From Oscillospiraceae bacterium (GTDB lineage Bacteria; Bacillota; Clostridia; Oscillospirales; Oscillospiraceae): a stretch of 64,000 bases of DNA. Positions 1 through 64,000 of this stretch are shown here, one piece after another. Numbering within the stretch: position 1 is the first letter of the stretch; each line of letters begins with the position of its first letter. Where the stretch lies: contig WRMH01000001.1 of assembly GCA_009777235.1 (NCBI GenBank), forward strand, positions 186,001 through 250,000. The letters run 5' to 3'. The notes under the pieces were generated by a model. The model was given only the letters and a program-made list of their open reading frames with translations. It had not been told where the DNA came from and searched no databases. The translations under genes were made by a program, and so were the position numbers.

Positions 1-425
1 AAACAGGCGACATAGCCATGCGTGATGAAAACGGATACTATGATGTTTTAGGACGTGCATCCGATTCGATTATCATGTCAGACGGTTCAAAGGTATATCT
101 GTTTGACATTGAGCGAGTTGTGTATAAAGACCCTGCCGTATTAGAGTGTGAGGTCGTTGGTCTTGAAATCGGCGGCAAAAAAGAGCCTATTGTACACATA
201 GTCTTAAACCCCGAGTACATAGGCAAGAATGATGAAGTCATATTGCGAGTACATAAACTGTGCCGAGAACACCTAAGCGATAACGAAATGCCGAGAGCAT
301 ATAAAATCCGTGAAGCGTTCGGCACAAACCCGATAAGCCAGAAGCGGGATTATAGGGCGTTGTTGTTAGAACACGACGGATACTATGAGGTTGCGGGGGA
401 TAGGGTGAGGGCGGTTAGGTTTTGA
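1..425 (+). CDS. AMP-forming acyl/aryl-CoA ligase-like enzyme, C-terminal part (cut by window edge)
   Basis: The open frame enters at base 3 and ends with TGA at 423-425. It encodes the last ~140 residues of an adenylate-forming enzyme: the TGD of motif A7, the GRASDSI hinge (A8), and a C-terminal ISQKRDYR stretch whose lysine should be the catalytic A10 lysine. It is nearly the same protein as the C-terminus of the complete gene at 1139-2857, with only scattered substitutions, so the two are recent duplicates. The first in-frame ATG (18) lies inside the conserved core and is not the real start; the gene begins left of the window. Substrate unknown. Confidence 0.85.
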   Translation, partial: TGDIAMRDENGYYDVLGRASDSIIMSDGSKVYLFDIERVVYKDPAVLECEVVGLEIGGKKEPIVHIVLNPEYIGKNDEVILRVHKLCREHLSDNEMPRAYKIREAFGTNPISQKRDYRALLLEHDGYYEVAGDRVRAVRF

Positions 426-488
426 GTAGCTATACTATAAATCACATGGGCGTGTTGGCTTGTCACTTTGCAGTTCCCACTACCACGC

Positions 489-755
489 TTATTCTACCAA
501 GATACTCTCAGCATACAAGGTGTCGGGGCAATAGTCAATGTCGTTAGACCAAAGGATTGACCCATAAGCTACCTTAACAGATTCAAAGAAAGCCTTGTCT
601 TGAAGCGATTTGAATACTGCGTAAGCAAACAATGGCTTAACATCGAATATACGCCGCTCTCCATTATCAAAAGTCAACTGCAAGTTATAGTCTTCCATTG
701 GCGACACTTCTGCTACACGGGGACCAAGCAACTCTCCGCAAATGATATTATCCAT
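489..755 (-). CDS. DUF2442 family protein
   Basis: An 88-residue protein with the DUF2442 pattern: PMEDYNLQLTFDNGE, then FDVKPLF, VFKSLQD, and WSNDIDYCPDTLY near the end. The ATG at 755 is chosen because AGGAGA sits just upstream; a longer frame to 812 would run into the preceding gene. It follows the DUF4160 gene by about 10 bp, and the two form a reverse-strand pair. DUF4160/DUF2442 pairs are common in bacteria and have been predicted to be toxin-antitoxin-like, but no activity can be read from the sequence. Confidence 0.8.
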   Translation of the reverse strand: MDNIICGELLGPRVAEVSPMEDYNLQLTFDNGERRIFDVKPLFAYAVFKSLQDKAFFESVKVAYGSILWSNDIDYCPDTLYAESILVE

Positions 756-765
756 ACCGCTTCTC

Positions 766-1032
766 CTAACGTAAAGGTTCAATTCTGAATATTTCCTCAC
801 CATTAATTGCAAGCCTCCAGTTGGCAGCTAAATCATCCTCATGTAGCAGCACCCATGCTTTGATAAATGCACTTTGTCTTTTGGGGAAACTCCCTGAGAT
901 TATCTCGCCGTCCAGACCGAAAACCGCTTCATACTCACCATAGAAAGCGTGAAAATGCGGCGCATTATGTTGACCTGTATCTTTCCAATTCATTTTGATA
1001 AGGATACCGTAAAACAACGATATTGTTGGCAT
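766..1032 (-). CDS. DUF4160 family protein
   Basis: A short protein beginning MPTISLFYGILIKM with the family's HNAPHFHAFYGEYEA core (histidine cluster) and a C-terminal LLHEDDLAANW...IEPL. The start at 1032 matches the usual MPTIS start; an ATG seven codons upstream (1053) is a possible alternative. It is the first gene of a two-gene reverse unit with DUF2442. The unit lies between two ligase copies that run on the other strand. Function is unproven; a mobile toxin-antitoxin-like role is an inference from how such pairs occur. Confidence 0.8.
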   Translation of the reverse strand: MPTISLFYGILIKMNWKDTGQHNAPHFHAFYGEYEAVFGLDGEIISGSFPKRQSAFIKAWVLLHEDDLAANWRLAINGEEIFRIEPLR

Positions 1033-1138
1033 TAGCCTGATGCCCCCATTCATTTATAACATAAACAACATTATATCACCATAATGGGAAGTGTACAACC
1101 TCGCAAAATCTATATATTATTGAAAGGAACACACACCA

Positions 1139-2857
1139 ATGAACCTACAAGAAATTTTCAGCAAGGACAACTCAATCTACGAAACATGGAAGTTATGCAA
1201 CGCCGACCACGCCGATTTACCCGCTATAGAGTATTTCGGCAATCAGTGGACGTTTAAGGAAACGGACGAAATGATTGACATCTACGCAAGGGCGTTCATG
1301 TCAATGCTTCCTGACAGGACGAGAACTGTCACATTCTGCGTACCGACCTTGCCGTCAACCCTTTTCGCCTTTTACGCATTAAACAAAATCGGCATACGAG
1401 CGCAGTTTGTCAGCCATACGATACTGCCGTCTGACCCGAAAGAGTACATAGACGAAACCGACACAGAGATATTATTTTTGTTTGACGGATTTTTCTCTGC
1501 CGTTGCGGGCGAAATCGTCAAAACTAATATAAAAAATATAGTGGTAGTGCCGCTATCGGACGGAATAAACACAATTTCCGATTATGTGACAGATGATATA
1601 CGTCCCTTGCTGCATAAAAACGATTCCGTGCAGAAGATTAAAGCCGCTCTGCCGCATTTGAACATTATAGCGTTAGACGATTTTGTATCAGTCGGTAAGC
1701 AAAGCACCGAAGCTGTAAAATCGGTATATAACAAAGGCGACACCGCTGTTGTACTGTACACAGGCGGTTCAACGGGTATACCGAAAGGGGTTGAGAAGAC
1801 TAATGAAGAGTTTATCGATATGGCAAGAATTTACTTGCAAGCGAATTACTTTGATTATAAAACTCGAGACAGAAACCTAATATTAATTCCTCCGAACCAC
1901 CCCACCAGTTTTGTTTTAGGCTGTGTTGTACCATGGTTTATCGGGACAACACAAGTATTGCAACCAATTTACAGCAAAGACAATTTCGCGAATGATTTGT
2001 ACTATCTCAAAGCTCAAAGCACTATTGCTGCGCCAAGTCATTTTGCGACATTACCTTTATGCAATTTGCCTGATGGCGCATTATCACATGTGCGAATATT
2101 GTTTTGCGGAGGCGAACTTGTAACACCTGAATTGGCAACAGCAGTGAACAAAACACTTAAACGGTTAAAGAGCCAAAGTCAGCATATGGTTGTTGGATAT
2201 GGAATGGCTGAACTTGGACCGCTGACGCACCTTTCCTATGGTGTTCCGGAATTACTGAACAGGGTTGGCAAACCAATTCCGGAAGTAATTGCTCGTATAG
2301 TTGACGATAACGGAAACATTTTAGGCGACAACACTCGCGGAAACCTTGAAATCAAATCCCCCTGCCGAATGAAAGGTTACTTCAAACAACCCGAACTGAC
2401 AAAAGCGTTTTTCACCGAGGACGGATTCGCGAAAACAGGTGACATAGCCGTGCGTGATGAAAACGGATATTATGACGTTTTGGGACGGGCATCTGATTCA
2501 ATTATCATGTCAGACGGCTCAAAGGTGTATCTGTTTGATATTGAGCGAGTGGTGTATAAAGACCCTGCGGTCTTAGAGTGTGAAGTAGTCGGGCTTGAAA
2601 TCGGCGACAAAAAAGAGCCTATTGTACACATTGTCTTAAACCCCGAGTACATAGGCAAGAATGATGAAGTTATATTGAGGGCACATAAACTGTGTCGCGA
2701 ACACCTTAGCGTAAATGAAATGCCGAGAGCCTACAAAATCCGTGAAGCGTTCGGCACAAACCCGATTAGCACGAAACGGGATTATAGGTCGTTGCTGTCA
2801 GAACACGACGGGTACTATGAAATCACGGGGGATAGCGTGAGGGCGGTTAGGTTTTGA
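1139..2857 (+). CDS. AMP-forming ligase (ANL superfamily), complete copy
   Basis: A 572-residue adenylate-forming enzyme. Visible motifs: A3 phosphate loop LYTGGSTGIPKG (~206-217), A5 GYGMAELG (~353-360), A7 TGD (433-435), hinge arginine R450 in GRASDS, and A10-like lysine in STKRDYR (~K546). Enzymes of this fold activate a carboxylate with ATP and usually pass it to CoA or a carrier thiol. No carrier, thioesterase or condensation domain is attached, and the substrate cannot be deduced. The start is ATG after GAAAGGAA. The same leader plus first ~16-20 codons recurs at 3760 and 4814 as relics, and the 3' third recurs at 1-425, so this gene belongs to a locally duplicated family. Confidence 0.9.
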   Translation: MNLQEIFSKDNSIYETWKLCNADHADLPAIEYFGNQWTFKETDEMIDIYARAFMSMLPDRTRTVTFCVPTLPSTLFAFYALNKIGIRAQFVSHTILPSDPKEYIDETDTEILFLFDGFFSAVAGEIVKTNIKNIVVVPLSDGINTISDYVTDDIRPLLHKNDSVQKIKAALPHLNIIALDDFVSVGKQSTEAVKSVYNKGDTAVVLYTGGSTGIPKGVEKTNEEFIDMARIYLQANYFDYKTRDRNLILIPPNHPTSFVLGCVVPWFIGTTQVLQPIYSKDNFANDLYYLKAQSTIAAPSHFATLPLCNLPDGALSHVRILFCGGELVTPELATAVNKTLKRLKSQSQHMVVGYGMAELGPLTHLSYGVPELLNRVGKPIPEVIARIVDDNGNILGDNTRGNLEIKSPCRMKGYFKQPELTKAFFTEDGFAKTGDIAVRDENGYYDVLGRASDSIIMSDGSKVYLFDIERVVYKDPAVLECEVVGLEIGDKKEPIVHIVLNPEYIGKNDEVILRAHKLCREHLSVNEMPRAYKIREAFGTNPISTKRDYRSLLSEHDGYYEITGDSVRAVRF

Positions 2858-2858
2858 G

Positions 2859-3356
2859 CTACCTTATTCTCAAATCAGGCGAAACTGCATTTACACTTTT
2901 GCAACGCAAGTAATCAAAAACCTCCGGCTGTGGGTTTGAAGCAAAATAAATCTTGTCGGATTCTGTGTCAATATGATACTTAAAATAATCAATCACATTC
3001 AATCCCAAAATATCCATGTCGGTATCATCGTGCGGAACTGCCGCTTTCACGCCTGTCAGGAATCTCCCGCCTATGACAAATCCGGGCAACTCTTTCAAGT
3101 CCGCCAAGCGTTTTCCCGCAAATCCTGATAAAGGTATGTCGTGTTGTATAGTATAGGAGTCCAAAAACCCGAAAATCGCAGCGGTCTTTCGTGTGATAAC
3201 TGTCAGAAAAGCACCTGTATCAAAGACAAAGTCTATGTCGTGGTTGGCGTAGCTATCATATTCAAAGAAAGCAGGTATGCTCAGATGATAGTGTCCGTCA
3301 TCCCTAAGCGGTAGGGTATCCTCAAAGGTGTGAATAAATGTTAGCTGATTGGTCAT
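2859..3356 (-). CDS. Retropepsin-like aspartic protease
   Basis: A 165-residue single-domain protein with the catalytic DTGA motif in FVFDTGAFLTVITRKTA (~residues 46-49) and the second hallmark DILGLNVIDYF (~115-125), as in clan AA retropepsin-like proteases. One such domain per chain implies a homodimer active site. There is no signal peptide or membrane segment, so it should be cytoplasmic. Its start overlaps the stop of the upstream small gene by 4 bp (ATGA), indicating translational coupling. It converges on the ligase gene with only one base between the stop codons. The target is unknown. Confidence 0.75.
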   Translation of the reverse strand: MTNQLTFIHTFEDTLPLRDDGHYHLSIPAFFEYDSYANHDIDFVFDTGAFLTVITRKTAAIFGFLDSYTIQHDIPLSGFAGKRLADLKELPGFVIGGRFLTGVKAAVPHDDTDMDILGLNVIDYFKYHIDTESDKIYFASNPQPEVFDYLRCKSVNAVSPDLRIR

Positions 3357-3655
3357 GCGTTTTCCTCCACAAACCTAAGCGCGGATATAAAACTCCTGTT
3401 TGGCAAAAGGCTCATCCCCATGCTTGGTGCATATCCTTCAGCTTTGTACTTCTCGTAAATCCCATCCTCAACTCCGTCATAAGGCACAGAGCCGATGATG
3501 ACGGGAATCCCGCCAAGAAGTTCTCCACGAGAGGTTTCTGTAGGTTCGGAGCGTTCAACATTCACGATGAAAACCCAATAACCTTTGTACAATCGCTCAA
3601 CTTCTCCGATTGGGAGCGGCTCTGTATGGTCTAAGAGTTTGTATGTATTTTTCAT
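3353..3655 (-). CDS. Unrecognised small protein coupled to a retropepsin-like protease
   Basis: A 100-residue protein that I do not recognise. It starts at ATG 3655 with GAGGTGA upstream; a TTG one codon earlier is less likely. Features: N-terminal YKLLDHTEPLPIGEVERLYKGYWVFIVN, a glycine-rich LLGGIPVIIG and a C-terminal RSFISALRFVEENA helix. It is acidic and soluble, with no cysteines and no signal peptide. It overlaps the protease gene by 4 bp, so it is probably a partner, substrate or regulator of that protease (inference). Confidence 0.6.
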   Translation of the reverse strand: MKNTYKLLDHTEPLPIGEVERLYKGYWVFIVNVERSEPTETSRGELLGGIPVIIGSVPYDGVEDGIYEKYKAEGYAPSMGMSLLPNRSFISALRFVEENA

Positions 3656-3759
3656 CAAAGCTCACCTCGCTAACACTTATGTTAATCCTTATACCCGTAT
3701 TATATCCTGCTCACAGAGAATCCGCAACAGCAATAATCCGATTCAAATATGAAAAACAC

Positions 3760-3852
3760 GAAAGGAAACACACACCAATGAACCTACAAGAAATTTTCAG
3801 CAAAGACAACTCAATCTGCGAAACATGGCGGCTATGCAAAGTGCGTTTTTAA
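3760..3852 (+). pseudogene. 5' relic of the ligase gene (leader plus ~20 codons)
   Basis: The leader GAAAGGAAACACACACCA and an ATG at 3778 are followed by codons for MNLQEIFSKDNSI, nearly identical to the intact ligase at 1139. Similarity stops after ETWRLC and the frame ends at TAA 3850-3852, giving at most a 24-residue peptide. It looks like the left end of a ligase copy whose body was deleted. The ribosome site is intact, so a micropeptide could still be translated. Confidence 0.75.
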
Positions 3853-3894
3853 GATAGCAATTATGGAATGAAAACTTGAAGCAACAACCCGTAT

Positions 3895-4053
3895 TTACTC
3901 CGTAGGTGAAGTTTCCTCTTCCTCGTCTGTATGCGCTAACAATCTTCGCACAGCTTGCAAGGGCGCAAATGCTTTAATTTTCCGAGCGTTATCAAGTGCT
4001 TTTACCATGTGATGTTTGTCCTCATAAATCAAGAAAAAGCACGTACTCTGCAC
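3895..4053 (-). pseudogene. Possible gene fragment, unrecognised
   Basis: A reverse-strand frame from GTG 4053 (or ATG 4008) to TAA 3895-3897 encodes CFFLIYEDKHHMVKAL followed by a basic helix and an acidic tail. Composition looks protein-like, but there is no good ribosome site and a stop lies directly before the GTG. It may be the C-terminal stub of a gene lost when this patch was rearranged. I do not recognise the family. The rest of 3853-4169 shows nothing else. Confidence 0.3.
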
Positions 4054-4169
4054 TTATTCATGTCAACCAAATCTTTTTGAGTGCGAGTAAAAACATTGTT
4101 AGGGTGAGGGATTGAGGAGAAGTGTACAGGGTGATTGCGTAAGGTTACTTGCCGAAGTATATTAATTTA

Positions 4170-4463
4170 TCAAAAAGCTAAGTCGCTGTGTGTTCCTGTC
4201 CGAGTAAGTGTCAGAACCAAGATATCGTCCTCTTTCCTGTAAACGAGCAACCAATCTCCGGCTATATGACACTCCCGATAACCCGCCCAATCGCCCACGA
4301 GAGCATGGTCACGATTTTTCTCCGGTAAAGGTTTTCCATCGGCTAACAGTAAGATAATATCACGCAAGGATTGAATATGATAACCGCGTTTTTTAGCAAG
4401 GCGATAGTCTTTCTTGAAGCGAGATGTTTGCTTTACCTCATATATTGTTTTACTCATCGGCAT
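4170..4463 (-). CDS. YafQ-type RelE-superfamily mRNA interferase toxin
   Basis: A 97-residue toxin (95 if ATG 4457 is used). YafQ hallmarks: SRFKKDYRLAKKRG near the N-terminus, the HALVGDWAGYRECHIAGDWLL core carrying the family histidines and aspartate, LVYRKEDD, and the terminal GTHSDLAF with the presumed catalytic histidine. Known YafQ proteins cleave mRNA on the ribosome. It overlaps the upstream antitoxin gene by 14 bp. This type II module lies between two ligase relics. Confidence 0.88.
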   Translation of the reverse strand: MPMSKTIYEVKQTSRFKKDYRLAKKRGYHIQSLRDIILLLADGKPLPEKNRDHALVGDWAGYRECHIAGDWLLVYRKEDDILVLTLTRTGTHSDLAF

Positions 4464-4731
4464 CCAAGTCCTTAAATAGCTCGTCCATATCGCGATACCC
4501 TTTTACAGATGAATCCCGACTGATACGCTCGGCTTCTGCCATAGCTGCAAGAGTCTCTGCGTTTGGGCGCGAAGGGCGCAGGTCAAAAGGCAGCCCCCCT
4601 ATGTTGCAGGATTGATGGATAAATACTGTGACCGCTTCTGCAAGAGACAGTCCGTAGTGTGAATAAACTGCCTCCGCAGTTTTTTTGATGTCAGAATCTA
4701 AACGGATATTCAAGCTCGCTGTTTTAGGCAT
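4450..4731 (-). CDS. DinJ/RelB-family antitoxin
   Basis: A 93-residue antitoxin. The N-terminal ASLNIRLDSDIKKTAEAVY is the ribbon-helix-helix DNA-binding part, LSLAEAVTVFIHQS is the dimer helix, and the acidic C-terminus (MDELFKDLDADE) should wrap the toxin. Gene order antitoxin-toxin with overlap is classic for dinJ-yafQ, and the complex normally represses its own promoter, which would lie just right of 4731. Confidence 0.88.
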   Translation of the reverse strand: MPKTASLNIRLDSDIKKTAEAVYSHYGLSLAEAVTVFIHQSCNIGGLPFDLRPSRPNAETLAAMAEAERISRDSSVKGYRDMDELFKDLDADE

Positions 4732-4813
4732 AATAATGCACCTCCGCCGCTATTTTACCGCAAACCGTTCACAATTGCAACCATTTGATTGTGATACAAA
4801 AGTTTAAAACTGC

Positions 4814-4882
4814 GAAAGGAAACACACACCAATGAACCTACAAGAAATTTTCAGCAAGGATAACTCAATCTACGAAACATGA
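4814..4882 (+). pseudogene. Second 5' relic of the ligase gene
   Basis: The same GAAAGGAAACACACACCA leader and ATG (4832) recur, followed by 16 codons (MNLQEIFSKDNSIYET) and an immediate TGA at 4880-4882. Only the first ~50 bases of coding sequence survive; from there the sequence turns AT-rich and unrelated. Confidence 0.75.
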
Positions 4883-5000
4883 CGCTTTACGCGAATTATT
4901 TTTCGTTTTTTAGAAAATTCTGTGAAAAAGGTAATTACTGCACAAAAACAACGCCAAAGAGCTAACTATGGTGAAAACGGTATTCACATTTAACCTTTTT

Positions 5001-5033
5001 CATGATATAATGATTGCTACGCAATCATTATAT
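5001..5033 (+). repeat. Palindromic hairpin with TATAAT shoulder (copy 1)
   Basis: A perfect 13-bp inverted repeat, ATATAATGATTGC / GCAATCATTATAT, with a 3-base loop, preceded by CATG and followed by AGGCGATTTT. A sister copy at 9970-10001 keeps the outer arms and the downstream GATTTT but has a different, still perfectly paired, inner stem. The left arm carries an extended -10 box (TGATATAAT), so it may be a promoter whose first transcribed bases fold, or a small mobile palindrome. The rest of the gene-free stretch 4883-5161 holds only this, the next palindrome, and a GTTTCC/GGAAAC hairpin near 5075. Confidence 0.6.
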
Positions 5034-5103
5034 AGGCGATTTTAGTCCTTTTTCTCGCCGCTTGCGCGACACCAGTTTCCTGCGGGAAACGAAAAGATGA
5101 CGC

Positions 5104-5129
5104 ATTATATCATGTAAACATGATATAAT
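5104..5129 (+). promoter_or_regulatory. Palindrome with extended -10 box upstream of the surface-protein gene
   Basis: ATTATATCATG and CATGATATAAT form an 11-bp inverted repeat around TAAA. The right arm contains TGATATAAT (extended -10, TATAAT 5124-5129), about 32 bp before the GTG of the downstream gene, giving a short leader. The CATGATATAAT word is shared with 5001 and 9970. No convincing -35 is visible. The dyad could also be an operator. Confidence 0.45.
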
Positions 5130-5161
5130 CCTACACAACAAACTTCGAAAAGTAAAAAGAG

Positions 5162-8100
5162 GTGGTCACAATAAAAAAGTCAAGCAATGCGCCGGTCGCA
5201 AAAGCCGATAAGAACAAAAAACCGTCACGGACAATATCGGTGCTCACTGCCACTCTCCTCGTGCTTGGAATTATATCGTTTCCGGCTCCGATAACAAAGG
5301 CCGCCGACGCCGACGCTTTGGCAGCGCAAATAAATGCCGTCAGCGGACTTGCAGCCGCAGTTGGCGGCTCAAATGTGACAGTCACGGGAACAGCCCATCG
5401 CACCTCGGGTCTTTCCCTCAGTATTGACAGCGACGTTACGGTAATTTGGTGCGCGACGCTGACAGGAAACATCACGGCAAACAATTACCTCTTGACCTTA
5501 TCAGGCGGCGGTAAATTTGAACTTGGCGACGACGGCACTGATGGCAGCCTTAGCGTCACCTCCGGTGCCGGAGGTACGGCATATATTTCAGGCGCGGTTA
5601 CATTAGACGTTAAAAACGGCATAATAAATAGCCCGGGGTCGGGCTCTGCGGTCACTGTCGCCGCGGGAGTCCAAGACGCCTATATATATGTGCGTTCCAA
5701 TGGTATAATACGCTCCGTGCCGAACGGTTATGCCATCAATGACGGCAGCGGGATGACAGCAAGCGACAACAACACACAAATTTTTGTCTATGGGTTGGTG
5801 GAGTCGGGCAGCGCCTGCGCCATCCGCTCCACAGGTATGAAATCCAAAGTTACGGTATATCCAGGCGGCGTGGTGAGAAATAACGCCGCGAGCAATACAA
5901 ACTCCACTATCTATATGAACTATAACGGTTCCCTTGCGGAGGCGAATTATATTGATAATATTATAATTAATGGCGGCCTGGTGGAGACAATAAATACGGG
6001 AAATCAAAGCTATGTCCTGCAATCGTCTCAAAACATTCTTGTTTCAGGAGGCGAGGTAAAAGCAATAGCGGGACGCGCCATAAACCTTGTCGGCTTATAT
6101 TCTACGGCTACCGTCACGGGCGGCAAAGTATCTACGGTATCCGGCACGGCAATCAGCACGGCGACGACCACCTTAGACGAAGTCGAAAACGCTAAAGTAG
6201 TCATCTCGGGGGGCACGGTTGAGGCGACGGGAAGCGGCACGGCGGTGCGGATAACGGGCGCAAACAGCACAGTAACTGTAAGCGGCGGCGATACAAAAGT
6301 CATTGCGGCAAGCTCTCTTGCCATTGACGCTTCGGGTCGTCCGTCAACTTTGCCAACGTCGGTCAACATTTCAGGAGGTCTTGTATTTGCTTGGGGCAAC
6401 GCGATAAACAAGGTCGTCAGCCCCGAAGCCAAGCTAAATCACACGGGCGGCACTATCGTGGCGTGGAACACAACGAGCGGCACGGGCGAATACGATTACA
6501 TACAAGGAAAAAGCAACGATTTGACAATGCTTCCGGCAGCCTCAGTGACGTGGGACAACGAGCCTTCAACCGGCGATACCAACGGCGGAATACGATATGG
6601 CACATCATCACTGTTTCACGCGCTCGACGTCACCGTAATCCGGGAGGCTCATATTTTGACGATAGTAAACGGAACGGACGATGGCGGACAAACTTCTATA
6701 GCGGTAAAAAATGGAGATCCGGTAACTATCATAGCCCGCGATGATGTTCCAATCAATCATGATATTGTCGGTCCTTCTCCAGATACCATTTATAATTATC
6801 CAATCAACGGGGATAAATTTGCAAAATGGGTGAGTAGCTCGGGCGGGACGTTCGGCAGCGACAGTGCGTCCACGACTACTTTTGAAATGCCGGGCCATGA
6901 TGTCACCGTCACGGCGGAGTATAATCCCCATTATTTGCTACATGTGGCAGGGGGAAGCATAGACAGCCCCAGAAATTTCTACACCGGGGGCGGCTACTCA
7001 GCATCTTATGGCTACTACGCGCCCGACGATATAATAACAATAACTAAAAACTCCGGCTACGGTGAATGGAACGCAAATGATGGCGTTACGGTGCCGACCC
7101 TTTTAGGATATAACTATACGTTCACAATGCCGGATTTGCCCGTTGACTTAATAGCCAAACATCCCTCAGACTCGAGCCCCATCTCCCCGAACGCATTTTC
7201 CACAAAATACACGACCACCGCAGATGACGGCACTATTATTTCAACAACCGCTGGTGTCTCCGTTAATTACACCAGCTATGAAAGTTTTGCGGGAACGGGG
7301 CTGAACATTATAGCCGAGCCGCCGGCGACAGGCTATGAATTTGCGGGGTGGAAGTCGTCAGGCGGAGGAACATTTATAGACGCAAGCTCTGCGGCGACGG
7401 TATTTATCACGCCGCCCGAAGATGTTACCATAACCGCATATTTTGCCGAAAAAACCTACACGCTCACAGTTGAGGACGGCAGCGGCTCGCAAGAATCCAT
7501 CAAGGAGGGTGCGTCCGCGCACATAACCGCAAACGCGGCGCCTGAAGGCATGAGTTTTAGCTGCTGGACGATTGACGAGGGCGGAGGGGAATTTTCTGAT
7601 GATAACGGCTCGTTTGAGGACGAGGCGGACTTTATTATGCCCGACAGCAATGTGACAATATCGGCTCACTATGAATACATAAACTATGAGCTTACCGTTA
7701 TAGACGGACAGGACGTTTTTGGAGAGGGCAGCTATCATTTTGGCGAGGGTGTGCTTGTTTCCGCAGATCCGCCGGAGCCCGGCCTTAGCTTTACCGGCTG
7801 GATCATCGTCACAGGGAGCGGCTCGTTTAGTAACCGCAGCGCGTCGGAAACAATCTTTTATATGCCCGCAAGCGATGCGACCATAAGGGCGACATATGGG
7901 GCGCCCGGTCAGGGAGGCGAAACGCCCGAGCCCGCGGAGGAACCCGACCCACTATGCCCCATACACGGAGAAGACCCCGACCCCGATTGCCCCGACTGTC
8001 CGCCGATAACGCCGCCGACGCCGGAGCCGCCGTGCCCCATACACGGGGGGGGCGAGTCCGACCCCGACTGCCCGGAATGTATTAACAGCGGAGCGGGCGG

Positions 8101-8284
8101 CGAATCGGCGCGCGATACCGATACCCGGGACGGTGACGGTACGGACGTTGCAGTGCCCAAAACCGACGCCCAAAGCAATATGAAATTATGGTTTGCGCTT
8201 TGCGCCCTGTCTGCCATAGCCGCCACCGCATCCGCAATTTTACTTCGTTTCCGTCACCCAAAAAAGCAAAAAATAATTGATTGA
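5162..8284 (+). CDS. Large membrane-anchored surface protein with beta-helix and InlB-like repeats
   Basis: 1040 residues: a signal peptide (basic start, hydrophobic ~20-40, cleavage near TKAADA); a glycine/threonine/valine-rich region of short repeats typical of right-handed beta-helices (~60-470); about five ~80-residue InlB B-type/MucBP-like repeats with the pattern LTV.DG...G.....A....GW....GGGTF....A..F.MP..DVTITA.Y (~495-930); a proline-rich linker with two CPIHG(G/E) and two DCP(D/E)C motifs (~945-1000); and a C-terminal membrane helix with a basic tail. It is probably an adhesin or envelope protein. GTG 5162 is the only usable start, but AGAGGTGG is ideally spaced from an in-frame ATA at 5171, suggesting an ATG-to-ATA change or a non-standard start. 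Confidence 0.85.
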   Translation: MVTIKKSSNAPVAKADKNKKPSRTISVLTATLLVLGIISFPAPITKAADADALAAQINAVSGLAAAVGGSNVTVTGTAHRTSGLSLSIDSDVTVIWCATLTGNITANNYLLTLSGGGKFELGDDGTDGSLSVTSGAGGTAYISGAVTLDVKNGIINSPGSGSAVTVAAGVQDAYIYVRSNGIIRSVPNGYAINDGSGMTASDNNTQIFVYGLVESGSACAIRSTGMKSKVTVYPGGVVRNNAASNTNSTIYMNYNGSLAEANYIDNIIINGGLVETINTGNQSYVLQSSQNILVSGGEVKAIAGRAINLVGLYSTATVTGGKVSTVSGTAISTATTTLDEVENAKVVISGGTVEATGSGTAVRITGANSTVTVSGGDTKVIAASSLAIDASGRPSTLPTSVNISGGLVFAWGNAINKVVSPEAKLNHTGGTIVAWNTTSGTGEYDYIQGKSNDLTMLPAASVTWDNEPSTGDTNGGIRYGTSSLFHALDVTVIREAHILTIVNGTDDGGQTSIAVKNGDPVTIIARDDVPINHDIVGPSPDTIYNYPINGDKFAKWVSSSGGTFGSDSASTTTFEMPGHDVTVTAEYNPHYLLHVAGGSIDSPRNFYTGGGYSASYGYYAPDDIITITKNSGYGEWNANDGVTVPTLLGYNYTFTMPDLPVDLIAKHPSDSSPISPNAFSTKYTTTADDGTIISTTAGVSVNYTSYESFAGTGLNIIAEPPATGYEFAGWKSSGGGTFIDASSAATVFITPPEDVTITAYFAEKTYTLTVEDGSGSQESIKEGASAHITANAAPEGMSFSCWTIDEGGGEFSDDNGSFEDEADFIMPDSNVTISAHYEYINYELTVIDGQDVFGEGSYHFGEGVLVSADPPEPGLSFTGWIIVTGSGSFSNRSASETIFYMPASDATIRATYGAPGQGGETPEPAEEPDPLCPIHGEDPDPDCPDCPPITPPTPEPPCPIHGGGESDPDCPECINSGAGGESARDTDTRDGDGTDVAVPKTDAQSNMKLWFALCALSAIAATASAILLRFRHPKKQKIID

Positions 8285-8430
8285 CAAAATCAAGATAACC
8301 CTATCAATTATGAATTAAAAATCAAGATTCTGTCACCCATAAGAGCGGCTTTTTCCGGCAAATTTTTAGCCCAACAAGCAAAAAGAACCCAAATAATTAT
8401 ACATTAAAAGGAAAGGAAAGGGGGAGATTA

Positions 8431-9897
8431 ATGGAATACACAATTCTCATCGTCGCGGGAGTCATCATACTTATTTGCGTGCTGTCCACTAAAGTTCTCT
8501 ATCGCTTTGGCGTCCCATCGCTGCTTATATTCATGGGGCTTGGTATGCTCATGGGTTCTGACGGGATAGGCGGCATAGAATTTGATAACTTTGAAATGGC
8601 TGAGCGCATTGCCACATTAGCCCTTGTTATTATCATATTTTTCGGCGGCTTCGGAACAAGGTGGGATACCGCAAAGCCAACTGCGGCAAAAGCGATTTTG
8701 ATGTCATCGTTTGGCACGGTGATAACGGCTTTTGTAACCGGGCTTTTTTGCCATCTGATATTCGGCGTCCCCTTTCTATATGGCTTATTGTTTGGCTCCG
8801 TTGTGGCTTCGACAGACGCGGCATCGGTATTTTCAATACTTCGCTCGCGCAAACTAAACCTAAAGCATGGATTGGCCCCGCTCCTTGAGGTCGAAAGCGG
8901 CAGCAATGACCCGGTTGCGTATATGATGACTATTTTGGTTATCTCCGTCATAGGGGCGCAAGGGGAAAGCATAGGTTTTTTGGCTATGACAGGCGAATTT
9001 GCCCTGCAAATAGCGATCGCTATAGCTATTGGCGTGATAATGTCGCTCCTGTCAGTGGTTTTGCTAAAACGGCTGAATTTGGAAATGGATGGGCTTTATC
9101 CGATCTTGCTTTTGGCGATAGCAATTGTGAGCTATTCGCTTTGCGCCTATTTGGGCGGAAACGGCCTTCTTTGCGTTTACATCATAGGAATAGTGGTCGG
9201 CAATACCAAAATGCTGCATAAGGTTACGATAGTGCATTTCTTTGACGGCCTTTCTTGGCTGATGCAAATCATGCTCTTTTTCTTGCTTGGGCTTTTGTCG
9301 TTCCCGTCGCATCTTCCGAGCCTCATCATTCCCGGTATGCTGATCTCGCTCGTTATAATTTTCATAGCGCGGCCTGTGGCGACCGCCGCAATTTTAACTT
9401 GGTTTAAAGTACCTATAAAGCAGCAGCTTCTCATCGCATGGGTAGGATTGCGCGGGGCGGCATCCCTCGTGTTTGCCATAGTCGCCGTGGATGCCATCGG
9501 AAGAGATATGCCCTATGATTTGTTCCATTTGGTGTTTTTTGTCGCGTTATTCTCCATACTGGCGCAAGGTACGTTAATGCCGCTCATATCAAAAAAACTC
9601 GGATTAGTAGATGATGATGACGAGAAAAACTCCGTCGAAAAGACTTTTACGGACAGCTTTGAGGAGGTACACTCCGCGCTCTTTGAGTATACGGTCGTCT
9701 CGGGTGACAGGCTCTCGGGCAAAACCGTCGTTGATTCCGACATTCCCGATGATTTGCTGATCGTTATGATTAAGCGTGGCAGCGAAATAATACGACCAAA
9801 GGGCTCAACCCTCATGCTCGAAAATGATATTTTGGTGGTCAGCGGCGATGATTTTAGCTATTTTTTCGAATCGTCCATAATGTCAAAAGAGCTGTAA
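8431..9897 (+). CDS. nhaP2: K+(Na+)/H+ antiporter, CPA1 family, with TrkA-C domain
   Basis: A 488-residue antiporter. The first ~385 residues form about 12-13 membrane segments with CPA1 motifs such as SVVASTDAASVFSIL and the ESGSNDP sequence carrying the ion-binding acidic residue. The last ~75 residues are a cytoplasmic RCK/TrkA-C domain (TVVSGDRLSGKTV...LENDILVVSGD). It resembles NhaP2/CvrA, which export K+ or Na+ in exchange for protons for osmotic and pH control. Ribosome site AAGGGGGAG precedes the ATG. It stands alone; the 146 bp before it shows no clear signal. Confidence 0.85.
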   Translation: MEYTILIVAGVIILICVLSTKVLYRFGVPSLLIFMGLGMLMGSDGIGGIEFDNFEMAERIATLALVIIIFFGGFGTRWDTAKPTAAKAILMSSFGTVITAFVTGLFCHLIFGVPFLYGLLFGSVVASTDAASVFSILRSRKLNLKHGLAPLLEVESGSNDPVAYMMTILVISVIGAQGESIGFLAMTGEFALQIAIAIAIGVIMSLLSVVLLKRLNLEMDGLYPILLLAIAIVSYSLCAYLGGNGLLCVYIIGIVVGNTKMLHKVTIVHFFDGLSWLMQIMLFFLLGLLSFPSHLPSLIIPGMLISLVIIFIARPVATAAILTWFKVPIKQQLLIAWVGLRGAASLVFAIVAVDAIGRDMPYDLFHLVFFVALFSILAQGTLMPLISKKLGLVDDDDEKNSVEKTFTDSFEEVHSALFEYTVVSGDRLSGKTVVDSDIPDDLLIVMIKRGSEIIRPKGSTLMLENDILVVSGDDFSYFFESSIMSKEL

Positions 9898-9969
9898 GGC
9901 AGGCTCGCGGGAGATTACCGGGCAAAATCCAAGCGAAAATAAGGTTTGCCTTGAAATGCAATCAAGCTA

Positions 9970-10001
9970 CATGATATAATAACCGCACGCGGTTATTATA
10001 T
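9970..10001 (+). repeat. Palindromic hairpin with TATAAT shoulder (copy 2)
   Basis: A perfect 13-bp inverted repeat, ATATAATAACCGC / GCGGTTATTATAT, with a 2-base loop, again preceded by CATG and followed by GGGTGATTTT. Compared with 5001-5033 the inner six base pairs differ on both sides in a compensating way. It lies ~120-150 bp upstream of the hybrid kinase, as copy 1 does for the surface protein. Confidence 0.6.
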
Positions 10002-10116
10002 GGGTGATTTTCTCTTGCCGGTACGCGCCCGCCGCCGGACAAGGTTCAAATAATATAGCAGCGTTGATTTTTCACAAGATTTCGAATAGTATTATCTATA
10101 GCTTGAGGTGCTTGCT

Positions 10117-13100
10117 TTGATCAAAAACAGAAAATTTTCTTCGACCGCGCTTTTACTTTCATTTTCCGCCGCTTTGCTCTGTGCCGCCGCGTTTTTCATA
10201 ACCTCATGCCGGCAAGACGGCGGCGTAGCCTTTGACATAAACTCGATTACATCATATCAGCAAATACCAAATGTCACGCAACAAGAAATTGACGCAATCG
10301 AAGCGTTAAAAGCGCAAAGAGACGGCTTTTCCTTTGGATCGGTGACATCAACAGAAGCCTTTATGTCGGAAGACGGCACGCCAAAAGGATTTGCCGTGCT
10401 GCTTTGCGATTTGCTGACCGGGCTCTTTGACATACCGTTTGCGCACGAATCGGACGCATGGGGTCGGATACTTCGCGACTTTACGGACGGCGAGATTGAT
10501 TTTGCCGGAGATTTAACTGCCACGCCGGAGCGCAGGCAGAGCTTTTTCATGACAAACCCCATTTTGGAACGCGAGCTGAAAGCGTTCTATGTAAACGAGA
10601 CGTTTGTGATAAACGACGAACATGACATAGACGGCAAGGTGGTCGGATTTTTAGAAAATACTATTACGGCAGATTCCATTATGAACGCATATCCGTATTT
10701 GAACCTTTCGATAGTATGGCTCGAAAACTCCCAGCAAGCTCTCGAATATCTCTTGGACGGAAAAATAGATATCTTTATAAACGACGAAAACGGAAGCTGG
10801 AGATTTAGCGATTATCCCCAAATCTCCAGCCGGTATGTGTTTTCACTCGTATATACCCCCGTCTCTTTGTCCACCGCGCGGCCGGAGCTTGAGCCGATCA
10901 TTTCCGTTGTTGACAAATACTTGGCGGCGGGCGGCATTTTCAAGCTCTATGAGCTATATAGCATGGGAACCGACGAATATGCAAGCTATGCGTACATCAA
11001 AAGCCTCCCGGAGGCCGAAAGAGATTACATAGCTCGCCTGCAAGAAACAGGCGAAAAGATACCCGTCGCAATGGAATCGGCAAATTATCCCATATCTTAT
11101 TGGGATGATTCATACGGATATCAAGGCATAGCGCCGGACATTCTCGCAAAGATAAGCGCTCTGACGGGTCTTGAATTTGAAATTGTAACGAATAAGGACA
11201 TGGCATGGTCGCAGATTTTGGATATGCTTACAGACGGGCGGGCTTCTCTCGTTACAAATCTTATTTATAACGAAAAGCGCAAGGACCTCTTTCTATGGCA
11301 CGATACTCCATACTTTACGTCAAACTACGCCTTTATATCAAAAAACGATTATCCCGACTTAAAGCTGACCCAAGTTATACAGGCTACCGTCGGCGTTACA
11401 AGAGATACGGCGTTCGCGGACTTGTATGAGCGCTTGTTCCCGGATAGTACAAGCGTCATATACTTTGATTCCTCACAGGAGCATTACGAAGCGTTCATGC
11501 GCGGCGATACAGACCTGATGCTGACGTCAGAATCGCGGATATACGCTTTTGCGCATTACTTTGAAAGCCCGGATTATAAGGTAAACCTTGTGTTGCCTTA
11601 TTATACGGAAGAGTCATATTTGGGCATCAATTTAAACGAAACCGAGCTTTGCGCCGTCATATGTAAAGCTCTTGAGTACATAGATACTCAAACAATCGTG
11701 CGCGAGTGGCAAAACAGGACATTTGACTACACAAGGCAAGCCGCAATCCGCCAAACCCAAAGCAGAAACACATATATTGCCGTTCTCATTGTACTGCTTT
11801 GCGTAATATCGATCCTCTATGTCTACAACAGGCGGAAAAACGCAAAAATCGCGGAGCAGTCGGTGCTCTTGTCGGCGATTTTCCAGACCTTGCCGGAACG
11901 TATCTGTTTAAAGGACGCGCAGGGAAGATACATGAAATGCAACGCCTCGTATGAACACTTTGCCGGCAAAAAAGAAGCGGATATCATGGGAAAGACAACA
12001 AAGGATATTTTCCCGCAAGACCAGGCGTTTTGGCAGCAAATGATGGCAATGGACGAAATCGTTTTGACCGCGGGCACTACGGAATCAATGGAAGCGTGGC
12101 TCAAAGCGAGCGACGGCACGCACCGGCTTTGTGAAATAGTCAAAATGCCGCTCAAGCAAAACGGCAAAGTGACCGGAATGTTGGTCTATACAAAGGATAT
12201 CACGGAGCATAGGGAGGCTTTGGAGCGACTGCGTGAATACACAAACCAAGAGATTATAAACTATATGCTCACGACACAGTCCTTGCGTATCGCTCCGTGG
12301 GATATTGATATTTCCGGCGGCGACCCCCTAAATCCAAACAGCAAGCCCCGATGGTCCGCGCAGATGCGCGAGATGCTTGGATTTTCGGACGAAAACGATT
12401 TGCCAAACGTGATGACGGCATGGACAGACATCCTGCATCCGGAAGACAAAGAAACCACGGTAACGGCGTTTCTCGCGCACATCAACGATTTTAGCGGAAA
12501 TACGCCCTATGACTGTGAGCAGCGGATCATGACAAAGAGCGGCACATACAGGCATTTTCGCTGTTTTGGCGAAACGCTCAGAGATGAAAACGGTGTGCCG
12601 CTGAAAATGGCGGGTGCGCTGGAAGACATAACCGAGAAAAAAGAGCTTGAAGAGTCCGTAAATCAAAAAAGGGAAATGATCGAGGCTGTCAACACCGCGG
12701 CCACATACCTTCTCAACACGGACATAGAGAGCTTTGGCCAGGCTCTCTATCAAAGCATGGGGACGCTCGCCTTGGCCGTCCGAGCCGACCGTATGTATGT
12801 TTGGAAAAACCACACGGCCGACGGAAAACTCTACTGTACGCAGGTGCTTGAGTGGTCTGAGGGCGCCGAGCCTCAGCAAGGCGGCGAATACGCGACAGAC
12901 ATTTCTTATGACGATCTTGCCAAGGGCATAGATATAATTTTATCGCAAGGCAACTACTTCAACGCGATAGTCAGCACTCTTCCCGATGAGCAAAAAGTAA
13001 ACCTTGTGCCGCAAGGGGTGCTTTCAATACTGCTTGTTCCTATAATGATGAAAGGCGAATTTTGGGGTTTTGTGGGATTTGATGATTGCAGCAATGAGCG

Positions 13101-14748
13101 TTTGTTTTCAGAAAGCGAACAGGCGGTTCTTCATTCCGCGAGTTTATTATACGCCCACGCGTATCAGCGCAACGAAACGCTTACGCAGCTTGAACACGCT
13201 TTGCAAAAAGCAAATAAGGCTAGCCGCGTCAAGACAGATTTTCTCGCGAAAATGAGCCATGAAATACGAACTCCCATGAACGCCATTATCGGCATGACGG
13301 AGCTTGCTTTGCGCAATGACGACACCGGGCGAATGGTGGAGCACATACTTCCGGTAAAACAGGCCGCGTCAAACCTTTTATCAATCGTCAATGAGATTTT
13401 GGATTTTTCCAAGATAGAATCGGGAAAAATGACGCTGGCTCCAAAAGACTACTCCGTCGCGCAGCTTATAGACGAGGTCGTCAGCATTATCCGCATGAGA
13501 ATGACGAGTGCGCTCGTGCGCTTTACGGTTTTGGCTGACAGCAGCATCCCCAGCGCGTTATATGGCGACGAATCACGAGTCCGTCAAGCCGTTTTGAATG
13601 TGCTTATCAACGCGGTGAAATATACAAGGGAAGGCTTCGTAACCTTTGGCGTGCATAGCGAGATTGTAAATGATGAAACCGTAAATATAATAATGGAAGT
13701 AAAGGACACGGGCATAGGCATAAAAGAGGAAGATATTGACGAGCTGTTTACCGATTTTACGCAGTTTGACCTTGAAAAAAACGAAGGCGTCGAGGGCGTT
13801 GGACTGGGGCTTGCCATTACCAAGAGCATAGTAGAGGCTATGGGCGGCGAAATCAGCGTCGAGTCTGTATACGGCAGAGGCACCACAATCAGGCTTTCAA
13901 TACCGCAAAAATATCACACTCCGGCAACACCTCTCGCGGCGGTAGAAAAACCAAAAGATAAGAAAGTGCTGCTATATGAGCGGCGGGAAATATACGCGCA
14001 GGCATTTGACCACTCGTTTGGCGGGCTTGAAGTGGACTACACGCTTGTCAAAAACGGGGTTGAATTATACGAGCAAATGGAAAAGCAAGACTTTGACTAT
14101 CTTTTCATAACATACGCGGTATACAGGAAAAATGAAGAAACGATAGTGAAGTTCGGCAAAAACACAAAGGTAGTCATATTGGCGGAGTATAGCGAAGTGA
14201 TTCCCGAACGCGATCTGTCTGTGCTGACACTGCCGGTATATTGTACGCACGTCGCCTGCATCCTAAATGATGCCGATTATAAAGAAACGTACTATATGAA
14301 CGAAGCAAAGCAGGAAACCTTTGCGGCACCGGACGTTTTGATACTCATCGTAGACGATCTGAGGACAAACCTTGCCGTGGCAAAAGGGTTGCTCGGGCCG
14401 TACAAAATACGCACCGAGCTGTGCAGCGGCGGCGCCGCGGCTGTCGAAGCCATAAAAAAAGCCTCCGGCAAAGCTGCCGATAAGCGTTACGATTTGGTGT
14501 TTATGGATCATAGGATGCCGGGTGTAGACGGCATTGAGGCTACCTCGCAAATCAGAAAGCTGGGTAAAACCAACGAGTATTGCCGGAAGCTGCCAATAAT
14601 CGCGCTCACGGCAAACGCCGTTTTGGGCGCAAAGGAAATGTTCTTAAACAGCGGCTTTAACGATTTTCTGTCAAAACCGATTGACACGGAGGCTCTCCAC
14701 ACAATGCTCGAAAAATGGATACCAAAGGATAAGCAAAAACCCCTGTAG
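10117..14748 (+). CDS. Hybrid sensor histidine kinase with two periplasmic solute-binding domains
   Basis: About 1543 residues. The TTG at 10117 is preferred because GAGGTG lies six bases upstream; GTG 10108 is the longer option (used for numbering here). Order: signal/lipobox-like ITSC (~34), two tandem SBP_bac_3 domains (~70-290 and ~310-545), a membrane helix (~554-576), PAS (~590-700), PAS (~720-850), GAF (~860-1010), HisKA with H1051 in SHEIRTP, HATPase_c with DTGIGI and GLGLAI (~1150-1270), a degenerate receiver (~1290-1395), and a canonical receiver with phosphoacceptor D1467 (FMDHRMPG). It should sense small amino-acid-like ligands outside and feed a phosphorelay. No partner regulator is adjacent. 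Confidence 0.88.
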   Translation: MIKNRKFSSTALLLSFSAALLCAAAFFITSCRQDGGVAFDINSITSYQQIPNVTQQEIDAIEALKAQRDGFSFGSVTSTEAFMSEDGTPKGFAVLLCDLLTGLFDIPFAHESDAWGRILRDFTDGEIDFAGDLTATPERRQSFFMTNPILERELKAFYVNETFVINDEHDIDGKVVGFLENTITADSIMNAYPYLNLSIVWLENSQQALEYLLDGKIDIFINDENGSWRFSDYPQISSRYVFSLVYTPVSLSTARPELEPIISVVDKYLAAGGIFKLYELYSMGTDEYASYAYIKSLPEAERDYIARLQETGEKIPVAMESANYPISYWDDSYGYQGIAPDILAKISALTGLEFEIVTNKDMAWSQILDMLTDGRASLVTNLIYNEKRKDLFLWHDTPYFTSNYAFISKNDYPDLKLTQVIQATVGVTRDTAFADLYERLFPDSTSVIYFDSSQEHYEAFMRGDTDLMLTSESRIYAFAHYFESPDYKVNLVLPYYTEESYLGINLNETELCAVICKALEYIDTQTIVREWQNRTFDYTRQAAIRQTQSRNTYIAVLIVLLCVISILYVYNRRKNAKIAEQSVLLSAIFQTLPERICLKDAQGRYMKCNASYEHFAGKKEADIMGKTTKDIFPQDQAFWQQMMAMDEIVLTAGTTESMEAWLKASDGTHRLCEIVKMPLKQNGKVTGMLVYTKDITEHREALERLREYTNQEIINYMLTTQSLRIAPWDIDISGGDPLNPNSKPRWSAQMREMLGFSDENDLPNVMTAWTDILHPEDKETTVTAFLAHINDFSGNTPYDCEQRIMTKSGTYRHFRCFGETLRDENGVPLKMAGALEDITEKKELEESVNQKREMIEAVNTAATYLLNTDIESFGQALYQSMGTLALAVRADRMYVWKNHTADGKLYCTQVLEWSEGAEPQQGGEYATDISYDDLAKGIDIILSQGNYFNAIVSTLPDEQKVNLVPQGVLSILLVPIMMKGEFWGFVGFDDCSNERLFSESEQAVLHSASLLYAHAYQRNETLTQLEHALQKANKASRVKTDFLAKMSHEIRTPMNAIIGMTELALRNDDTGRMVEHILPVKQAASNLLSIVNEILDFSKIESGKMTLAPKDYSVAQLIDEVVSIIRMRMTSALVRFTVLADSSIPSALYGDESRVRQAVLNVLINAVKYTREGFVTFGVHSEIVNDETVNIIMEVKDTGIGIKEEDIDELFTDFTQFDLEKNEGVEGVGLGLAITKSIVEAMGGEISVESVYGRGTTIRLSIPQKYHTPATPLAAVEKPKDKKVLLYERREIYAQAFDHSFGGLEVDYTLVKNGVELYEQMEKQDFDYLFITYAVYRKNEETIVKFGKNTKVVILAEYSEVIPERDLSVLTLPVYCTHVACILNDADYKETYYMNEAKQETFAAPDVLILIVDDLRTNLAVAKGLLGPYKIRTELCSGGAAAVEAIKKASGKAADKRYDLVFMDHRMPGVDGIEATSQIRKLGKTNEYCRKLPIIALTANAVLGAKEMFLNSGFNDFLSKPIDTEALHTMLEKWIPKDKQKPL

Positions 14749-14770
14749 TGGTATGGAAACAAGGGTTTTT
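14735..14770. terminator. Bidirectional terminator between the kinase and phoR
   Basis: AAAAACCC and GGGTTTTT pair across ~20 bases; the T-run on each strand gives U-rich ends in both directions. The TAG of the hybrid kinase (14746-14748) is inside the loop. It sits between two converging genes. Confidence 0.65.
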
Positions 14771-14823
14771 GAGACAATACATCAGAACGTAAACGGGCGA
14801 AGCAAGGTAAATCTTGAAGCGTC

Positions 14824-16530
14824 CTATGCTCCTTTTATCGTGACCTCAACGGTTGTGCCTTCCCCGTCGCCGCTTTGCACACTCACGCCGCCGCCGTGAT
14901 GTTCGGCGATGTGCTTTACGATCGAAAGCCCAAGCCCGGTGCCGCCCGTCTTTTTTGACCGGGAATTATCCACGCGATAAAACCTCTCAAACACCCTATG
15001 CAGGTGTTCTTTGGGTATGCCAATGCCTGTGTCGCTCACCGTGATTTTGGCGGATTTACCATCTCCGGAGAGCGAAAGATTGACAGAGCCTCCGTCATTA
15101 TTATATTTAATGCCGTTATCAATCAGATTGTACAAAAGTTCGTCAATCATTCGGCGGTTTGCCGTTATGTTAAAACGCTCGCCCGTGATTTTTATCCCGA
15201 CGCCTTTTGAATTTTCGCTCAAAGTATCCGCGACGTTTTCCGCGAGGGCAAATAAATCAAAATCCTCCGTGATAGTGTCCGCTTTTTTCTCGTCAAATTC
15301 GGACAGCTTGATAATGTCGTTTATAATGCTCATAAGACGGTTTGCGTGTTCGGATATTTTAGAAGCAAATTCCTTTACATCCTCTCTCTTCGCGATGTCG
15401 TTTTCGATCATTTCGCCAAGCGCGATAATGGCGGTGAGAGGGGTTTTCAGCTCATGAGAGACATTTGCGGTAAACTCGCGGCGATGTTTTTCCGACACAT
15501 AACGCTCTGTCATATCAAAAATGAGAATTATGCCGCCGTCAATATGATTTTCGCCCCGCAGAAAACCGGAAGTCATGGCGGGATTGAAAAAGACGCTGTA
15601 TATCCGCCCGCCCAGCATAAGCTCTATTTCCGTGTTTTCGCCGGATAAGCATTGCTTTACCGCGCGGCGAAACTCAATGTCGCGGCAAATGTGGGTAATG
15701 TTTCTTTGCGCCATCAAATCTCTGCCAAAGGTATCAGACATGAAGATATTTTTCGCGCTCTCGTTGGCCATGAGGACAATTCCGTCCTTATCTATGAGCA
15801 CAAGACCCTCTCTCATAGCTCCGGTAATGATTTCTATCGTGTCCGCGCGCTCTTGCAGCGCGAAGATTTTCTCGGATATTTCCTGCTTTTGCCTGTCTAT
15901 TTTTCTTTGATAAGGCACAAGCTCGTCATAGGGCACGATCGCCTCGCTGCTCAAGTCAATATGCTCGATGGGGCGGATTATGTTTACGGTGAGCCTGTGC
16001 GCCGAGGCAATTCCGACCACCAAAATAAGGAGAGTGACGCCAATGATCGCCGGGATAATCGCATAAATAACACCGTCAATATTGCTCATATCCATTGCCA
16101 CGCGCAAAACGCGGCCATCGTCGAGCAAGATGGCGCAGTAGTAAGTATAGAGAGCCAGTGTCTCCGAATGGCGTATCGCGTCCCCGCTCCCGCTTTGGAT
16201 TGCCGCAATAAACTCCTCACGGTCGCTGTGGTTATCCATAAGTGCGGCATCGCCCTTGCTGTCGAGCAAAACTTTTCCGTCAAAATCAATTATCGTGATT
16301 CTCGCGGAATTTGCGTCGTGCCGCGCATAATTGCCGAGCACTATGTTGTCGGACACGGCTCCCGCAATGCCAAGATTTAGAAAATCGGCCAATATTACGG
16401 CTCTGTCACGGGCGGCGGCCTTTTCCTGATCCCTATTTATGTTGAACATTATAAGGGTAAATGACGTTGTCAGCAGCAAGACGCAAAGCAGCAAAGCCCC
16501 GAGAAAGCTCAAAAAAATCCTCTTTTTCAT
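14824..16530 (-). CDS. phoR: Phosphate-regulon sensor histidine kinase PhoR
   Basis: 568 residues: an N-terminal membrane helix (~8-30), an extracytoplasmic sensor (~30-150), a second helix (~155-178), a HAMP-like linker, PAS (~235-335), HisKA with NVSHELKTPL, then HATPase_c with DNGIKYNNDGG, DTGIGIP and GTGLGLSIVKHI. This is the PhoR/WalK-like layout of Bacillota. It lies downstream of phoP, and the pst operon upstream makes a phosphate role very likely. It converges with the hybrid kinase. Confidence 0.88.
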   Translation of the reverse strand: MKKRIFLSFLGALLLCVLLLTTSFTLIMFNINRDQEKAAARDRAVILADFLNLGIAGAVSDNIVLGNYARHDANSARITIIDFDGKVLLDSKGDAALMDNHSDREEFIAAIQSGSGDAIRHSETLALYTYYCAILLDDGRVLRVAMDMSNIDGVIYAIIPAIIGVTLLILVVGIASAHRLTVNIIRPIEHIDLSSEAIVPYDELVPYQRKIDRQKQEISEKIFALQERADTIEIITGAMREGLVLIDKDGIVLMANESAKNIFMSDTFGRDLMAQRNITHICRDIEFRRAVKQCLSGENTEIELMLGGRIYSVFFNPAMTSGFLRGENHIDGGIILIFDMTERYVSEKHRREFTANVSHELKTPLTAIIALGEMIENDIAKREDVKEFASKISEHANRLMSIINDIIKLSEFDEKKADTITEDFDLFALAENVADTLSENSKGVGIKITGERFNITANRRMIDELLYNLIDNGIKYNNDGGSVNLSLSGDGKSAKITVSDTGIGIPKEHLHRVFERFYRVDNSRSKKTGGTGLGLSIVKHIAEHHGGGVSVQSGDGEGTTVEVTIKGA

Positions 16531-16565
16531 TATTATACGATCCTTTCCGGCGCTACGCGCCGTGT

Positions 16566-16604
16566 TTAGGAGTCATCTCCCTCCATTTTATATCCAACAT
16601 TGCG
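16566..16604 (-). pseudogene. Ghost of a second phoP 3' end
   Basis: Directly after the phoP stop codon the same frame encodes RNVGYKMEGDDS and then TAA (16566-16568). The genuine phoP ends RNVGYKMEADET. The two tails match at 9 of 12 residues (RNVGYKME and one D), but nearly every shared codon differs at the third base, so this is a diverged homologue, not a fresh copy. It probably marks replacement of an older phoP by an incoming one with the crossover leaving the old tail. Confidence 0.7.
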
Positions 16605-16610
16605 TCGCGT

Positions 16611-17345
16611 TTAGGTCTCATCAGCCTCCATCTTGTACCCGACGTTGCGTACTGTTTTTATATATTTTCGCGCCGAGCCGAGCTTTTGCCTGAGCAAGCG
16701 TATATGCACATCTAAGGTGCGGCTTTCACCCTCAAAATCATATCCCCACACCGCGTTTATAATACTGTCACGGTTCAATGCCCTCCCCGCGTTTTGAGCA
16801 AGATAGAGCAATAATTCATACTCCTTATAGGATAAATCTATCTTTTGAATTTTATTGTCTTGGTCAAGCGCGTTATTTTCGAGCAGGTATACGTCACGGC
16901 CAATATTATCAACGGTCAGCCTGCCGATTATTATCTTCTCACCGGGAGCATCCGCCGGCATAGTGCGGCGCAGCACCGCTTTTACGCGGGAAATAAGCTC
17001 CATCACGCCAAACGGCTTTGATATATAGTCGTCCGCGCCCAAGTCGAGAGCTTTTACCTTGTCAAGCTCGGTATCCTTTGCCGTGAGCATGATGACGGGA
17101 ATGTCCTTGGTGACGTTTGCTCCGCGAAGCCGCCTGAGGATGGATATCCCGTCCTCGCCGGGGAGCATGACGTCAAGGATCGCGAGATTTGGCACAGTGC
17201 CGCCGAGCCTGTCAAAAAACTCTTCTCCGGTCTCAAAGCCTTGCGCGTCAAAGCCCGCCGATTGCAAAGCATATATGATGATGTCGCGGATACCCTCGTC
17301 GTCCTCCGCCGCGTATATGATTGCTTTTTTGTATGCGCCTTGCAT
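16611..17345 (-). CDS. phoP: Response regulator PhoP (OmpR/PhoB family)
   Basis: 244 residues: a receiver domain (~7-120) with phosphoacceptor aspartate in LAILDVMLPGEDG, the conserved lysine in DDYISKPFG, and a C-terminal winged helix (~140-240) with YKEYELLLYLAQNAGRALNRD and VDVHIRLLR-like recognition helix (TLDVHIRLLRQKLG). It activates phosphate-starvation genes when phosphorylated by PhoR. It follows phoU by 25 bp in the pst-pho operon. Confidence 0.88.
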   Translation of the reverse strand: MQGAYKKAIIYAAEDDEGIRDIIIYALQSAGFDAQGFETGEEFFDRLGGTVPNLAILDVMLPGEDGISILRRLRGANVTKDIPVIMLTAKDTELDKVKALDLGADDYISKPFGVMELISRVKAVLRRTMPADAPGEKIIIGRLTVDNIGRDVYLLENNALDQDNKIQKIDLSYKEYELLLYLAQNAGRALNRDSIINAVWGYDFEGESRTLDVHIRLLRQKLGSARKYIKTVRNVGYKMEADET

Positions 17346-17370
17346 ACCCTGTCCTCCTTGTCAATGCGCT

Positions 17371-18012
17371 TTAAACATGCGATCCCGTAAGCGAGAAAAC
17401 AACCCAGTTTGCGATATTGACCGCATGGTCTGCGATACGTTCTAAATATTTGGCGACCATCAACATATCCGCGGCTATCTCACCGTCCGCGCTGCCGTCA
17501 TGAATACGCTTCACCCAATTTTTCCGCACCGCCACAAACAGTTCGTCAACAATATCATCAGACTCTATGACAAACCGCGCAAGCTCCAAATCACGGCGGA
17601 CGAAAGCGTCAATGCTGAGTGTCACCATCTTTGCCGCCTGCTCCGCCATTTGCGGTATGTGTTCCAAATTGCCGTTATACAGAGAGCCGGTCAACATTTT
17701 TGTAATTTCCGAAATATCTGCGGCTTGATCGCCGATGCGCTCCATGTCGGTAATCATTTTGAGCGCCGATGATATAAAACGAAGATCGGCGGCGACAGGC
17801 TGCTGCTGCAAAAGCAGCTTCAAGCACAAAGCCTCGATCTCGCGCTCTTTTTGATCTATCTCGTTATCAAAAGCTATCGCGTCTTTCGCAAGCTGCGCAT
17901 CTTGCTTCTCGAGCGCGCCGATAGCAAGATTGATGGCTTTTTCAACCAACGCGCCCATCTCTATCATCATGTCATTTAGCATAGCAAGCTGTTCATCAAA
18001 TTTAACGCGCAT
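17371..18012 (-). CDS. phoU: Phosphate signalling protein PhoU
   Basis: A 213-residue all-helical protein with two PhoU repeats; the metal-binding acidic motifs lie around DMERIGDQAADISE and YLERIADHAVNIA. It links Pst transporter activity to PhoR and restrains the Pho response when phosphate is plentiful. Its ATG shares bases with the pstB stop, so the two are translationally coupled. Confidence 0.92.
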   Translation of the reverse strand: MRVKFDEQLAMLNDMMIEMGALVEKAINLAIGALEKQDAQLAKDAIAFDNEIDQKEREIEALCLKLLLQQQPVAADLRFISSALKMITDMERIGDQAADISEITKMLTGSLYNGNLEHIPQMAEQAAKMVTLSIDAFVRRDLELARFVIESDDIVDELFVAVRKNWVKRIHDGSADGEIAADMLMVAKYLERIADHAVNIANWVVFSLTGSHV

Positions 18013-18761
18013 TATCCAAACCTCCCCGATATATAGTTTTCAGTCGTCTTTTCCTTTGGCATGGAGAAAATCTGCTCCGTCTCGCCAAACTCGATCATTT
18101 CGCCCAAAAGAAAGAATGCCGTGTAGTCTGATATGCGCGTCGCCTGCTGCATATTGTGCGTGACTATGACTACAGTATACTCCATTTTTAATTCCGACAT
18201 CAAGTCTTCTATTTTTGATGTTGATATCGGGTCAAGCGCGCTTGTCGGCTCGTCCATCAAGAGTACCTCCGGCTCCACGGCAAGCGCCCTTGCTATACAT
18301 AAACGCTGCTGCTGTCCGCCCGACAGTGAGAGCGCTGATTTTTTTAGCCTGTCTTTTGTTTCTTCCCAAATCGCGGCGTCCTTTAAGGCTTTTTCCACAA
18401 TGCCGTCAAGCTGGTATCTGCTTTTAACTCCGTGCGTACGCGGCCCGAACGCGACATTGTCATATATGCTCATGGGAAATGGGTTTGGCTTTTGAAAAAC
18501 CATACCGACGCGGCGGCGAAGCAGGTTTACATCAATATTACCATATATATCTTCTCCGTCCAACAAAAACTTGCCCGTAATTTTGCAGCCCTCTATAAGG
18601 TCGTTCATGCGGTTCATGCTTTTTATGAGCGTTGATTTGCCGCAGCCCGACGGCCCGATAAACGCGGTGATCTGATTGGCGCGAATATCCATGCTGACAT
18701 CTTTGAGCGCCTGAAAATCACGATACCATAAATCTATATTTTGCAGCTTAAATTTTTCCAT
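18012..18761 (-). CDS. pstB: Phosphate ABC transporter ATPase PstB
   Basis: A 249-residue ATPase: Walker [10 protein letters not shown] (~36-44), signature LSGGQQQRL, Walker [14 protein letters not shown], and switch histidine in VTHNM. The length and the C-terminal [11 protein letters not shown] are typical of PstB. It powers high-affinity phosphate uptake with PstSCA. A 90-bp gap separates it from pstA. Confidence 0.95.
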
Positions 18762-18851
18762 ATCACATTTCCTTTTGATAATTTCCGTGTTTTCCGCTGT
18801 TGTTTGTTATTGGCAACCTCCAAAAAACTTTTCGAGCCGAGCTATCCGAAA

Positions 18852-19703
18852 TTATTTTAGCTTGTCCGCGAATTTTCGCTCCGCCCTCGAGGACAGCCAG
18901 TTTATGCAAAGCACAACGACAAGCAAAACAACGGCAGTCGCATATGCCTGATTTGTGTAAAGCCCCTCCGTTGCGAGATTGTAGACATGCAAAGCCAATG
19001 TCCTGCCTTGCGAATACAAACTTTTGGGGATTTGAATAACGCTCCCTATGGTAAACAAAAGCGCCGCCGTTTCACCGACAATACGCCCCACCGAAAGGAT
19101 AACACCGGCAAAAATGCCGGGGGTTGCCGAAGGTAAAATAACGCGGAAAACAGTGCGCAAGCGTCCCGCGCCAAGCGCGAAAGAACCCTCCCGATAAGCG
19201 TCGGGGATAGACTTTAAGCTCTCTTCGGTAGTGCGGATAATCAGCGGCAGTATCATAATAGCCAAGGTGGAAGAACCCGCGAGAATTGATTTTCCCCAGC
19301 CGAGCCAAGAGCAAAAGAAAATATAGCCGAACAGCCCAAAAACGATAGACGGGATGCCCGCGAGCGTTTCCGTCGTCATGCGGATAGCTTTTACCAAGCG
19401 GCTGCCGCGCGACGCGTATTCGACGAGATATATCGCCGTGGCTACGCCAAAAGGTACGGCAATAAGAAGCGTCAAAAACACCATCAGCACAGTAGTAATG
19501 AGAGCCGGCAAAAGCGACTGATTTTCCGGCGTATACTCCAGCTCAAACAAAGCCGGGTTTATATGCGGTATGCCTCTGACCAAAATAAAGATGACCAAGT
19601 AGAGCAAGATGGCGATTGTGGAGATTCCCGCCGCCCACACTAAAAGGAAGCGAACCCAGTCTGAAGGTTTTTTACGCGAGACAAACAATAAGAAAGATTT
19701 CAC
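18852..19703 (-). CDS. pstA: Phosphate ABC transporter permease PstA
   Basis: 283 residues with six membrane helices and the permease coupling loop (EESLKSIPDAYREGSFALGAGRLRTV). It starts with GTG overlapping the pstC stop by 4 bp after AAGGGG. It forms the channel with PstC. Confidence 0.93.
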   Translation of the reverse strand: MKSFLLFVSRKKPSDWVRFLLVWAAGISTIAILLYLVIFILVRGIPHINPALFELEYTPENQSLLPALITTVLMVFLTLLIAVPFGVATAIYLVEYASRGSRLVKAIRMTTETLAGIPSIVFGLFGYIFFCSWLGWGKSILAGSSTLAIMILPLIIRTTEESLKSIPDAYREGSFALGAGRLRTVFRVILPSATPGIFAGVILSVGRIVGETAALLFTIGSVIQIPKSLYSQGRTLALHVYNLATEGLYTNQAYATAVVLLVVVLCINWLSSRAERKFADKLK

Positions 19704-20695
19704 TGTGATTTTGCCCCTTTCTTGTTTTTCTTGACCGAGTTATATTCTTTGTCCTGATTGAGAATCGAAAACAACAGGTTGATGATCAAAATAAAGACAA
19801 ACAACACAACGCCCGTCGCGACAAGCGCCCCAAAATGCAAGCTGCCGCGCTCCACGTACCCCATCTCCAAAATTATGTTTGAAGTCAAGGTGCGAACCCC
19901 TGTGAAAAACTCATAGGGCAGCCTGAGTACGGGCTGATTTCCCGCGACCATCCTTACAGCCATCGTTTCGCCGATAGCCCGGCCTATGCCGAGCACAATC
20001 GCCGCCATGACGCCGGAGCGTGCGGCTGGCACAATAACCTTAAAAACAGCGCGTTCATGCCCTGCCCCGAGAGCGATAGCCCCCTCATACAGCTCTTGCG
20101 GCACAGCGCGTATGTTGGTTTCCGCAATGCTGATAACTGTTGGCAGTATCATAATGCCAAGCAAGATTGACGCGGCAAGCATACTGTTTCCGCTCATCAT
20201 GTCAAAACGCTTGCCAAAGAGTTCAAATATTGCCGGAACCAAGACCATCATACCAAAGAAACCGAATATTACGGACGGTATGCCCGCCATGAGGCTGATG
20301 GCCGGTTTGACAAAGCGGTAAATCTGGCGGGGGCACATCTTTGCCATAAAAATAGCCGTCAGAATACCTATCGGGACGCCGAGCAAAATAGCTCCGCCCG
20401 TAACATATATGCTGCCGAGTATCATTGGAAGTATTCCAAATGACGGTTCGGATGCGGTGGGTCTCCATCTGTCGGAGCTTAAAAATTCAAACACGCCGAT
20501 TTCGGCAAGCGGCGGTATGCCCTGCGCAAAGAGAAAAATACATATAAGGGCTACCGCCAAAATGGAAGCAAGCGCGGCGGCGAAGAATACGCCGCGCATG
20601 ATCCGTTCTTTGTTTATTAATCTGGGTTTATCTGATTTTTGCTTATCCGATGACAGCTTCGCCGATCTTCGCTCATCGAGTTCTTGCTTATCCAA
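19700..20695 (-). CDS. pstC: Phosphate ABC transporter permease PstC
   Basis: 331 residues: a charged N-terminal extension (~1-30, DKQELDERR, SDKQKSDK), then six membrane helices with the coupling loop (NIRAVPQELYEGAIALGAGHERAV). The TTG at 20695 lies within the last codons of pstS, with GGAG nine bases upstream inside pstS, so translation is coupled. An ATG at ~20599 (MRGVFF) would remove the charged tail and is a possible alternative. Confidence 0.92.
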   Translation of the reverse strand: MDKQELDERRSAKLSSDKQKSDKPRLINKERIMRGVFFAAALASILAVALICIFLFAQGIPPLAEIGVFEFLSSDRWRPTASEPSFGILPMILGSIYVTGGAILLGVPIGILTAIFMAKMCPRQIYRFVKPAISLMAGIPSVIFGFFGMMVLVPAIFELFGKRFDMMSGNSMLAASILLGIMILPTVISIAETNIRAVPQELYEGAIALGAGHERAVFKVIVPAARSGVMAAIVLGIGRAIGETMAVRMVAGNQPVLRLPYEFFTGVRTLTSNIILEMGYVERGSLHFGALVATGVVLFVFILIINLLFSILNQDKEYNSVKKNKKGAKSQ

Positions 20696-21644
20696 TGATT
20701 TCGCTCCATTTGGTCATCTCGCCGATAAAGATGTTCTTTACTGTTTCCATATCCATACCATCTACCGGGTTGTCTTTGTTTACTATTACCGCCACGCCGT
20801 CAAGGGCAATGACATATTCGTTGAGGTCCGGTTTCTCGCTGTCTCGGAGTTCGCGGCTCGACATACCGATATTTACGATTCCGTCAATAGCCTCACTGAT
20901 ACCAACGCCGCTGCCGCCGCCGGAAATCTCAATGTTCACGTCAGAGTTTAAGGCTTTGTACTCAGCCGCCAGAAGCTGCATGAGTGGGTCAACGGAAGTT
21001 GATCCGCCGATTTTCAGCGTACCGCTAAGTCCGCTTGCCTGATATTCCGGCGCTCCGTCAATCGGGCTAATCCAGCTGGTGGACGACATCTCCTGACCTG
21101 TCGCCGAGAGTGCAAAGTTTATAAAATCCTGCACCAGTTCGTCGCCGTCGTTTTCATCGTTTGTCATGATAATAAACGGGCGGGAGATGGGGTAAGTTCC
21201 GTCCAAAACCGTTTCCGTAGAGGCTTTGATGCCGCCTATGTCAAGGGCTTTTACGGTGTCGTTTAATGAACCGAGCGAAACATATCCGATACCATAAAGA
21301 TTTTCGGCTACATTGGTGCGGATTTCAGCGGTCGCGGTGAGCACTACGGCTTCGACATACATATCGTCGCCTACTCCGGTGATGTCAACAAACGCGCCGC
21401 GTGTGCCGCTGCCGTCCTCGCGGGTGTATACGCCGATTATGCGGTCTGCGTCAAAAGCGTCTGTCTGCTGCGGAGTGGGGTCTGTGCCGCCGCCGTTAGC
21501 GGGCGTGCTGTCGTTTCCGCCGCCGGACGGTGTTGTGACCGGGGTTGTGTCGCCGCCCGATGGCTCTGTGCCGCTGTCGCCACATGCCGCTATTGCTACG
21601 GTCATAAGAGCTGCGATGATAATAAGGGCTAAAAGTTTTTTCAT
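20688..21644 (-). CDS. pstS: Phosphate-binding lipoprotein PstS, circularly permuted
   Basis: 318 residues from ATG 21644 (GGAGGA upstream; an upstream start at 21665 has no such site). Lipobox with C21 in AIAACGDS, then a Ser/Thr/Pro-Gly linker. The domain order is inverted relative to classical PstS: TREDGSGTRGAF (normally the second half) is at ~74-85, the YPISRPF and INFALSATGQ region follows, and only then come GGSTSVDPLM (~213-222), SGGGSGVG, MSSREL and LDGVAVIVN; the chain ends at TKWSEIIG, exactly where the classical SGTR segment would begin. All phosphate-binding loops are present, so the protein should fold and bind. First gene of the pst operon. Confidence 0.88.
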   Translation of the reverse strand: MKKLLALIIIAALMTVAIAACGDSGTEPSGGDTTPVTTPSGGGNDSTPANGGGTDPTPQQTDAFDADRIIGVYTREDGSGTRGAFVDITGVGDDMYVEAVVLTATAEIRTNVAENLYGIGYVSLGSLNDTVKALDIGGIKASTETVLDGTYPISRPFIIMTNDENDGDELVQDFINFALSATGQEMSSTSWISPIDGAPEYQASGLSGTLKIGGSTSVDPLMQLLAAEYKALNSDVNIEISGGGSGVGISEAIDGIVNIGMSSRELRDSEKPDLNEYVIALDGVAVIVNKDNPVDGMDMETVKNIFIGEMTKWSEIIG

Positions 21645-21694
21645 TTTTGTATTTCCTCCATACAATTTTTTATTTAGACTTGCGTTTCGAATAC

Positions 21695-21749
21695 ATAATA
21701 CAATCGCAATGTAAAATCCAAACGCAGGGTTTTGTAAAATCTATGTTAA
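21695..21749 (-). promoter_or_regulatory. Pho-box-like array and -10 of the pst operon
   Basis: On the reverse strand TTAACA (21744-21749) and TTTACA (21733-21738) are spaced 11 bp apart, followed by a degenerate CTGCGT one period on and another TTTACA at 21710-21715. This resembles the 11-bp-period TT(A/T)ACA repeats bound by PhoP in Bacillus. A TATTAT -10 box (21695-21700) lies 9 bp downstream and no good -35 exists, as expected of an activator-dependent promoter. Confidence 0.6.
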
Positions 21750-21810
21750 ATTATGGGGCGCGGCAAAAAAGAGCCGAGGCGCGTTTGTCCGCATCGCAGC
21801 TCTTTTGATT

Positions 21811-21886
21811 TGGTCGGAGTGCGGGGACTTGAACCCCGGGCCTCTTGACCCCCAGTCAAGCACGCTACCAACTGCGCCACACCCCG
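21811..21886 (-). tRNA. tRNA-Pro (anticodon GGG)
   Basis: Reverse strand: acceptor CGGGGTG pairs with CACTCCG, the D arm has AGTTGGTAGC, the anticodon stem CTTGA/TCAAG closes the 7-base loop CTGGGGG (anticodon GGG), and the T loop is GTTCAAGTC. The CCA end is encoded (TGG at 21811-21813 on the plus strand). It reads CCC/CCU proline codons. Confidence 0.95.
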
Positions 21887-21966
21887 ATATTTGATTGCCC
21901 TGCTATTTTACAATAGCACGAAGCAAATTGCAACAGGTAAAATCATCCCATTTTTGCAATAACGCA

Positions 21967-22146
21967 AAAGGTCCGCTCATGACTAACGTAGAGCTTCAGA
22001 CCTCCATAAATAGAGGCTGTACGGCTCATGCCGGGGTCTTCGCAAACTCGCTCCGCTCGAACAGTGCTCGACCTTATCCGGCATTTCGCCTACAGCCTCT
22101 AATTTATTCCGCTACGAAGCTCTCCGTCAGCCACGAGCGGACCTTT
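21967..22146. repeat. Long imperfect foldback element
   Basis: About 60 bp at the left (AAAGGTCCGCTC ... AGAGGCTGTA) recur inverted at the right (TACAGCCTCT ... GAGCGGACCTTT) with scattered mismatches and small indels, around a ~60-base centre that itself contains ATGCCGG/CCGGCAT. The whole could form one ~180-nt hairpin. It lies between tRNA-Pro and the 3' end of the surface-protein gene and may be a MITE, or a transcript-end structure for that gene. No flanking target duplication is evident. Confidence 0.65.
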
Positions 22147-22163
22147 CTATTTAGCAATATCCC

Positions 22164-23354
22164 CTACACCCTCACGAAGCCGTGGGCGTCGCAAAATACG
22201 TCAAACTCCACAGAGTTCGCAAAGCCGAGAAATACGTCGTAGCGTGTGGCGCCGGAAGCGAGCCGGCCGAGCCAATGCGCCTTGCCGCCCTCGTCGGGGT
22301 CGCGCGCGAAAAACGCGGCATAGAGCATTATGACATATTCTTCATCGCTAAGGTTTTTGTTTACCATTTCGGGGCTGAACACAAAACCGTAGACGACGTC
22401 GGTGGCGGTCATTGCGCCGCTTTCGAGCGCGTCCGCCCAATCGTCAAAACCGCCCTCATCGGGAGTGCGTCCCAGCGCCGCGAAATACAGCGACGCGAGG
22501 AAAGAATCCGGCGTGTTCGGCTCGGGGTCTGTCCAAGGCATTGACGGTGCGGACGGGGGAGCGGACGAAGTCGGCGGCGCGTTGTATATGTACTTGATGT
22601 CTAAAACCGGCGGAAAAACATTCAGAAGGTCACTCGTGTCAATGTCAAAGCTGTAGTCGCGACCGTCTACTTCGACATCAAGGTCCAAATCAAGATCAGT
22701 GTCCCCAAAGGCAATTGAAACAACTTCATAATTTGCTTTTAGCGTAAATGTTACAGTAGATGTTTCCTCACCCGTGACAATTAGCGATGAACCTGAACTG
22801 TTTACAGCAAAATCATTTACCATCATATTGCTGGCACCGGCGACGGAAGATGCAGGCACTATTAAACCTGCAAATCGGCAAATATTTATAGTATATTTAT
22901 CAGAGCCGACGGTTATCGTTGGAAGGATTAAAACTTCATCCTCCTTATCATTATCATTGCCTACAAAAGCTATTGTGATTTCGGCTATGTTAGTATCAGT
23001 TCCTGTAAGCGCAGAGATGTTATTGCGGTTTTCATTTGCAACTGCAGTTATATCGTCAGCAAAGGTTAGCTTTATTTTGTTGCTTTTTATGTTGCCAATG
23101 TTTACAAAGTAGAAGTCAATCTGCAAGTCAATATCCGGGTAATTGGCGTTTGGTGAGCCGGCCCAAAGCAAAACAGCAGTCTCTCCAGGGTTATCTTCCT
23201 CAAATGAAAGTTCAAACGGCACAGTACCCGACCCTCTCATTACCACTATCAGCGGGTCTTCTTCCGCCACAGCCGTGAGCGGGATTACGGTAAGCGACAG
23301 CGCGAGCGCGGTCATAAGTATGATTGCGATGGGTCTAAATAATTTTCTTTTCAT
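22164..23354 (-). CDS. Secreted DUF4214-domain surface protein
   Basis: 396 residues from ATG 23354 (GGAGAGG upstream; the frame is open to 23471 but lacks a better start). Signal peptide ~1-30 (basic, then ILMTALALSLTVIPLTAVA). The middle (~45-245) is beta-rich and aspartate-rich. A proline/serine linker (~250-280, PPTSSAPPSAPSMPW) leads to a DUF4214 region with two repeats, YFAALGRTPDEGGFDDWADAL and YAAFFARDPDEGGKAHWLGRL. DUF4214 occurs in envelope and S-layer-like proteins. No anchor is visible. Confidence 0.75.
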   Translation of the reverse strand: MKRKLFRPIAIILMTALALSLTVIPLTAVAEEDPLIVVMRGSGTVPFELSFEEDNPGETAVLLWAGSPNANYPDIDLQIDFYFVNIGNIKSNKIKLTFADDITAVANENRNNISALTGTDTNIAEITIAFVGNDNDKEDEVLILPTITVGSDKYTINICRFAGLIVPASSVAGASNMMVNDFAVNSSGSSLIVTGEETSTVTFTLKANYEVVSIAFGDTDLDLDLDVEVDGRDYSFDIDTSDLLNVFPPVLDIKYIYNAPPTSSAPPSAPSMPWTDPEPNTPDSFLASLYFAALGRTPDEGGFDDWADALESGAMTATDVVYGFVFSPEMVNKNLSDEEYVIMLYAAFFARDPDEGGKAHWLGRLASGATRYDVFLGFANSVEFDVFCDAHGFVRV

Positions 23355-23471
23355 GGTTTTTCCTCTCCTTGTCTTTCCTTGTTTCTTCTTGTTTTGTTTG
23401 TTTATTTTTAGCAAAAGGCCATAATGAAAACGCGCGCAGAAAGGGCATATAGTTCCCGAGCAATCACGCAA

Positions 23472-23880
23472 GTGACTGCCAGAGCCCGCGAAGCGGGCTT
23501 TGCCTACTGCGCCGATGTAAACATTCAGCGTTTATTGCGGATAGCCTGCCGCGGAAACCACAAAATCAGCTTGAAAATACCGAGATGAAAAGGTATACTG
23601 ATAATGGTCGTAAGCGGCGGATTTTCCGTGTCTGTAGGCTTAGGGTTTAGAGTATTCCTACATTCGCCGTGATTGTATTCCCGTACTCTCACGGTCGCTG
23701 CGGCCTCTTATTATGGCCTTGAGGCTGTCAATTTATCACAAATGACGGCAAAATGCAATAAAAACTTTGCATTTTTTAGAAATATTGCGAAAAAGATTGC
23801 AAACTTTCGAGCGCAAGGGGCTGGCGTACAACATTCAGCGCTCCACGCAGCGCACACTCGTAATTTGCGTAAGCAAACCC
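23472..23880. other. Gene-free stretch with several small hairpins
   Basis: No credible gene. Visible: AGCCCGC/GCGGGCT hairpin at ~23483, GGCC/GGCC hairpin at ~23708, and short C-rich palindromes. The region could hold the promoter and leader of the DUF4214 gene (reverse) and an unrecognised structured RNA. I could not match it to a known riboswitch, 6S, tmRNA, SRP or RNase P pattern. Confidence 0.3.
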
Positions 23881-23909
23881 TTGACAGTTTGGTTAATCCG
23901 AAATATAAT
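23881..23909 (+). promoter_or_regulatory. Consensus promoter of the type I toxin mRNA
   Basis: TTGACA (23881-23886), a 17-bp spacer and TATAAT (23904-23909): a perfect sigma-A match. Transcription should start near 23916. The leader then carries GTCTCG-CAAG-CGAGAC (23928-23943) and CCTCC-GAAG-GGAGG (23969-23982), the latter burying the ribosome site. Confidence 0.85.
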
Positions 23910-23990
23910 GAAAATCGGCGTTGCCCCGTCTCGCAAGCGAGACGCTGTGACGGTAGCGGTTAGCTAATCCTCCGAAGGGAGGTGATGCCT

Positions 23991-24077
23991 TTGTCAGTGT
24001 ACGAAATCCTTTCGCTTGTCCTCGCAATCATTGCGATTTACATAGCTTGGAAGTCCGGCAAGGACAACAGAAAATAA
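23991..24077 (+). CDS. Holin-like type I toxin peptide
   Basis: A 28-residue peptide, SVYEILSLVLAIIAIYIAW then SGKDNRK: one membrane helix and a basic tail, as in the putative holin-like toxins of Bacillota (Hol_Tox/TxpA-like). TTG 23991 is preferred because the extended GGAGGTGAT site sits ideally upstream; ATG 23985 overlaps that site. A leader segment (23951-23965) is nearly complementary to the mRNA 3' region (24124-24138), so the ends may pair and hold the message inactive, as in other type I toxins. Confidence 0.8.
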   Translation: MSVYEILSLVLAIIAIYIAWKSGKDNRK

Positions 24078-24153
24078 CCGCCCAGTCCTAACAAGATAAG
24101 CAGTTATTTTCGCTTTACTTTTAGGCTAACCGTTACCGGCAGCGCCTTTTTAT
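24066..24153 (-). ncRNA. Antisense RNA antitoxin of the type I system
   Basis: A ~85-nt RNA is predicted on the reverse strand from about 24153, driven by the promoter at 24160-24188. It is fully complementary to the 3' part of the toxin message including the last codons, and ends around the AAAATAAC/GTTATTTT hairpin (24071-24110). Ends are inferred from promoter and hairpin positions. Confidence 0.7.
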
Positions 24154-24159
24154 ATACTC

Positions 24160-24188
24160 ATAGTATCACATCGAAAAAACCCTGTCAA
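24160..24188 (-). promoter_or_regulatory. Promoter of the antisense antitoxin RNA
   Basis: Reverse strand TTGACA (24183-24188), 17 bp, TACTAT (24160-24165). A strong promoter facing the toxin gene, as expected for an unstable antisense RNA that must outnumber the toxin message. Confidence 0.8.
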
Positions 24189-24193
24189 CATTA

Positions 24194-24241
24194 TTTTTGC
24201 GTTAGCGTACACTCGTCTTTTTTGCGTTAGCGCACACTCGT
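24194..24241 (+). repeat. Tandem direct repeat, 23 bp twice
   Basis: TTTTTGCGTTAGCG(T/C)ACACTCGT occurs at 24194-24216 and 24219-24241 with one difference. The word GCGCACACTCGTAATTTGCG near 23849 is related. It lies between the antitoxin promoter and the GGDEF gene stop. Purpose unknown. Confidence 0.7.
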
Positions 24242-24250
24242 AATAGGTTT

Positions 24251-25234
24251 TTATACTATCTCAAAATAATTGCCAAGCTGCTTTTTGCACTTCTTTTTCA
24301 GCTGCGCCACAGCGTGGGAAAACTCATCAACATTCAAATAAGGCCGGAAGGTGGCTCTGTTCGACACCCCCGCGATAGAAAGGGACGCTATGGGAAAATT
24401 CTCTGTCACGCCGTTTCTGTTTTTGCTTATGATATACCCGTTTTTAACATCCTCATCACGGTACAAGTTGGTAACTTTTCTCGCAAATTCGTCAATGACC
24501 CCCTCGCAATACTCTTTACCCTCATGATAATCGCAAATGACAATAAAATCATCGCCGCCGATATGCCCGATAAATTCATTTTTCTTAGCGCGATCCTTTA
24601 GTATTTCGGCGGTAAGGCTTAACATCAAATCCCCGTTTTGAAATCCATAGGCGTCATTATATGCCTTAAAATTATCTATATCATAATATGTTATACAATA
24701 TGGCGCATCCGCAAAAATACGGCTTGTAATTTCCTTCTCGAGCAGCAAATTGCCCGGCAAACCTGTCAATGGATTAGAGTGCATAGCGGCATCCACTTCG
24801 ATTTTTGTACAGGTGTCAAGCAAGTCTTTTACCGTCACTATGCCGATATGCGTTCCGTCCCGCTCCACAACAATAGGATTATAGAGCTGCTTATAGGTTC
24901 TTTGCATGGCAAGCCTTTGAATCATATCAACCTTTTCCGACGCTATCGGCGCAAATGAAAAACGCGGAATCCCCAGAAAATACCCTTGCGCGTAGTCCGT
25001 GCGGAGTGAAATGAGCGTCTCAAGCTCCTCTTCCGTTTCCACTCCTTCGGCAACCGAAAGAATACCCGCGCTCTTGCAAAAATCTACCATAGCCTTGCAG
25101 AGCAGCTGCTTTGTTTCGTCTTTGTCAATATCTCTGATCAAGTGCATGTCGAGCTTGATCATCTTTGGATAAAAAATTGTCCATATAATATGAAACTGAC
25201 GCCGCATATTATATAGAGCCAATGTAAAATCCAC
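24251..25234 (-). CDS. GGDEF protein with CBS-like linker and truncated EAL domain
   Basis: 327 residues. Residues ~22-92 match only the C-terminal half of an EAL domain (MIKLDMHLIRDI, AEGVETEEEL, YAQGYFLG); the EAL signature half is absent and only ~66 bp separate the start from ribF, so phosphodiesterase activity should be lost. A CBS-like segment (YNPIVVERDGTHIGIVTVKDLLD) follows, then a GGDEF domain with GHIGGDDFIVIC (~210-221), compatible with cyclic di-GMP synthesis. The start is uncertain: GTG 25234 or ATG 25207, neither with a good ribosome site. Confidence 0.7.
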   Translation of the reverse strand: MDFTLALYNMRRQFHIIWTIFYPKMIKLDMHLIRDIDKDETKQLLCKAMVDFCKSAGILSVAEGVETEEELETLISLRTDYAQGYFLGIPRFSFAPIASEKVDMIQRLAMQRTYKQLYNPIVVERDGTHIGIVTVKDLLDTCTKIEVDAAMHSNPLTGLPGNLLLEKEITSRIFADAPYCITYYDIDNFKAYNDAYGFQNGDLMLSLTAEILKDRAKKNEFIGHIGGDDFIVICDYHEGKEYCEGVIDEFARKVTNLYRDEDVKNGYIISKNRNGVTENFPIASLSIAGVSNRATFRPYLNVDEFSHAVAQLKKKCKKQLGNYFEIV

Positions 25235-25273
25235 TTGCAGTATAAAGTAAAATGTGTGAAAGATTTATGTAAA
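25235..25273 (-). promoter_or_regulatory. Possible Pho-box-like array upstream of the GGDEF gene
   Basis: Reverse strand TTTACA (25268-25273), CTTTCA (25257-25262) and TTTACT (25246-25251) lie at an exact 11-bp period, like the pst array, with TATACT overlapping the end. Two of the three are degenerate, so this is tentative. Confidence 0.3.
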
Positions 25274-25300
25274 ATTGCCCGGAAGAGATTATCGCCCAAT

Positions 25301-26296
25301 TCACCTATTATCAAAGTAAGCCTTTGCCAAGGCGCAGTCTTTTTGGATTTGCGCTCTTAGCTCTTTAATATCAGAAAATTTGATTTCAGGGCGCAGACGC
25401 TTGTAAAACTCCACGCGCACCTTGCGCTCATACAGGTCATGGTTATAATCGGGGATATGCGTTTCAACAGTAATATTTCCCGAATCATCAACTGTCGGGC
25501 GGACGCCAATATTTGTAACACCAAGCAACCCATCGTCTATAGCGGCGACGGGCGCACCTCGGTATGAGGTGATCCCCGCTGCGCGAGCGTCGGGGCGCCG
25601 AGTGCCGACGGTGCGTTCGTCGCCGCAAAGGTTGATATAGACCCGTGTTGCGTAAACCCCAAAAGCCGGCACTAATACACCGGGGGCAAAGCGCATATTT
25701 ATTGTCGGAGCGTCAAGATTTCTACCCAGACGCTCCCCGCGGCGCACAATATCGGTCAAAATATGTGCGTGACCCAAGAAAGCGTTGGCGCGTTCAGTGC
25801 CGCCGCAAGCTAGCAATTTGCGGATATACGTCGAGCTGCTGACGACATTGTCATATATGACATCTTCGATAATATCACAGCCCAAACCGTCCAAACGGCA
25901 TTTTTGCTCTAACGCCGCGCTGTTTCCGGCTCTGCCGCTTCCAAACCTAAAGTTACCGCCCACAACAAAATGACGCGCCCCATACTGCATAGCCAAAAAA
26001 TCAATAAACTCATCCCAAGGCATGGCCGCCAATTTTTTGTCAAAGCGCAAAAAGATAATATCATCTATCCCAAAAAGACGTGAGATTAAACCGGCTCTGT
26101 CCTGCGGTGAATTTATTAAAGGCACGGGAGAGGACGAGGCGTTGATCAAATTTTGAGGCAGCGCGTCAAAGGTGATAACACAGGGGGTAATATCCTTGCC
26201 GCTTGCGATTTCAAGCGTACGCCGGAGCAAGGCCATATGCCCGATGTGTATTCCGTCAAAAAAACCAAGCGCAATGACGCGTTTGACATTTGCCAT
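25301..26296 (-). CDS. ribF: Bifunctional riboflavin kinase / FAD synthetase
   Basis: 331 residues: an N-terminal FAD synthetase nucleotidyltransferase domain with GFFDGIHIGHMALL and the FRFGSGRAG loop, then the riboflavin kinase domain (RRGERLGRNLDAPTINM, TNIGVRPTV, VEFYKRLRPE). It converts riboflavin to FMN and FAD. About 20 extra residues sit in the kinase domain (RTVGTRRPDARAAG). Last gene of the nusA-infB operon; its ATG is 2 bp after the truB stop. Confidence 0.92.
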   Translation of the reverse strand: MANVKRVIALGFFDGIHIGHMALLRRTLEIASGKDITPCVITFDALPQNLINASSSPVPLINSPQDRAGLISRLFGIDDIIFLRFDKKLAAMPWDEFIDFLAMQYGARHFVVGGNFRFGSGRAGNSAALEQKCRLDGLGCDIIEDVIYDNVVSSSTYIRKLLACGGTERANAFLGHAHILTDIVRRGERLGRNLDAPTINMRFAPGVLVPAFGVYATRVYINLCGDERTVGTRRPDARAAGITSYRGAPVAAIDDGLLGVTNIGVRPTVDDSGNITVETHIPDYNHDLYERKVRVEFYKRLRPEIKFSDIKELRAQIQKDCALAKAYFDNR

Positions 26297-26298
26297 AG

Positions 26299-27303
26299 CT
26301 ACACCTCAAAAAAACTCTTGATAGTTATAAGCTCACCGTTTTTTAGCTCGCCGATGAGCAAAAATTCGCCGTTTGGCGCGTAAACCTTGTATCTGCCTAC
26401 GGGTAGCTCCCTTGCGCAAGGCTCTTCCCGCACACCGGGCGCTTCGCATATGGACTCTTCACGCACACCGGACGCCACGCGGCCCTGCTCCGTGCTTTTA
26501 ATACGCGGCCGCGCTCCGTTTTTGACCTTTTGCGCGTCAGCCTCGCTCAAAATTATCGAAGGATAGCGGGAAAACATACTGTCAACGGGGCAAAGAATAT
26601 CACCCGCCGACCCGGACAATATGCTTGAAAGCGCGTCTTTTAGCGTGTGCGCGGCGTCGGCGGAGTAAGCACCGACTCTTGTCCGCCGCAGATATGACAT
26701 AGCGCCGCCGCAACCGAGTTTTGCGCCAATATCATGGCATAATGTACGGATATATGTTCCCTTAGAGCAAACAATACGAAGAAAAATGTCGCCGCCCGGA
26801 AAATCACCGCCCTCTTCGCGGCATAGCGCGGACTTTGAAGGCTCTATCAGCTCTATCTTTGATATTGTAATATCACGCGCCTCGCGCTCTATCTCCACTC
26901 CGCGCCGCGCAAGCTCATATAATTTTTTTCCGCCAATCTTAATCGCGGAATACATTGGCGGCAGTTGCTTTTGCTCGCCAAGAAAAAGAGGCAAAACAGC
27001 GCGGACATCGCAAATGCCTGCAGTATGCGGACTATCGCTGAGAGCCGTGCCCGTTATATCTTGCGTATCAGTCACAATGCCAAGCCGCAGCCCCGCAATG
27101 TATTCTTTTTCGGCGTTTTCGCAAAACTGCGCCGCCCGCGTTGCGCGGCCAATAAAAACAGGCAGCACTCCGGTCGCCATTGGGTCGAGCGTACCGCCGT
27201 GACCAACGCGCTTTATCCGCAAAGCCGCACGCAGCTTTGCGACTACATCATGTGATGTAAAAGACGCGGGTTTATCAATAATGAGGATTCCGCTATGTTT
27301 CAT
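26299..27303 (-). CDS. truB: tRNA pseudouridine-55 synthase TruB
   Basis: 334 residues with the catalytic aspartate in GHGGTLDPMATGVLP and the KIGGKKLYELAR and CSKGTYIRTL motifs. It makes pseudouridine 55 in the T loop of tRNAs. Start ATG 27303; the TTG three codons upstream is too close to GGAG. An unusual ~30-residue insertion before the C-terminal PUA-like part contains GVREE twice, encoded by two near-identical short DNA repeats (~26419-26480). Confidence 0.92.
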   Translation of the reverse strand: MKHSGILIIDKPASFTSHDVVAKLRAALRIKRVGHGGTLDPMATGVLPVFIGRATRAAQFCENAEKEYIAGLRLGIVTDTQDITGTALSDSPHTAGICDVRAVLPLFLGEQKQLPPMYSAIKIGGKKLYELARRGVEIEREARDITISKIELIEPSKSALCREEGGDFPGGDIFLRIVCSKGTYIRTLCHDIGAKLGCGGAMSYLRRTRVGAYSADAAHTLKDALSSILSGSAGDILCPVDSMFSRYPSIILSEADAQKVKNGARPRIKSTEQGRVASGVREESICEAPGVREEPCARELPVGRYKVYAPNGEFLLIGELKNGELITIKSFFEV

Positions 27304-27327
27304 TAAAGGCAATCTCCAAAAACCATA

Positions 27328-28302
27328 TCACGGCGAGCCGGGCAAGCCGTCCGCGCCGCCCAAGACTTTTAGCAGCTCCGCTTTGATCTCCTCAATTGTT
27401 TTTGCGATGGACGCGCCCGCGGCCGAGCGGTGCCCTCCGCCTCCAAAATGAATGCACAGGCGGCTGGCGTCAAAAGACCCGGACGATCTGACAGAAATTT
27501 TACAGTCGGTTGCGGAAGATAATTCGCGTATGGTTATGCCGACATCAACACCCTCTATAGAGGTCGGAATACCGGAAATATCATCAACGTCATCTTCGAC
27601 CGCGCCGGAGGTTTTCATCATATCCCTTGTTATCACAGTGATAGCGACCTTGCCGTCAAAATGAAACTCAATATTGTTGTACAACATACCTTCTATAGCA
27701 ATGCGCCCGCGTGTCTTTGTCCTAAAGAGCAGCTTGTTCAATTCCTTATGCGGCGCGCCGCGCTCAATGAGCAATGCGGCTGTTTTCAGCGCGTTTGCTG
27801 TGGTGTTTCCATAGACGAAGCAGCCGGTGTCCGTCGAGATAGCCACATACAGGCGCAAAGCGGACTGCACGCTTACATCGCCGGACATTTGCGTCAAAAT
27901 CTCGTAAATAATCTCTCCGCATGACGCGTAATCGGGATAGCAGCAAAGAAGTTTCGCATATCCCGTGTTTGAAACGTGATGATCAACGCACAGTGACACA
28001 TCATCTTTATAGCACAAAGCATTTTGCGGAAACAAACCCACAGACGCGGTATCTACAGCCACTATATGATCCGGCACAAAATCGCCCGAAACCCAATAAT
28101 CGCTGACAAATTTTTCGTTGCGCGGGGTTGTCTCGGGATTGTGCAGCAAAAATACGCGCTTGCCAATCTCGCGCAAACCCTGCGCAAGCGCACCCGCGCT
28201 TCCCAAAGTGTCGCCGTCGGGACGCCTGTGAGTCAAAACCAAAAAATTATCCCGCTCCTTAAACCAAGCCGCCGTTTCGATAATAGAAAATCGTGCGCTC
28301 AT
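27328..28302 (-). CDS. nrnA: DHH-family phosphoesterase NrnA (nanoRNase/pAp phosphatase)
   Basis: 324 residues with the DHH-family metal motifs: HRRPDGDTLGSAGAL, VAVDTASVG, CVDHHVSN, and the C-terminal DHHA1 glycine motif HFGGGGHRSAAGA. NrnA degrades nanoRNA and pAp. Its place between rbfA and truB is typical for Bacillota. It begins 2 bp after rbfA. Confidence 0.92.
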   Translation of the reverse strand: MSARFSIIETAAWFKERDNFLVLTHRRPDGDTLGSAGALAQGLREIGKRVFLLHNPETTPRNEKFVSDYWVSGDFVPDHIVAVDTASVGLFPQNALCYKDDVSLCVDHHVSNTGYAKLLCCYPDYASCGEIIYEILTQMSGDVSVQSALRLYVAISTDTGCFVYGNTTANALKTAALLIERGAPHKELNKLLFRTKTRGRIAIEGMLYNNIEFHFDGKVAITVITRDMMKTSGAVEDDVDDISGIPTSIEGVDVGITIRELSSATDCKISVRSSGSFDASRLCIHFGGGGHRSAAGASIAKTIEEIKAELLKVLGGADGLPGSP

Positions 28303-28304
28303 AG

Positions 28305-28652
28305 TCAGACCTCACTGTGCGTATTCAGCTCGCTCAAAATCGTGTTGATCTTTGAACCGTGTTCTATAGAATCGTCAAGAATAAAAATAAGCTCGGGCGT
28401 ATGCCGCAGAGACAGAGCCTTGCCAAGCTCATAACGCAAATGACCTGCCGCAGACTTCAAACCCGCCTTAAAACTCTTCTCAGATTCTAAATTATATACG
28501 CTAAGATAAATCTTTGCATAACTTAAATCGCCCGTCGTTTCCACAGCGGTTATGCTTATCATGCCCTGCTTTACGCGGGGGTCCTTGATATTGCGCAGCA
28601 AAACCGACAGCTCGCGCTGTATGTCTTCATTTATACGAAAAAGTCTATTCAT
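28305..28652 (-). CDS. rbfA: Ribosome-binding factor A
   Basis: 115 residues from ATG 28652 (AGGAAG upstream); a longer frame to 28706 would translate the palindromic element. RbfA pattern: MNRLFRINEDIQRELSVLL, DPRVKQGMISITAVE, RYELGKALSLRHTPELIFILDDSIEHG. It matures the 30S subunit. It is separated from infB by ~190 bp of repeats although both are in one operon. Confidence 0.92.
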   Translation of the reverse strand: MNRLFRINEDIQRELSVLLRNIKDPRVKQGMISITAVETTGDLSYAKIYLSVYNLESEKSFKAGLKSAAGHLRYELGKALSLRHTPELIFILDDSIEHGSKINTILSELNTHSEV

Positions 28653-28676
28653 AACACACTTCCTATGTAACCTGAG

Positions 28677-28773
28677 GTCATAAAAATCATTCCGATAGCG
28701 GAGCACGGATGCGGAGCGTCCGATCGTCTGCGCAAGGATGACGCAGTTGATCGGGGAGGAATGATTTTATGAC
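28677..28773. repeat. Covarying palindromic element, copy A
   Basis: 97 bp. Outer arms GTCATAAAAATCATTCC and GGAATGATTTTATGAC pair; inside are hairpin GGATGC-GGA-GCGTCC and a long hairpin closed by CCGATC/GATCGG with inner CTGCG/CGCAG. It would fold as a three-way junction in RNA or a cruciform in DNA. It lies inside the infB-rbfA gap and is therefore transcribed with the operon. Related copies: 33120-33250, 39894-39991, and a partial copy at 28788. Confidence 0.85.
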
Positions 28774-28787
28774 CGAAGAAAATCACA

Positions 28788-28829
28788 ATAAAAATCATTC
28801 CGACAGCGGAGCACGGATGCGGAGCGTCC
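28788..28829. repeat. Covarying palindromic element, partial copy A'
   Basis: The left arm and first hairpin (ATAAAAATCATTCCGACAGC through GGATGCGGAGCGTCC) are repeated once more, but the second hairpin and right arm are missing. It follows copy A by 14 bp, suggesting incomplete duplication or slippage. Confidence 0.8.
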
Positions 28830-28838
28830 TATTCATAA

Positions 28839-31271
28839 CTAAATGTTTACAATCTCCTCCATCGCAAAACACTCAATGACATCGCCGAGCTTAACATCGT
28901 CAAATTTCTCGAGCGAAATACCGCATTCATAGTTTGTCAAAACCTCGCGGACATCATCCTTGAAACGCCGCAGCGAAGCAATCTCGCCCTCGTGGATGAC
29001 GATACCGTCACGCACCACCCGCGCCTTACCGCTGCGAATAATCTTACCGTTTTGCACATATGAGCCGCAAATAGTACCGGCGGCGGAAGACTTAAATATA
29101 TCGCGAACCTCGGCCTGCCCGTATGTGACCTCGTGAAACTTGGGAGAAAGCATACCCTTCATAGCAAGCTCGATCTCGTTGATACACTCATAGATGACGC
29201 GATACATACGCACATCAACATTGCTGCGAACGGCGCTGTCGCGGGCGGCGTTGTCCGGGCGGACATTAAAGCCGACGATAATAGCGCCGCTTGTGGACGC
29301 GAGCATGATGTCACCCTCGCTGATGGCGCCGACGCCGGAATGAATAACACGCACGCGAACCTCTTCGTTTGTCAGCTTCTCTAAAGAAGCCTTTATAGCC
29401 TCCGCGCTTCCGACAACGTCCGCCTTGACGATAATGTTCAAATCCTTGAGCTCGCCCTCTTGAATACGCGCAAACAAATCTTCCAAAGAAACCTTCATTA
29501 CACCCGCCGCTATGCCGCGCTTTTCATGCCTTCGCTCTTCGGCCAATTCTTTTGCCATACGCTCATCCGTGACGACATTAAACATATCCCCGGCAAGAGG
29601 AACTTCGGACAGGCCGGAAATTTCCACAGGGACGGAAGGCCCCGCCGTTTCTATACGTTCACCGGAATCGGACATCATCACGCGCACATTGCCGACGGCA
29701 GTACCCGCTATGATCGTATCTCCTTGTTTTAACGTGCCATTTTGAACAAGCACGGTCATGAGCGGCCCGCGCCCCTTGTCGAGCTTCGCTTCAATGACAG
29801 TTCCGCGAGCCAAACGGTTTGGGTTTGCGCGAAGCTCCGCTATCTCGGCGGTCAATATGATCATTTCAAGCAAATGGTCAATGCCTTCGCCCGTCTTTGC
29901 GGAAATCGGGCAAACAATGGTTTCGCCGCCCCACTCCTCGGGCACAAGCTCGTATTCTGTGAGCTGCTGCATGATCTTGTCGGGATTAGCCCCCGAAACA
30001 TCTATCTTATTGATGGCGACGATAATCGGTATGGACGCCGCTTTTGCGTGGTTGATAGACTCAACTGTTTGCGGCATAATGCCGTCGTCCGCCGCGACCG
30101 TGAGAATTGCTATGTCCGTAATGCTTGCCCCGCGGGCGCGCATTGCCGTAAAAGCCTCATGGCCCGGAGTGTCTAAGAAAGTGATGGTGTTGCCGTGTAT
30201 GGAAGTCTGGTAAGCCCCGATATGCTGTGTGATACCTCCCGCTTCTTCCGATACGACGCTCTCTTTGCGAATTTTGTCAAGCAATGACGTTTTTCCGTGG
30301 TCAACGTGACCCATGACCACCACGACCGGGGCACGCGGCACCAAATCCTCACTCTTGTCCTCGCTGTCATCAAAGAGGCGTTCTTCTATAGTCACCACAA
30401 TCTCTTGCTGAACCTTACAGCCCATCTCAATAGCCACAAGCGACGCCGTATCTTGGTCAATTATATCGGAAACAGAAACCATAACGCCCATCTTGACAAG
30501 CTGGCGCACAACCTCGGCGCCGGTTCTCTTCATACGGGAGGCAAGGTCTCCGACGGCGATTTCCTCCGGTATCAAAACCTTGACGGGAACCTTCTTCGCA
30601 ACCTCAAGGTGCAGCCTATGCAGTCTGTCGCGCTCTTCCTGACGCTTTTTTGCGCCGTGCGCCATGTTTTGCATGGGCGTCCTTGCCTTGCGGACGATTT
30701 TTTCTTTGCCGTATCTCATGCGTTCGGCGCGTTCGGGTACTAAGCTGTCGAGCCGCTCGTCATATTTTGACATATTTATTGTCGCGCCGGATGTATCAAC
30801 AACGCGCTTTTGCGGCGTCAGATGGGGCATAAACGGTTTGTCTATCTTCTTTTTCGGAGCCGCCTGCTGCGCCGCGGGGGCTTTATCCAAGCCGGATGCA
30901 GCTGCAGCTTCCGCGCCGCCTGCCGCGCCGCCCGAGCCGGATGAGCCGTCTGACGTTTTGCCCGCGGCGGGCTCGCCGTCGGCGCTTTGCGCACCGTCCG
31001 CCGACGCGCTGTCTTTTGTATCGCCGCCTGTGCCGCCGTCAGGGGCAGGAGAGGGCAACGGCGCGCCTTCGGATAAAACGACCGAAACATCTTCGATTTG
31101 ATTATTAAAGGTCAAATACGCGAAAATAATGTCAAGCTCTTTGATGGAGAGGATGTGCATATGATTTTTTGGCATTGTAGCATATTTTGTGAGTATTTCC
31201 GTAATCAATTTTGTTGTCACATTGAAATCCTTGGCGATTTCGTGAACTCTGTATTTAAACATTGTACTCAT
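28839..31271 (-). CDS. infB: Translation initiation factor IF-2
   Basis: 810 residues: N-terminal IF2N helix (YRVHEIAKDFNVTTK), a low-complexity Ala/Gly/Asp/Ser linker (~75-140), a second IF2N region (~220-280), and the G domain with VVVMGHVDHGKTSLL (G1), FLDTPGHEAF (G3), AINKID (G4), followed by EF-Tu-like and C-terminal domains. It places initiator tRNA on the 30S subunit. Its ATG overlaps the ylxQ stop by 4 bp after GGAGGGTGAT. Confidence 0.95.
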   Translation of the reverse strand: MSTMFKYRVHEIAKDFNVTTKLITEILTKYATMPKNHMHILSIKELDIIFAYLTFNNQIEDVSVVLSEGAPLPSPAPDGGTGGDTKDSASADGAQSADGEPAAGKTSDGSSGSGGAAGGAEAAAASGLDKAPAAQQAAPKKKIDKPFMPHLTPQKRVVDTSGATINMSKYDERLDSLVPERAERMRYGKEKIVRKARTPMQNMAHGAKKRQEERDRLHRLHLEVAKKVPVKVLIPEEIAVGDLASRMKRTGAEVVRQLVKMGVMVSVSDIIDQDTASLVAIEMGCKVQQEIVVTIEERLFDDSEDKSEDLVPRAPVVVVMGHVDHGKTSLLDKIRKESVVSEEAGGITQHIGAYQTSIHGNTITFLDTPGHEAFTAMRARGASITDIAILTVAADDGIMPQTVESINHAKAASIPIIVAINKIDVSGANPDKIMQQLTEYELVPEEWGGETIVCPISAKTGEGIDHLLEMIILTAEIAELRANPNRLARGTVIEAKLDKGRGPLMTVLVQNGTLKQGDTIIAGTAVGNVRVMMSDSGERIETAGPSVPVEISGLSEVPLAGDMFNVVTDERMAKELAEERRHEKRGIAAGVMKVSLEDLFARIQEGELKDLNIIVKADVVGSAEAIKASLEKLTNEEVRVRVIHSGVGAISEGDIMLASTSGAIIVGFNVRPDNAARDSAVRSNVDVRMYRVIYECINEIELAMKGMLSPKFHEVTYGQAEVRDIFKSSAAGTICGSYVQNGKIIRSGKARVVRDGIVIHEGEIASLRRFKDDVREVLTNYECGISLEKFDDVKLGDVIECFAMEEIVNI

Positions 31272-31672
31272 AACGCATCACCCTCCTTTATTTCCGACTT
31301 TGTCTCCGCTTTTGTTTTTGCTTGCGCCGTCAAATTTAGCGTCCGGCCGGCCTCGGTCAGCTTATCGGTAAATCCTTTGGCAAGCCCTTTATCCAATATG
31401 GCAATGACGCCGGGAGACCCCCGCCCGGTAATGCTTCCGAGCTCAAATTTAGTATATGGGACAGGGAGATATTTGATGTTTTGCATTGCCGAATTTTCTT
31501 TTGCCCGCCTAACGCTTCTTTCGGACGCGTCACACGCCGAAATGATAAGCCGCGCTTTTCCGTGTCTGGCCGAAATTGCGGCAGCCTCGCCTCCAATGGC
31601 AAGAAAACCTGCTTTTTTCGCTATTCCCAATAATCCAAGGGCTTTATCCACTTTGTTTCTCCAACTCGTCAA
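31268..31672 (-). CDS. ylxQ: L7Ae-family RNA-binding protein YlxQ
   Basis: 134 residues. N-terminal L7Ae/L30e-like fold (ALGLLGIAKKAGFLAIGGEA, ARLIISACDASERS) with an unusual ~35-residue basic/acidic tail. It is expected to bind kink-turn RNA. Overlaps ylxR by 29 bp and infB by 4 bp. Confidence 0.85.
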   Translation of the reverse strand: MTSWRNKVDKALGLLGIAKKAGFLAIGGEAAAISARHGKARLIISACDASERSVRRAKENSAMQNIKYLPVPYTKFELGSITGRGSPGVIAILDKGLAKGFTDKLTEAGRTLNLTAQAKTKAETKSEIKEGDAL

Positions 31673-31898
31673 ACACGTCTTTTGGTATTTCCGTTTTTAA
31701 TGCGCGTGACAGCGCGTTTGATTTTTGCACTCGCGCAAAACACTTTTTATCCTTACAGACATATGCCCCCCGCCCGTTGCTTTTTCCCAAGGCATCCAAC
31801 TCTACAGACCCGCCGGGAGCTCTTACGACACGAATAAGGTCGTTTTTGGTTTTCATTTCCCGGCACCCGAGGCACATTCTAAGCGGCGTTTTCTTCAT
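31644..31898 (-). CDS. ylxR: YlxR (DUF448) RNA-binding protein
   Basis: 84 residues with the family motif RMCLGCREMKTKNDLIRVV and RGAYVCKDKKCFARVQKSNAL. YlxR proteins are nucleic-acid-binding partners coded next to nusA. Overlaps nusA by 4 bp. Confidence 0.9.
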   Translation of the reverse strand: MKKTPLRMCLGCREMKTKNDLIRVVRAPGGSVELDALGKSNGRGAYVCKDKKCFARVQKSNALSRALKTEIPKDVFDELEKQSG

Positions 31899-32947
31899 GC
31901 TTGCGATTCCGATTTAATATCTATTTTGAAGCCTGTGAGACGGGCCGCAAGACGGACATTTTGACCCTCTTTTCCTATCGCGAGAGATAATTGGTTGTCG
32001 GGGACAACGACGCGGCATGATTTGCCGTCCTCGTTGATGAGGACATCAATAACCTCTGACGGAGCCAGCGCGGAAGCGATGTATTCTGCGGGGTCCTCGT
32101 TATATCTGACAATGTCAATCTTTTCGCCGTTTAGTTCATTGACGATTGCGTTCACGCGAGCGCCTTTTGTTCCAACGCAAGCGCCAATCGGTTCAATGGC
32201 GAGGTCGTTTGATTCGACGGCAATCTTTGTCCGGTTTCCTGCTTCGCGGGCTATGCTGCGTATCTCGACTATGCCGTCGGCGATTTCCGGGACTTCAAGC
32301 TCAAACAGCCGCTTTACAAGGCCGGGGTGCGTGCGCGATATAAGAATGAGCGGGTCGCGGGTAGATTTTTTTACTTCGATAACATAGACCTTTATCCTGT
32401 CTCCGTCGCGGAGCGGCTCGCCTGGTATACGCTCGTTCGACGACAGAACAGCCTCCGTATGCTCGGAGTTTGAACCGATTTGTATCGCCGCGTTTCCGGT
32501 GCGCGGGTCAATACGCTGCACGATACCCGTGAGTATTTCATGCTCTTTTGACGTAAACTCGTCATAGATCATGTTCCGCTCCGCTTCGCGTATGCCTTGA
32601 ACAATGACCTGCTTTGCCGACTGCGCGGCGATTCGCCCAAATCTGGTTTTATCAACAGGCTCGGTGACAACGTCTCCTATGTTTATGCCTTTTATGATTT
32701 CACGCGCTTGCTCGAGCGAATATTGCGTTCTGGGATTGTCAACTTTTTCTACGACTTGCTTCTCCAAAAACATATCCACAGTCTTTTCGACGGGGTCGAG
32801 CACGACACGCGCACAATCGGATTCCAATGGATAATCCTTTTTTAGCGCGGCCAAAAGCGCTTGCTCAATTTTATCAATCATGTAGGCTTGCGGTATTCCT
32901 TTTTCTTTTTCGATATCGGCTATTGCAGCGAAAAACTCCCGATTCAT
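31895..32947 (-). CDS. nusA: Transcription termination/antitermination factor NusA
   Basis: 350 residues: N-terminal RNA polymerase-binding domain (~1-125), S1 (~135-200, GIVQRIDPRTGNAAIQIG), KH1 and KH2 (~230-345, with PIGACVGTKGARVNAI and LAIGKEGQNVRLAARLTG). It lacks the acidic C-terminal repeats of proteobacterial NusA, as usual in Bacillota. First gene of the operon; rimP, normally just upstream, is not here. A terminator-like hairpin stands in its leader. Confidence 0.95.
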   Translation of the reverse strand: MNREFFAAIADIEKEKGIPQAYMIDKIEQALLAALKKDYPLESDCARVVLDPVEKTVDMFLEKQVVEKVDNPRTQYSLEQAREIIKGINIGDVVTEPVDKTRFGRIAAQSAKQVIVQGIREAERNMIYDEFTSKEHEILTGIVQRIDPRTGNAAIQIGSNSEHTEAVLSSNERIPGEPLRDGDRIKVYVIEVKKSTRDPLILISRTHPGLVKRLFELEVPEIADGIVEIRSIAREAGNRTKIAVESNDLAIEPIGACVGTKGARVNAIVNELNGEKIDIVRYNEDPAEYIASALAPSEVIDVLINEDGKSCRVVVPDNQLSLAIGKEGQNVRLAARLTGFKIDIKSESQA

Positions 32948-32990
32948 GGTAAAATAAACTCCTTATATTTACTTTCTTGTGGTTTTGCAG

Positions 32991-33014
32991 AAAAAAGAGT
33001 GGGGAATCCCACTC
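32991..33014 (-). terminator. Intrinsic terminator in the nusA leader (possible attenuator)
   Basis: Reverse strand GAGTGGG-ATTC-CCCACTC followed by six Ts. It lies downstream of the operon promoter and ~45 bp before the nusA ATG, so it would terminate leader transcripts unless bypassed. The palindrome GGAACGTTCC sits just upstream (33018-33027) and could take part in an alternative fold. Confidence 0.75.
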
Positions 33015-33068
33015 GTCGGAACGTTCCTTGCGGTGTGCTCACGGCGCATGAAAATAAGCACGAACGAA

Positions 33069-33097
33069 ATAATATCACACTTTTTCAGCAAATGCAA
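33069..33097 (-). promoter_or_regulatory. Promoter of the nusA-infB operon
   Basis: Reverse strand TTGCAT (33092-33097), 17 bp, TATTAT (33069-33074). Start predicted near 33062, giving a ~115-nt leader that contains the terminator hairpin. Confidence 0.7.
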
Positions 33098-33119
33098 GCA
33101 TTATTTTCCGGCCGTGTGT

Positions 33120-33250
33120 TTAAAAATTATTAAGCTGTCATAAAATTCATTCCGAGAGCGGAGCATGGATGCGGAGCGTCCGAACCGTCTGCGCAAGGAT
33201 GACGCAGTGGTTCGGGGAGGAATGATTTTATGACAGCGTATAATTTTTAA
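33120..33250. repeat. Covarying palindromic element, copy B
   Basis: Same element as copy A, with longer outer arms: AAGCTGTCATAAAATTC pairs with the right-hand TTTTATGACAGC, and the flanking TTAAAAATTAT/TAATTTTTAA extends the pairing. The second hairpin is closed by CCGAACC/GGTTCGG here instead of CCGATC/GATCGG. It fills most of the gap between the ABC permease 3' end and the nusA promoter. Confidence 0.85.
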
Positions 33251-33278
33251 CAAAATCAGTGGCGAGCAGAAACTACAC

Positions 33279-34901
33279 CTACGCTGTCATATCGCGTTTC
33301 TTATACGCAAAAAGCCCGATAGCGGTGAGGCAAGCGGCAATAAGCGTCAATGCGCCCAAAGCGAGCCAGTTTACAGAATCCCTCGGAAGCAAAGGTATAT
33401 ATCCAAAAGGCGTGGTTTTGCCTATCCAGCCGGACAAACTTGGAATCATGCGCCCGAAAAACAGCGTAAACAGCGAGTAACCCATCATTGCCCAGCAGAT
33501 GAACGTCGCTCTCGGAATCAGCCCGACCAGCAAAACGGCAAGGCCGATTATCACCCACAGCGCGGGCAGGTAAATCATTGTAGCGTTAAAACAGAAACTA
33601 AAAGATATAGGGGTGTCCATAACCGAAACGGCGCTCGCGTATAGCCCGAGAGCGGACGCAAACGTCGCGGCGACGCTCACGGCAAAAGCCAAAAACGTAT
33701 ACCCGCCAAAATAGCGCACACGCGAGACAGAGCGGGAGAGCACATGCTCTATGCGCCCGTCTTTCTCCTCCGAACGCAGTTTTAGAGAGGCAATCAGGAC
33801 GGGGATCACGCAGCAAATAGCAAGCATTACAATAATGGTTGAAGCGAAATTTTCAGCCAGTGAAATATCCGGGTCTATGACCATCAGGGTATAGTATATT
33901 TCGTTGCTTTCGAGAAAAGTCTCAATATCACCCAAAATTGCTCCGTATGAGACGGCGATCGCAAACAATCCGAACACCCACGCTATTAGCGGATTTCGCA
34001 GCAAACGCCATGACAAGCCGAGAGGAGAGAGCAATCCTTTTTTTGCCTCAGTGCGCCCCGGCCGCGCCGAAATGAAGCCCTGATCTATATCGCGGACTCT
34101 GTTTAGCGCGAAAGCAATCGCCACAGCGACAGCGGTTATGGCCAAAACCGCCAAGACAGGCAGCCAATCATTGCTGACAAAAGTCCGCGCGTGCAATAAA
34201 AGACCTATTGGCGACAGCGCCGTCATAATCGGGATGCTCCCCGAATCTTCGACATTCATGTCTCCCATAATCCGTACCATATAGGCAATCATCAAAAACA
34301 AAAAGGAAAAGCCGATAGCTCCCCGCGAGCTCACGCAAAGCTGACAGAACACGGCTGTCACTGCCGCCATAAACAGTCCGAACACGCCCATTGCGGCGCC
34401 GTAAAGCATACTGCCCTCAAAGTCCATTCCGTGCTCGGCGCCGACCGCCAGTATGCAAATACCTGATACTATGGCGATAACAGCGTTTACCGCGATTGCC
34501 GTGAGCACAGCCGCATTGAGTATTGACAGGCGTCCGACGGGCAGCGAGCGCACGACTTCTGTGCGGTTTCGCTCTTCGTCGGCTCGCGTATGCCGTGTCA
34601 TCAAAAATATGTTCATTATTCCGATGGTGATCAGCATCCACAGCAGCAGCATAGCGGAATACAGCCCGGCAAAGGTATCCCCGCCATCAAAAAGCGGTCC
34701 CATAAAGGCTCTCATTGCGGGGCTTTCAAGTGTGGTAATAAGCGCCGCCCGCTCCGCATCATCACCAAACATATTGGTAAGCAAAGGTATAAGTCCGGCG
34801 GAGAAAAAGACCAAAATGACAATCCATACCACAGACGTCACGCGCTCACGCCGCAGCATAAAGCGGGTAAGTTTAAGGCTTCCTGCAAAAAACTCTTTCA
34901 A
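33279..34901 (-). CDS. ABC exporter permease, two-half ABC-2 type
   Basis: 540 residues with about 12 membrane helices in two halves (helices at ~20-45, 68-92, 115-150, 160-210, 225-260, then 300-330, 350-380, 405-440, 450-480, 505-530), separated by a basic loop (SARPGRTEAKKGLLSPLG). The layout resembles the ABC-2-like exporter permeases paired with DrrA-type ATPases, often linked to drug or peptide export. The partner ATPase is directly upstream. Substrate unknown. Confidence 0.75.
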   Translation of the reverse strand: MKEFFAGSLKLTRFMLRRERVTSVVWIVILVFFSAGLIPLLTNMFGDDAERAALITTLESPAMRAFMGPLFDGGDTFAGLYSAMLLLWMLITIGIMNIFLMTRHTRADEERNRTEVVRSLPVGRLSILNAAVLTAIAVNAVIAIVSGICILAVGAEHGMDFEGSMLYGAAMGVFGLFMAAVTAVFCQLCVSSRGAIGFSFLFLMIAYMVRIMGDMNVEDSGSIPIMTALSPIGLLLHARTFVSNDWLPVLAVLAITAVAVAIAFALNRVRDIDQGFISARPGRTEAKKGLLSPLGLSWRLLRNPLIAWVFGLFAIAVSYGAILGDIETFLESNEIYYTLMVIDPDISLAENFASTIIVMLAICCVIPVLIASLKLRSEEKDGRIEHVLSRSVSRVRYFGGYTFLAFAVSVAATFASALGLYASAVSVMDTPISFSFCFNATMIYLPALWVIIGLAVLLVGLIPRATFICWAMMGYSLFTLFFGRMIPSLSGWIGKTTPFGYIPLLPRDSVNWLALGALTLIAACLTAIGLFAYKKRDMTA

Positions 34902-34919
34902 ACTTCACACCGCCTTTCC

Positions 34920-35663
34920 TTAAACCGCTTCACTTACTTTGTAATAGCGCATGAACAAATCTTCCATCGAATCGGGGAGCTTGCCGTCCTCCGCGGCGGC
35001 TTTTTGCTTGAGTTCGTCGAGCGTGCCGACCTGCATCAGCTTTCCTTTCATTATGATACCGACCCTGTCACACAGCCTTTCAACTTCGCTGAGTATGTGG
35101 CTTGAGAGGAAAATGCCTTTGCCGCTCTTTTTGAGTCTTTGCACTTGCTGTACAAAAACTTCTCCCATCAGCGGGTCAAGGCCGCTGGTTGGTTCGTCAA
35201 GCAGATATAAGTCGGCATCGGATGCAAACGCGGCAACGAGAGCGACTTTTTGACGGTTGCCCTTGGAATATGTTCTGCATTTCTTTGATGGGTCAAGGTC
35301 AAACGCCTCAAGCATTTCTTCGCGCATTGCCTTGTCTGAGCTGCCGCGCAAGCTAATAAACAAGTCAATGACCTCTCCTCCGGTAAGGTTTGGCCAAAGG
35401 TTGACATCACCCGGAACATAAGCTATGCGCTTGTGTATGTGGGTGGCTTCTTTCCACGCGTCCATGCCAAATACTTTTGCGCCTCCTGACGTCGCTTGCA
35501 ATATTCCGAGCAGTACGCGAATGGTGGTCGTTTTTCCGGCGCCGTTCGGGCCGATATAACCGAATACTTCTCCCTTTTTTACTGATAGGCTGATATCATC
35601 AAGCGCGGTAAATTTCCCGAATTTTTTTGTTAGGTTTGTGATTTCCAAGCTAAAATCTGACAT
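34920..35663 (-). CDS. ABC exporter ATPase (DrrA/CcmA-like)
   Basis: 247 residues: Walker A GPNGAGKTTT (~38-47), signature TYSKGNRQK (a variant of LSGGQ in which SKGN replaces SGGQ, common in this subfamily), Walker B LYLLDEPTSGLDP, and switch histidine LSSHIL. It pairs with the downstream permease gene, 18 bp away. Confidence 0.88.
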   Translation of the reverse strand: MSDFSLEITNLTKKFGKFTALDDISLSVKKGEVFGYIGPNGAGKTTTIRVLLGILQATSGGAKVFGMDAWKEATHIHKRIAYVPGDVNLWPNLTGGEVIDLFISLRGSSDKAMREEMLEAFDLDPSKKCRTYSKGNRQKVALVAAFASDADLYLLDEPTSGLDPLMGEVFVQQVQRLKKSGKGIFLSSHILSEVERLCDRVGIIMKGKLMQVGTLDELKQKAAAEDGKLPDSMEDLFMRYYKVSEAV

Positions 35664-35763
35664 TGCTCATCCCCTTTCTTTTTTGCACAGCTTCGTTAAC
35701 TATCCCTTTATTAGATTGTAAAGCATATTGACCAACATAGTCAAGAAATATCGCCCCTATCTG

Positions 35764-35798
35764 CAAAAGATAACGCCGCACGATGAGCGCGACGTTAT
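35764..35798 (-). terminator. Probable terminator behind the YjfB-like gene
   Basis: Reverse strand ATAACGTCGC/GCGGCGTTAT with one G-T pair and a 9-base loop, followed by CTTTTGC. The T-run is short, so efficiency is uncertain. Confidence 0.45.
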
Positions 35799-35860
35799 AT
35801 TATGACGTATAACTATTAAATTTTTGCGCAACACAAGTTTAATATGCCTATAGCGGCAAG

Positions 35861-36106
35861 TTATACAGATATGTCGTAGTTTGAGCCAACTCCCGTGGCG
35901 GCTGCCATAGAACTGATGAGTTCGTTTGCGGCATTTTCAAATTGCGTTTGCGCCATATCAAGAACCTGCATAGAAACCTGCGAGCTAAGCTGAACCGAGT
36001 CAACCGCTGAAACCCGCTCTATGTCCGCGCTTTGTACTTGTGGCTCCATTTGCGTCTGTGTTTGCGGCAAAACTTGAGCTGTTTGTGTTACTCCTGCAAT
36101 ATTCAT
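35861..36106 (-). CDS. YjfB-like putative motility protein
   Basis: 81 residues: MNIAGVTQTAQVL, a Gln-rich linker, then VQLSSQVSMQVLDMAQTQFENAANELISSM, resembling the YjfB motility family (short helical proteins found near or co-regulated with flagellar genes in Bacillota). No signal peptide. The upstream 100 bp contain CCGAT and TAAA words at loosely sigma-D-like spacing, too weak to call. The flagellar operon is 23 kb away. Confidence 0.55.
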   Translation of the reverse strand: MNIAGVTQTAQVLPQTQTQMEPQVQSADIERVSAVDSVQLSSQVSMQVLDMAQTQFENAANELISSMAAATGVGSNYDISV

Positions 36107-36328
36107 GTCATTGCCATCCTTTCTGCACCGCGCACATCGTAGTTTTAAGGTACTTTATGCGCATCGGAAACTCCTTTTTCCTTTGGGTAACCATCAGTTT
36201 ACCATGAAAGTTTACATAAAGCAAGTCTTTTTTTTGAAAAAATTTAAAAAATTTTTATGATAATTTTGCAAGCAGTGCGGCAATGTTGCAACCACCCCGC
36301 AGTCACCCCGCCGTTTTGCGTTTTTCAG

Positions 36329-36357
36329 TTGACAAAGCGCGGTAACGGACATACAAT
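36329..36357 (+). promoter_or_regulatory. Promoter of fucI
   Basis: TTGACA (36329-36334), 17 bp, TACAAT (36352-36357). Start predicted near 36364, leaving a ~35-nt leader with AGGAGC before the ATG. The remainder of 36107-36328 is AT-rich and shows nothing definite. Confidence 0.75.
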
Positions 36358-36398
36358 TATATATACAACAAAGCAACCAACAACACAGGAGCTATGCA

Positions 36399-38180
36399 AT
36401 GAACTATCCAAAAATTGGTATTCGCCCGACGATTGACGGCAGATGGGGCGGCGTGCGCGAGTCGCTTGAAGTAAAAACCATGAACATGGCAAGGTCAGCT
36501 TCCTCACTAATTTCACAGAACCTGCGTTATCCCGACGGAAAGCCCGTCGAGTGCGTAATCAGCAACACAACAATCGGCGGCGGCGCAGAAGCGGCAATGT
36601 GCGAGGAAACATTTTCGCGTGAAAACGTTGCGGCAACATTAACGGTTACTCCAAGCTGGTGCTATGGGTCGGAAACCTTTGACATGAACCCGAAAACGAT
36701 AAAAGCCGTTTGGGGATTTAACGGAACGGAAAGACCGGGCGCGGTTTATCTTGCGGCAGTAATGGCGGCGTATGCGCAAAAAGGATTGCCCGCATACAGC
36801 ATTTATGGAGAAGACGTGCAGGATTTGAGCGATGACACAATTCCGCCCGACGTAGCGGAAAAGATACTCGTTTTCGCAAAATGTGCGGTTGCTGTGGGAT
36901 GGATGAAAAATAAATCGTATGTAAATCTCGGCGGCGTATCAATGGGGATTGCCGGAAGCTACTGCAATGAAACATTCTTTCAAAAATATTTGGGCATACG
37001 GGCAGAGTGGGTGGACTTAACAGAGATTCTGAGGCGTATGAAAATCGGAATTTACGACAAAAACGAATTTGAAAAAGCGTTGGAGTGGATAAAAGCAAAC
37101 TGCAAAATGGGCTATGATAAAAACGAGAAAGCGGAGCTTGCGGAAATAGTCGCAAAATCTAAGGTCATACCCCCCGACGAGGATTGGACATTTATTGCAA
37201 AAATGACGGTCATTATAAAAGATATTTTGCACGGAAACCCGAAGCTCGCCGAAATGGGATGGCACGAAGAAGCACTTGGCAAAAATGCTGTTGCCGGAGG
37301 ATTTCAAGGGCAAAGGCATTGGACGGACTGGCTTCCGAACGGTGATTTCTGCGAGGCTATCTTAGCCTCGACGTTTGACTGGAACGGCGCACGAGAGCCC
37401 TTTGCGTTTGCTACGGAAAATGACACGCTAAACGGTGCCGCAATGCTCTTTGGCAAGCTCGTGTCCGACACATCCCCCGTGTTTCATGATGTCCGAACCT
37501 ATTGGAGTCCCGAAGCGGTAGAAAAAGCGAGCGGCAAAAAACCTCAAGGCGAAGCGGCAGCAGGCTTTATACACCTGATTAACTCCGGAGCGGCGGCGCT
37601 CGACGGAACGGGAGCCTCAAAAAATGACAGCGGAGCGGGGCTGATGAAGCCGTGGTGGGAGATGACAAAAAATGACATTACCGCTTGCCTGAATGCCACG
37701 CGTTGGTGCCGCGCAGACTATTCATATTTCAGGGGCGGCGGGTATTCAAGCGCATGGGACAATATCGCGTCAATGCCTGTTACAATGCTTCGTGTAAATA
37801 TAATTGACGGAGTTGGTCCCACGCTTCAAATCGCGGAAGGACAAACCGTATTGCTCGATAAAGACACGCATAAAATTCTCACAGACAGAACAGACCCCAC
37901 ATGGCCAACGACATGGTTTGTGCCGAACCTTACAGGGCATGGCGCGTTTACTGATGTCTACGGCGTTATGGCGGCTTGGGGGTCGAACCACAGCGTAACT
38001 GTTTACGGTCATGTCGGAGATAGGTTAATAACACTCGCTTCAATGCTCAGGATTCCTGTTTCCTTGCATAACATTAAAGAAACCCGCGCATTTCGCCCGC
38101 ACGCTTGGGCGGCGTTTGGCATGAACGCGGACGCGGCAGATTACAAGGCTTGCGAGGTTTACGGCCCTCTCTACGGATAA
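36399..38180 (+). CDS. fucI: L-fucose isomerase
   Basis: A 593-residue enzyme collinear with E. coli FucI from MNYPKIGIRPTIDGR to YGPLYG. Manganese/catalytic residues correspond to E319 (GDFCEAIL), D342 (ATENDTLNG) and H531 (WGSNHSV). It interconverts L-fucose and L-fuculose (also D-arabinose and D-ribulose). No fucK or fucA follows; the next gene is an esterase, so the rest of the fucose pathway must lie elsewhere. Confidence 0.95.
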   Translation: MNYPKIGIRPTIDGRWGGVRESLEVKTMNMARSASSLISQNLRYPDGKPVECVISNTTIGGGAEAAMCEETFSRENVAATLTVTPSWCYGSETFDMNPKTIKAVWGFNGTERPGAVYLAAVMAAYAQKGLPAYSIYGEDVQDLSDDTIPPDVAEKILVFAKCAVAVGWMKNKSYVNLGGVSMGIAGSYCNETFFQKYLGIRAEWVDLTEILRRMKIGIYDKNEFEKALEWIKANCKMGYDKNEKAELAEIVAKSKVIPPDEDWTFIAKMTVIIKDILHGNPKLAEMGWHEEALGKNAVAGGFQGQRHWTDWLPNGDFCEAILASTFDWNGAREPFAFATENDTLNGAAMLFGKLVSDTSPVFHDVRTYWSPEAVEKASGKKPQGEAAAGFIHLINSGAAALDGTGASKNDSGAGLMKPWWEMTKNDITACLNATRWCRADYSYFRGGGYSSAWDNIASMPVTMLRVNIIDGVGPTLQIAEGQTVLLDKDTHKILTDRTDPTWPTTWFVPNLTGHGAFTDVYGVMAAWGSNHSVTVYGHVGDRLITLASMLRIPVSLHNIKETRAFRPHAWAAFGMNADAADYKACEVYGPLYG

Positions 38181-38247
38181 ACTGTTATTTGTTCAAACTA
38201 CAAGAATCAAATATAGCGCAGTATATAATATTAAGGTGTGACTGATT

Positions 38248-39825
38248 TTGAACGTAAAACTACCGAAAATAATAAGCTCAGGAATGATAATCGAAAAAAC
38301 CGCTCGTATATGGGGGACTGCCGACGACTGCGAAGCGGCGGAAACCTCCGTAGAAATCTCCTTTTGCGGGAAAAAATACTATGCGGACATTCAAGACGGA
38401 AAATGGGAAGCGGTTATTTTATCCAACGATTACGGCGGTCCGTATGACATGACCATTGGGGACATAACCCTCTCGGATATATTTGTGGGGCGTGTCTTTA
38501 TGCTTGGCGGTCAATCCAACATGGAAATGCCCGTAAGCCGAGTGCGGTTAAAATATGACGACGATTTCAAGGGGCTGACCCATAACCCGCGTATTCGGGC
38601 ATTTCTGGTGGAGCGGGATTATGAATTTCACGCACCGAGAAGTGACTGCAAGGGCAGTTGGCGGTCTGTCAGTCCGGAAACCGTTGACAATTTTTTTGCC
38701 GTGTCATTTTATCTGTCGCGCATATTAGAAAAAGCCTTAGACATACCTATCGGGCTGATTGAATGTGCTGTGGGCGGTTCGCGAATTGAAAGCTGGATGA
38801 ATGAAGCGGAAACAGTTTTTCACGGCTATACTGCCGAACTTCTGCGGTTGTGCAAGCACGAGGGGTTCGTAGAGCTTATAACCCGAGAGGACGAAAAAAG
38901 AGTCAACGAATGGAAACAGAATGTTCTTGACAATGACCAAGGGCTTGCCGATAAATATTTCAGTGACGATTATGACGATATGGGTTGGAAAACCCGCAAT
39001 CTTACAAAGGATTGGGAAGAAGATATAGGGTTATTTTTCGGCTCAACATGGTTTAGAAAAACCTTTGAAATCGGCGATGAAATGGCAAACTCCCCCGCAA
39101 GGCTTCTGCTTGGCACAATCTCAGACAGCGACACAGTATATCTCAACGGTGTTATTGTCGGTCAAACATGGTACAAATACCCGCCGCGAGCCTATGACAT
39201 TCCGCAAGGAGTGTTGCGCAGCGGGCGCAATACAGTTGCGGTGCGTGTTGTCAGCGAGCGTGAATACGGCGGATTTACCGCAGGCAAGGAGTACAAGCTC
39301 AAAACAGCGGCGGGAGAGATTTCTCTCGACGGTGACTGGGCGTACCGACACGGTTATGAAACCTGCGAATTGCCGCCCGCCACTCAGTTTGTTAACTATC
39401 CGAGCGGATTATATAACGCCATGCTCGCGCCGATAATGCCGTTTTCAATATCTGCGTTTTTGTGGTATCAGGGCGAGAGTAATTCTTCCTCACCATACAT
39501 ATATGACAAGCTGCTTGCTGAATTTCTGTCGTACATACGCGCAAAGCACAGAAAAGAGCTGCCCTTTGTTGTGGTGCAGCTGCCAAATTATGATGCGGGC
39601 GCACTCAATGATAACTGGCGGATTGTCCGAGAAAAACAGGCAACAATTCTGAATTACCCAAATACTGCTATGATTGTCACAACGGACATAGGCGAGGACA
39701 ATGACTTGCACCCGCTTAACAAAAAAGAACTCTCAAACAGACTCGCCGAAGCAACACTGTACTTGCTCAGAGGTGACACGATAAAAACCGTTGACAAAGT
39801 AAAAATACTCCCCTCAACATCATAA
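38248..39825 (+). CDS. Sialate O-acetylesterase-like SGNH hydrolase, short C-terminus
   Basis: 525 residues from TTG 38248 (AAGGTG upstream). Catalytic serine block MLGGQSNMEMP (~88-98), a jelly-roll-like insertion (~235-380), WYQGESN, and the acid/base block DLHPLNKKELSNRL near the end. Such enzymes remove O-acetyl groups from sialic acids or other acetylated sugars. No signal peptide, so it is probably intracellular. The usual C-terminal beta domain after DxH is missing: the last seven codons (KILPSTS and stop) are the 5' arm of a terminator. Confidence 0.82.
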   Translation: MNVKLPKIISSGMIIEKTARIWGTADDCEAAETSVEISFCGKKYYADIQDGKWEAVILSNDYGGPYDMTIGDITLSDIFVGRVFMLGGQSNMEMPVSRVRLKYDDDFKGLTHNPRIRAFLVERDYEFHAPRSDCKGSWRSVSPETVDNFFAVSFYLSRILEKALDIPIGLIECAVGGSRIESWMNEAETVFHGYTAELLRLCKHEGFVELITREDEKRVNEWKQNVLDNDQGLADKYFSDDYDDMGWKTRNLTKDWEEDIGLFFGSTWFRKTFEIGDEMANSPARLLLGTISDSDTVYLNGVIVGQTWYKYPPRAYDIPQGVLRSGRNTVAVRVVSEREYGGFTAGKEYKLKTAAGEISLDGDWAYRHGYETCELPPATQFVNYPSGLYNAMLAPIMPFSISAFLWYQGESNSSSPYIYDKLLAEFLSYIRAKHRKELPFVVVQLPNYDAGALNDNWRIVREKQATILNYPNTAMIVTTDIGEDNDLHPLNKKELSNRLAEATLYLLRGDTIKTVDKVKILPSTS

Positions 39826-39840
39826 GGGGAGTATTCTTTT
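39804..39840 (+). terminator. Terminator overlapping the esterase stop codon
   Basis: AATACTCCCCT and AGGGGAGTATT (11 bp) close a ~10-base loop, followed by CTTTT. The TAA (39823-39825) lies at the loop/right-arm junction, so the coding sequence ends within the hairpin. Confidence 0.85.
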
Positions 39841-39893
39841 AGCCCCAATGTGCGGCAGAGGTTTTTAGAAGTAATGCAACCCACCACAAAGCG

Positions 39894-39991
39894 GTCATAA
39901 AATTCATTCCGAGAGCGGAGCATGGACGCGGAGCGTCCGATCGTTTGCGCACGGATGGACGCAATTGATCGGGGAGGAATGATTTTATGAC
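39894..39991. repeat. Covarying palindromic element, copy C
   Basis: Same element, with the first hairpin perfect (GGACGC-GGA-GCGTCC) and the inner stem of the second hairpin changed on both sides (TTGCG/CGCAA instead of CTGCG/CGCAG). It lies between the esterase terminator and the rnj 3' end. Confidence 0.85.
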
Positions 39992-40031
39992 AGCGAAGGT
40001 ATAAAAGTGGGGAAATTATGATTTTGTTATA

Positions 40032-41690
40032 CTATATCTCTGTTACGGTGGGTAAAATCATGGGTTTTCGCTTTGTGTTTTTGTATAAATAATTGGAAAG
40101 ATCGGAGCGTATGGCTCGCCGCAGGGCATTGTGATTGCCGCCTATTTCACGCGCCGCCCGCTCGATCGTATCCATCACCATATCCTTTAGGTCTTTCATC
40201 AGATCTTCCGACTCTTTGACGTAGACAAACCCACGCGTTATTATGTCCGGCTCCGATATAAGGCTTCCGTCCTCGCTCGAAAGATTCACAATAACAACGA
40301 TCATGCCGTCCTGCGCCAAATGCTTTCTGTCGCGCAAAACAACAGAATCCACGTCAAAATCGCCCGAGCCGTCAACCAGCACTCTTCCCGAAGGCACCGT
40401 GCCGTTTTTTGCGATACTTTTGCCCGAAAGCTCGAGGACTTGCCCTATTTCTCCGATGATGATGTTGCCGGATTTGATACCCATTTGCCCGGCAAGCCGT
40501 GCGTGTATGCAAAGATGCCTGTGTTCACCGTGAACGGGAATGAAAAACTTGGGCTTCGTTAAAGCAAGCATCATCTTGAGCTCTTCCTGATATGCGTGCC
40601 CCGATACGTGAAGCTCCGAAACCTTGTCATAAATGACCTCGGCTCCGCGCCGGAAAAGCTCATCAATTACACGGCTGACGGTCACTTCATTGCCGGGCAC
40701 GGCCGACGCCGAAATGATAACCCTATCACCGGATTTTATCTCGATCTGCTTATGATCCGAAAACGCTATGCGATACAGGGCGCTCATGGGTTCGCCTTGG
40801 CTGCCCGATGTTATAATAACTGTTCTGTCCGCCGGCAAATTGTTTATCTGGCCAAGCTCCATCAGCAATCCGTCGGGTATTTTCACGCACCCCAGCTCGG
40901 TTGACACACGCAGCGCGTTTTCCATGCTGCGCCCGGTGACGGCAACTCGCCTGCCATATTTGGCGGCACAATCTATTACTTGTTGGACACGGTGAACATT
41001 TGAGGCGAAGGTCGTCACTATTATACGTTTAGAACAGTTTTGAAAGAGTTCGTCAAAACGCTCCCCGACCTTGCTTTCCGACGTGGAATAGCCGGGTTTT
41101 TCAACATTTGTGGAATCCGCCAGCAACGCCAGCACGCCATTTTTGCCAAGCTCAGAGAGCCGCGCAATGTCTATCATTTCGCCGGAAACAGGGGTTGTGT
41201 CAACTTTAAAATCTCCCGTATGGACAACAATGCCGACAGGCGTTCTTATGGCAAGCGCTACCGTGTCGTGGATGCTGTGGTTTACATGAATAAGTTCAAC
41301 CTTAAACAAACCAAGTTTTATTATGTCGCCCGGTTTTCTGACTTCGATCTTTACGTTTTCGAGCAGCTTGTGTTCCGCGAGCTTGATTTCGATAAGCCCC
41401 GCCGTCAGCGGCGTTGCGTATACCGGCACATTGATCTCGCGCATTACATAAGGCAGCGCGCCGATATGATCTTCGTGCCCGTGCGTCAAGACGATTCCGC
41501 GTATTTTGTCTTTGTTCATAACCAAATATTCAAAATTCGGAATGACAATATCAACGCCATACATCTCGTCATCGGGAAATCCCAAGCCGCAATCTACGAC
41601 TATCATGTCCTCCCCAAATTCATACACGGCAAGGTTCTTGCCAATCTCACCCTGACCGCCAAGTAAGATAATTTTTAGTTTTTCATCCAT
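40032..41690 (-). CDS. rnj: Ribonuclease J
   Basis: 552 residues: metallo-beta-lactamase zinc motif HGHEDH (70-75), beta-CASP region with SGSQGEPMSAL and HVSGHAYQEE, FIPVHGEHRHL, and the C-terminal J domain. It is the 5'-3' exo/endo-RNase of Bacillota RNA processing and decay. Last gene of rpe-recR-rnj. Confidence 0.93.
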   Translation of the reverse strand: MDEKLKIILLGGQGEIGKNLAVYEFGEDMIVVDCGLGFPDDEMYGVDIVIPNFEYLVMNKDKIRGIVLTHGHEDHIGALPYVMREINVPVYATPLTAGLIEIKLAEHKLLENVKIEVRKPGDIIKLGLFKVELIHVNHSIHDTVALAIRTPVGIVVHTGDFKVDTTPVSGEMIDIARLSELGKNGVLALLADSTNVEKPGYSTSESKVGERFDELFQNCSKRIIVTTFASNVHRVQQVIDCAAKYGRRVAVTGRSMENALRVSTELGCVKIPDGLLMELGQINNLPADRTVIITSGSQGEPMSALYRIAFSDHKQIEIKSGDRVIISASAVPGNEVTVSRVIDELFRRGAEVIYDKVSELHVSGHAYQEELKMMLALTKPKFFIPVHGEHRHLCIHARLAGQMGIKSGNIIIGEIGQVLELSGKSIAKNGTVPSGRVLVDGSGDFDVDSVVLRDRKHLAQDGMIVVIVNLSSEDGSLISEPDIITRGFVYVKESEDLMKDLKDMVMDTIERAAREIGGNHNALRRAIRSDLSNYLYKNTKRKPMILPTVTEI

Positions 41691-41784
41691 TGTATGTTTT
41701 TCGCTTTCATTAGATTTGTTTGGCTTACCTGTCTAACTGACGCGGCGTTTAGCGTTTAACGCCCAAAGGGCAGCAAAAAGGCTC

Positions 41785-42384
41785 TTACATTTCCATTCTG
41801 CCTTCAATGGCACGCATCAAAGTAGCGTCATCGGCATATTCAAGGCTTCCGCCAACAGGTATGCCATACGCAAGGCGCGTTACTTTCACGTCAAAAGATT
41901 TCAGCAAGCGTGAAATATACCTTGCGGTTGTTTCTCCTTCCGTATCGGGGTTGGTCGCCATTATAACTTCATCAACGCCCCCGTCACAAACTCGCGTAAC
42001 CAACTCTTTGATCCTTATATCATCAGGCCCGACATTGCTCATCGGAGATATAACGCCGTGCAGGACATGATATACGCCGTCGTACTCGCGTGAACGCTCA
42101 ATGGCAAGCACTCCTTTTGGGTCGGGCACCACGCATACAATCCGGGGGTTTCGTCTTTCGCTCTCGCAAACCATACATAGCTCGCTGTCCGTCAAATTCA
42201 TACATACTTTACAGCATTGCACATAAGAAACCGCGTCGTTTATCGCCTCCGCGAACGCCGCCGCTTCTTCATCGGGCAGTGATACCATAAAAAATGCCAG
42301 CCTCTGCGCGGTTTTCCGGCCTATACCCGGCAGCATGGCAAACTTATCTATGAGGTTTTCGAGCGCAGACGGAAAATAATCCAT
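41785..42384 (-). CDS. recR: Recombination mediator RecR
   Basis: 199 residues: helix-hairpin-helix LPGIGRKTAQRLAFF, four-cysteine zinc finger (CCKVCMNLTDSELCMVC, ~57-73), TOPRIM domain (VVPDPKGVLAIE to TNPDTEGETTA) and the C-terminal GIPVGGSLEYAD. It works with RecF/RecO in recombinational repair. Usually found with dnaX-ybaB; here with rpe and rnj. Confidence 0.95.
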   Translation of the reverse strand: MDYFPSALENLIDKFAMLPGIGRKTAQRLAFFMVSLPDEEAAAFAEAINDAVSYVQCCKVCMNLTDSELCMVCESERRNPRIVCVVPDPKGVLAIERSREYDGVYHVLHGVISPMSNVGPDDIRIKELVTRVCDGGVDEVIMATNPDTEGETTARYISRLLKSFDVKVTRLAYGIPVGGSLEYADDATLMRAIEGRMEM

Positions 42385-42437
42385 TTTTCTCCTTTTTGCC
42401 GGTTCCCGGCGATATTATATCCCCATGCCGCGGTTTC

Positions 42438-43118
42438 TCAAACGCTGCCTCGCAGCTCTTCTATATGAGCCGCTCTGTCCGGCACGCTAAACACGTCAAT
42501 ACCCGCGACCAACACATTTGCCCCCGCCGAAACACAGAGCTTTGCAGTCTCTATATTTATTCCGCCGTCCACCTCAAGCTCACATTTCGGATTTACGCGG
42601 TCTATGGCCGCTCTTATCTCGGACACCTTAGATAATGTCCGGGGCAAAAATTCCTGCCCGCCGTACCCCGGCTCAACCGTCATAACCAAAACAAGGTCAA
42701 GCCTGTCAATATATGGGATCACGGCAGCCGCCGGTGTTGACGGTCTGAGCGTAAGCCCGGCTTTTTTTCCGCATGAGTGAATCGTATCGATCGTATTTCG
42801 CACCCTATCCGACGCTACAGGGTTAAGCCAAGATACATCAGGTTCTTCCGCCTCGATATGAAAAGTAATTATGTCAGCTCCGGCGGCGGCAAACTTTGCG
42901 GCATATTGCGACGGGGATTGTATCATTAGGTGAACATCGAGAGTCTTGTCCGTAATCGCGCGAACTGACTCGAGTACGGGAAACCCAAAAGAAATGTTTC
43001 GCACAAAAACCCCGTCCATTACGTCAAAGTGTATATAGTCGGCGTTTGCAATGCTTTCTATCTCATTGCCCAGCTTTGTAAAGTCTGCCGCAAGAATTGA
43101 TGGGGAAATCTTTATCAT
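42438..43118 (-). CDS. rpe: Ribulose-phosphate 3-epimerase
   Basis: 226 residues from ATG 43118 (MIKISPSILAADFTKLG). Motifs: HFDVMDG, DVHLMI, TFHIEA, VMTVEPGYGGQ, EVDGGI. It interconverts ribulose 5-phosphate and xylulose 5-phosphate. There is no ribosome site; a TATAAT box ends seven bases before the ATG, so the message is predicted to be leaderless. Confidence 0.93.
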   Translation of the reverse strand: MIKISPSILAADFTKLGNEIESIANADYIHFDVMDGVFVRNISFGFPVLESVRAITDKTLDVHLMIQSPSQYAAKFAAAGADIITFHIEAEEPDVSWLNPVASDRVRNTIDTIHSCGKKAGLTLRPSTPAAAVIPYIDRLDLVLVMTVEPGYGGQEFLPRTLSKVSEIRAAIDRVNPKCELEVDGGINIETAKLCVSAGANVLVAGIDVFSVPDRAAHIEELRGSV

Positions 43119-43125
43119 GGTATGG

Positions 43126-43154
43126 ATTATATCACAATAATATGATATAATCAA
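43126..43154 (-). promoter_or_regulatory. Promoter of rpe giving a leaderless transcript
   Basis: Reverse strand TTGATT (43149-43154), 17 bp, TATAAT (43126-43131). Predicted +1 is at 43119-43118, i.e. at the A of the rpe start codon. It overlaps the divergent -10 box of mgtE. Confidence 0.7.
43143..43151 (+). promoter_or_regulatory. Extended -10 promoter of mgtE
   Basis: TGATATAAT (extended -10, TATAAT 43146-43151) with only a poor -35. Predicted start near 43158 gives a ~99-nt mgtE leader with one hairpin (GCGCTG/CAGCGC). The leader is too short for an M-box riboswitch. Confidence 0.5.
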
Positions 43155-43256
43155 GTATGCGCAACGCGCTATTTACTATTGTGACCCAGCCCCGGCGAGG
43201 AAGGGTCTGTGGTGTAACATGCGCTGCTTCACAGCGCGGAGAGGGGGTGAGATAAC

Positions 43257-44636
43257 ATGTCAGAATCAAAAAATGACAGCCTTTTACAAAAGGCGGAAAC
43301 GGAGCGTGCCGAATATGCCGAGCATAACGGGCAAGCACATGATATTATCTCACTTCGTCAGCGATTGCAAAGCACAAACCCTGCCGATATAGCCGAAGAC
43401 TTTGAAAATCTCGACGACGAGCAGCTTGTCACGCAATTTCGGATGCTTTCAAAAAACACGGCGGCGGACGTGTTCGCAAACCTGTCCGGCAGCACGCAAG
43501 AGAGCATAGTCAACGCCATACAAGACTATGAAATCAGCCACATCGTTGATGATTTGTTTCTCGACGATGCCGTAGACTTTATCGAAGAAATGCCCGCAAA
43601 TGTCGTAAAGAGGGTTTTGCGCAATCTTCCAAAGAATAAAAGAAACATGATAAATCATTTCCTGCAATATCCCGATGGCAGCGCGGGAAGCATTATGACC
43701 ATAGAATTTGTAGACCTTAAGGAATTCCTTACCGTCGAGGAAACCTTTCAGCGCATACGCCGTATCGCCGTTGACAGGGAAACTATTTATACCTGCTATG
43801 TCATAGATTCGCAAAGGCGTCTGCTCGGCGTTGTTTCCGCAAAAACCCTCCTGCTTGCCGAACCCGAAGATAAAATCGGTGATATTATGGATCGCGATGT
43901 GATATATGCCACAACTTGTGAAGATGTTGAAAATCTCGCCAACGATTTTAGAAAATACGGTCTTTTGGCAATGCCTATTGTAGACAATGAGCATAGGCTT
44001 GTCGGTATCGTCACGGTAGACGACGTGCTGGAAATCCAAGAGGAAGAAGCGACGGAGGACTTTGAGATCATGGCCGCTATATCGCCCTCCGATGACCCTT
44101 ATCTGAAAACAAGCGTATGGGTGCTCACAAAAAACAGGCTGCCTTGGCTCATGCTCCTCATGCTTACCGCAACCATTACCGGCACTATAATTGAGGGATT
44201 TCAGGATGCGCTTGCCAGCGTGACAGTTCTGATGTCATTTATCCCTATGCTAATGGACACCGGGGGCAATTGCGGGGCGCAAAGCTCGACACTTGTTATC
44301 CGCAACATGGCGCTCGGCGAGGTTGAATCGGGAGACATCTTTAGGGTTTGGTGGAAAGAAATCAGAATTGCCGTTTTGTGCGGCGGTGCGCTTGCCGTCG
44401 TCAACTGTATCAGAATACTTATACTGCACGGAAACATCGTAATTGCGCTTAGCGTGTCATTATCCCTTTACTGTACAGTCTTGATCGCAAAATCCATGGG
44501 CTGTATGCTCCCTCAAATTGCAAAACGGCTCAAGTTTGACCCCGCTGTCATGGCGTCGCCAATGATAACAACGCTTGTTGACGCGTGCAGCTTGCTGATT
44601 TTCTTCACGATAGCGAAAATTACTTTAAACATATAA
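43257..44636 (+). CDS. mgtE: Magnesium transporter MgtE
   Basis: 459 residues: cytoplasmic N domain (~20-140, superhelical MgtE_N), two CBS domains (~145-270), plug helix, then five membrane helices (~295-459) with [12 protein letters not shown] and the ion-binding DACSLL near the end. It is a Mg2+-gated channel. ATG 43257 follows GGGGGTGA. N-terminal ~20 residues are acidic and variable. Confidence 0.93.
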
Positions 44637-44703
44637 TATCCGTACCGGGAGAGCGCGGCTGTACCCTGCGGCAGATAATGCAGATAATAACGGGAGGTTG
44701 GTT

Positions 44704-45759
44704 TTGGCTATAAATTTTAGTGACGAGATTTTTCCCGAAGAGGAATCCCAAGCCGTATTGCTGTCGGCCCGGTATACCGGCGAGGACGCGCACGAAGCAA
44801 GGCTTCGCCCGCAAACTCTCGCGGAATATATCGGCCAATCCAAAGCAAAAGAAAATCTTTCCATTTTCTTGGAGGGCGCGAGACGCCGGGGCGAGCCTCT
44901 TGACCATGTGCTGCTACACGGGCCGCCCGGTCTCGGCAAAACTACCCTTGCCGCCATAATCGCAAATGAGATGGGGGCTGCTCTGCGCAAAACATCCGGG
45001 CCCGCTATTGAAAAACCAAAAGACCTCGCCGCGCTGCTCACAAATTTGCAGGAAAATGATGTCCTCTTTATAGATGAGATACACAGAATGAACCGCTCTG
45101 TTGAGGAGATACTCTACCCTGCCATGGAGGACAAGCAGCTCGACATCATCATCGGGCAAGGGCCTTCCGCAACTTCGATTTGCTTAGAACTCAAAAGTTT
45201 TACCTTGGTCGGGGCTACAACACGCAGCGGACAGTTGTCGTCGCCGCTCCGCGACCGCTTTGGCATTGACCTCAAGCTCGAAATGTACGGCGACGACGAA
45301 CTTGCGACAATTATACGGCGCAGCGCAGGAATCCTCTCCGTACCCATTGAAAACGACGCCGCCGGAGAGATCGCGTCGCGCAGCCGCGGCACTCCCCGTG
45401 TCGCCAATCGGCTCTTGCGGCGTCTGCGGGATTTTGCCGACGTAAAAGGCGACGGTATCATCACTTTGGATATTGCAAAAAACGCTCTTCATATGCTTGA
45501 AATAGACGAAATCGGACTCGATTCCGCAGACAGGCGTTTGCTCGGCAGCATTATTGAAAATTATAACGGAGGCCCTGTCGGGCTTGAAACCATTGCCGCG
45601 ACAATAAACGAAGAAGCTATAACGATAGAAGATGTATACGAACCGTTTTTAATGCAGCGGGGATATCTCACGAGAACCCCGCGCGGACGCTGCGCCACGC
45701 GCAAAGCGTACGAACATTTAGGGTTGCTTTATCCCGGTCACGAGCAACTGACTTTTTGA
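44704..45759 (+). CDS. ruvB: Holliday junction branch-migration ATPase RuvB
   Basis: 351 residues from TTG 44704 (GGGAGG six bases upstream). Walker [10 protein letters not shown] (73-81), Walker B FIDEIHRM, sensor [18 protein letters not shown], and C-terminal winged helix with [12 protein letters not shown]. It drives branch migration with RuvA. ruvA is not adjacent here. Confidence 0.95.
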
Positions 45760-45795
45760 TATTTTGCGAAATCAAATCCGCTTTAAGGAGAAACT

Positions 45796-47175
45796 ATGGG
45801 AAAATATTTTGGGACAGACGGAATCAGAGGGGTTGCCGGAGAAAAACTCAGCGCCGAGCTTGCTTTCAAAATAGGCAGAGCGGCGGCAACCGCGCTCACT
45901 CTCTCCGCGATGACAAACGAGCGGCAAGAGGCCGCGAGCCGCGCAAGACCCGTAGTAATGATAGGGCGCGATACTCGCATTTCTTGTGATATGCTTGAGA
46001 CTGCGCTCGCCGCCGGGCTTTGCAGCGCGGGAGCTGACGTAATCTCGCTTGGCGTACTTCCGACACCCGCAATCGCATACCTCACCGTAAAATCACAATC
46101 GGATATGGGTATAGTTATTTCAGCCTCGCACAACACTTTTGAGTATAACGGCATAAAGATATTCGGCAGCGACGGATATAAGCCGAGCGACGAATTTGAA
46201 GAGCTGATTGAACGGCTTATTGATGATGACAGCGAAATAAGAAAGGCCGTCGGCTGCGATATTGGCACAATTTCAATCGAGCATGGCGTGCGCACAAATG
46301 AATATGTCAAATATCTCGCGTCACACGCTGTCGGCGCGCGCTATGGCGGGCGAATCGCCATAGACTGCGCAAACGGCGCGGCATCCGAGACTGCAAGGCT
46401 ACTCTTTCGGCAGCTTCACGCGGAGTTTGAGATTATCGCCGACGAGCCCGACGGCGTTAACATCAACCGCGACTGCGGCTCAATGCATCTTAATTATTTG
46501 CAGGATATGATCAAATCGGGGAGATTTAGCATAGGTATCGGATTTGACGGCGACGCGGACAGATGTCTTATTGTTGATGAAAAGGGTAACATCATAGACG
46601 GCGACATGATGCTCGCAATGTTTGCGCGTGATATGCAGCAATCAGGCAAGCTCAAAAACGACGCTTTTATCGGCACTGTCGTTTCAAATGCCGGTATGGA
46701 TATTTTCGCCCGCGAAAACGGGTTTACATTTCACCGCAGCGATGTCGGCGACAGAAATGTTCTCGAAATGATGAAAGAGCGAAGCTGTAATCTTGGCGGA
46801 GAGTCGTCCGGGCACATCATTTTTTCCGATATTGCCACAACGGGAGACGGCCAGCTTACGGCTCTCATGTTTTTAAATATCCTCGTCTCGTCGGGCAAAA
46901 CCGCATCCGAACTTATCAGCGATGTGCCCCGCCTCCCGCAAGTCATGCCAAGTTTCAAACTTACGGAAGGCTCCGAGCAGCGAGACAGGATACTCGCGCA
47001 CCCGCTTTTTGCGCAAGAGATAGCAAAACAGGAAAAAGCGCTTGACGGCTACGGTCGCATACATATTCGCCCCTCGGGCACCGAAGCGATAATCCGTGTG
47101 CTTGTGGAGGCAAAAACCGACAAATTGTCAAACGAAATCGCGCAGTCGCTTTTGGATTTCATGAAAACCCTTTGA
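45796..47175 (+). CDS. glmM: Phosphoglucosamine mutase
   Basis: 459 residues: KYFGTDGIRG start, phosphoserine loop ISASHN (S111), metal loop GFDGDADRC, sugar loop GGESSGH and phosphate loop RPSGTEAIIRVLVEA. It makes glucosamine 1-phosphate for peptidoglycan. ATG after AAGGAG. Confidence 0.95.
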   Translation: MGKYFGTDGIRGVAGEKLSAELAFKIGRAAATALTLSAMTNERQEAASRARPVVMIGRDTRISCDMLETALAAGLCSAGADVISLGVLPTPAIAYLTVKSQSDMGIVISASHNTFEYNGIKIFGSDGYKPSDEFEELIERLIDDDSEIRKAVGCDIGTISIEHGVRTNEYVKYLASHAVGARYGGRIAIDCANGAASETARLLFRQLHAEFEIIADEPDGVNINRDCGSMHLNYLQDMIKSGRFSIGIGFDGDADRCLIVDEKGNIIDGDMMLAMFARDMQQSGKLKNDAFIGTVVSNAGMDIFARENGFTFHRSDVGDRNVLEMMKERSCNLGGESSGHIIFSDIATTGDGQLTALMFLNILVSSGKTASELISDVPRLPQVMPSFKLTEGSEQRDRILAHPLFAQEIAKQEKALDGYGRIHIRPSGTEAIIRVLVEAKTDKLSNEIAQSLLDFMKTL

Positions 47176-47326
47176 GTTTTGGTGTGTATTTCTTTTATTA
47201 TTGATGTAGCTTTGGTATACTAAACAATAAGTTATAAAGATTGCGAACGCTTGTGTTCGCAAATCGAAAACAGATTACAAGCGTGTGTGCTCGTAATTAG
47301 AGGAACACGCAAAGGGTGACGTTGAT

Positions 47327-48472
47327 ATGAAGTTAGAGAATTACCGCGCAGGCAGTTATGCAAATCAAGGCGATTTCAATTCTTTTATCCCTGCTCCTGT
47401 TGACATTCCTTGGGAATGGAGCGATACCTCATTGAATATGTTGCTTGAACGCGCCGGTAGTGAAATCGGCGGACTGAACGCTTTTGCCGAGCTTGTGCCG
47501 AATATTGACTTATATATCAAAATGCACATACGCACCGAAGCGAATAAATCCAGTAAAATTGAGGGCACAAAAACTTCCATTGAAGAAGATTTAATGCGCG
47601 TTGAAGATGTTTCGCCGGAAAAACGTGATGACCATGTGGAAGTAAATAATTATGTCCGCGCATTGCAACATGGAATAAACCGTATAACAAAAGACCAATT
47701 CCCTCTTTGTTTACGTCTGATTCGTGAAATGCACGGAGTTTTGATGCAGGGCGTTCGCGGTGAAAATAAAACGCCGGGAGAATTTCGCAAATCGCAAAAT
47801 TGGATTGGCGGAAGTATGCCCTCAACTGCCATTTTTGTTCCGCCAAGCATTGTTGATATGGATAATGCTCTTTCAGATTTTGAAAAATTCTTGCATAATG
47901 ATACTAACAACATTCCTCACCTGATAAAGGCGGCAATCGTGCATTATCAATTTGAAACAATTCACCCGTTTTTGGACGGCAACGGGCGTGTAGGGCGACT
48001 TATAATCCCGCTCTATCTGCTGGCAAAAGGCGTTATCGCAAAGCCTTGTTTCTATATATCGGACTACTTCGAGAGAAATCGAGAGCTTTATTATAGCGCG
48101 CTTGATAAGCCCCGTAAGGATAACGATTTAGGATATTGGATAAAATTTTTCCTATCAGCGGCGATTGATACAGCTAAAAGCGCGAAAGACAAGTTCAATA
48201 AAGCTGTACATGTGGTTTCTCAATTAAACGAACGAGCCCCCCATGTTAAAGGTAGAATTGAAAATGTTCAGGCGATTTTGAACGCGTTTTATTTAGAACC
48301 TATGCTTAGCATGAAAGATATTTGCGAAAAAGCAAATTTGCCGCAGGCAACTGTGTCAGGTATCGTCAATGACATGTATAAAAATGGGTTTTTAGAGGAA
48401 ACAACGGGATTTTCCCGAAATAAAGTGTATCTGCTTAAAGACTACGTTAATTCTTTCAAAACTGCTGAGTAA
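47327..48472 (+). CDS. Fic-domain protein with N-terminal inhibitory helix
   Basis: 381 residues: DUF4172-like N-terminus, the inhibitory motif SSKIEG with E79 (class II layout), the Fic motif HPFLDGNGRVGR (H213), and a C-terminal winged helix (MKDICEKANLPQATVSGIVNDMYKNGF). Fic enzymes AMPylate protein targets; E79 should block ATP binding until released. It stands alone. The 150 bp before it hold a TTGCGAAC/GTTCGCAA hairpin. Confidence 0.88.
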   Translation: MKLENYRAGSYANQGDFNSFIPAPVDIPWEWSDTSLNMLLERAGSEIGGLNAFAELVPNIDLYIKMHIRTEANKSSKIEGTKTSIEEDLMRVEDVSPEKRDDHVEVNNYVRALQHGINRITKDQFPLCLRLIREMHGVLMQGVRGENKTPGEFRKSQNWIGGSMPSTAIFVPPSIVDMDNALSDFEKFLHNDTNNIPHLIKAAIVHYQFETIHPFLDGNGRVGRLIIPLYLLAKGVIAKPCFYISDYFERNRELYYSALDKPRKDNDLGYWIKFFLSAAIDTAKSAKDKFNKAVHVVSQLNERAPHVKGRIENVQAILNAFYLEPMLSMKDICEKANLPQATVSGIVNDMYKNGFLEETTGFSRNKVYLLKDYVNSFKTAE

Positions 48473-48473
48473 G

Positions 48474-48655
48474 TCTATATATCGAAAAAACGCGAAAATC
48501 CGATATATGGAAATCTATATATCGGAAAAACGCGAAAATCCGATACATGGGATTCTATATATCGAAAAAAGGCGAAAATCCGATATATGGAAATCTATAT
48601 ATCGGAAAAACGCGAAAATCCGATACATGGAAATCCATATATCAAGAAAATACAG
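48474..48655 (+). repeat. 40-bp tandem repeat, 4.5 units
   Basis: Units at 48474, 48514, 48554 and 48594 plus a partial at 48634. Units 1 and 3 (CGAAAAAA, ATATGGAAA) and units 2 and 4 (CGGAAAAAC, ACATGG) are each other's closest match, so an 80-bp block was duplicated. Each unit contains CTATATATCGG and CCGATATATGG as an inverted pair around CGCGAAAA. It starts two bases after the fic stop. There are no unique spacers, so it is not a CRISPR array. Confidence 0.92.
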
Positions 48656-48719
48656 CTTCATCTTTTCTTTCGCCTATCTATTGTACCTCTACAGGGGGAA
48701 TAATGCCGGGAGTAGAGCA

Positions 48720-49073
48720 ATGTTTGAGCTAATCGTCAAAAAGTCCCGCTTCATCGCCTACGCATCTACGACTGATAGCGAAGAAGCCGCCAAGACCTAT
48801 ATCGCCGAAATATCCCGCAGGCACAAGAAAGCGCGGCATATTGTGTTCGCTTATGTGACCCCAACTGCCACCCGGCATAGCGACGCCGGCGAACCGAGCG
48901 GTACGGCGGGATTGCCGCTCTTGAATTCTCTCCAACGGCGCAATATGGAGAATACCGTACTCGTTGTCGTGCGATATTTTGGTGGGATTTTGTTGGGAAA
49001 AGGCGGACTAATCCGTGCCTACGGGAAAGCAGCGGGGCTGGCTCTGGATGGAATTATAGAAAAAGGAGCATAG
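48720..49073 (+). CDS. IMPACT/YigZ family protein, single short domain
   Basis: 117 residues from ATG 48720 (GGGAG upstream). Core motifs KKSRFIAYA, SDAGEPSGTAGLPLL, VVRYFGGILLGKGGLIRAYGKAA define the UPF0029/IMPACT N-terminal domain. YigZ proteins are normally ~200 residues; the first ~10 residues and the whole second (EF-G-like) domain are missing. The 40-bp repeats run up to ~65 bp before the start, so the 5' end may have been rearranged. Confidence 0.75.
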   Translation: MFELIVKKSRFIAYASTTDSEEAAKTYIAEISRRHKKARHIVFAYVTPTATRHSDAGEPSGTAGLPLLNSLQRRNMENTVLVVVRYFGGILLGKGGLIRAYGKAAGLALDGIIEKGA

Positions 49074-49272
49074 GTGGTAAAAAATACCGAAGCCTTAATG
49101 CTTTACCTACGCGCCAAATATACATTTTAGCGTTTTTTTCTCGTCTACCGTAACAACCTCGCGCCTACCCAAAACCTTTCAAATTTTCACGCTAAATCCG
49201 CGCTTATTTGCGCATAATCTGCGTATATTTAGGATATTATCAACAATTTCAGCAGTTTTTTGCGAAAAATGC

Positions 49273-49301
49273 TTGACATTACTTGATTTACTGCATATAC
49301 T
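49273..49301 (+). promoter_or_regulatory. Consensus promoter before the SigH-like gene
   Basis: TTGACA (49273-49278), 17 bp, TATACT (49296-49301); predicted start ~49308. It occupies what would be the first codons of the longest reading frame, which therefore cannot be the true N-terminus of this transcript. The stretch 49074-49272 shows nothing else. Confidence 0.7.
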
Positions 49302-49311
49302 GACTCGTGCA

Positions 49312-49881
49312 ATGGATTGTCGTGACGGAAAGAAAGGTAACTTGGCTGCTGAAGATGCTCTTGTAACCGAGTATGCATGGCTTGTCAGGGCGTGTTCCCG
49401 ACCCTACTACCTCGCGGGCGGTGACAGCGAAGACCTTATCCAAGAAGGGATGCTTGGGCTTTTGTCCGCCATTAGAACATTTAACCCCGAAAAAGGTGCA
49501 AAATTTACAACATACGCCGAGTTTTGCATCCGCAGGCGAATATACAACGCAATAAAAACCGCGTCCGCTAACAAACACACCCCTCTCAACAGCTATATAT
49601 CATTAGAATCTCCCGGAATCCACGGGGACAGTACCCAAAACGCAGCATTTTTGCGTGATCCTGAGGACTTTCTTATAGCGCGAGAGCAAGCCGGCGAAAT
49701 CGAAAAACTTCTTTATGGCGCATTGTCCCGTTTTGAGTCTTGTGTTTTGGAGTTATTTTTTGAAGGAATGTCATATAAAGACATGGCCTTACGACTCAAT
49801 AAGCCAAATAAGTCTATTGATAACGCTGTGCAGCGAATTAGGAAAAAGCTATCTCAGGTCTTTACGCAGGAACGCAATTAA
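49312..49881 (+). CDS. sigH: RNA polymerase sigma factor, SigH-like
   Basis: 189 residues from ATG 49312, or 179 from TTG 49342, which has a weak AAAGG site. Region 2: YLAGGDSEDLIQEGMLGLLSAIRTFNPEKGAKFTTYAEFCIRRR pattern; linker with KHTPLNSYISL; region 4: FEGMSYKDMALRLNKPNKSIDNAVQRIRKKL. This pattern matches Spo0H/SigH of Bacillota, which controls entry into sporulation or competence. The exact start is uncertain. Confidence 0.75.
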   Translation: MDCRDGKKGNLAAEDALVTEYAWLVRACSRPYYLAGGDSEDLIQEGMLGLLSAIRTFNPEKGAKFTTYAEFCIRRRIYNAIKTASANKHTPLNSYISLESPGIHGDSTQNAAFLRDPEDFLIAREQAGEIEKLLYGALSRFESCVLELFFEGMSYKDMALRLNKPNKSIDNAVQRIRKKLSQVFTQERN

Positions 49882-49980
49882 ACATGGCGACATCAGTGAA
49901 AACTGAACGCAAATACACAGCCTAAAAGCCATAAACGTATGGCGAAAAGGGTACAAAAGTGAAAAAGAGAGAGGTTCAAA

Positions 49981-50256
49981 ATGTACGAAGACAAAACACT
50001 GGTATGCAAGGAATGTAACGAGGATTTTACATTCACGGCAGGCGAGCAAGAGTTCTACAACGAACGCGGATTTCAAAACGAGCCGCAACGCTGTAAAACT
50101 TGCCGCGACAGCAGAAAAGCTGCCGCGCGCGGCCCGAGGGAATTCTTCTCAACGGTATGCGCCGACTGCGGCGGAGAAGCAAAAATTCCGTTCGAACCCA
50201 AGACGGACAGACCCGTCTACTGCAGCGATTGCTTCGCAAAATCCAAGGAGGCGTAA
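49981..50256 (+). CDS. Small zinc-ribbon protein
   Basis: 91 residues with four CxxC-type pairs: CKEC (9-12), CKTC, CADC and CSDC, forming two zinc-ribbon-like units around an acidic/basic middle. ATG after GAGAGAGG. Such clostridial proteins are uncharacterised; nucleic-acid or protein binding is only a guess. It is followed directly by the DUF1858 gene. Confidence 0.75.
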   Translation: MYEDKTLVCKECNEDFTFTAGEQEFYNERGFQNEPQRCKTCRDSRKAAARGPREFFSTVCADCGGEAKIPFEPKTDRPVYCSDCFAKSKEA

Positions 50257-50264
50257 GACTCTAT

Positions 50265-50462
50265 ATGTCGCAAATCACAAAAGATACAGTTATTGCTGAT
50301 ATTTTGAGCGCCCGGCCTGAATCGGCGTCCCTGTTCAGAGCTGTTGGTATGAATTGTCTCGGATGTGCCATGGCAAAAGGGGAAACACTTGGCGAAGCCG
50401 CCGCGGTTCACGGCGTGGACGCAGACGAATTACTGTCAAAACTTGAAGAATCTACAAAGTAG
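50265..50462 (+). CDS. DUF1858 domain protein
   Basis: 65 residues: MSQITKDTVIADIL, ASLFRAVGMNCLGCAMAKGETL, then a helical tail. The CxxC is the conserved DUF1858 cysteine pair, a domain often associated with hybrid-cluster or redox proteins. The GGAGG overlaps the end of the zinc-ribbon gene, 13 bases from the ATG, a longer spacing than usual. Confidence 0.85.
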   Translation: MSQITKDTVIADILSARPESASLFRAVGMNCLGCAMAKGETLGEAAAVHGVDADELLSKLEESTK

Positions 50463-50545
50463 CGCAGTAATACAAAGATGTGAGGCGCGCCGATAGGCGC
50501 GCTTTGCGTACTCATCTGCCGCGCTTTGCGTCCGTGAGGCTGTAT

Positions 50546-51091
50546 ATGATGCGAGTCATTAGGTTATCTGAAAGACTGCAAGCTATTGCGAGTTGCATAG
50601 ATATGGAGGCAAATGTCGCCGACATAGGCACAGACCATGGGTTTTTGCCCGTCTACCTCGCGCAAACCGGCATAGCCCGGCGTATCGTCGCCTCTGATAT
50701 AAGCTCCGGCTCTCTCGCGTCGGCAAAGCGCAGCGCGGAAAAATATGGCGTAACAGGAAAAATCGAGTTTCTTCACGCTCCCGGCCTTGACGGTATATCT
50801 GTGCCGAGCAGTGAGGTTATGACGCCGGGCGAGGATAATCATCTGTCAAGACCAGACACCGCAATAGACACGGTTGTTATCGCGGGTGTAGGCGGCGAAA
50901 CAATTGCGGATATTTTAACTGACGCGTCCTGGACTGCCGGGGCAGCTTCCGGCGGCAAACTAAAGCTCATACTGCAGCCGCAAACTAAGCTCGAAAAATT
51001 GCGCGAGTATTTACGCAAAGGCGGCTATGCCTTAAAAGACGAAAAAACCGTTCTTGACCGCGGGCGAACCTATACGATTTTGATAATCTGA
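50546..51091 (+). CDS. trmK: tRNA (adenine-22-N1) methyltransferase TrmK
   Basis: 181 residues from ATG 50546. Motifs: RLSERLQAIASCI, SAM-binding VADIGTDHGFLPVYLA, ASDISSGSLASAKR, and VVIAGVGGETIADIL. TrmK methylates A22 of tRNA in Bacillota. The C-terminal helical domain is short. An in-frame extension to 50480 has no ribosome site. Confidence 0.85.
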   Translation: MMRVIRLSERLQAIASCIDMEANVADIGTDHGFLPVYLAQTGIARRIVASDISSGSLASAKRSAEKYGVTGKIEFLHAPGLDGISVPSSEVMTPGEDNHLSRPDTAIDTVVIAGVGGETIADILTDASWTAGAASGGKLKLILQPQTKLEKLREYLRKGGYALKDEKTVLDRGRTYTILII

Positions 51092-51120
51092 GGATTGATT
51101 TTCCTGAAAGGTTTACAGAT

Positions 51121-51687
51121 ATGCACATGAAAAAATATTTTGATACCCGAAAACTCGTTCTGCTTGCCCTGCTCACAGCCCTTGTCGTTGTTTTGCAAAT
51201 GTTTGCGTCGGCAATTCCCATAGGTCCATTCTCGCTAAATCTTGTTTTGATACCTATAGTTGTGGGCGCGGCTCTGATAGGCCCTCCGGCAGGTTTATGG
51301 CTGGGTGTTGTGTTTGGCGCAGTCGTGCTTATTGCAGACCCCGCAGTTCCGCTGTTTCTGAGCTTTAACGCTTTTGCAACCGTTTTCGTGATAATACTGA
51401 GAGGGGCGCTTTCGGGATTTTTGGCAGGCTTTGCGTATAAGCTGCCGGAACGTAAAAATATAACCATCGCGGCGATAGCCGCCGCGGCGGTATGTCCGCT
51501 TGTGAATACCGGGCTTTTTATCGCCGGTCTTTATATTTTCTTTGCGCCTTTTTTCGGAGACGCGCAGGGTGTCACGACGTTCGTAACCTCTGTATTGCTC
51601 GTAAATTTTCCAATAGAGGTTTGCGTCAATCTTGTTCTTTGCCCCGTCATTATCCGTCTTATCCAACACAGTCAAAAGACGGTCTGA
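51121..51687 (+). CDS. ECF transporter S component
   Basis: 188 residues with about six membrane helices; the N-terminal KLVLLALLTALVVVLQMF helix carries the small-residue pattern used to dock the ECF T component, followed by PFSLNLVLIPIVVGAALIGPPAG. It captures a vitamin or metabolite for an ECF module located elsewhere. No riboswitch is visible in the ~30 bp before it, so the substrate is open. Confidence 0.82.
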   Translation: MHMKKYFDTRKLVLLALLTALVVVLQMFASAIPIGPFSLNLVLIPIVVGAALIGPPAGLWLGVVFGAVVLIADPAVPLFLSFNAFATVFVIILRGALSGFLAGFAYKLPERKNITIAAIAAAAVCPLVNTGLFIAGLYIFFAPFFGDAQGVTTFVTSVLLVNFPIEVCVNLVLCPVIIRLIQHSQKTV

Positions 51688-51792
51688 ATATACAGACAAA
51701 TGTGAGTATTTTTATTACCGGCAAAATTGTTCATCGTGTTGACCGTATCACATCGCCGTTATCAATCTCGTATGTATCAATGGTTTTGCACA

Positions 51793-51813
51793 TTATCCAC
51801 AAGTTTATCCACA
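51793..51813 (+). promoter_or_regulatory. Two tandem perfect DnaA boxes
   Basis: TTATCCACA at 51793-51801 and again at 51805-51813, same orientation, 3 bp apart. The surrounding 51688-51930 region is gene-free and AT-rich but shows no dnaA/dnaN context, so it is more likely a DnaA titration or control site than oriC. An AAAATGA/TCATTTT hairpin lies just downstream (~51836). Confidence 0.6.
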
Positions 51814-51930
51814 CACATTATGTAAACAAGTCGTAAAATGATTATTCATTTTTGATAGAAACAGCCTAATATTGACCGCAGCGGTGAATATTTGCAAGAC
51901 TGCAGCAGGCAAAAATCGGGAGGTCGAGCT

Positions 51931-53655
51931 TTGCAAGAACATGGCAAAACAAGCTATATAAAGGGCGCCGCAATCCTTACCGCGACTTCGATTTTTGTCA
52001 AAATAATCGGCGCAATATACAAAATCCCCCTGTTTCAAGAGGGCGTACTTGGCAAGGAGGGAACGGGAGATTTTCAAATAACATACAGCGTCTACTCCCT
52101 CATTTTGACGATAGCGACAGCGGGTATTCCCGCCGCGCTCTCGCGTTTGGTGTCAACCGCCAAGGCAAAAGGCGATGCCGCTCTCGTAAAACGCTATTTT
52201 AAAATCGCGATGCCGGCTTTTTTCCTCATCGGCTTTACGGCGATGCTTGCGATGTTCTTTTTTGCGGACGGGCTTGCCAGTCTGATGAGCAACTCCAAAG
52301 CCGCAACAGGTATCAAAGTGCTTGCCCCCGCCGTATTGTTTGCGTGTATAATGTCCGTATACCGAGGGTGGGCGCAGGGTTTTCAAGATATGGTGCCGAC
52401 CGCGATGTCTCAAATTGTTGAAGTTTTGAGCAAGGCCGTGTTCGGGCTGCTCGTCGCTCTATGGTTTGTCAGTCTCGGGTATGAGTCGCACATCGTGTCT
52501 GCCGGGGCTATCGTCGGAGTAACAATCGGGCTTGGTTTATGTATACCCTTGCTCTCGTGGAGAAAACAAAAGCTCGACAAGCGGCTCACGCCCAATATAG
52601 CTAATCAACCTGACAGTCCGATTGTCAACGACAGTTCCGGTCTGGCCGCCGGCAGCGCCGGCAAAGGTCAAATTCTCGCTCAAATCATGAAAGTCAGCAT
52701 ACCGATCACGCTTACCGCCTCATTCATGTCAATTATGGTTGTAATAGATAACGCAATTGTAATGAGCAGGCTTCAAGGCGACGCTTATCTCGCCGAAACC
52801 GCAAGGTCGCTCGGCACGGCGGACGCCGTTTTGATTGCCGAGCAGACGCTCTCGCAAGCCAGAGGATGGTTTGGCCAGTATTCCAGAGCGCTCACGGTAT
52901 ATAACCTGACTCCCGCTTTGCTTGTGCCGATTTCCGTCAGCATAATACCCGCTATAGCAGCGGCTCGCGCAATAGCGCAAAGCAAAGAGGCCAGAGCTAT
53001 CATGCACTCATCTCTAAAACTTGTAAACCTGATAGCAATGCCTGCCGCCGCCGGGCTAATGGTTCTGGCAAAGCCGATTATGGAAGCGCTCTATAACGAT
53101 TCCCAACCTCTATCAATAAATTTGCTCTTTGTGCTCGGACCCGCGTCATTTTTTGTCTGTATGCAATACATAACAACGTCCATACTTCAAGCAAACGGGC
53201 ATGAAAAAGTGGCTCTGCTGACATTTCCAATCGGAGCGGCAATCAAAATAGCGCTCACTTGGTTTCTTGCCGGTAATCCGTATTTTGGCATACTTGCCTC
53301 GCCGATGGCAACCTTTGCGTGTTTTATGGCAATATCGGCTTTGAACATACTTTTTATACTATCAAAGGTCAAAGATATCAGAGAAAAACTGCTTAGGGTC
53401 TTTTTAGGCCCCGCATTATGCGCGTGCATAATGGCGTCCGTCGCCCTTGTTTCGGATCGCCTTTTATCTCAAATCGCCTCGGGTATATTTGGCGGAGGAC
53501 GCGCTGAAATTTCACTTTTTCTCGCTTTTTCCGTCTTTATCGGCATCGCTGTTTATACCGCGCTTATCGTCATCACACGCACTGTAACAAAAGATGATAT
53601 GAAGCTGATTCCAAAAGGAGAGAAACTTGCCAAATACTTACGTCCGGCAAAATAA
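51931..53655 (+). CDS. SpoVB-like polysaccharide/lipid flippase (MOP family)
   Basis: 574 residues from TTG 51931 (GGGAGG seven bases upstream). About 14 membrane helices; N-terminal KGAAILTATSIFVKIIGAIYKIPLF is typical of the SpoVB/YabM/MurJ-like branch. It should flip a lipid-linked wall precursor. Position before mazG and rqcP parallels yabM-yabN-yabO in Bacillus. Confidence 0.85.
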   Translation: MQEHGKTSYIKGAAILTATSIFVKIIGAIYKIPLFQEGVLGKEGTGDFQITYSVYSLILTIATAGIPAALSRLVSTAKAKGDAALVKRYFKIAMPAFFLIGFTAMLAMFFFADGLASLMSNSKAATGIKVLAPAVLFACIMSVYRGWAQGFQDMVPTAMSQIVEVLSKAVFGLLVALWFVSLGYESHIVSAGAIVGVTIGLGLCIPLLSWRKQKLDKRLTPNIANQPDSPIVNDSSGLAAGSAGKGQILAQIMKVSIPITLTASFMSIMVVIDNAIVMSRLQGDAYLAETARSLGTADAVLIAEQTLSQARGWFGQYSRALTVYNLTPALLVPISVSIIPAIAAARAIAQSKEARAIMHSSLKLVNLIAMPAAAGLMVLAKPIMEALYNDSQPLSINLLFVLGPASFFVCMQYITTSILQANGHEKVALLTFPIGAAIKIALTWFLAGNPYFGILASPMATFACFMAISALNILFILSKVKDIREKLLRVFLGPALCACIMASVALVSDRLLSQIASGIFGGGRAEISLFLAFSVFIGIAVYTALIVITRTVTKDDMKLIPKGEKLAKYLRPAK

Positions 53656-53748
53656 CGCAAATTTTTCCGCATTTTTCACATTTTTATTGATTTTTTGTGT
53701 ATTTTAAGGGGTTTTTTCGCAAAATGTACTTGCGAAACGGTGAAAAGT

Positions 53749-54588
53749 ATGATAGATTTTGAAAACAAACTCAGATACGGTCTCTCGGACCTTTTAAATC
53801 TCATGTATTTACTGCGCAGTCCGGAAGGCTGCCCATGGGATCGCGAGCAGACACACAGCAGTATTCGGCGCAACTTACTCGAAGAAGCGTATGAGGCCGC
53901 GACCGCGATTGACGAGAATAATACATCCGATCTTTTGGAAGAACTCGGCGATATATTGATGCAAGTGGTGTTCCACGCCGATATAGCAAAAGACGACGGC
54001 ACCTTTACATTCGATGACATAGCTGACGTTGCGTGCAAGAAGCTATTGCGCCGCCACCCGCACGTATTTGGCAATGACAAGGCGGACACAGGCGGACAGT
54101 CTCTCCTGCTTTGGGAGAATATCAAACGCGAAGAAAAGCAGTTTGAAACAACCGCAGATACCATGAAAGCCGTAGCGCGCAGCCTCCCTGCCCTGTGGCG
54201 GGCGGAAAAGATTCAGAAAAAAGCGGCAAAAGCGGGTTTCGACTGGCCGGATTACACAGGCGCGTTTGAGACGCTTTCAAGCGAGCTTGCGGAGTTTGAA
54301 AAAGCCGTCGCTTCGGCACAGATACGCGCGGACGGCGGGGACACCTCCGCCAATGCCCCGCAAAACGAAGCCATTTTTGAAGAGCTTGGCGACATACTTT
54401 TTTCAGCGGTCAACGTAGCCCGGTTTTTCAATGTTGACCCCGAATACGCACTCACCGCTGCCTCTGATAAATTTACCGCGCGCTTTGGGCGTGTCGAGGA
54501 GAAAGCGGCGTCGCTGGGCAGAGACCTCTCGGATATGACCACCGATGAAATAGAGGAACTCTACAGGCAAGTGAAATTAGAGAAGTGA
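53749..54588 (+). CDS. mazG: Nucleoside triphosphate pyrophosphohydrolase MazG
   Basis: 279 residues from ATG 53749. First MazG domain: LRSPEGCPWDREQTHSSIRRNLLEEAYEA...ELGDILMQVVFHA with the EEXXE/EXXD metal sites; second domain after ~150 with EELGDILFSAVNVARF. It hydrolyses aberrant or stress-related NTPs. A longer frame to 53695 lacks a ribosome site. Confidence 0.92.
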   Translation: MIDFENKLRYGLSDLLNLMYLLRSPEGCPWDREQTHSSIRRNLLEEAYEAATAIDENNTSDLLEELGDILMQVVFHADIAKDDGTFTFDDIADVACKKLLRRHPHVFGNDKADTGGQSLLLWENIKREEKQFETTADTMKAVARSLPALWRAEKIQKKAAKAGFDWPDYTGAFETLSSELAEFEKAVASAQIRADGGDTSANAPQNEAIFEELGDILFSAVNVARFFNVDPEYALTAASDKFTARFGRVEEKAASLGRDLSDMTTDEIEELYRQVKLEK

Positions 54589-54719
54589 GCATCGCTTCTT
54601 TAATATAAAAAGTGAGCATAGTTTAAAGTGTAAACGCAGTTTACACCCCGGGAACAAAGTTTACCCTTTGGACACAGCTCATAAGAAAGTACATAAAAAT
54701 TTTAGGAGGATTCATTCAA

Positions 54720-54995
54720 ATGAACAAAACAGAACTCATCAATGCCATCGCGGCAAAATCAGGCTTGTCGAAGAAAGACAGCGAAAAAGCTCTCGGAGCG
54801 GTCGTTGACTCCATCTCCGACGCGCTGAGCAACGGCGACAAGGTTCAACTCGTAGGCTTTGGCATTTTCTCGGTCAAGGCTCGTGCAGCCCGCATCGGCC
54901 GCAACCCCAAGACAAAAGCGGAAATCAAAATCCCCGCCACCAAAACCCCCGTATTCAAAGCCGGCAAAGCCCTTAAAGATGCAGTCGCGAAGTAA
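54720..54995 (+). CDS. hup: DNA-binding protein HU
   Basis: 91 residues, MNKTELINAIAAKSGLSKKD to AGKALKDAVAK, with the DNA-arm GIFSVKARAARIGRNPKT. Strong TTAGGAGG site. The 130 bp upstream hold GTGTAAAC-GCA-GTTTACAC (~54629), a possible operator. It sits between mazG and rqcP as in several clostridia. Confidence 0.96.
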   Translation: MNKTELINAIAAKSGLSKKDSEKALGAVVDSISDALSNGDKVQLVGFGIFSVKARAARIGRNPKTKAEIKIPATKTPVFKAGKALKDAVAK

Positions 54996-55010
54996 GTGTC
55001 TTCGCTATAC

Positions 55011-55047
55011 ACTAAGGCGTGGGGTCTACCCACGCCTTAGTTCTTTG
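55011..55047 (+). terminator. Terminator after hup
   Basis: ACTAAGGCGTGGG and CCCACGCCTTAGT (13 bp, loop GTCTA) followed by TCTTTG. The T-run is interrupted, so partial read-through into rqcP is likely. Confidence 0.75.
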
Positions 55048-55069
55048 TCAGAAAGGAGCGTTTTACGCA

Positions 55070-55312
55070 ATGCGCATTGATAAATTTTTAAAGGTATCAC
55101 GGCTGATAAAGCGCCGTACTATTGCTAATGAGGCTTGCGACGCGGGGCGCATATCGGTTTGCGGACGCCCCGTCAAGGCGTCTTATAGCGTAAAGCCCGG
55201 AGATATTATAGAGATACGCTTTGGCAACAAGACGCTAAAGGTGGAGGTCATGACCGTCAGCGAACATGTCTCAAAAACCGCCGCCCCCTGTATGTATAGA
55301 GAAGTGATTTAG
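55070..55312 (+). CDS. rqcP: S4-domain ribosome quality-control factor RqcP
   Basis: 80 residues, MRIDKFLKVSRLIKRRTIANEACDAGRI: an S4 RNA-binding fold like Bacillus YabO/RqcP, which helps RqcH add alanine tails on stalled 50S subunits. GAAAGGAG precedes the ATG. In Bacillus yabP, yabQ and divIC follow; here an unrelated ABC unit follows. Confidence 0.85.
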   Translation: MRIDKFLKVSRLIKRRTIANEACDAGRISVCGRPVKASYSVKPGDIIEIRFGNKTLKVEVMTVSEHVSKTAAPCMYREVI

Positions 55313-55380
55313 TTTTGCAAAACTGTGAGCTTTCCTCCGTCCATTTCGCACACCGTATCGCAGAGCAGTGAGATGTCTTC
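55309..55380 (-). pseudogene. Relic of an ABC ATPase 3' end, inverted
   Basis: Read on the reverse strand this encodes EDISLLCDTVCEMDGGKLTV then LQN and TAA. The C-terminus of the ABC ATPase at 58408-59052 is EDISLLCDTVCEMDGGTLTV then LPKS. DNA identity is high (about four differences in ~67 bases). The copy is in opposite orientation and its stop overlaps that of rqcP. The remaining gene-free bases to 55526 show nothing clear. Confidence 0.8.
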
Positions 55381-55526
55381 AAGATGGCGCAAAAACTTGC
55401 AAAACACGAACATTTTCTGTTGACTTTTACATTTTTTACGTGATAAAATATGAAAATCGTAACCCCACAAATCGCAATGAAACCCAAAACACCAACAGAC
55501 AATAATAAGAAAGAAAGGGTATCTCT

Positions 55527-56738
55527 ATGAATTGGAGAAATTCTATGAAAAGAAGCCCTTTGAAGCGCATTGTTTTTTTGATTGCTCCCTTGTCTTTGAC
55601 GTTTCTGTTTCTGCTATTATCCGCTTGCTCAAACGAGACGGATGACCCGGCAAAGTCACCGTCACATTCGGCAACAGATGATATAGGCTTGAACACGCCA
55701 AACAACGAAAATAACAACACGCAGCAGCATCTGCAACGCCAGCTTAGCGAGCGCGTTAGCGTGGATGCGCAAGTTATAATACCTAATATAACGTCTTTGC
55801 CTACAGTAGACGTTGATCTCGTCACATTTGACAGCGATGTCATAAGAAATGCGCTGTTTGACCCTGCTTCAATCGTTACGGAAGAGGTTGTGTATGCAGG
55901 TTCGCTGGGTATAACTCAGCTAATAGACGACAGCGATTTTTTTTGCAGCTATTGGACATACGATAAAGACAGCGTCCTGCGCTCACACACAGGCTCTCAG
56001 GAATATATTTTTTATCTCTTCCGCTGGCAGGAACGCTATACCAACACTGAGCTGTTTTCAACCGAATTGGAACTCGGTTTTGCCTCTCGTGACTTTGTGA
56101 TAAATGAGATATTAAATGCCGTCAAATCCCTTGGCATAGGTACCTCAAGTCTTGGAGAGCCTCTGATATATTCGCTCGACCATGAAACCCTCGCTACGGA
56201 GAATATGCGAAAGAGGGATGATGGGGAATTTGAAGGGTATAGAAACTTCACATTTAAGGAAAATTGGACCGATGAGGACGATTATTACTTCATATTGTGG
56301 GAATTTGAGGCACAAGAGATTTCCATTGTCTCAGAGGAAATGAGATTATTATTAAACGACGACATTGTCCGCGGCTCAAAAATAGCGGCACTCTATTCGC
56401 AAAGAGGCATAGAATATTTGGAAATAACCAATGCCTTTACTGAAACATCAACAGGGAGCGCATCACAAATCATCTCATTGGAAGATGCGATGAGCGCGAT
56501 GGTCGCTAAGTTTGAATCAATCATATCAACAAACCGTTATGTGATTACAGACATTAAACTAAAATATATCCCCGAGTTCAAAGATAGAAGCCGCACCTCA
56601 CAACAACTGATTCCTGTTTGGGATATATCCATAGCCGAGTATTATTCATCACACGCGGATAGCGCGGATAATGATATACTGGTTGGGCATATACAGCACT
56701 ATCTGATAGACGCCTATACCGGAAGAGAATATGTATGA
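55527..56738 (+). CDS. Lipoprotein of an ABC exporter unit, PepSY-like C-terminus
   Basis: 403 residues. N-terminal basic stretch and hydrophobic helix ending in the lipobox LLSAC (~C36), then an Asn/Thr-rich linker. The body is acidic and unrecognised; the C-terminal ~100 residues (ISLEDAMSAMVAKF, YVITDIKLKYIPEF, LIPVWDI, IDAYTGREYV) resemble PepSY/YycI-like modules. ATG 55527 follows AAAGGG; ATG 55545 is an alternative. It precedes two permeases and an ATPase and may be the sensor or substrate-handling part of that transporter. Confidence 0.6.
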   Translation: MNWRNSMKRSPLKRIVFLIAPLSLTFLFLLLSACSNETDDPAKSPSHSATDDIGLNTPNNENNNTQQHLQRQLSERVSVDAQVIIPNITSLPTVDVDLVTFDSDVIRNALFDPASIVTEEVVYAGSLGITQLIDDSDFFCSYWTYDKDSVLRSHTGSQEYIFYLFRWQERYTNTELFSTELELGFASRDFVINEILNAVKSLGIGTSSLGEPLIYSLDHETLATENMRKRDDGEFEGYRNFTFKENWTDEDDYYFILWEFEAQEISIVSEEMRLLLNDDIVRGSKIAALYSQRGIEYLEITNAFTETSTGSASQIISLEDAMSAMVAKFESIISTNRYVITDIKLKYIPEFKDRSRTSQQLIPVWDISIAEYYSSHADSADNDILVGHIQHYLIDAYTGREYV

Positions 56739-56754
56739 TGAGAGAATATAAAAG

Positions 56755-57540
56755 ATGAAGCTGCTGCAAGCGTTGAGAATAGATATGAAGAGGGCGTTCT
56801 TCTCCCCCCTATTCTTTCTTGTGATTTTGCTCATTGTCGCCCTAAACTATCTTTCTGTTTCCGGTGAGATGCCCCTCTCGCAAGGCAATGTTTTGTATTT
56901 TTTTCAATTGATTTTTGGCGGTCCGTTTAGTATTGTAATGCTGTTTATAGGAACTCTACCGTATGGTACTTCGTTTTGCGTTGACTGGAAGAACCAATTT
57001 ATCCGACCAAACTTGATAAGGACGACACTAAGCACATACGCCTGGTCAAAGGTCTTCACGGTGGCACTATCCGCCATAACGGCAGTAATTATCAGCAATC
57101 TTCTCACGGCGTTTTTATTTTCACTCCATATGCCAATGGTTTTCTGGTTTTATGCCGAATATGGGTATGAACTGTATATCCAAGCCGTAATAGGACAGCT
57201 CATTGACATTCATCCTATGCTCTATTTGACAGTGCGGATTGTCATTTACGCTCTCCACTGCGGCTTTTGGGCTGTTTTTGCGCTTTTGGTGTCCACCTAT
57301 AGCACAAATGCCTTTGTGACATACGCGTCCCCTGTGCTTGCGTACTATCTCGTCGTCAACTTATCTGCTGTGGTGGGCGTTCCTTATTATCTGCGCTTTA
57401 ACGCCGTGGCCTCTGGATATGTTGAGATGGGCGGTATATTTGCATCCATTGCGTATTCTGTGCTGTTTTTTGCAGTGCCCACCGCTCTGCTTGGGTGGCT
57501 GACCACAAGAAACATAAAGCGGAGGGTCGAAAATGGGTAG
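56755..57540 (+). CDS. ABC transporter permease subunit 1
   Basis: 261 residues with six membrane helices (~18-35, 50-72, 98-122, 150-180, 190-215, 225-250), a pattern of ABC-2-type or lantibiotic-immunity-like permeases. No strong ribosome site; 16 bp after the lipoprotein gene. Overlaps the next permease by 8 bp. Confidence 0.7.
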   Translation: MKLLQALRIDMKRAFFSPLFFLVILLIVALNYLSVSGEMPLSQGNVLYFFQLIFGGPFSIVMLFIGTLPYGTSFCVDWKNQFIRPNLIRTTLSTYAWSKVFTVALSAITAVIISNLLTAFLFSLHMPMVFWFYAEYGYELYIQAVIGQLIDIHPMLYLTVRIVIYALHCGFWAVFALLVSTYSTNAFVTYASPVLAYYLVVNLSAVVGVPYYLRFNAVASGYVEMGGIFASIAYSVLFFAVPTALLGWLTTRNIKRRVENG

Positions 57541-58384
57541 TATGAAAATGGTTTTGCATCTGTGCGGAAATAACATCAAACGCTGGGTAAGCAACCCGCG
57601 ATACTATATAATTTGCCTGCTTTCGGTGGCGTGGCTTCACTTTCTGATTAGCCCGGTGCTTAATTTTTCAAAATCAGTAGGCGTTAAAGCAACCCCGTTT
57701 ATTTTTCCCCATATTTTTGGCGAGTGGTATTCATCAATGGTCTTTGTGCTTATCGTAGTGCTGCTCTTTTGCGATGCGCCATTTATGAATGACAGCACCC
57801 CCTATGAGTGCATCAGATCGGGAAGGAAAAGATGGATACAAGGTCAGCTATTATATGTTGCCGCCGCTTCCTTTTTATTAGTGCTGTTTTATTTTGCCGC
57901 CTGCCTTTTGCTCCTGTCGCCAAACATCGAGTTCAAAAATGAATGGGGAAAAGTTTATAACACCCTCGCACAAACTTACGCGGGATGGGAATATGGTACA
58001 ATGCCAATGTCGCACACAATGATGCTTTTATATACTCCATTGCAAGCGTTATTTATCAGTTCCGCGTTGCTGCTGCTTATCTCTATATTCGTTGGCTTGG
58101 TTATTTTTACGCTAAATCTTGTGACAAGCAGGATTGGCGGCATTATGGCAGGCTTGGTTCTTGCTTTTCTCCCTCCGATTACACAAATAAGCATAAATCC
58201 GATTTTCTATTACATTATGCCTACAACTTGGGGGAATCTTGATCTCTTGGATATTACGGGAAAGTCCATATATCCGCCACTTGCCTATACCATAATATGG
58301 CTTGTGACCGCCAACATTTTACTTATTATTGTTGCGCAGCTAATACATAGAAAACGGCAAATTGAAGTGCTGCTGCGCATATAA
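57533..58384 (+). CDS. ABC transporter permease subunit 2
   Basis: 283 residues with about six membrane helices, including NPRYYIICLLSVAWLHFL near the start and PPLAYTIIWLVTANILLIIV near the end. It probably pairs with subunit 1 as a heterodimer. Substrate unknown. Confidence 0.7.
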   Translation: MGSMKMVLHLCGNNIKRWVSNPRYYIICLLSVAWLHFLISPVLNFSKSVGVKATPFIFPHIFGEWYSSMVFVLIVVLLFCDAPFMNDSTPYECIRSGRKRWIQGQLLYVAAASFLLVLFYFAACLLLLSPNIEFKNEWGKVYNTLAQTYAGWEYGTMPMSHTMMLLYTPLQALFISSALLLLISIFVGLVIFTLNLVTSRIGGIMAGLVLAFLPPITQISINPIFYYIMPTTWGNLDLLDITGKSIYPPLAYTIIWLVTANILLIIVAQLIHRKRQIEVLLRI

Positions 58385-58407
58385 CTTAATAACAGGGAGG
58401 TATGAAC

Positions 58408-59052
58408 ATGGATATAATACGAGTTGTTGAAGCTACAAAGAAATACAAGGATGCCACAGTTTTAAGCGGCGTGACTGTTTCGTTTGAGAGCGGCAAAATA
58501 CATGGCATTGTCGGGCGCAATGGTTCAGGTAAAACTATGCTTTTTAAGTGCATATGTGGGTTTGTCCCTCTGACCTCGGGGCAAATTTTCGTAAATGACG
58601 CGCAAATCAGAAAAGATGTGGATATTCCCAAAGACGTCGGGATAATCATTGAAGCCCCCGGATTTTTGCCGAATTACAGCGCATACGGAAATCTAAAGCT
58701 ACTCTCTGACATAAAGCGGACGATTGGGCGCCGGAAAATAAAGGACACGATTTCGCTTGTCGGGCTTGACCCTGACGACAGAAAGCGCGTCGGCAAGTTT
58801 TCTATGGGTATGCGCCAGCGGCTTGGCATTGCGCAGGCGCTTATGGAAAGTCCGTCCTTGCTTATCCTCGACGAGCCGTTTAGCGGTTTAGATAAGCATG
58901 GTGTGCGCGAAATGAGAGAGCTTTTTCTCTCGTTGCGCGAGCAGGGCAAGACTATTCTCTTGGCCACACACAATTCAGAAGACATCTCATTGCTCTGTGA
59001 TACGGTGTGCGAAATGGACGGAGGAACGCTCACAGTTTTGCCAAAATCATAA
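58408..59052 (+). CDS. ABC transporter ATPase of the exporter unit
   Basis: 214 residues from ATG 58408 (GGGAGG seven bases upstream; ATG 58402 is too close to it). Walker A GRNGSGKTM, signature FSMGMRQRLGIAQAL, Walker B LLILDEPFSGLD, switch histidine ATHNSED. It matches the bacteriocin/lantibiotic-exporter-like ATPase group. Its 3' end recurs inverted at 55309-55380. Confidence 0.85.
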   Translation: MDIIRVVEATKKYKDATVLSGVTVSFESGKIHGIVGRNGSGKTMLFKCICGFVPLTSGQIFVNDAQIRKDVDIPKDVGIIIEAPGFLPNYSAYGNLKLLSDIKRTIGRRKIKDTISLVGLDPDDRKRVGKFSMGMRQRLGIAQALMESPSLLILDEPFSGLDKHGVREMRELFLSLREQGKTILLATHNSEDISLLCDTVCEMDGGTLTVLPKS

Positions 59053-59181
59053 GCCCCCATCGGCAGACTGGCTTCTTTAAGCGATAAGTTTAATGGTGTG
59101 ATTTGGCTATATCGCGGAGAAGCCTATCCAGAGGCGAGCGTTCGCAGCGGTTTGCGTTACCTCCCCCTCCTCCCCCCTATG

Positions 59182-59204
59182 GGCGCGGATGTCGCGCCTT
59201 TTTT
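59182..59204 (+). terminator. Terminator of the ABC exporter operon
   Basis: GGCGCG-GATGT-CGCGCC followed by TTTTTT: a strong intrinsic terminator before the flagellar operon. Downstream is a doubled AGCTATGTCAA word (~59215-59238). Confidence 0.88.
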
Positions 59205-59280
59205 CGGTATGCCAAAGCTATGTCAAAGCTATGTCAAAATTGATATGTGTCAATTTACATCAATTTTTTACATTTTTCGC

Positions 59281-59308
59281 TAATCTTTGGGGGCATAAGT
59301 GCCGATAC
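59281..59308 (+). promoter_or_regulatory. Probable sigma-D (sigma-28) promoter of the flagellar operon
   Basis: TAAT (59281-59284), 16 bp, GCCGATAC (59301-59308). The -10 matches the flagellar GCCGATAA consensus at 7 of 8 bases; the -35 (TAAA expected) at 3 of 4. It lies ~22 bp before the fliK start. Confidence 0.6.
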
Positions 59309-59329
59309 TTAACTATAGGAGGTGAAAAA

Positions 59330-60727
59330 ATGAGTTTACCCATGGAGTTTCTGTCTCCAGTTACGACCCGGACAGACTCCGGCGCGGGGGTTCAAACATC
59401 GGCAAGATCGCGGTCTGAGAAGATTGGCGCACGGTTTGACAAAATATTTGAAGCGGAGTTAAACAGGCACGATCAAAAAATAACCGATAAGAAAACTATC
59501 CCGAAGAATGCGGAAAATCAGAGTTTCGCAAAAGAAGGTTCACCGTCGGCAAACAGGGCTTTAGAGAAAAAAGACAAGCTCGCTGACGAACAAGGTGAAG
59601 CACTCATAGCCGGAGTAGTGGGTACAGAGCAAAAAGAGGTCGTTTTTATTCTCGAAGGAGATAAGGAATCTGTCGCAAACCCCGAAATGCGTGTAGACAA
59701 TATCGCAGGGCTATCATCGGATATAGACATCGAGGTAAACCCGGAAACGGGAACCGAACCTGCGGGGAGCGCGGAGAATACGGATATAGGCACTGCCTCG
59801 CGAGACACAGAAAACGCGAATAAAGCGCCAAGTGACATAACCGACCCGCCGCAAAAAGAAGTACACGCCAAAACAGCCGAAACAGCAGTAGAGGACAAAA
59901 TAAAAGCTGAATTGGCCGCAGCGAATGAACAAGCGCAAACAGCGGACGCTGCAGGGGAGCGGGCGGCACGGATGCCGGAGAAAAGGTCTGAAGATGGTCG
60001 GGAAAACGCAAGAAACGATAGGTTTTCCTCGAGAGGCAATCTGAGCCCTTTGGAGAATGAAAATGATAAAGCTCACGAGCTTGGAGAAGAAAGCAGCGCA
60101 AAAAGCGAATTGGCCGAGGCCATAAAGTCCAAAACAGACGAGAATCAGGACAAAGACGAAAAAGCAAACAACGATAAGACCCAAAGCGAAATACCGCAAG
60201 CCCCGCCCCTCGCAGACGGAATCAGGCCGGAACAGTTTAAGGCGGCACAGCAAATGACAAAAGCGGCGCAAGACGTACCGGTAAAACCCGAAAATCTATT
60301 TCAGGAAATGATTTCCCGCGTAGAAACATTGCAAACCGACGCAAAGACCTCAATGACAATCCAGCTAAACCCCGAGTTTCTGGGAAAAGTCGCTCTCGAA
60401 GTAGCGATGGACGCAAGCGGATTGCACGTAAAGATAAACGCCGAGGATAGCAATGTCAGGGGTATGATCAACGGACAGCTCACCACGCTGATAGAATCGC
60501 TCGAAAACAAAGGCATCATCGTTTCGGAAGTCGAAGTAGCATACGGAAGCACACTCGGCAGCGCGTTTAAAGAACAAGGAGACACAGGGGAACGCGCAGA
60601 CGGGCGGCAGCAGACAAAACACCGCACGATAACAACCCGGGATAACGCTTCATACTACACGACATTACCAAACATAATGGATTACTATTTAGACACAGGA
60701 ATCAGCTCGGTAGAGTATAGTGCGTAG
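59330..60727 (+). CDS. fliK: Flagellar hook-length control protein FliK
   Basis: 465 residues from ATG 59330 (AGGAGGTG). A long hydrophilic, Lys/Glu/Ala-rich ruler region (~60-340) precedes the FliK C-terminal domain (~345-440), with ELNPEFLGKV-like MTIQLNPEFLGKVALEV, LHVKINAED and ESLENKGI. It sets hook length and switches the export apparatus. First gene of the hook operon. Confidence 0.85.
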   Translation: MSLPMEFLSPVTTRTDSGAGVQTSARSRSEKIGARFDKIFEAELNRHDQKITDKKTIPKNAENQSFAKEGSPSANRALEKKDKLADEQGEALIAGVVGTEQKEVVFILEGDKESVANPEMRVDNIAGLSSDIDIEVNPETGTEPAGSAENTDIGTASRDTENANKAPSDITDPPQKEVHAKTAETAVEDKIKAELAAANEQAQTADAAGERAARMPEKRSEDGRENARNDRFSSRGNLSPLENENDKAHELGEESSAKSELAEAIKSKTDENQDKDEKANNDKTQSEIPQAPPLADGIRPEQFKAAQQMTKAAQDVPVKPENLFQEMISRVETLQTDAKTSMTIQLNPEFLGKVALEVAMDASGLHVKINAEDSNVRGMINGQLTTLIESLENKGIIVSEVEVAYGSTLGSAFKEQGDTGERADGRQQTKHRTITTRDNASYYTTLPNIMDYYLDTGISSVEYSA

Positions 60728-60871
60728 CACGCTCGCACTGCATAGCAGGAATACACGGCAAACAAAGGATTTGTAAACAAGCGCGAAAAAGGACTTCGCG
60801 TCGCAATAGAAAAGGGACGGACCCCGAATTAGTAAGAAGCATTAGCTTTAAACTATGAAGGGAGAACACCA

Positions 60872-61801
60872 ATGTCAGTATCAGCATTAGATGCGATCAG
60901 ATCAATCCAAAACGAAACCGCTTATCAAGCGGCAAGAGATCGCATGAAAGAAGTTGAGGATAGCAGCAAAGCCGAAGGCGTGGATAGGAGCGTGGGCGGC
61001 ATGATGGGAAAAGAAGATTTTCTCATGCTCTTGTCCGCCCAGCTTCGCTACCAAGACCCGCTCAATCCGCAAAATGACTCGCAGTTTGCCGCGCAGCTCG
61101 CGCAATTCTCGTCGCTTGAGCAGATGCAGAATATGAACAGCACCCTAAACACTTTGAGCAGCTACCAAGCGTATAGCCTCGTAGGTAAGTTTGTCGTTGC
61201 CGAGGCATTGATAGAGGGTGTGTTTGGCGAGATACCCGGCGTGGTTGACAGCATATTTGTTGACGGAGGCGTCACATACGCGCAGATTGGCGAGTATGTT
61301 GTGCCTGTATCTTCTATAAAAGAAGTGTTTGACACAAATAACATACTGACAACGGAAATGTTCATGCAAACCTCGAATAATCTGATTGGCCGCACCATAA
61401 TAGCGCAGGTGGACGGTAAGGATATTGAGGGTGTCGTCACGCGCATACTTGTTGACAAAGGCTCGCTTCTCGCGCAAATTGACGACGGCACAAACGATCC
61501 CAAATTCGTGCCTGTCAACTCGATCGTTGATATTCGCGAAACAGGCTCGCTAAAACACGAACCCAAACCCGAAACTCCTCCGGAAGCCGTAAACTTCAAA
61601 ACAGACGGAAACGGCGGTTTCATAGAGCTTTCGGAGGATGGCACCGAAGAAATCGGACGCTGGGATTTCAATGAGGACAAATGGAAATGGGTGTACACAA
61701 GTTTTCTAAACGATAATGAAGAAAACGAGAACACCGTGGGCGAGACCGAAAACGCGGCTGAGGGCGAGGCTTCCGGGCAGACCGAAACCGAAGGCGAATA
61801 G
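60872..61801 (+). CDS. flgD: Flagellar hook assembly protein FlgD
   Basis: 309 residues; conserved FlgD core MGKEDFLMLLSAQLRYQDPLNP and FAAQLAQFSSLEQMQNMN (~46-90), followed by Tudor/FnIII-like beta domains and a Glu-rich tail. It caps the growing hook. GAAGGGAG precedes the ATG. The 144-bp gap before it contains a CGCGAA/TTCGCG hairpin. Confidence 0.93.
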   Translation: MSVSALDAIRSIQNETAYQAARDRMKEVEDSSKAEGVDRSVGGMMGKEDFLMLLSAQLRYQDPLNPQNDSQFAAQLAQFSSLEQMQNMNSTLNTLSSYQAYSLVGKFVVAEALIEGVFGEIPGVVDSIFVDGGVTYAQIGEYVVPVSSIKEVFDTNNILTTEMFMQTSNNLIGRTIIAQVDGKDIEGVVTRILVDKGSLLAQIDDGTNDPKFVPVNSIVDIRETGSLKHEPKPETPPEAVNFKTDGNGGFIELSEDGTEEIGRWDFNEDKWKWVYTSFLNDNEENENTVGETENAAEGEASGQTETEGE

Positions 61802-61888
61802 CAAGCCGCCGCATAGACCCGGCAAAAACCAAGCCGCGCAGAGCGGCAAACAATAACGAACCAATAAAGAAATAGGAGGAATCGCATT

Positions 61889-63172
61889 ATGATGCGCTCG
61901 CTATACTCCGGAATATCCGGACTTAGAAATCACCAAACAAGAATGGACGTTATCGGTAACAATATCGCAAACGTCAACACAGCGGGATATAAAACAAGCC
62001 GCGTTATATTCCAGGACATATTCAGCCAAAACGTATCATCCGGTATGGCAAACAACAACCAGCCCGTGGGCGGCGGCGGTATTGGAGGAACAAACCCAGT
62101 GCAGGTCGGACTTGGTATCAGGCTTTCGACTGTAGACGTAATCCACACAAGAGCGGCGTTTCAGCGCACAGACAGAGAAACCGACATGATGATAAACGGC
62201 GACGGATTCTTTATCGTTCGCGGACCGGACGGCGACTTCTTTACAAGAGCCGGTAACTTTGACATTGATAACGAAGGTTATTTGGTAAACTCTCTGGGAT
62301 TTTACGTGATGGGTTATACGTCAGAGCTGCAAATGGCCGTCATTGACCCCGGACAAGAAGAGATTGAGGCAAGGGCGCAGGTAGACTTTGCCGCCGGAGC
62401 GACTGTTCCGGTGGGAACAGTTATCCCCGCGGGAATCTTTGCTACAGGCACCGCGCTTCCCGCACACCTTTTCGGCTATAATTCACCGCCGGAAGGCTCG
62501 ATTGCCGAAGCTCCTTGGCCGGAAAAGGCTATGCGCACACGCATAGAGTTTAACGCCCCCGCCGCGTTCACTTCATTGGCAGCCGGGTCACAGCCGTTTC
62601 GCGCGCCTACATTCGGCCTTGTGCCGGTCGGACAAAACCCGGAGTCTGATATAAACGGCCTGTCGCGAATCAGAGTGACCTCTGATGTCTATTACAACAT
62701 ACCCGCGTGGGAAGATTTAACGGCGGATCAGCAAGACGCGCTTATTGATATGATAGGCTCGGGCAATCCCGAAGCGGATTTTGACCCCGATTTCTTTAAC
62801 CAGTTTCCGCAGGAAACAGTCAGCCTCCCGGGATTTGCCGTTTCGGATAACGGCGACGTGTCGGTCATACTCGCAAACAGAAAGGTAGTCATCGGACGCA
62901 TTGCGGTTGCTATGTTCGCAAACCCCTCCGGCCTTGAAAAAGGCGGAAACAGCCTTTATCGCGAATCCGCGTCGAGCGGCCCTGCTGTAATAACGGAAGC
63001 GTATCTTGACGGCGCGGGCAAAATTGACGGCGGCGGACTTGAAATGAGTAACGTAGACCTTGCAAACGAATTTACCGATATGATCGTCACCCAAAGGGGA
63101 TTTCAGGCAAACTCCAGAATTATCACAGTTTCGGATACAATGCTTGAAGAGCTTGTAAACCTCAAGAGATAA
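61889..63172 (+). CDS. flgE: Flagellar hook protein FlgE
   Basis: 427 residues: N-terminal rod motif SLYSGISGLRNHQTRMDVIGNNIANVNTAGYK pattern, a central variable domain, and the C-terminal coiled-coil motif ANEFTDMIVTQRGFQANSRIIT. It builds the hook. AGGAGG before the double ATG (61889/61892). Confidence 0.94.
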   Translation: MMRSLYSGISGLRNHQTRMDVIGNNIANVNTAGYKTSRVIFQDIFSQNVSSGMANNNQPVGGGGIGGTNPVQVGLGIRLSTVDVIHTRAAFQRTDRETDMMINGDGFFIVRGPDGDFFTRAGNFDIDNEGYLVNSLGFYVMGYTSELQMAVIDPGQEEIEARAQVDFAAGATVPVGTVIPAGIFATGTALPAHLFGYNSPPEGSIAEAPWPEKAMRTRIEFNAPAAFTSLAAGSQPFRAPTFGLVPVGQNPESDINGLSRIRVTSDVYYNIPAWEDLTADQQDALIDMIGSGNPEADFDPDFFNQFPQETVSLPGFAVSDNGDVSVILANRKVVIGRIAVAMFANPSGLEKGGNSLYRESASSGPAVITEAYLDGAGKIDGGGLEMSNVDLANEFTDMIVTQRGFQANSRIITVSDTMLEELVNLKR

Positions 63173-63196
63173 GCGTAATATAGGTAGTAGTTAATT

Positions 63197-63350
63197 CCTG
63201 TCACTATGAGAGTGACGCGTGGACTGTAAATCTAAGGCAATACTCACAGGAAGCAGTGACAGGGTAAAAGAGAAGCTGCGGCCGGCCCGGCAAAGTAAAT
63301 CCGCGCAATCTTTGCAAAGCGGACAGTCAAAAGGCTTAAAAGGCCGCAGC
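63197..63350 (+). other. Structured intercistronic region between flgE and flbD
   Basis: Two nested folds. CCTGTCACT (63197-63205) pairs with AGTGACAGG (63255-63263) enclosing an inner ACTAT..AGTG arm; GCTGCGGCC (63275-63283) pairs with GGCCGCAGC (63342-63350) enclosing TCCGC/GCGGA. It ends 19 bp before the flbD start. It does not fit the cyclic di-GMP riboswitch patterns I know. It could be an RNA processing or stability element. Confidence 0.45.
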
Positions 63351-63369
63351 CTCATGAAAGAGAGATGTC

Positions 63370-63567
63370 ATGATATTAGTTACTAAGCTCAACAAAGCGT
63401 CGCAATTTTATGTCAATGAAGATTTAATTGAGTTTATAGAGGAAACACCCGATACGATTCTCACGATGAGCACGGGAAAAAAGGTTACGGTGGGCGAAAA
63501 TGCGCTCGAAATCGTTGAGAAAATCCGTGAGGAAAAGATCAGGATAAGAAAAGCCACCGCGTTTTAG
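63370..63567 (+). CDS. FlbD family flagellar protein
   Basis: 65 residues, MILVTKLNKASQFYVNEDLIEFIEETPDTILTM pattern with a V.LTNGKK-like STGKKVTVGE turn. This small FlbD/SwrD-like family follows flgE in many Bacillota; in B. subtilis SwrD raises motor power. AGAGAGAT precedes the ATG. Confidence 0.85.
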   Translation: MILVTKLNKASQFYVNEDLIEFIEETPDTILTMSTGKKVTVGENALEIVEKIREEKIRIRKATAF

Positions 63568-63588
63568 GAAAATCGGGTGAATGGTAAG

Positions 63589-63650
63589 GTTTTTGCGCCG
63601 TGAAACAGTAAGCAAATCAAGAAGCAGAGAAGTTTTTGCGCCGTGAAACA
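63589..63650 (+). repeat. Direct repeat between flbD and fliM
   Basis: GTTTTTGCGCCGTGAAACA occurs at 63589-63607 and 63632-63650, 43 bp apart. The gap between flbD and fliM, where motA, motB and fliL usually sit, consists mostly of this. Confidence 0.75.
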
Positions 63651-63682
63651 CAGGGAATATATAAAAAAGGAGTGAGTGCGAC

Positions 63683-64000
63683 TTGTCCGAAATATTATCA
63701 CAATCGGAAATTGATGAGCTGCTAAGTGCGCTCATGACAGGCAGCTCGGAGACTGATGAGAAGTCCGGCGACGCGTCCGCGTCTTTGAAGGTAAAAGACT
63801 ATGACTTTAGGACGGCAAATAGATTTCCAAAAGAGCAAATGCGTACCTTCCACGTCGTTTTCGAGACATACAGCCAGCTTTTATCAAACAGTTTATCCAG
63901 CATTTTGCGCCTCTCGTGCGAAACAGAGATACTGTCCATAGAAGAATGTTCATACAGCGAGTTTAACAATTCGCTCCCGGCGCCTGTGGTGCTTGCCGTC
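63683..64000 (+). CDS. fliM: Flagellar motor switch protein FliM, N-terminal part (cut by window edge)
   Basis: 106 codons from TTG 63683 (AAGGAG ten bases upstream). It begins SEILSQSEIDELLSAL, the CheY-binding/FliM signature, followed by an acidic linker and VKDYDFRTANRFPKEQMRTF, the start of the FliM middle domain. The gene continues beyond 64000. Confidence 0.93.
   Translation, partial: MSEILSQSEIDELLSALMTGSSETDEKSGDASASLKVKDYDFRTANRFPKEQMRTFHVVFETYSQLLSNSLSSILRLSCETEILSIEECSYSEFNNSLPAPVVLAV

Follow-up and report, generated by a model that had tools for sequence, protein, structure and literature searches.

Is a palindrome of about 100 bp that recurs in a clostridial genome a mobile DNA element, a structured RNA, or both? 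The question was raised by a stretch of 64,000 nt of an Oscillospiraceae bacterium (contig WRMH01000001.1, positions 186,001–250,000; "the window" below), in which the initial annotation had described three full copies and one partial copy of such an element. All four were found again, the full ones as palindromes of 97–98 nt with two inner hairpins. The features are given below; the loop consensus CANGGANG was taken from a passage of PMC4894983.

28677..28773, + strand: copy 1, full, arm family I; between infB and rbfA (NCBIfam), antisense to both
28704..28711, + strand: hairpin 1 loop of copy 1, CANGGANG, here CACGGATG; read from sequence
28733..28740, + strand: hairpin 2 loop of copy 1, CANGGANG, here CAAGGATG; read from sequence
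28788..28829, + strand: partial copy, comprising just the left arm and hairpin 1, with loop CACGGATG at 28812–28819
33137..33234, + strand: copy 2, full, arm family I; flanked by an ABC-2 permease-like gene and by nusA and antisense to the two
33164..33171, + strand: hairpin 1 loop of copy 2, CANGGANG, here CATGGATG; read from sequence and fold
33194..33201, + strand: hairpin 2 loop of copy 2, CANGGANG, here CAAGGATG; read from sequence and fold
39894..39991, + strand: copy 3, full, arm family I; downstream of the 38248–39825 gene in the same sense, convergent with the RNase J gene
39921..39928, + strand: hairpin 1 loop of copy 3, CANGGANG, here CATGGACG; read from sequence
39950..39957, + strand: hairpin 2 loop of copy 3, CANGGANG, here CACGGATG; read from sequence

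The second copy had been placed at 33120; an element is there, but it begins at 33137, the 17 bases before it being flank that partly pairs with the other flank. Copies 1 and 2 are antisense to their neighbours (permease-like, nusA, ylxQ-like, infB and rbfA); copy 3 has the same orientation as the gene preceding it. Copy 1 lies between infB and rbfA, in what had been described as their operon; the called rbfA ORF has its GTG start at 28706, inside the copy, and its match to RbfA starts only from residue 20. The ABC-2 Pfam match of the permease-like gene was below the cut-off.

Other features of the window were recorded in passing. At 48474–48650 a 40-bp unit containing TATATATCG and CGATATATGG is repeated in tandem 4.4 times; an 86-nt stretch occurs three times (1106–1191, 3745–3830 and 4799–4884; 83–88% identity to the reference copy), its end being taken up by the first part of one coding sequence; and a 300-nt repeat (1–300 and 2433–2732) is 90% alike. 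The ORF at 1139–2857 has an AMP-binding domain, and 10108–14748 encodes a hybrid sensor kinase of 1546 aa that combines solute-binding, PAS, GAF, kinase and receiver domains.

The genome carrying the window comprised 2,626,098 bases in 58 contigs and was 92% complete. With up to two mismatches allowed, a 21-nt core of the element was found at 88 places in it and the reversed pattern at none, and the right arm at 78 places and its reversed pattern at one, excluding chance. A covariance model (R1) gave 90 matches, and blastn with the element at least 42, with 40 of 101 candidates scored. The element is genuine, and its copies are far more numerous than the initial annotation reported. Among the 88 copies, 45 had no core mismatch, 40 had one and three had two; collection by pattern bounds this divergence, but with only three copies at two mismatches the limit hardly bites.

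Most copies (63 of 88) were full-length members of arm family I (GTCATAAAA...TTTTATGAC). Family II (CAGACCC...GGGTCTG) had nine copies plus one I/II chimera, and six family I copies had one arm of a third sequence, TGAGGCAAC. The right arm with GGGGAGG-AATG, noted before as resembling a translation start, is a true feature of family I but not a general one, family II and the sister-species copies that were inspected having different right arms.

RNA folding of copy 2 gave an outer stem and a three-way junction with two hairpins (z −5.7; stem energy −43.7 kcal/mol), and DNA folding recovered the same junction (z −6.5), in agreement with the fold proposed earlier. Two sister sequences were also folded as DNA: one kept the junction, in the minimum-energy fold only, and the other did not. 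Hairpin 1 reads GC-GNA-GCA-NGGA-NGC-GGA-GC, with a hexaloop ANGGAN closed by C-G; its 3 × 3 internal loop (GNA/GGA) could, judging from the sequence, hold two sheared G-A pairs flanking a free central position. Hairpin 2 ends in the same CANGGANG loop, on a stem that varies.

Variation in the core was confined to few places. In more than one of the 88 copies only positions 4 (G79 T6 A3), 9 (T84 A2 C2), 13 (T60 C26 G1 A1) and 17 (G85 A3) varied; positions 6 and 10 had one variant copy each. The two N of CANGGANG correspond to positions 9 and 13; positions 4 and 17 are the facing middles of the tandem-GA loop. The hairpin 2 loop was kept in 84 of 88 copies, its first N being C in 28, T in 27, A in 23 and G in six. 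Two CANGGANG sites, spaced 28–31 nt from start to start, were present in 83 of the 88 copies.

The initial annotation had listed three stem changes as compensatory. Two of them are: CCGATC/GATCGG versus CCGAACC/GGTTCGG, for which the further versions ATC/GAT and GCC/GGC were seen, and CTGCG/CGCAG versus TTGCG/CGCAA, a pair that is UA in 30, CG in 28 and UG in one of 59 distinct copies. More compensated stem versions (AC/GT, AT/AT, GC/GC and T/GA) shift the register and lie outside the 59-copy count. GGATGC versus GGACGC opposite GCGTCC turned out to be non-compensatory, since GCGTCC is constant and the pairing is not kept in aligned same-genus sequences. A GGAYGC/GCGTCC hairpin was ruled out as the general fold, the same-genus sequences having the GNA/GGA hairpin instead.

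In the within-genome alignment of the 59 distinct full-length family I copies, 96.8% of cells were paired, and the covariation score was 0.067 against 0.052 after shuffling; a single pair was changed on both sides, in 28 sequences, mostly tracking stem subtypes. A cross-species alignment of 43 distinct rows was built from 45 matches at 39 chosen loci and fitted to a model with nine hand-chosen seeds. In its hairpin 2, five pairs were changed on both sides in 69 cells, compared with 19.8 after shuffling (0 of 500 shuffles), and the covariation score was 0.357 against 0.095 (0 of 500), slid partners giving at most 0.099. Covariation in additional copies, on which the earlier reading of the fold had been made to depend, was thus found for hairpin 2 across species. 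In neither alignment did the count of doubly changed pairs (1 and 5) or that of additional pair types (13 and 10) exceed the shuffles. Hairpin 1 had no covariation support, four of its five pairs being invariant or varying once in both alignments; the fifth, the innermost A-U pair, was open in 12 of the 43 cross-species rows and in 17 of the 59 within-genome rows. For the fold, hairpin 2 has the support of covariation and the remainder that of folding energy.

Stem changes in a palindrome can also come from template switching, by which one arm is copied onto the other, and the covariation would then be mutational and the fold not selected. Two observations suit this explanation. One is the single pair changed on both sides within the genome, mostly following the stem subtypes, and the other is the flanks. 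Family I copies are often embedded in longer, partly palindromic flanks, some common to several copies and some copy-specific, and the initial annotation was correct that copies differ in flank pairing: the mean stem extension over 64 copies was 3.34, compared with 1.98 when flanks were dealt out anew (0 of 2000 shuffles). Selection acting on the core would not account for this copy-specific pairing. Unique flanks pairing across family I copies were seen in G000, for example at C2:61067, C6:21531, C6:44675 and C5:19890, with scores up to 10. Such copy-specific pairing would arise from insertion into hairpin loops such as those of terminators, or from template switching. As template switching leaves unexplained the invariant loops with their free N, the tandem-GA loop and the near-constant spacing across different stems, we consider it very improbable as the source of the covariation.

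The covariance-model search that the initial annotation had called for was extended to relatives. Model R1, with seeds from family II of the window's own genome and from G002, G008, G013 and G014, had matches in 11 of the 19 genomes of the genus: 90 in the own genome, 65 in G014, 40 in G009, 29 in G008, 28 in G013, 27 in G002, 24 in G010, 13 in G003, nine in G007 and one each in G001 and G004 (the latter at E 0.002). Matches in G001, G003, G007 and G010 were independent of the seeds, because these came from other genomes. In copies from G002, G007, G008, G009, G013 and G014 the arms were unlike families I and II (those of G008 and G009 being alike), and the hairpin 2 stems were unlike family I, some resembling family II. 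The core was kept in the copies read from these six genomes, and so were both loops, with one exception, a G007 copy (CACGAAG). At L070, L071, L077 and L080, copies of G008/G009 adjoin low-complexity GTAGGGAGTAGAG-type repeats.

A scan with the core pattern took in 24 stretches of genome_contigs and one of viral_contigs. Six of the 25 loci, with nine matches, were inspected by eye; apart from repeats in L093 and L102, the matches look like chance, and neither arms nor hairpin 2 were seen. These repeats, from unrelated phyla, have a GGATGCGGAGCATCC-like hairpin and, in the part inspected, no second one; they lie on a Bacteroidetes contig (L093, 7847–7934; 33-bp spaced) and on an Armatimonadetes contig (L102, 3629–3757; two repeats 107 bp apart).

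The closest known family is TwoAYGGAY (RF01731, clan CL00106), a predicted CsrA binder. At Rfam gathering scores the sole match in the window was a tRNA, and at relaxed thresholds RF01731 was the best Rfam match of the element: window copy 2 scored 27.2 bits and L063 and L106 34.3 each, below the gathering threshold of 43, while L061, L070, L072 and L110 gave no RF01731 match up to E 5. The own genome had none at E 0.01 under strict filters, with seven of 62 candidates scored. In the alignment of copy 2 to RF01731 both loops line up. The AYGGAY loop occurs twice, as CANGGANG, in those 83 of 88 copies, some of which depart from the strict Y since A and G are also found at N; hairpin 1 has GNA/GGA across species, with putative GA pairing, and the arms differ, as in the poorly conserved external stem of that family. 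Conversely, R1 found three of 30 RF01731 loci at E 0.01 and in the right place: L181 (20.8 bits, E 3.7e-5), L173 and L180.

A search of 391 genomes of the class, in which up to seven candidates per genome were scored, found RF01731 in 37, with 26 exceeding the cut-off. In 18 of these, picked mostly for high scores or several matches, it was multicopy, with 4–23 copies each. Thirty loci were fetched and 29 placed (L175, near a contig end, was dropped); a simple ORF caller put 28 of them between genes and one inside an ORF. Two CANGGANG sites, spaced 27–30 nt, were present in 15 of the 29 and one site in 14. There was no strand bias among these loci of other genera: in tandem gaps eight were sense and 11 antisense, and six loci were convergent, one divergent and two had one neighbour.

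In the own genome the 88 copies, placed with a codon-usage gene caller, were biased: in tandem gaps 38 were sense and 12 antisense (p 3e-4). The remainder comprised 21 convergent, 10 divergent and seven unclassed copies, the last with a neighbour missing or a called ORF crossing the copy. This supersedes the result of a cruder caller (25 sense, eight antisense, 22 convergent, two divergent; 31 of 88 overlapping ORFs or unclassed). Where the preceding gene was co-directional, 35 of 59 copies began at most 60 nt from its stop codon. No enrichment of promoters was found upstream of 87 copies, the best sigma-70-like scores being about those of the control side; exact TATAAT was present at 14 of 88 copies and at eight of 88 on the control side, and some copies have TTGTAC-17-TATAAT in common.

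REP elements stabilise or terminate messages of upstream genes. A copy behind a gene might act likewise in cis on that message, with or without CsrA, and the sense bias, the short distances from the stop codon and the very stable stem are all as expected of such a role. A stable stem alone needs no invariant loops, and further points against such a role are the 12 antisense copies, the 10 that separate divergent genes and the unbiased orientation of the loci in other genera; we regard a cis-acting element as unlikely.

The element has the terminal inverted repeats, small size and many copies of a MITE, and it could be just that, or another non-autonomous mobile palindrome, in which a transposase or recombinase recognises hairpins and core on single-stranded DNA and the resemblance to CsrA targets is coincidental. 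Near-identical dispersed copies, palindromic arms, the I/II chimera, the six copies with a third-sequence arm and the absence of strand bias in other genera are consistent with this, and so is the DNA folding, the strand of copy 2 folding alike and one of the two sister sequences retaining the junction. Presence and absence at orthologous sites also fit. Four G009 sites were looked up in G008: one was occupied, and three were without the element, one with the outermost ends joined at a TAAA microhomology, which reads as a putative deletion scar, and two with other sequence. No clean empty site with a target duplication was found among these four, and the comparison shows turnover rather than transposition.

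Other evidence argues against a purely mobile palindrome. The invariant part is the middle and not the ends, the arms differing between species and within the genome, and variation falls on the two N of CANGGANG. The outer stem of the 59 copies, read on the element strand, has G-U in 33 cells at nine pairs and A-C, equivalent to G-U when the opposite strand is read, in nine cells at four pairs; this asymmetry fits RNA better than DNA, although with related copies it is a lean and not a test. A partner transposase for the arms, which the initial annotation had suggested looking for, was not found in the own genome in a search for the Y1 or REP-type family (Y1_Tnp). A purely mobile palindrome therefore seems doubtful to us, if a more serious contender than a cis-acting one.

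What the conserved loops point to is CsrA. According to the passage of PMC4894983, an apical CANGGANG hexaloop is a high-affinity CsrA/RsmE target and the optimal spacing of sites is 18 nt. The element has paired hairpins with this hexaloop, as a CsrA-binding RNA would, and their spacing of 28–31 nt is wider than the optimum quoted there (PMC4894983). The own genome has one CsrA gene, with fliW adjoining; at L226 (G000:C2:31673–31828 and downstream, − strand), a CsrA with a 36-residue tail past the matched domain lies beside fliW. CsrA was present in 32 of 37 genomes with RF01731 and in 93 of 354 others (Fisher 7e-13, phylogeny ignored), and, by genus, in 23 of 23 with RF01731 compared with 78 of 223 overall (phylogeny again ignored). 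Five RF01731 genomes were without CsrA, two of them 95% and 98% complete. This association may reflect motile lineages. FliW was tried as a separator of CsrA from motility and failed: it occurred in 126 of 391 genomes and CsrA in 125, the FliW genomes being the CsrA genomes plus G270, and in the same 32 of 37 RF01731 genomes. Within the genus, CsrA was not found in G004, G013 (28 copies, 64% complete) or G014 (65 copies, 86% complete), and it was present in five genomes without the element (G005, G006, G011, G016 and G018).

We therefore favour, as narrowly probable, a dispersed, MITE-like element that carries a conserved RNA fold with paired predicted CsrA sites. The two possibilities named by the initial annotation, a MITE-like element and a dispersed structured RNA, look right together, the element being dispersed and its inner fold kept under differing arms; what that annotation missed were the CsrA-type loops and the kinship to TwoAYGGAY. 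In the mechanism that we propose, the outer palindrome would be a long stem of replaceable sequence holding the three-way junction, from which the two hairpins would each present a CANGGANG hexaloop, 28–31 nt apart, the first on the tandem-GA internal loop. A copy would be transcribed in the right sense, most often behind a preceding gene, and its RNA would offer both loops to CsrA. The scattered transcripts might then jointly sequester CsrA or tie individual messages to it. Points that speak against this reading are the antisense position of copies 1 and 2, the unbiased orientation of RF01731 loci in other genera, the genomes with many copies or with RF01731 in which CsrA was not found, the co-occurrence with FliW, the lack of covariation support for hairpin 1, template switching as another source of stem changes and the absence of promoter enrichment upstream.

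In a wider form, put forward only tentatively, a mobile repeat family may have spread CsrA-binding RNA modules through many Clostridia genomes, the arms being renewed in each lineage and the core kept, and the level of CsrA activity would depend on tens of transcripts from scattered sites and not on a single dedicated small RNA. According to passages of PMC4333381 (2014), CsrA-sequestering RNAs were known only from Gammaproteobacteria, with TwoAYGGAY as an untested clostridial candidate. If the element binds CsrA, the sponge would consist of dispersed repeats and not of a dedicated sRNA, and the genomes listed above would be direct test cases.

How does the element compare with known systems? 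PMC4333381 describes TwoAYGGAY as matching the CsrA motif twice, with tandem-GA pairs and with little conservation of the external stem, and proposes it as an unproven CsrA binder of Clostridia. In a table of PMC2864571 it is entered as probably an RNA and as probably without a cis-regulatory role; its Rfam type is cis-regulatory. Element and family share two AYGGAY-loop hairpins in a junction, a long external stem and tandem-GA pairs, and both are multicopy and mostly intergenic. The element differs in scoring 27–34 bits, under the gathering score of 43, and, unlike TwoAYGGAY, in that its first hairpin, the one with the GNA/GGA loop, contains a nearly invariant 21-nt core, its copy number goes up to about 90 and a single genome has several arm families. 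In the passages of PMC4333381 and PMC2864571 that deal with it, TwoAYGGAY is not described as a dispersed repeat.

The CsrB/CsrC and RsmX/Y/Z RNAs of Gammaproteobacteria sequester CsrA through GGA-loop hairpins (passages including one in PMC4333381). The element is like them in its GGA-loop hairpins; these RNAs gave no match in the window at gathering scores and were absent among the matches listed for six loci and 401 window bases. They are encoded at one or few loci with many sites each, and the element differs in having many loci with two sites each. No earlier description of a dispersed or mobile CsrA-binding element was seen among the matches listed in a literature search, as far as their titles and the openings of their abstracts go.

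As a DNA sequence the element is like RUP, Correia, BOX and REP/BIME, short palindromic intergenic repeats with tens of copies. From these, as generally described, it is set apart by its variable arms, its nearly invariant middle and loops that match a protein-binding consensus. If our reading is true, it would be a clear case of a repeat in which an RNA–protein site is selected and the arms are free.
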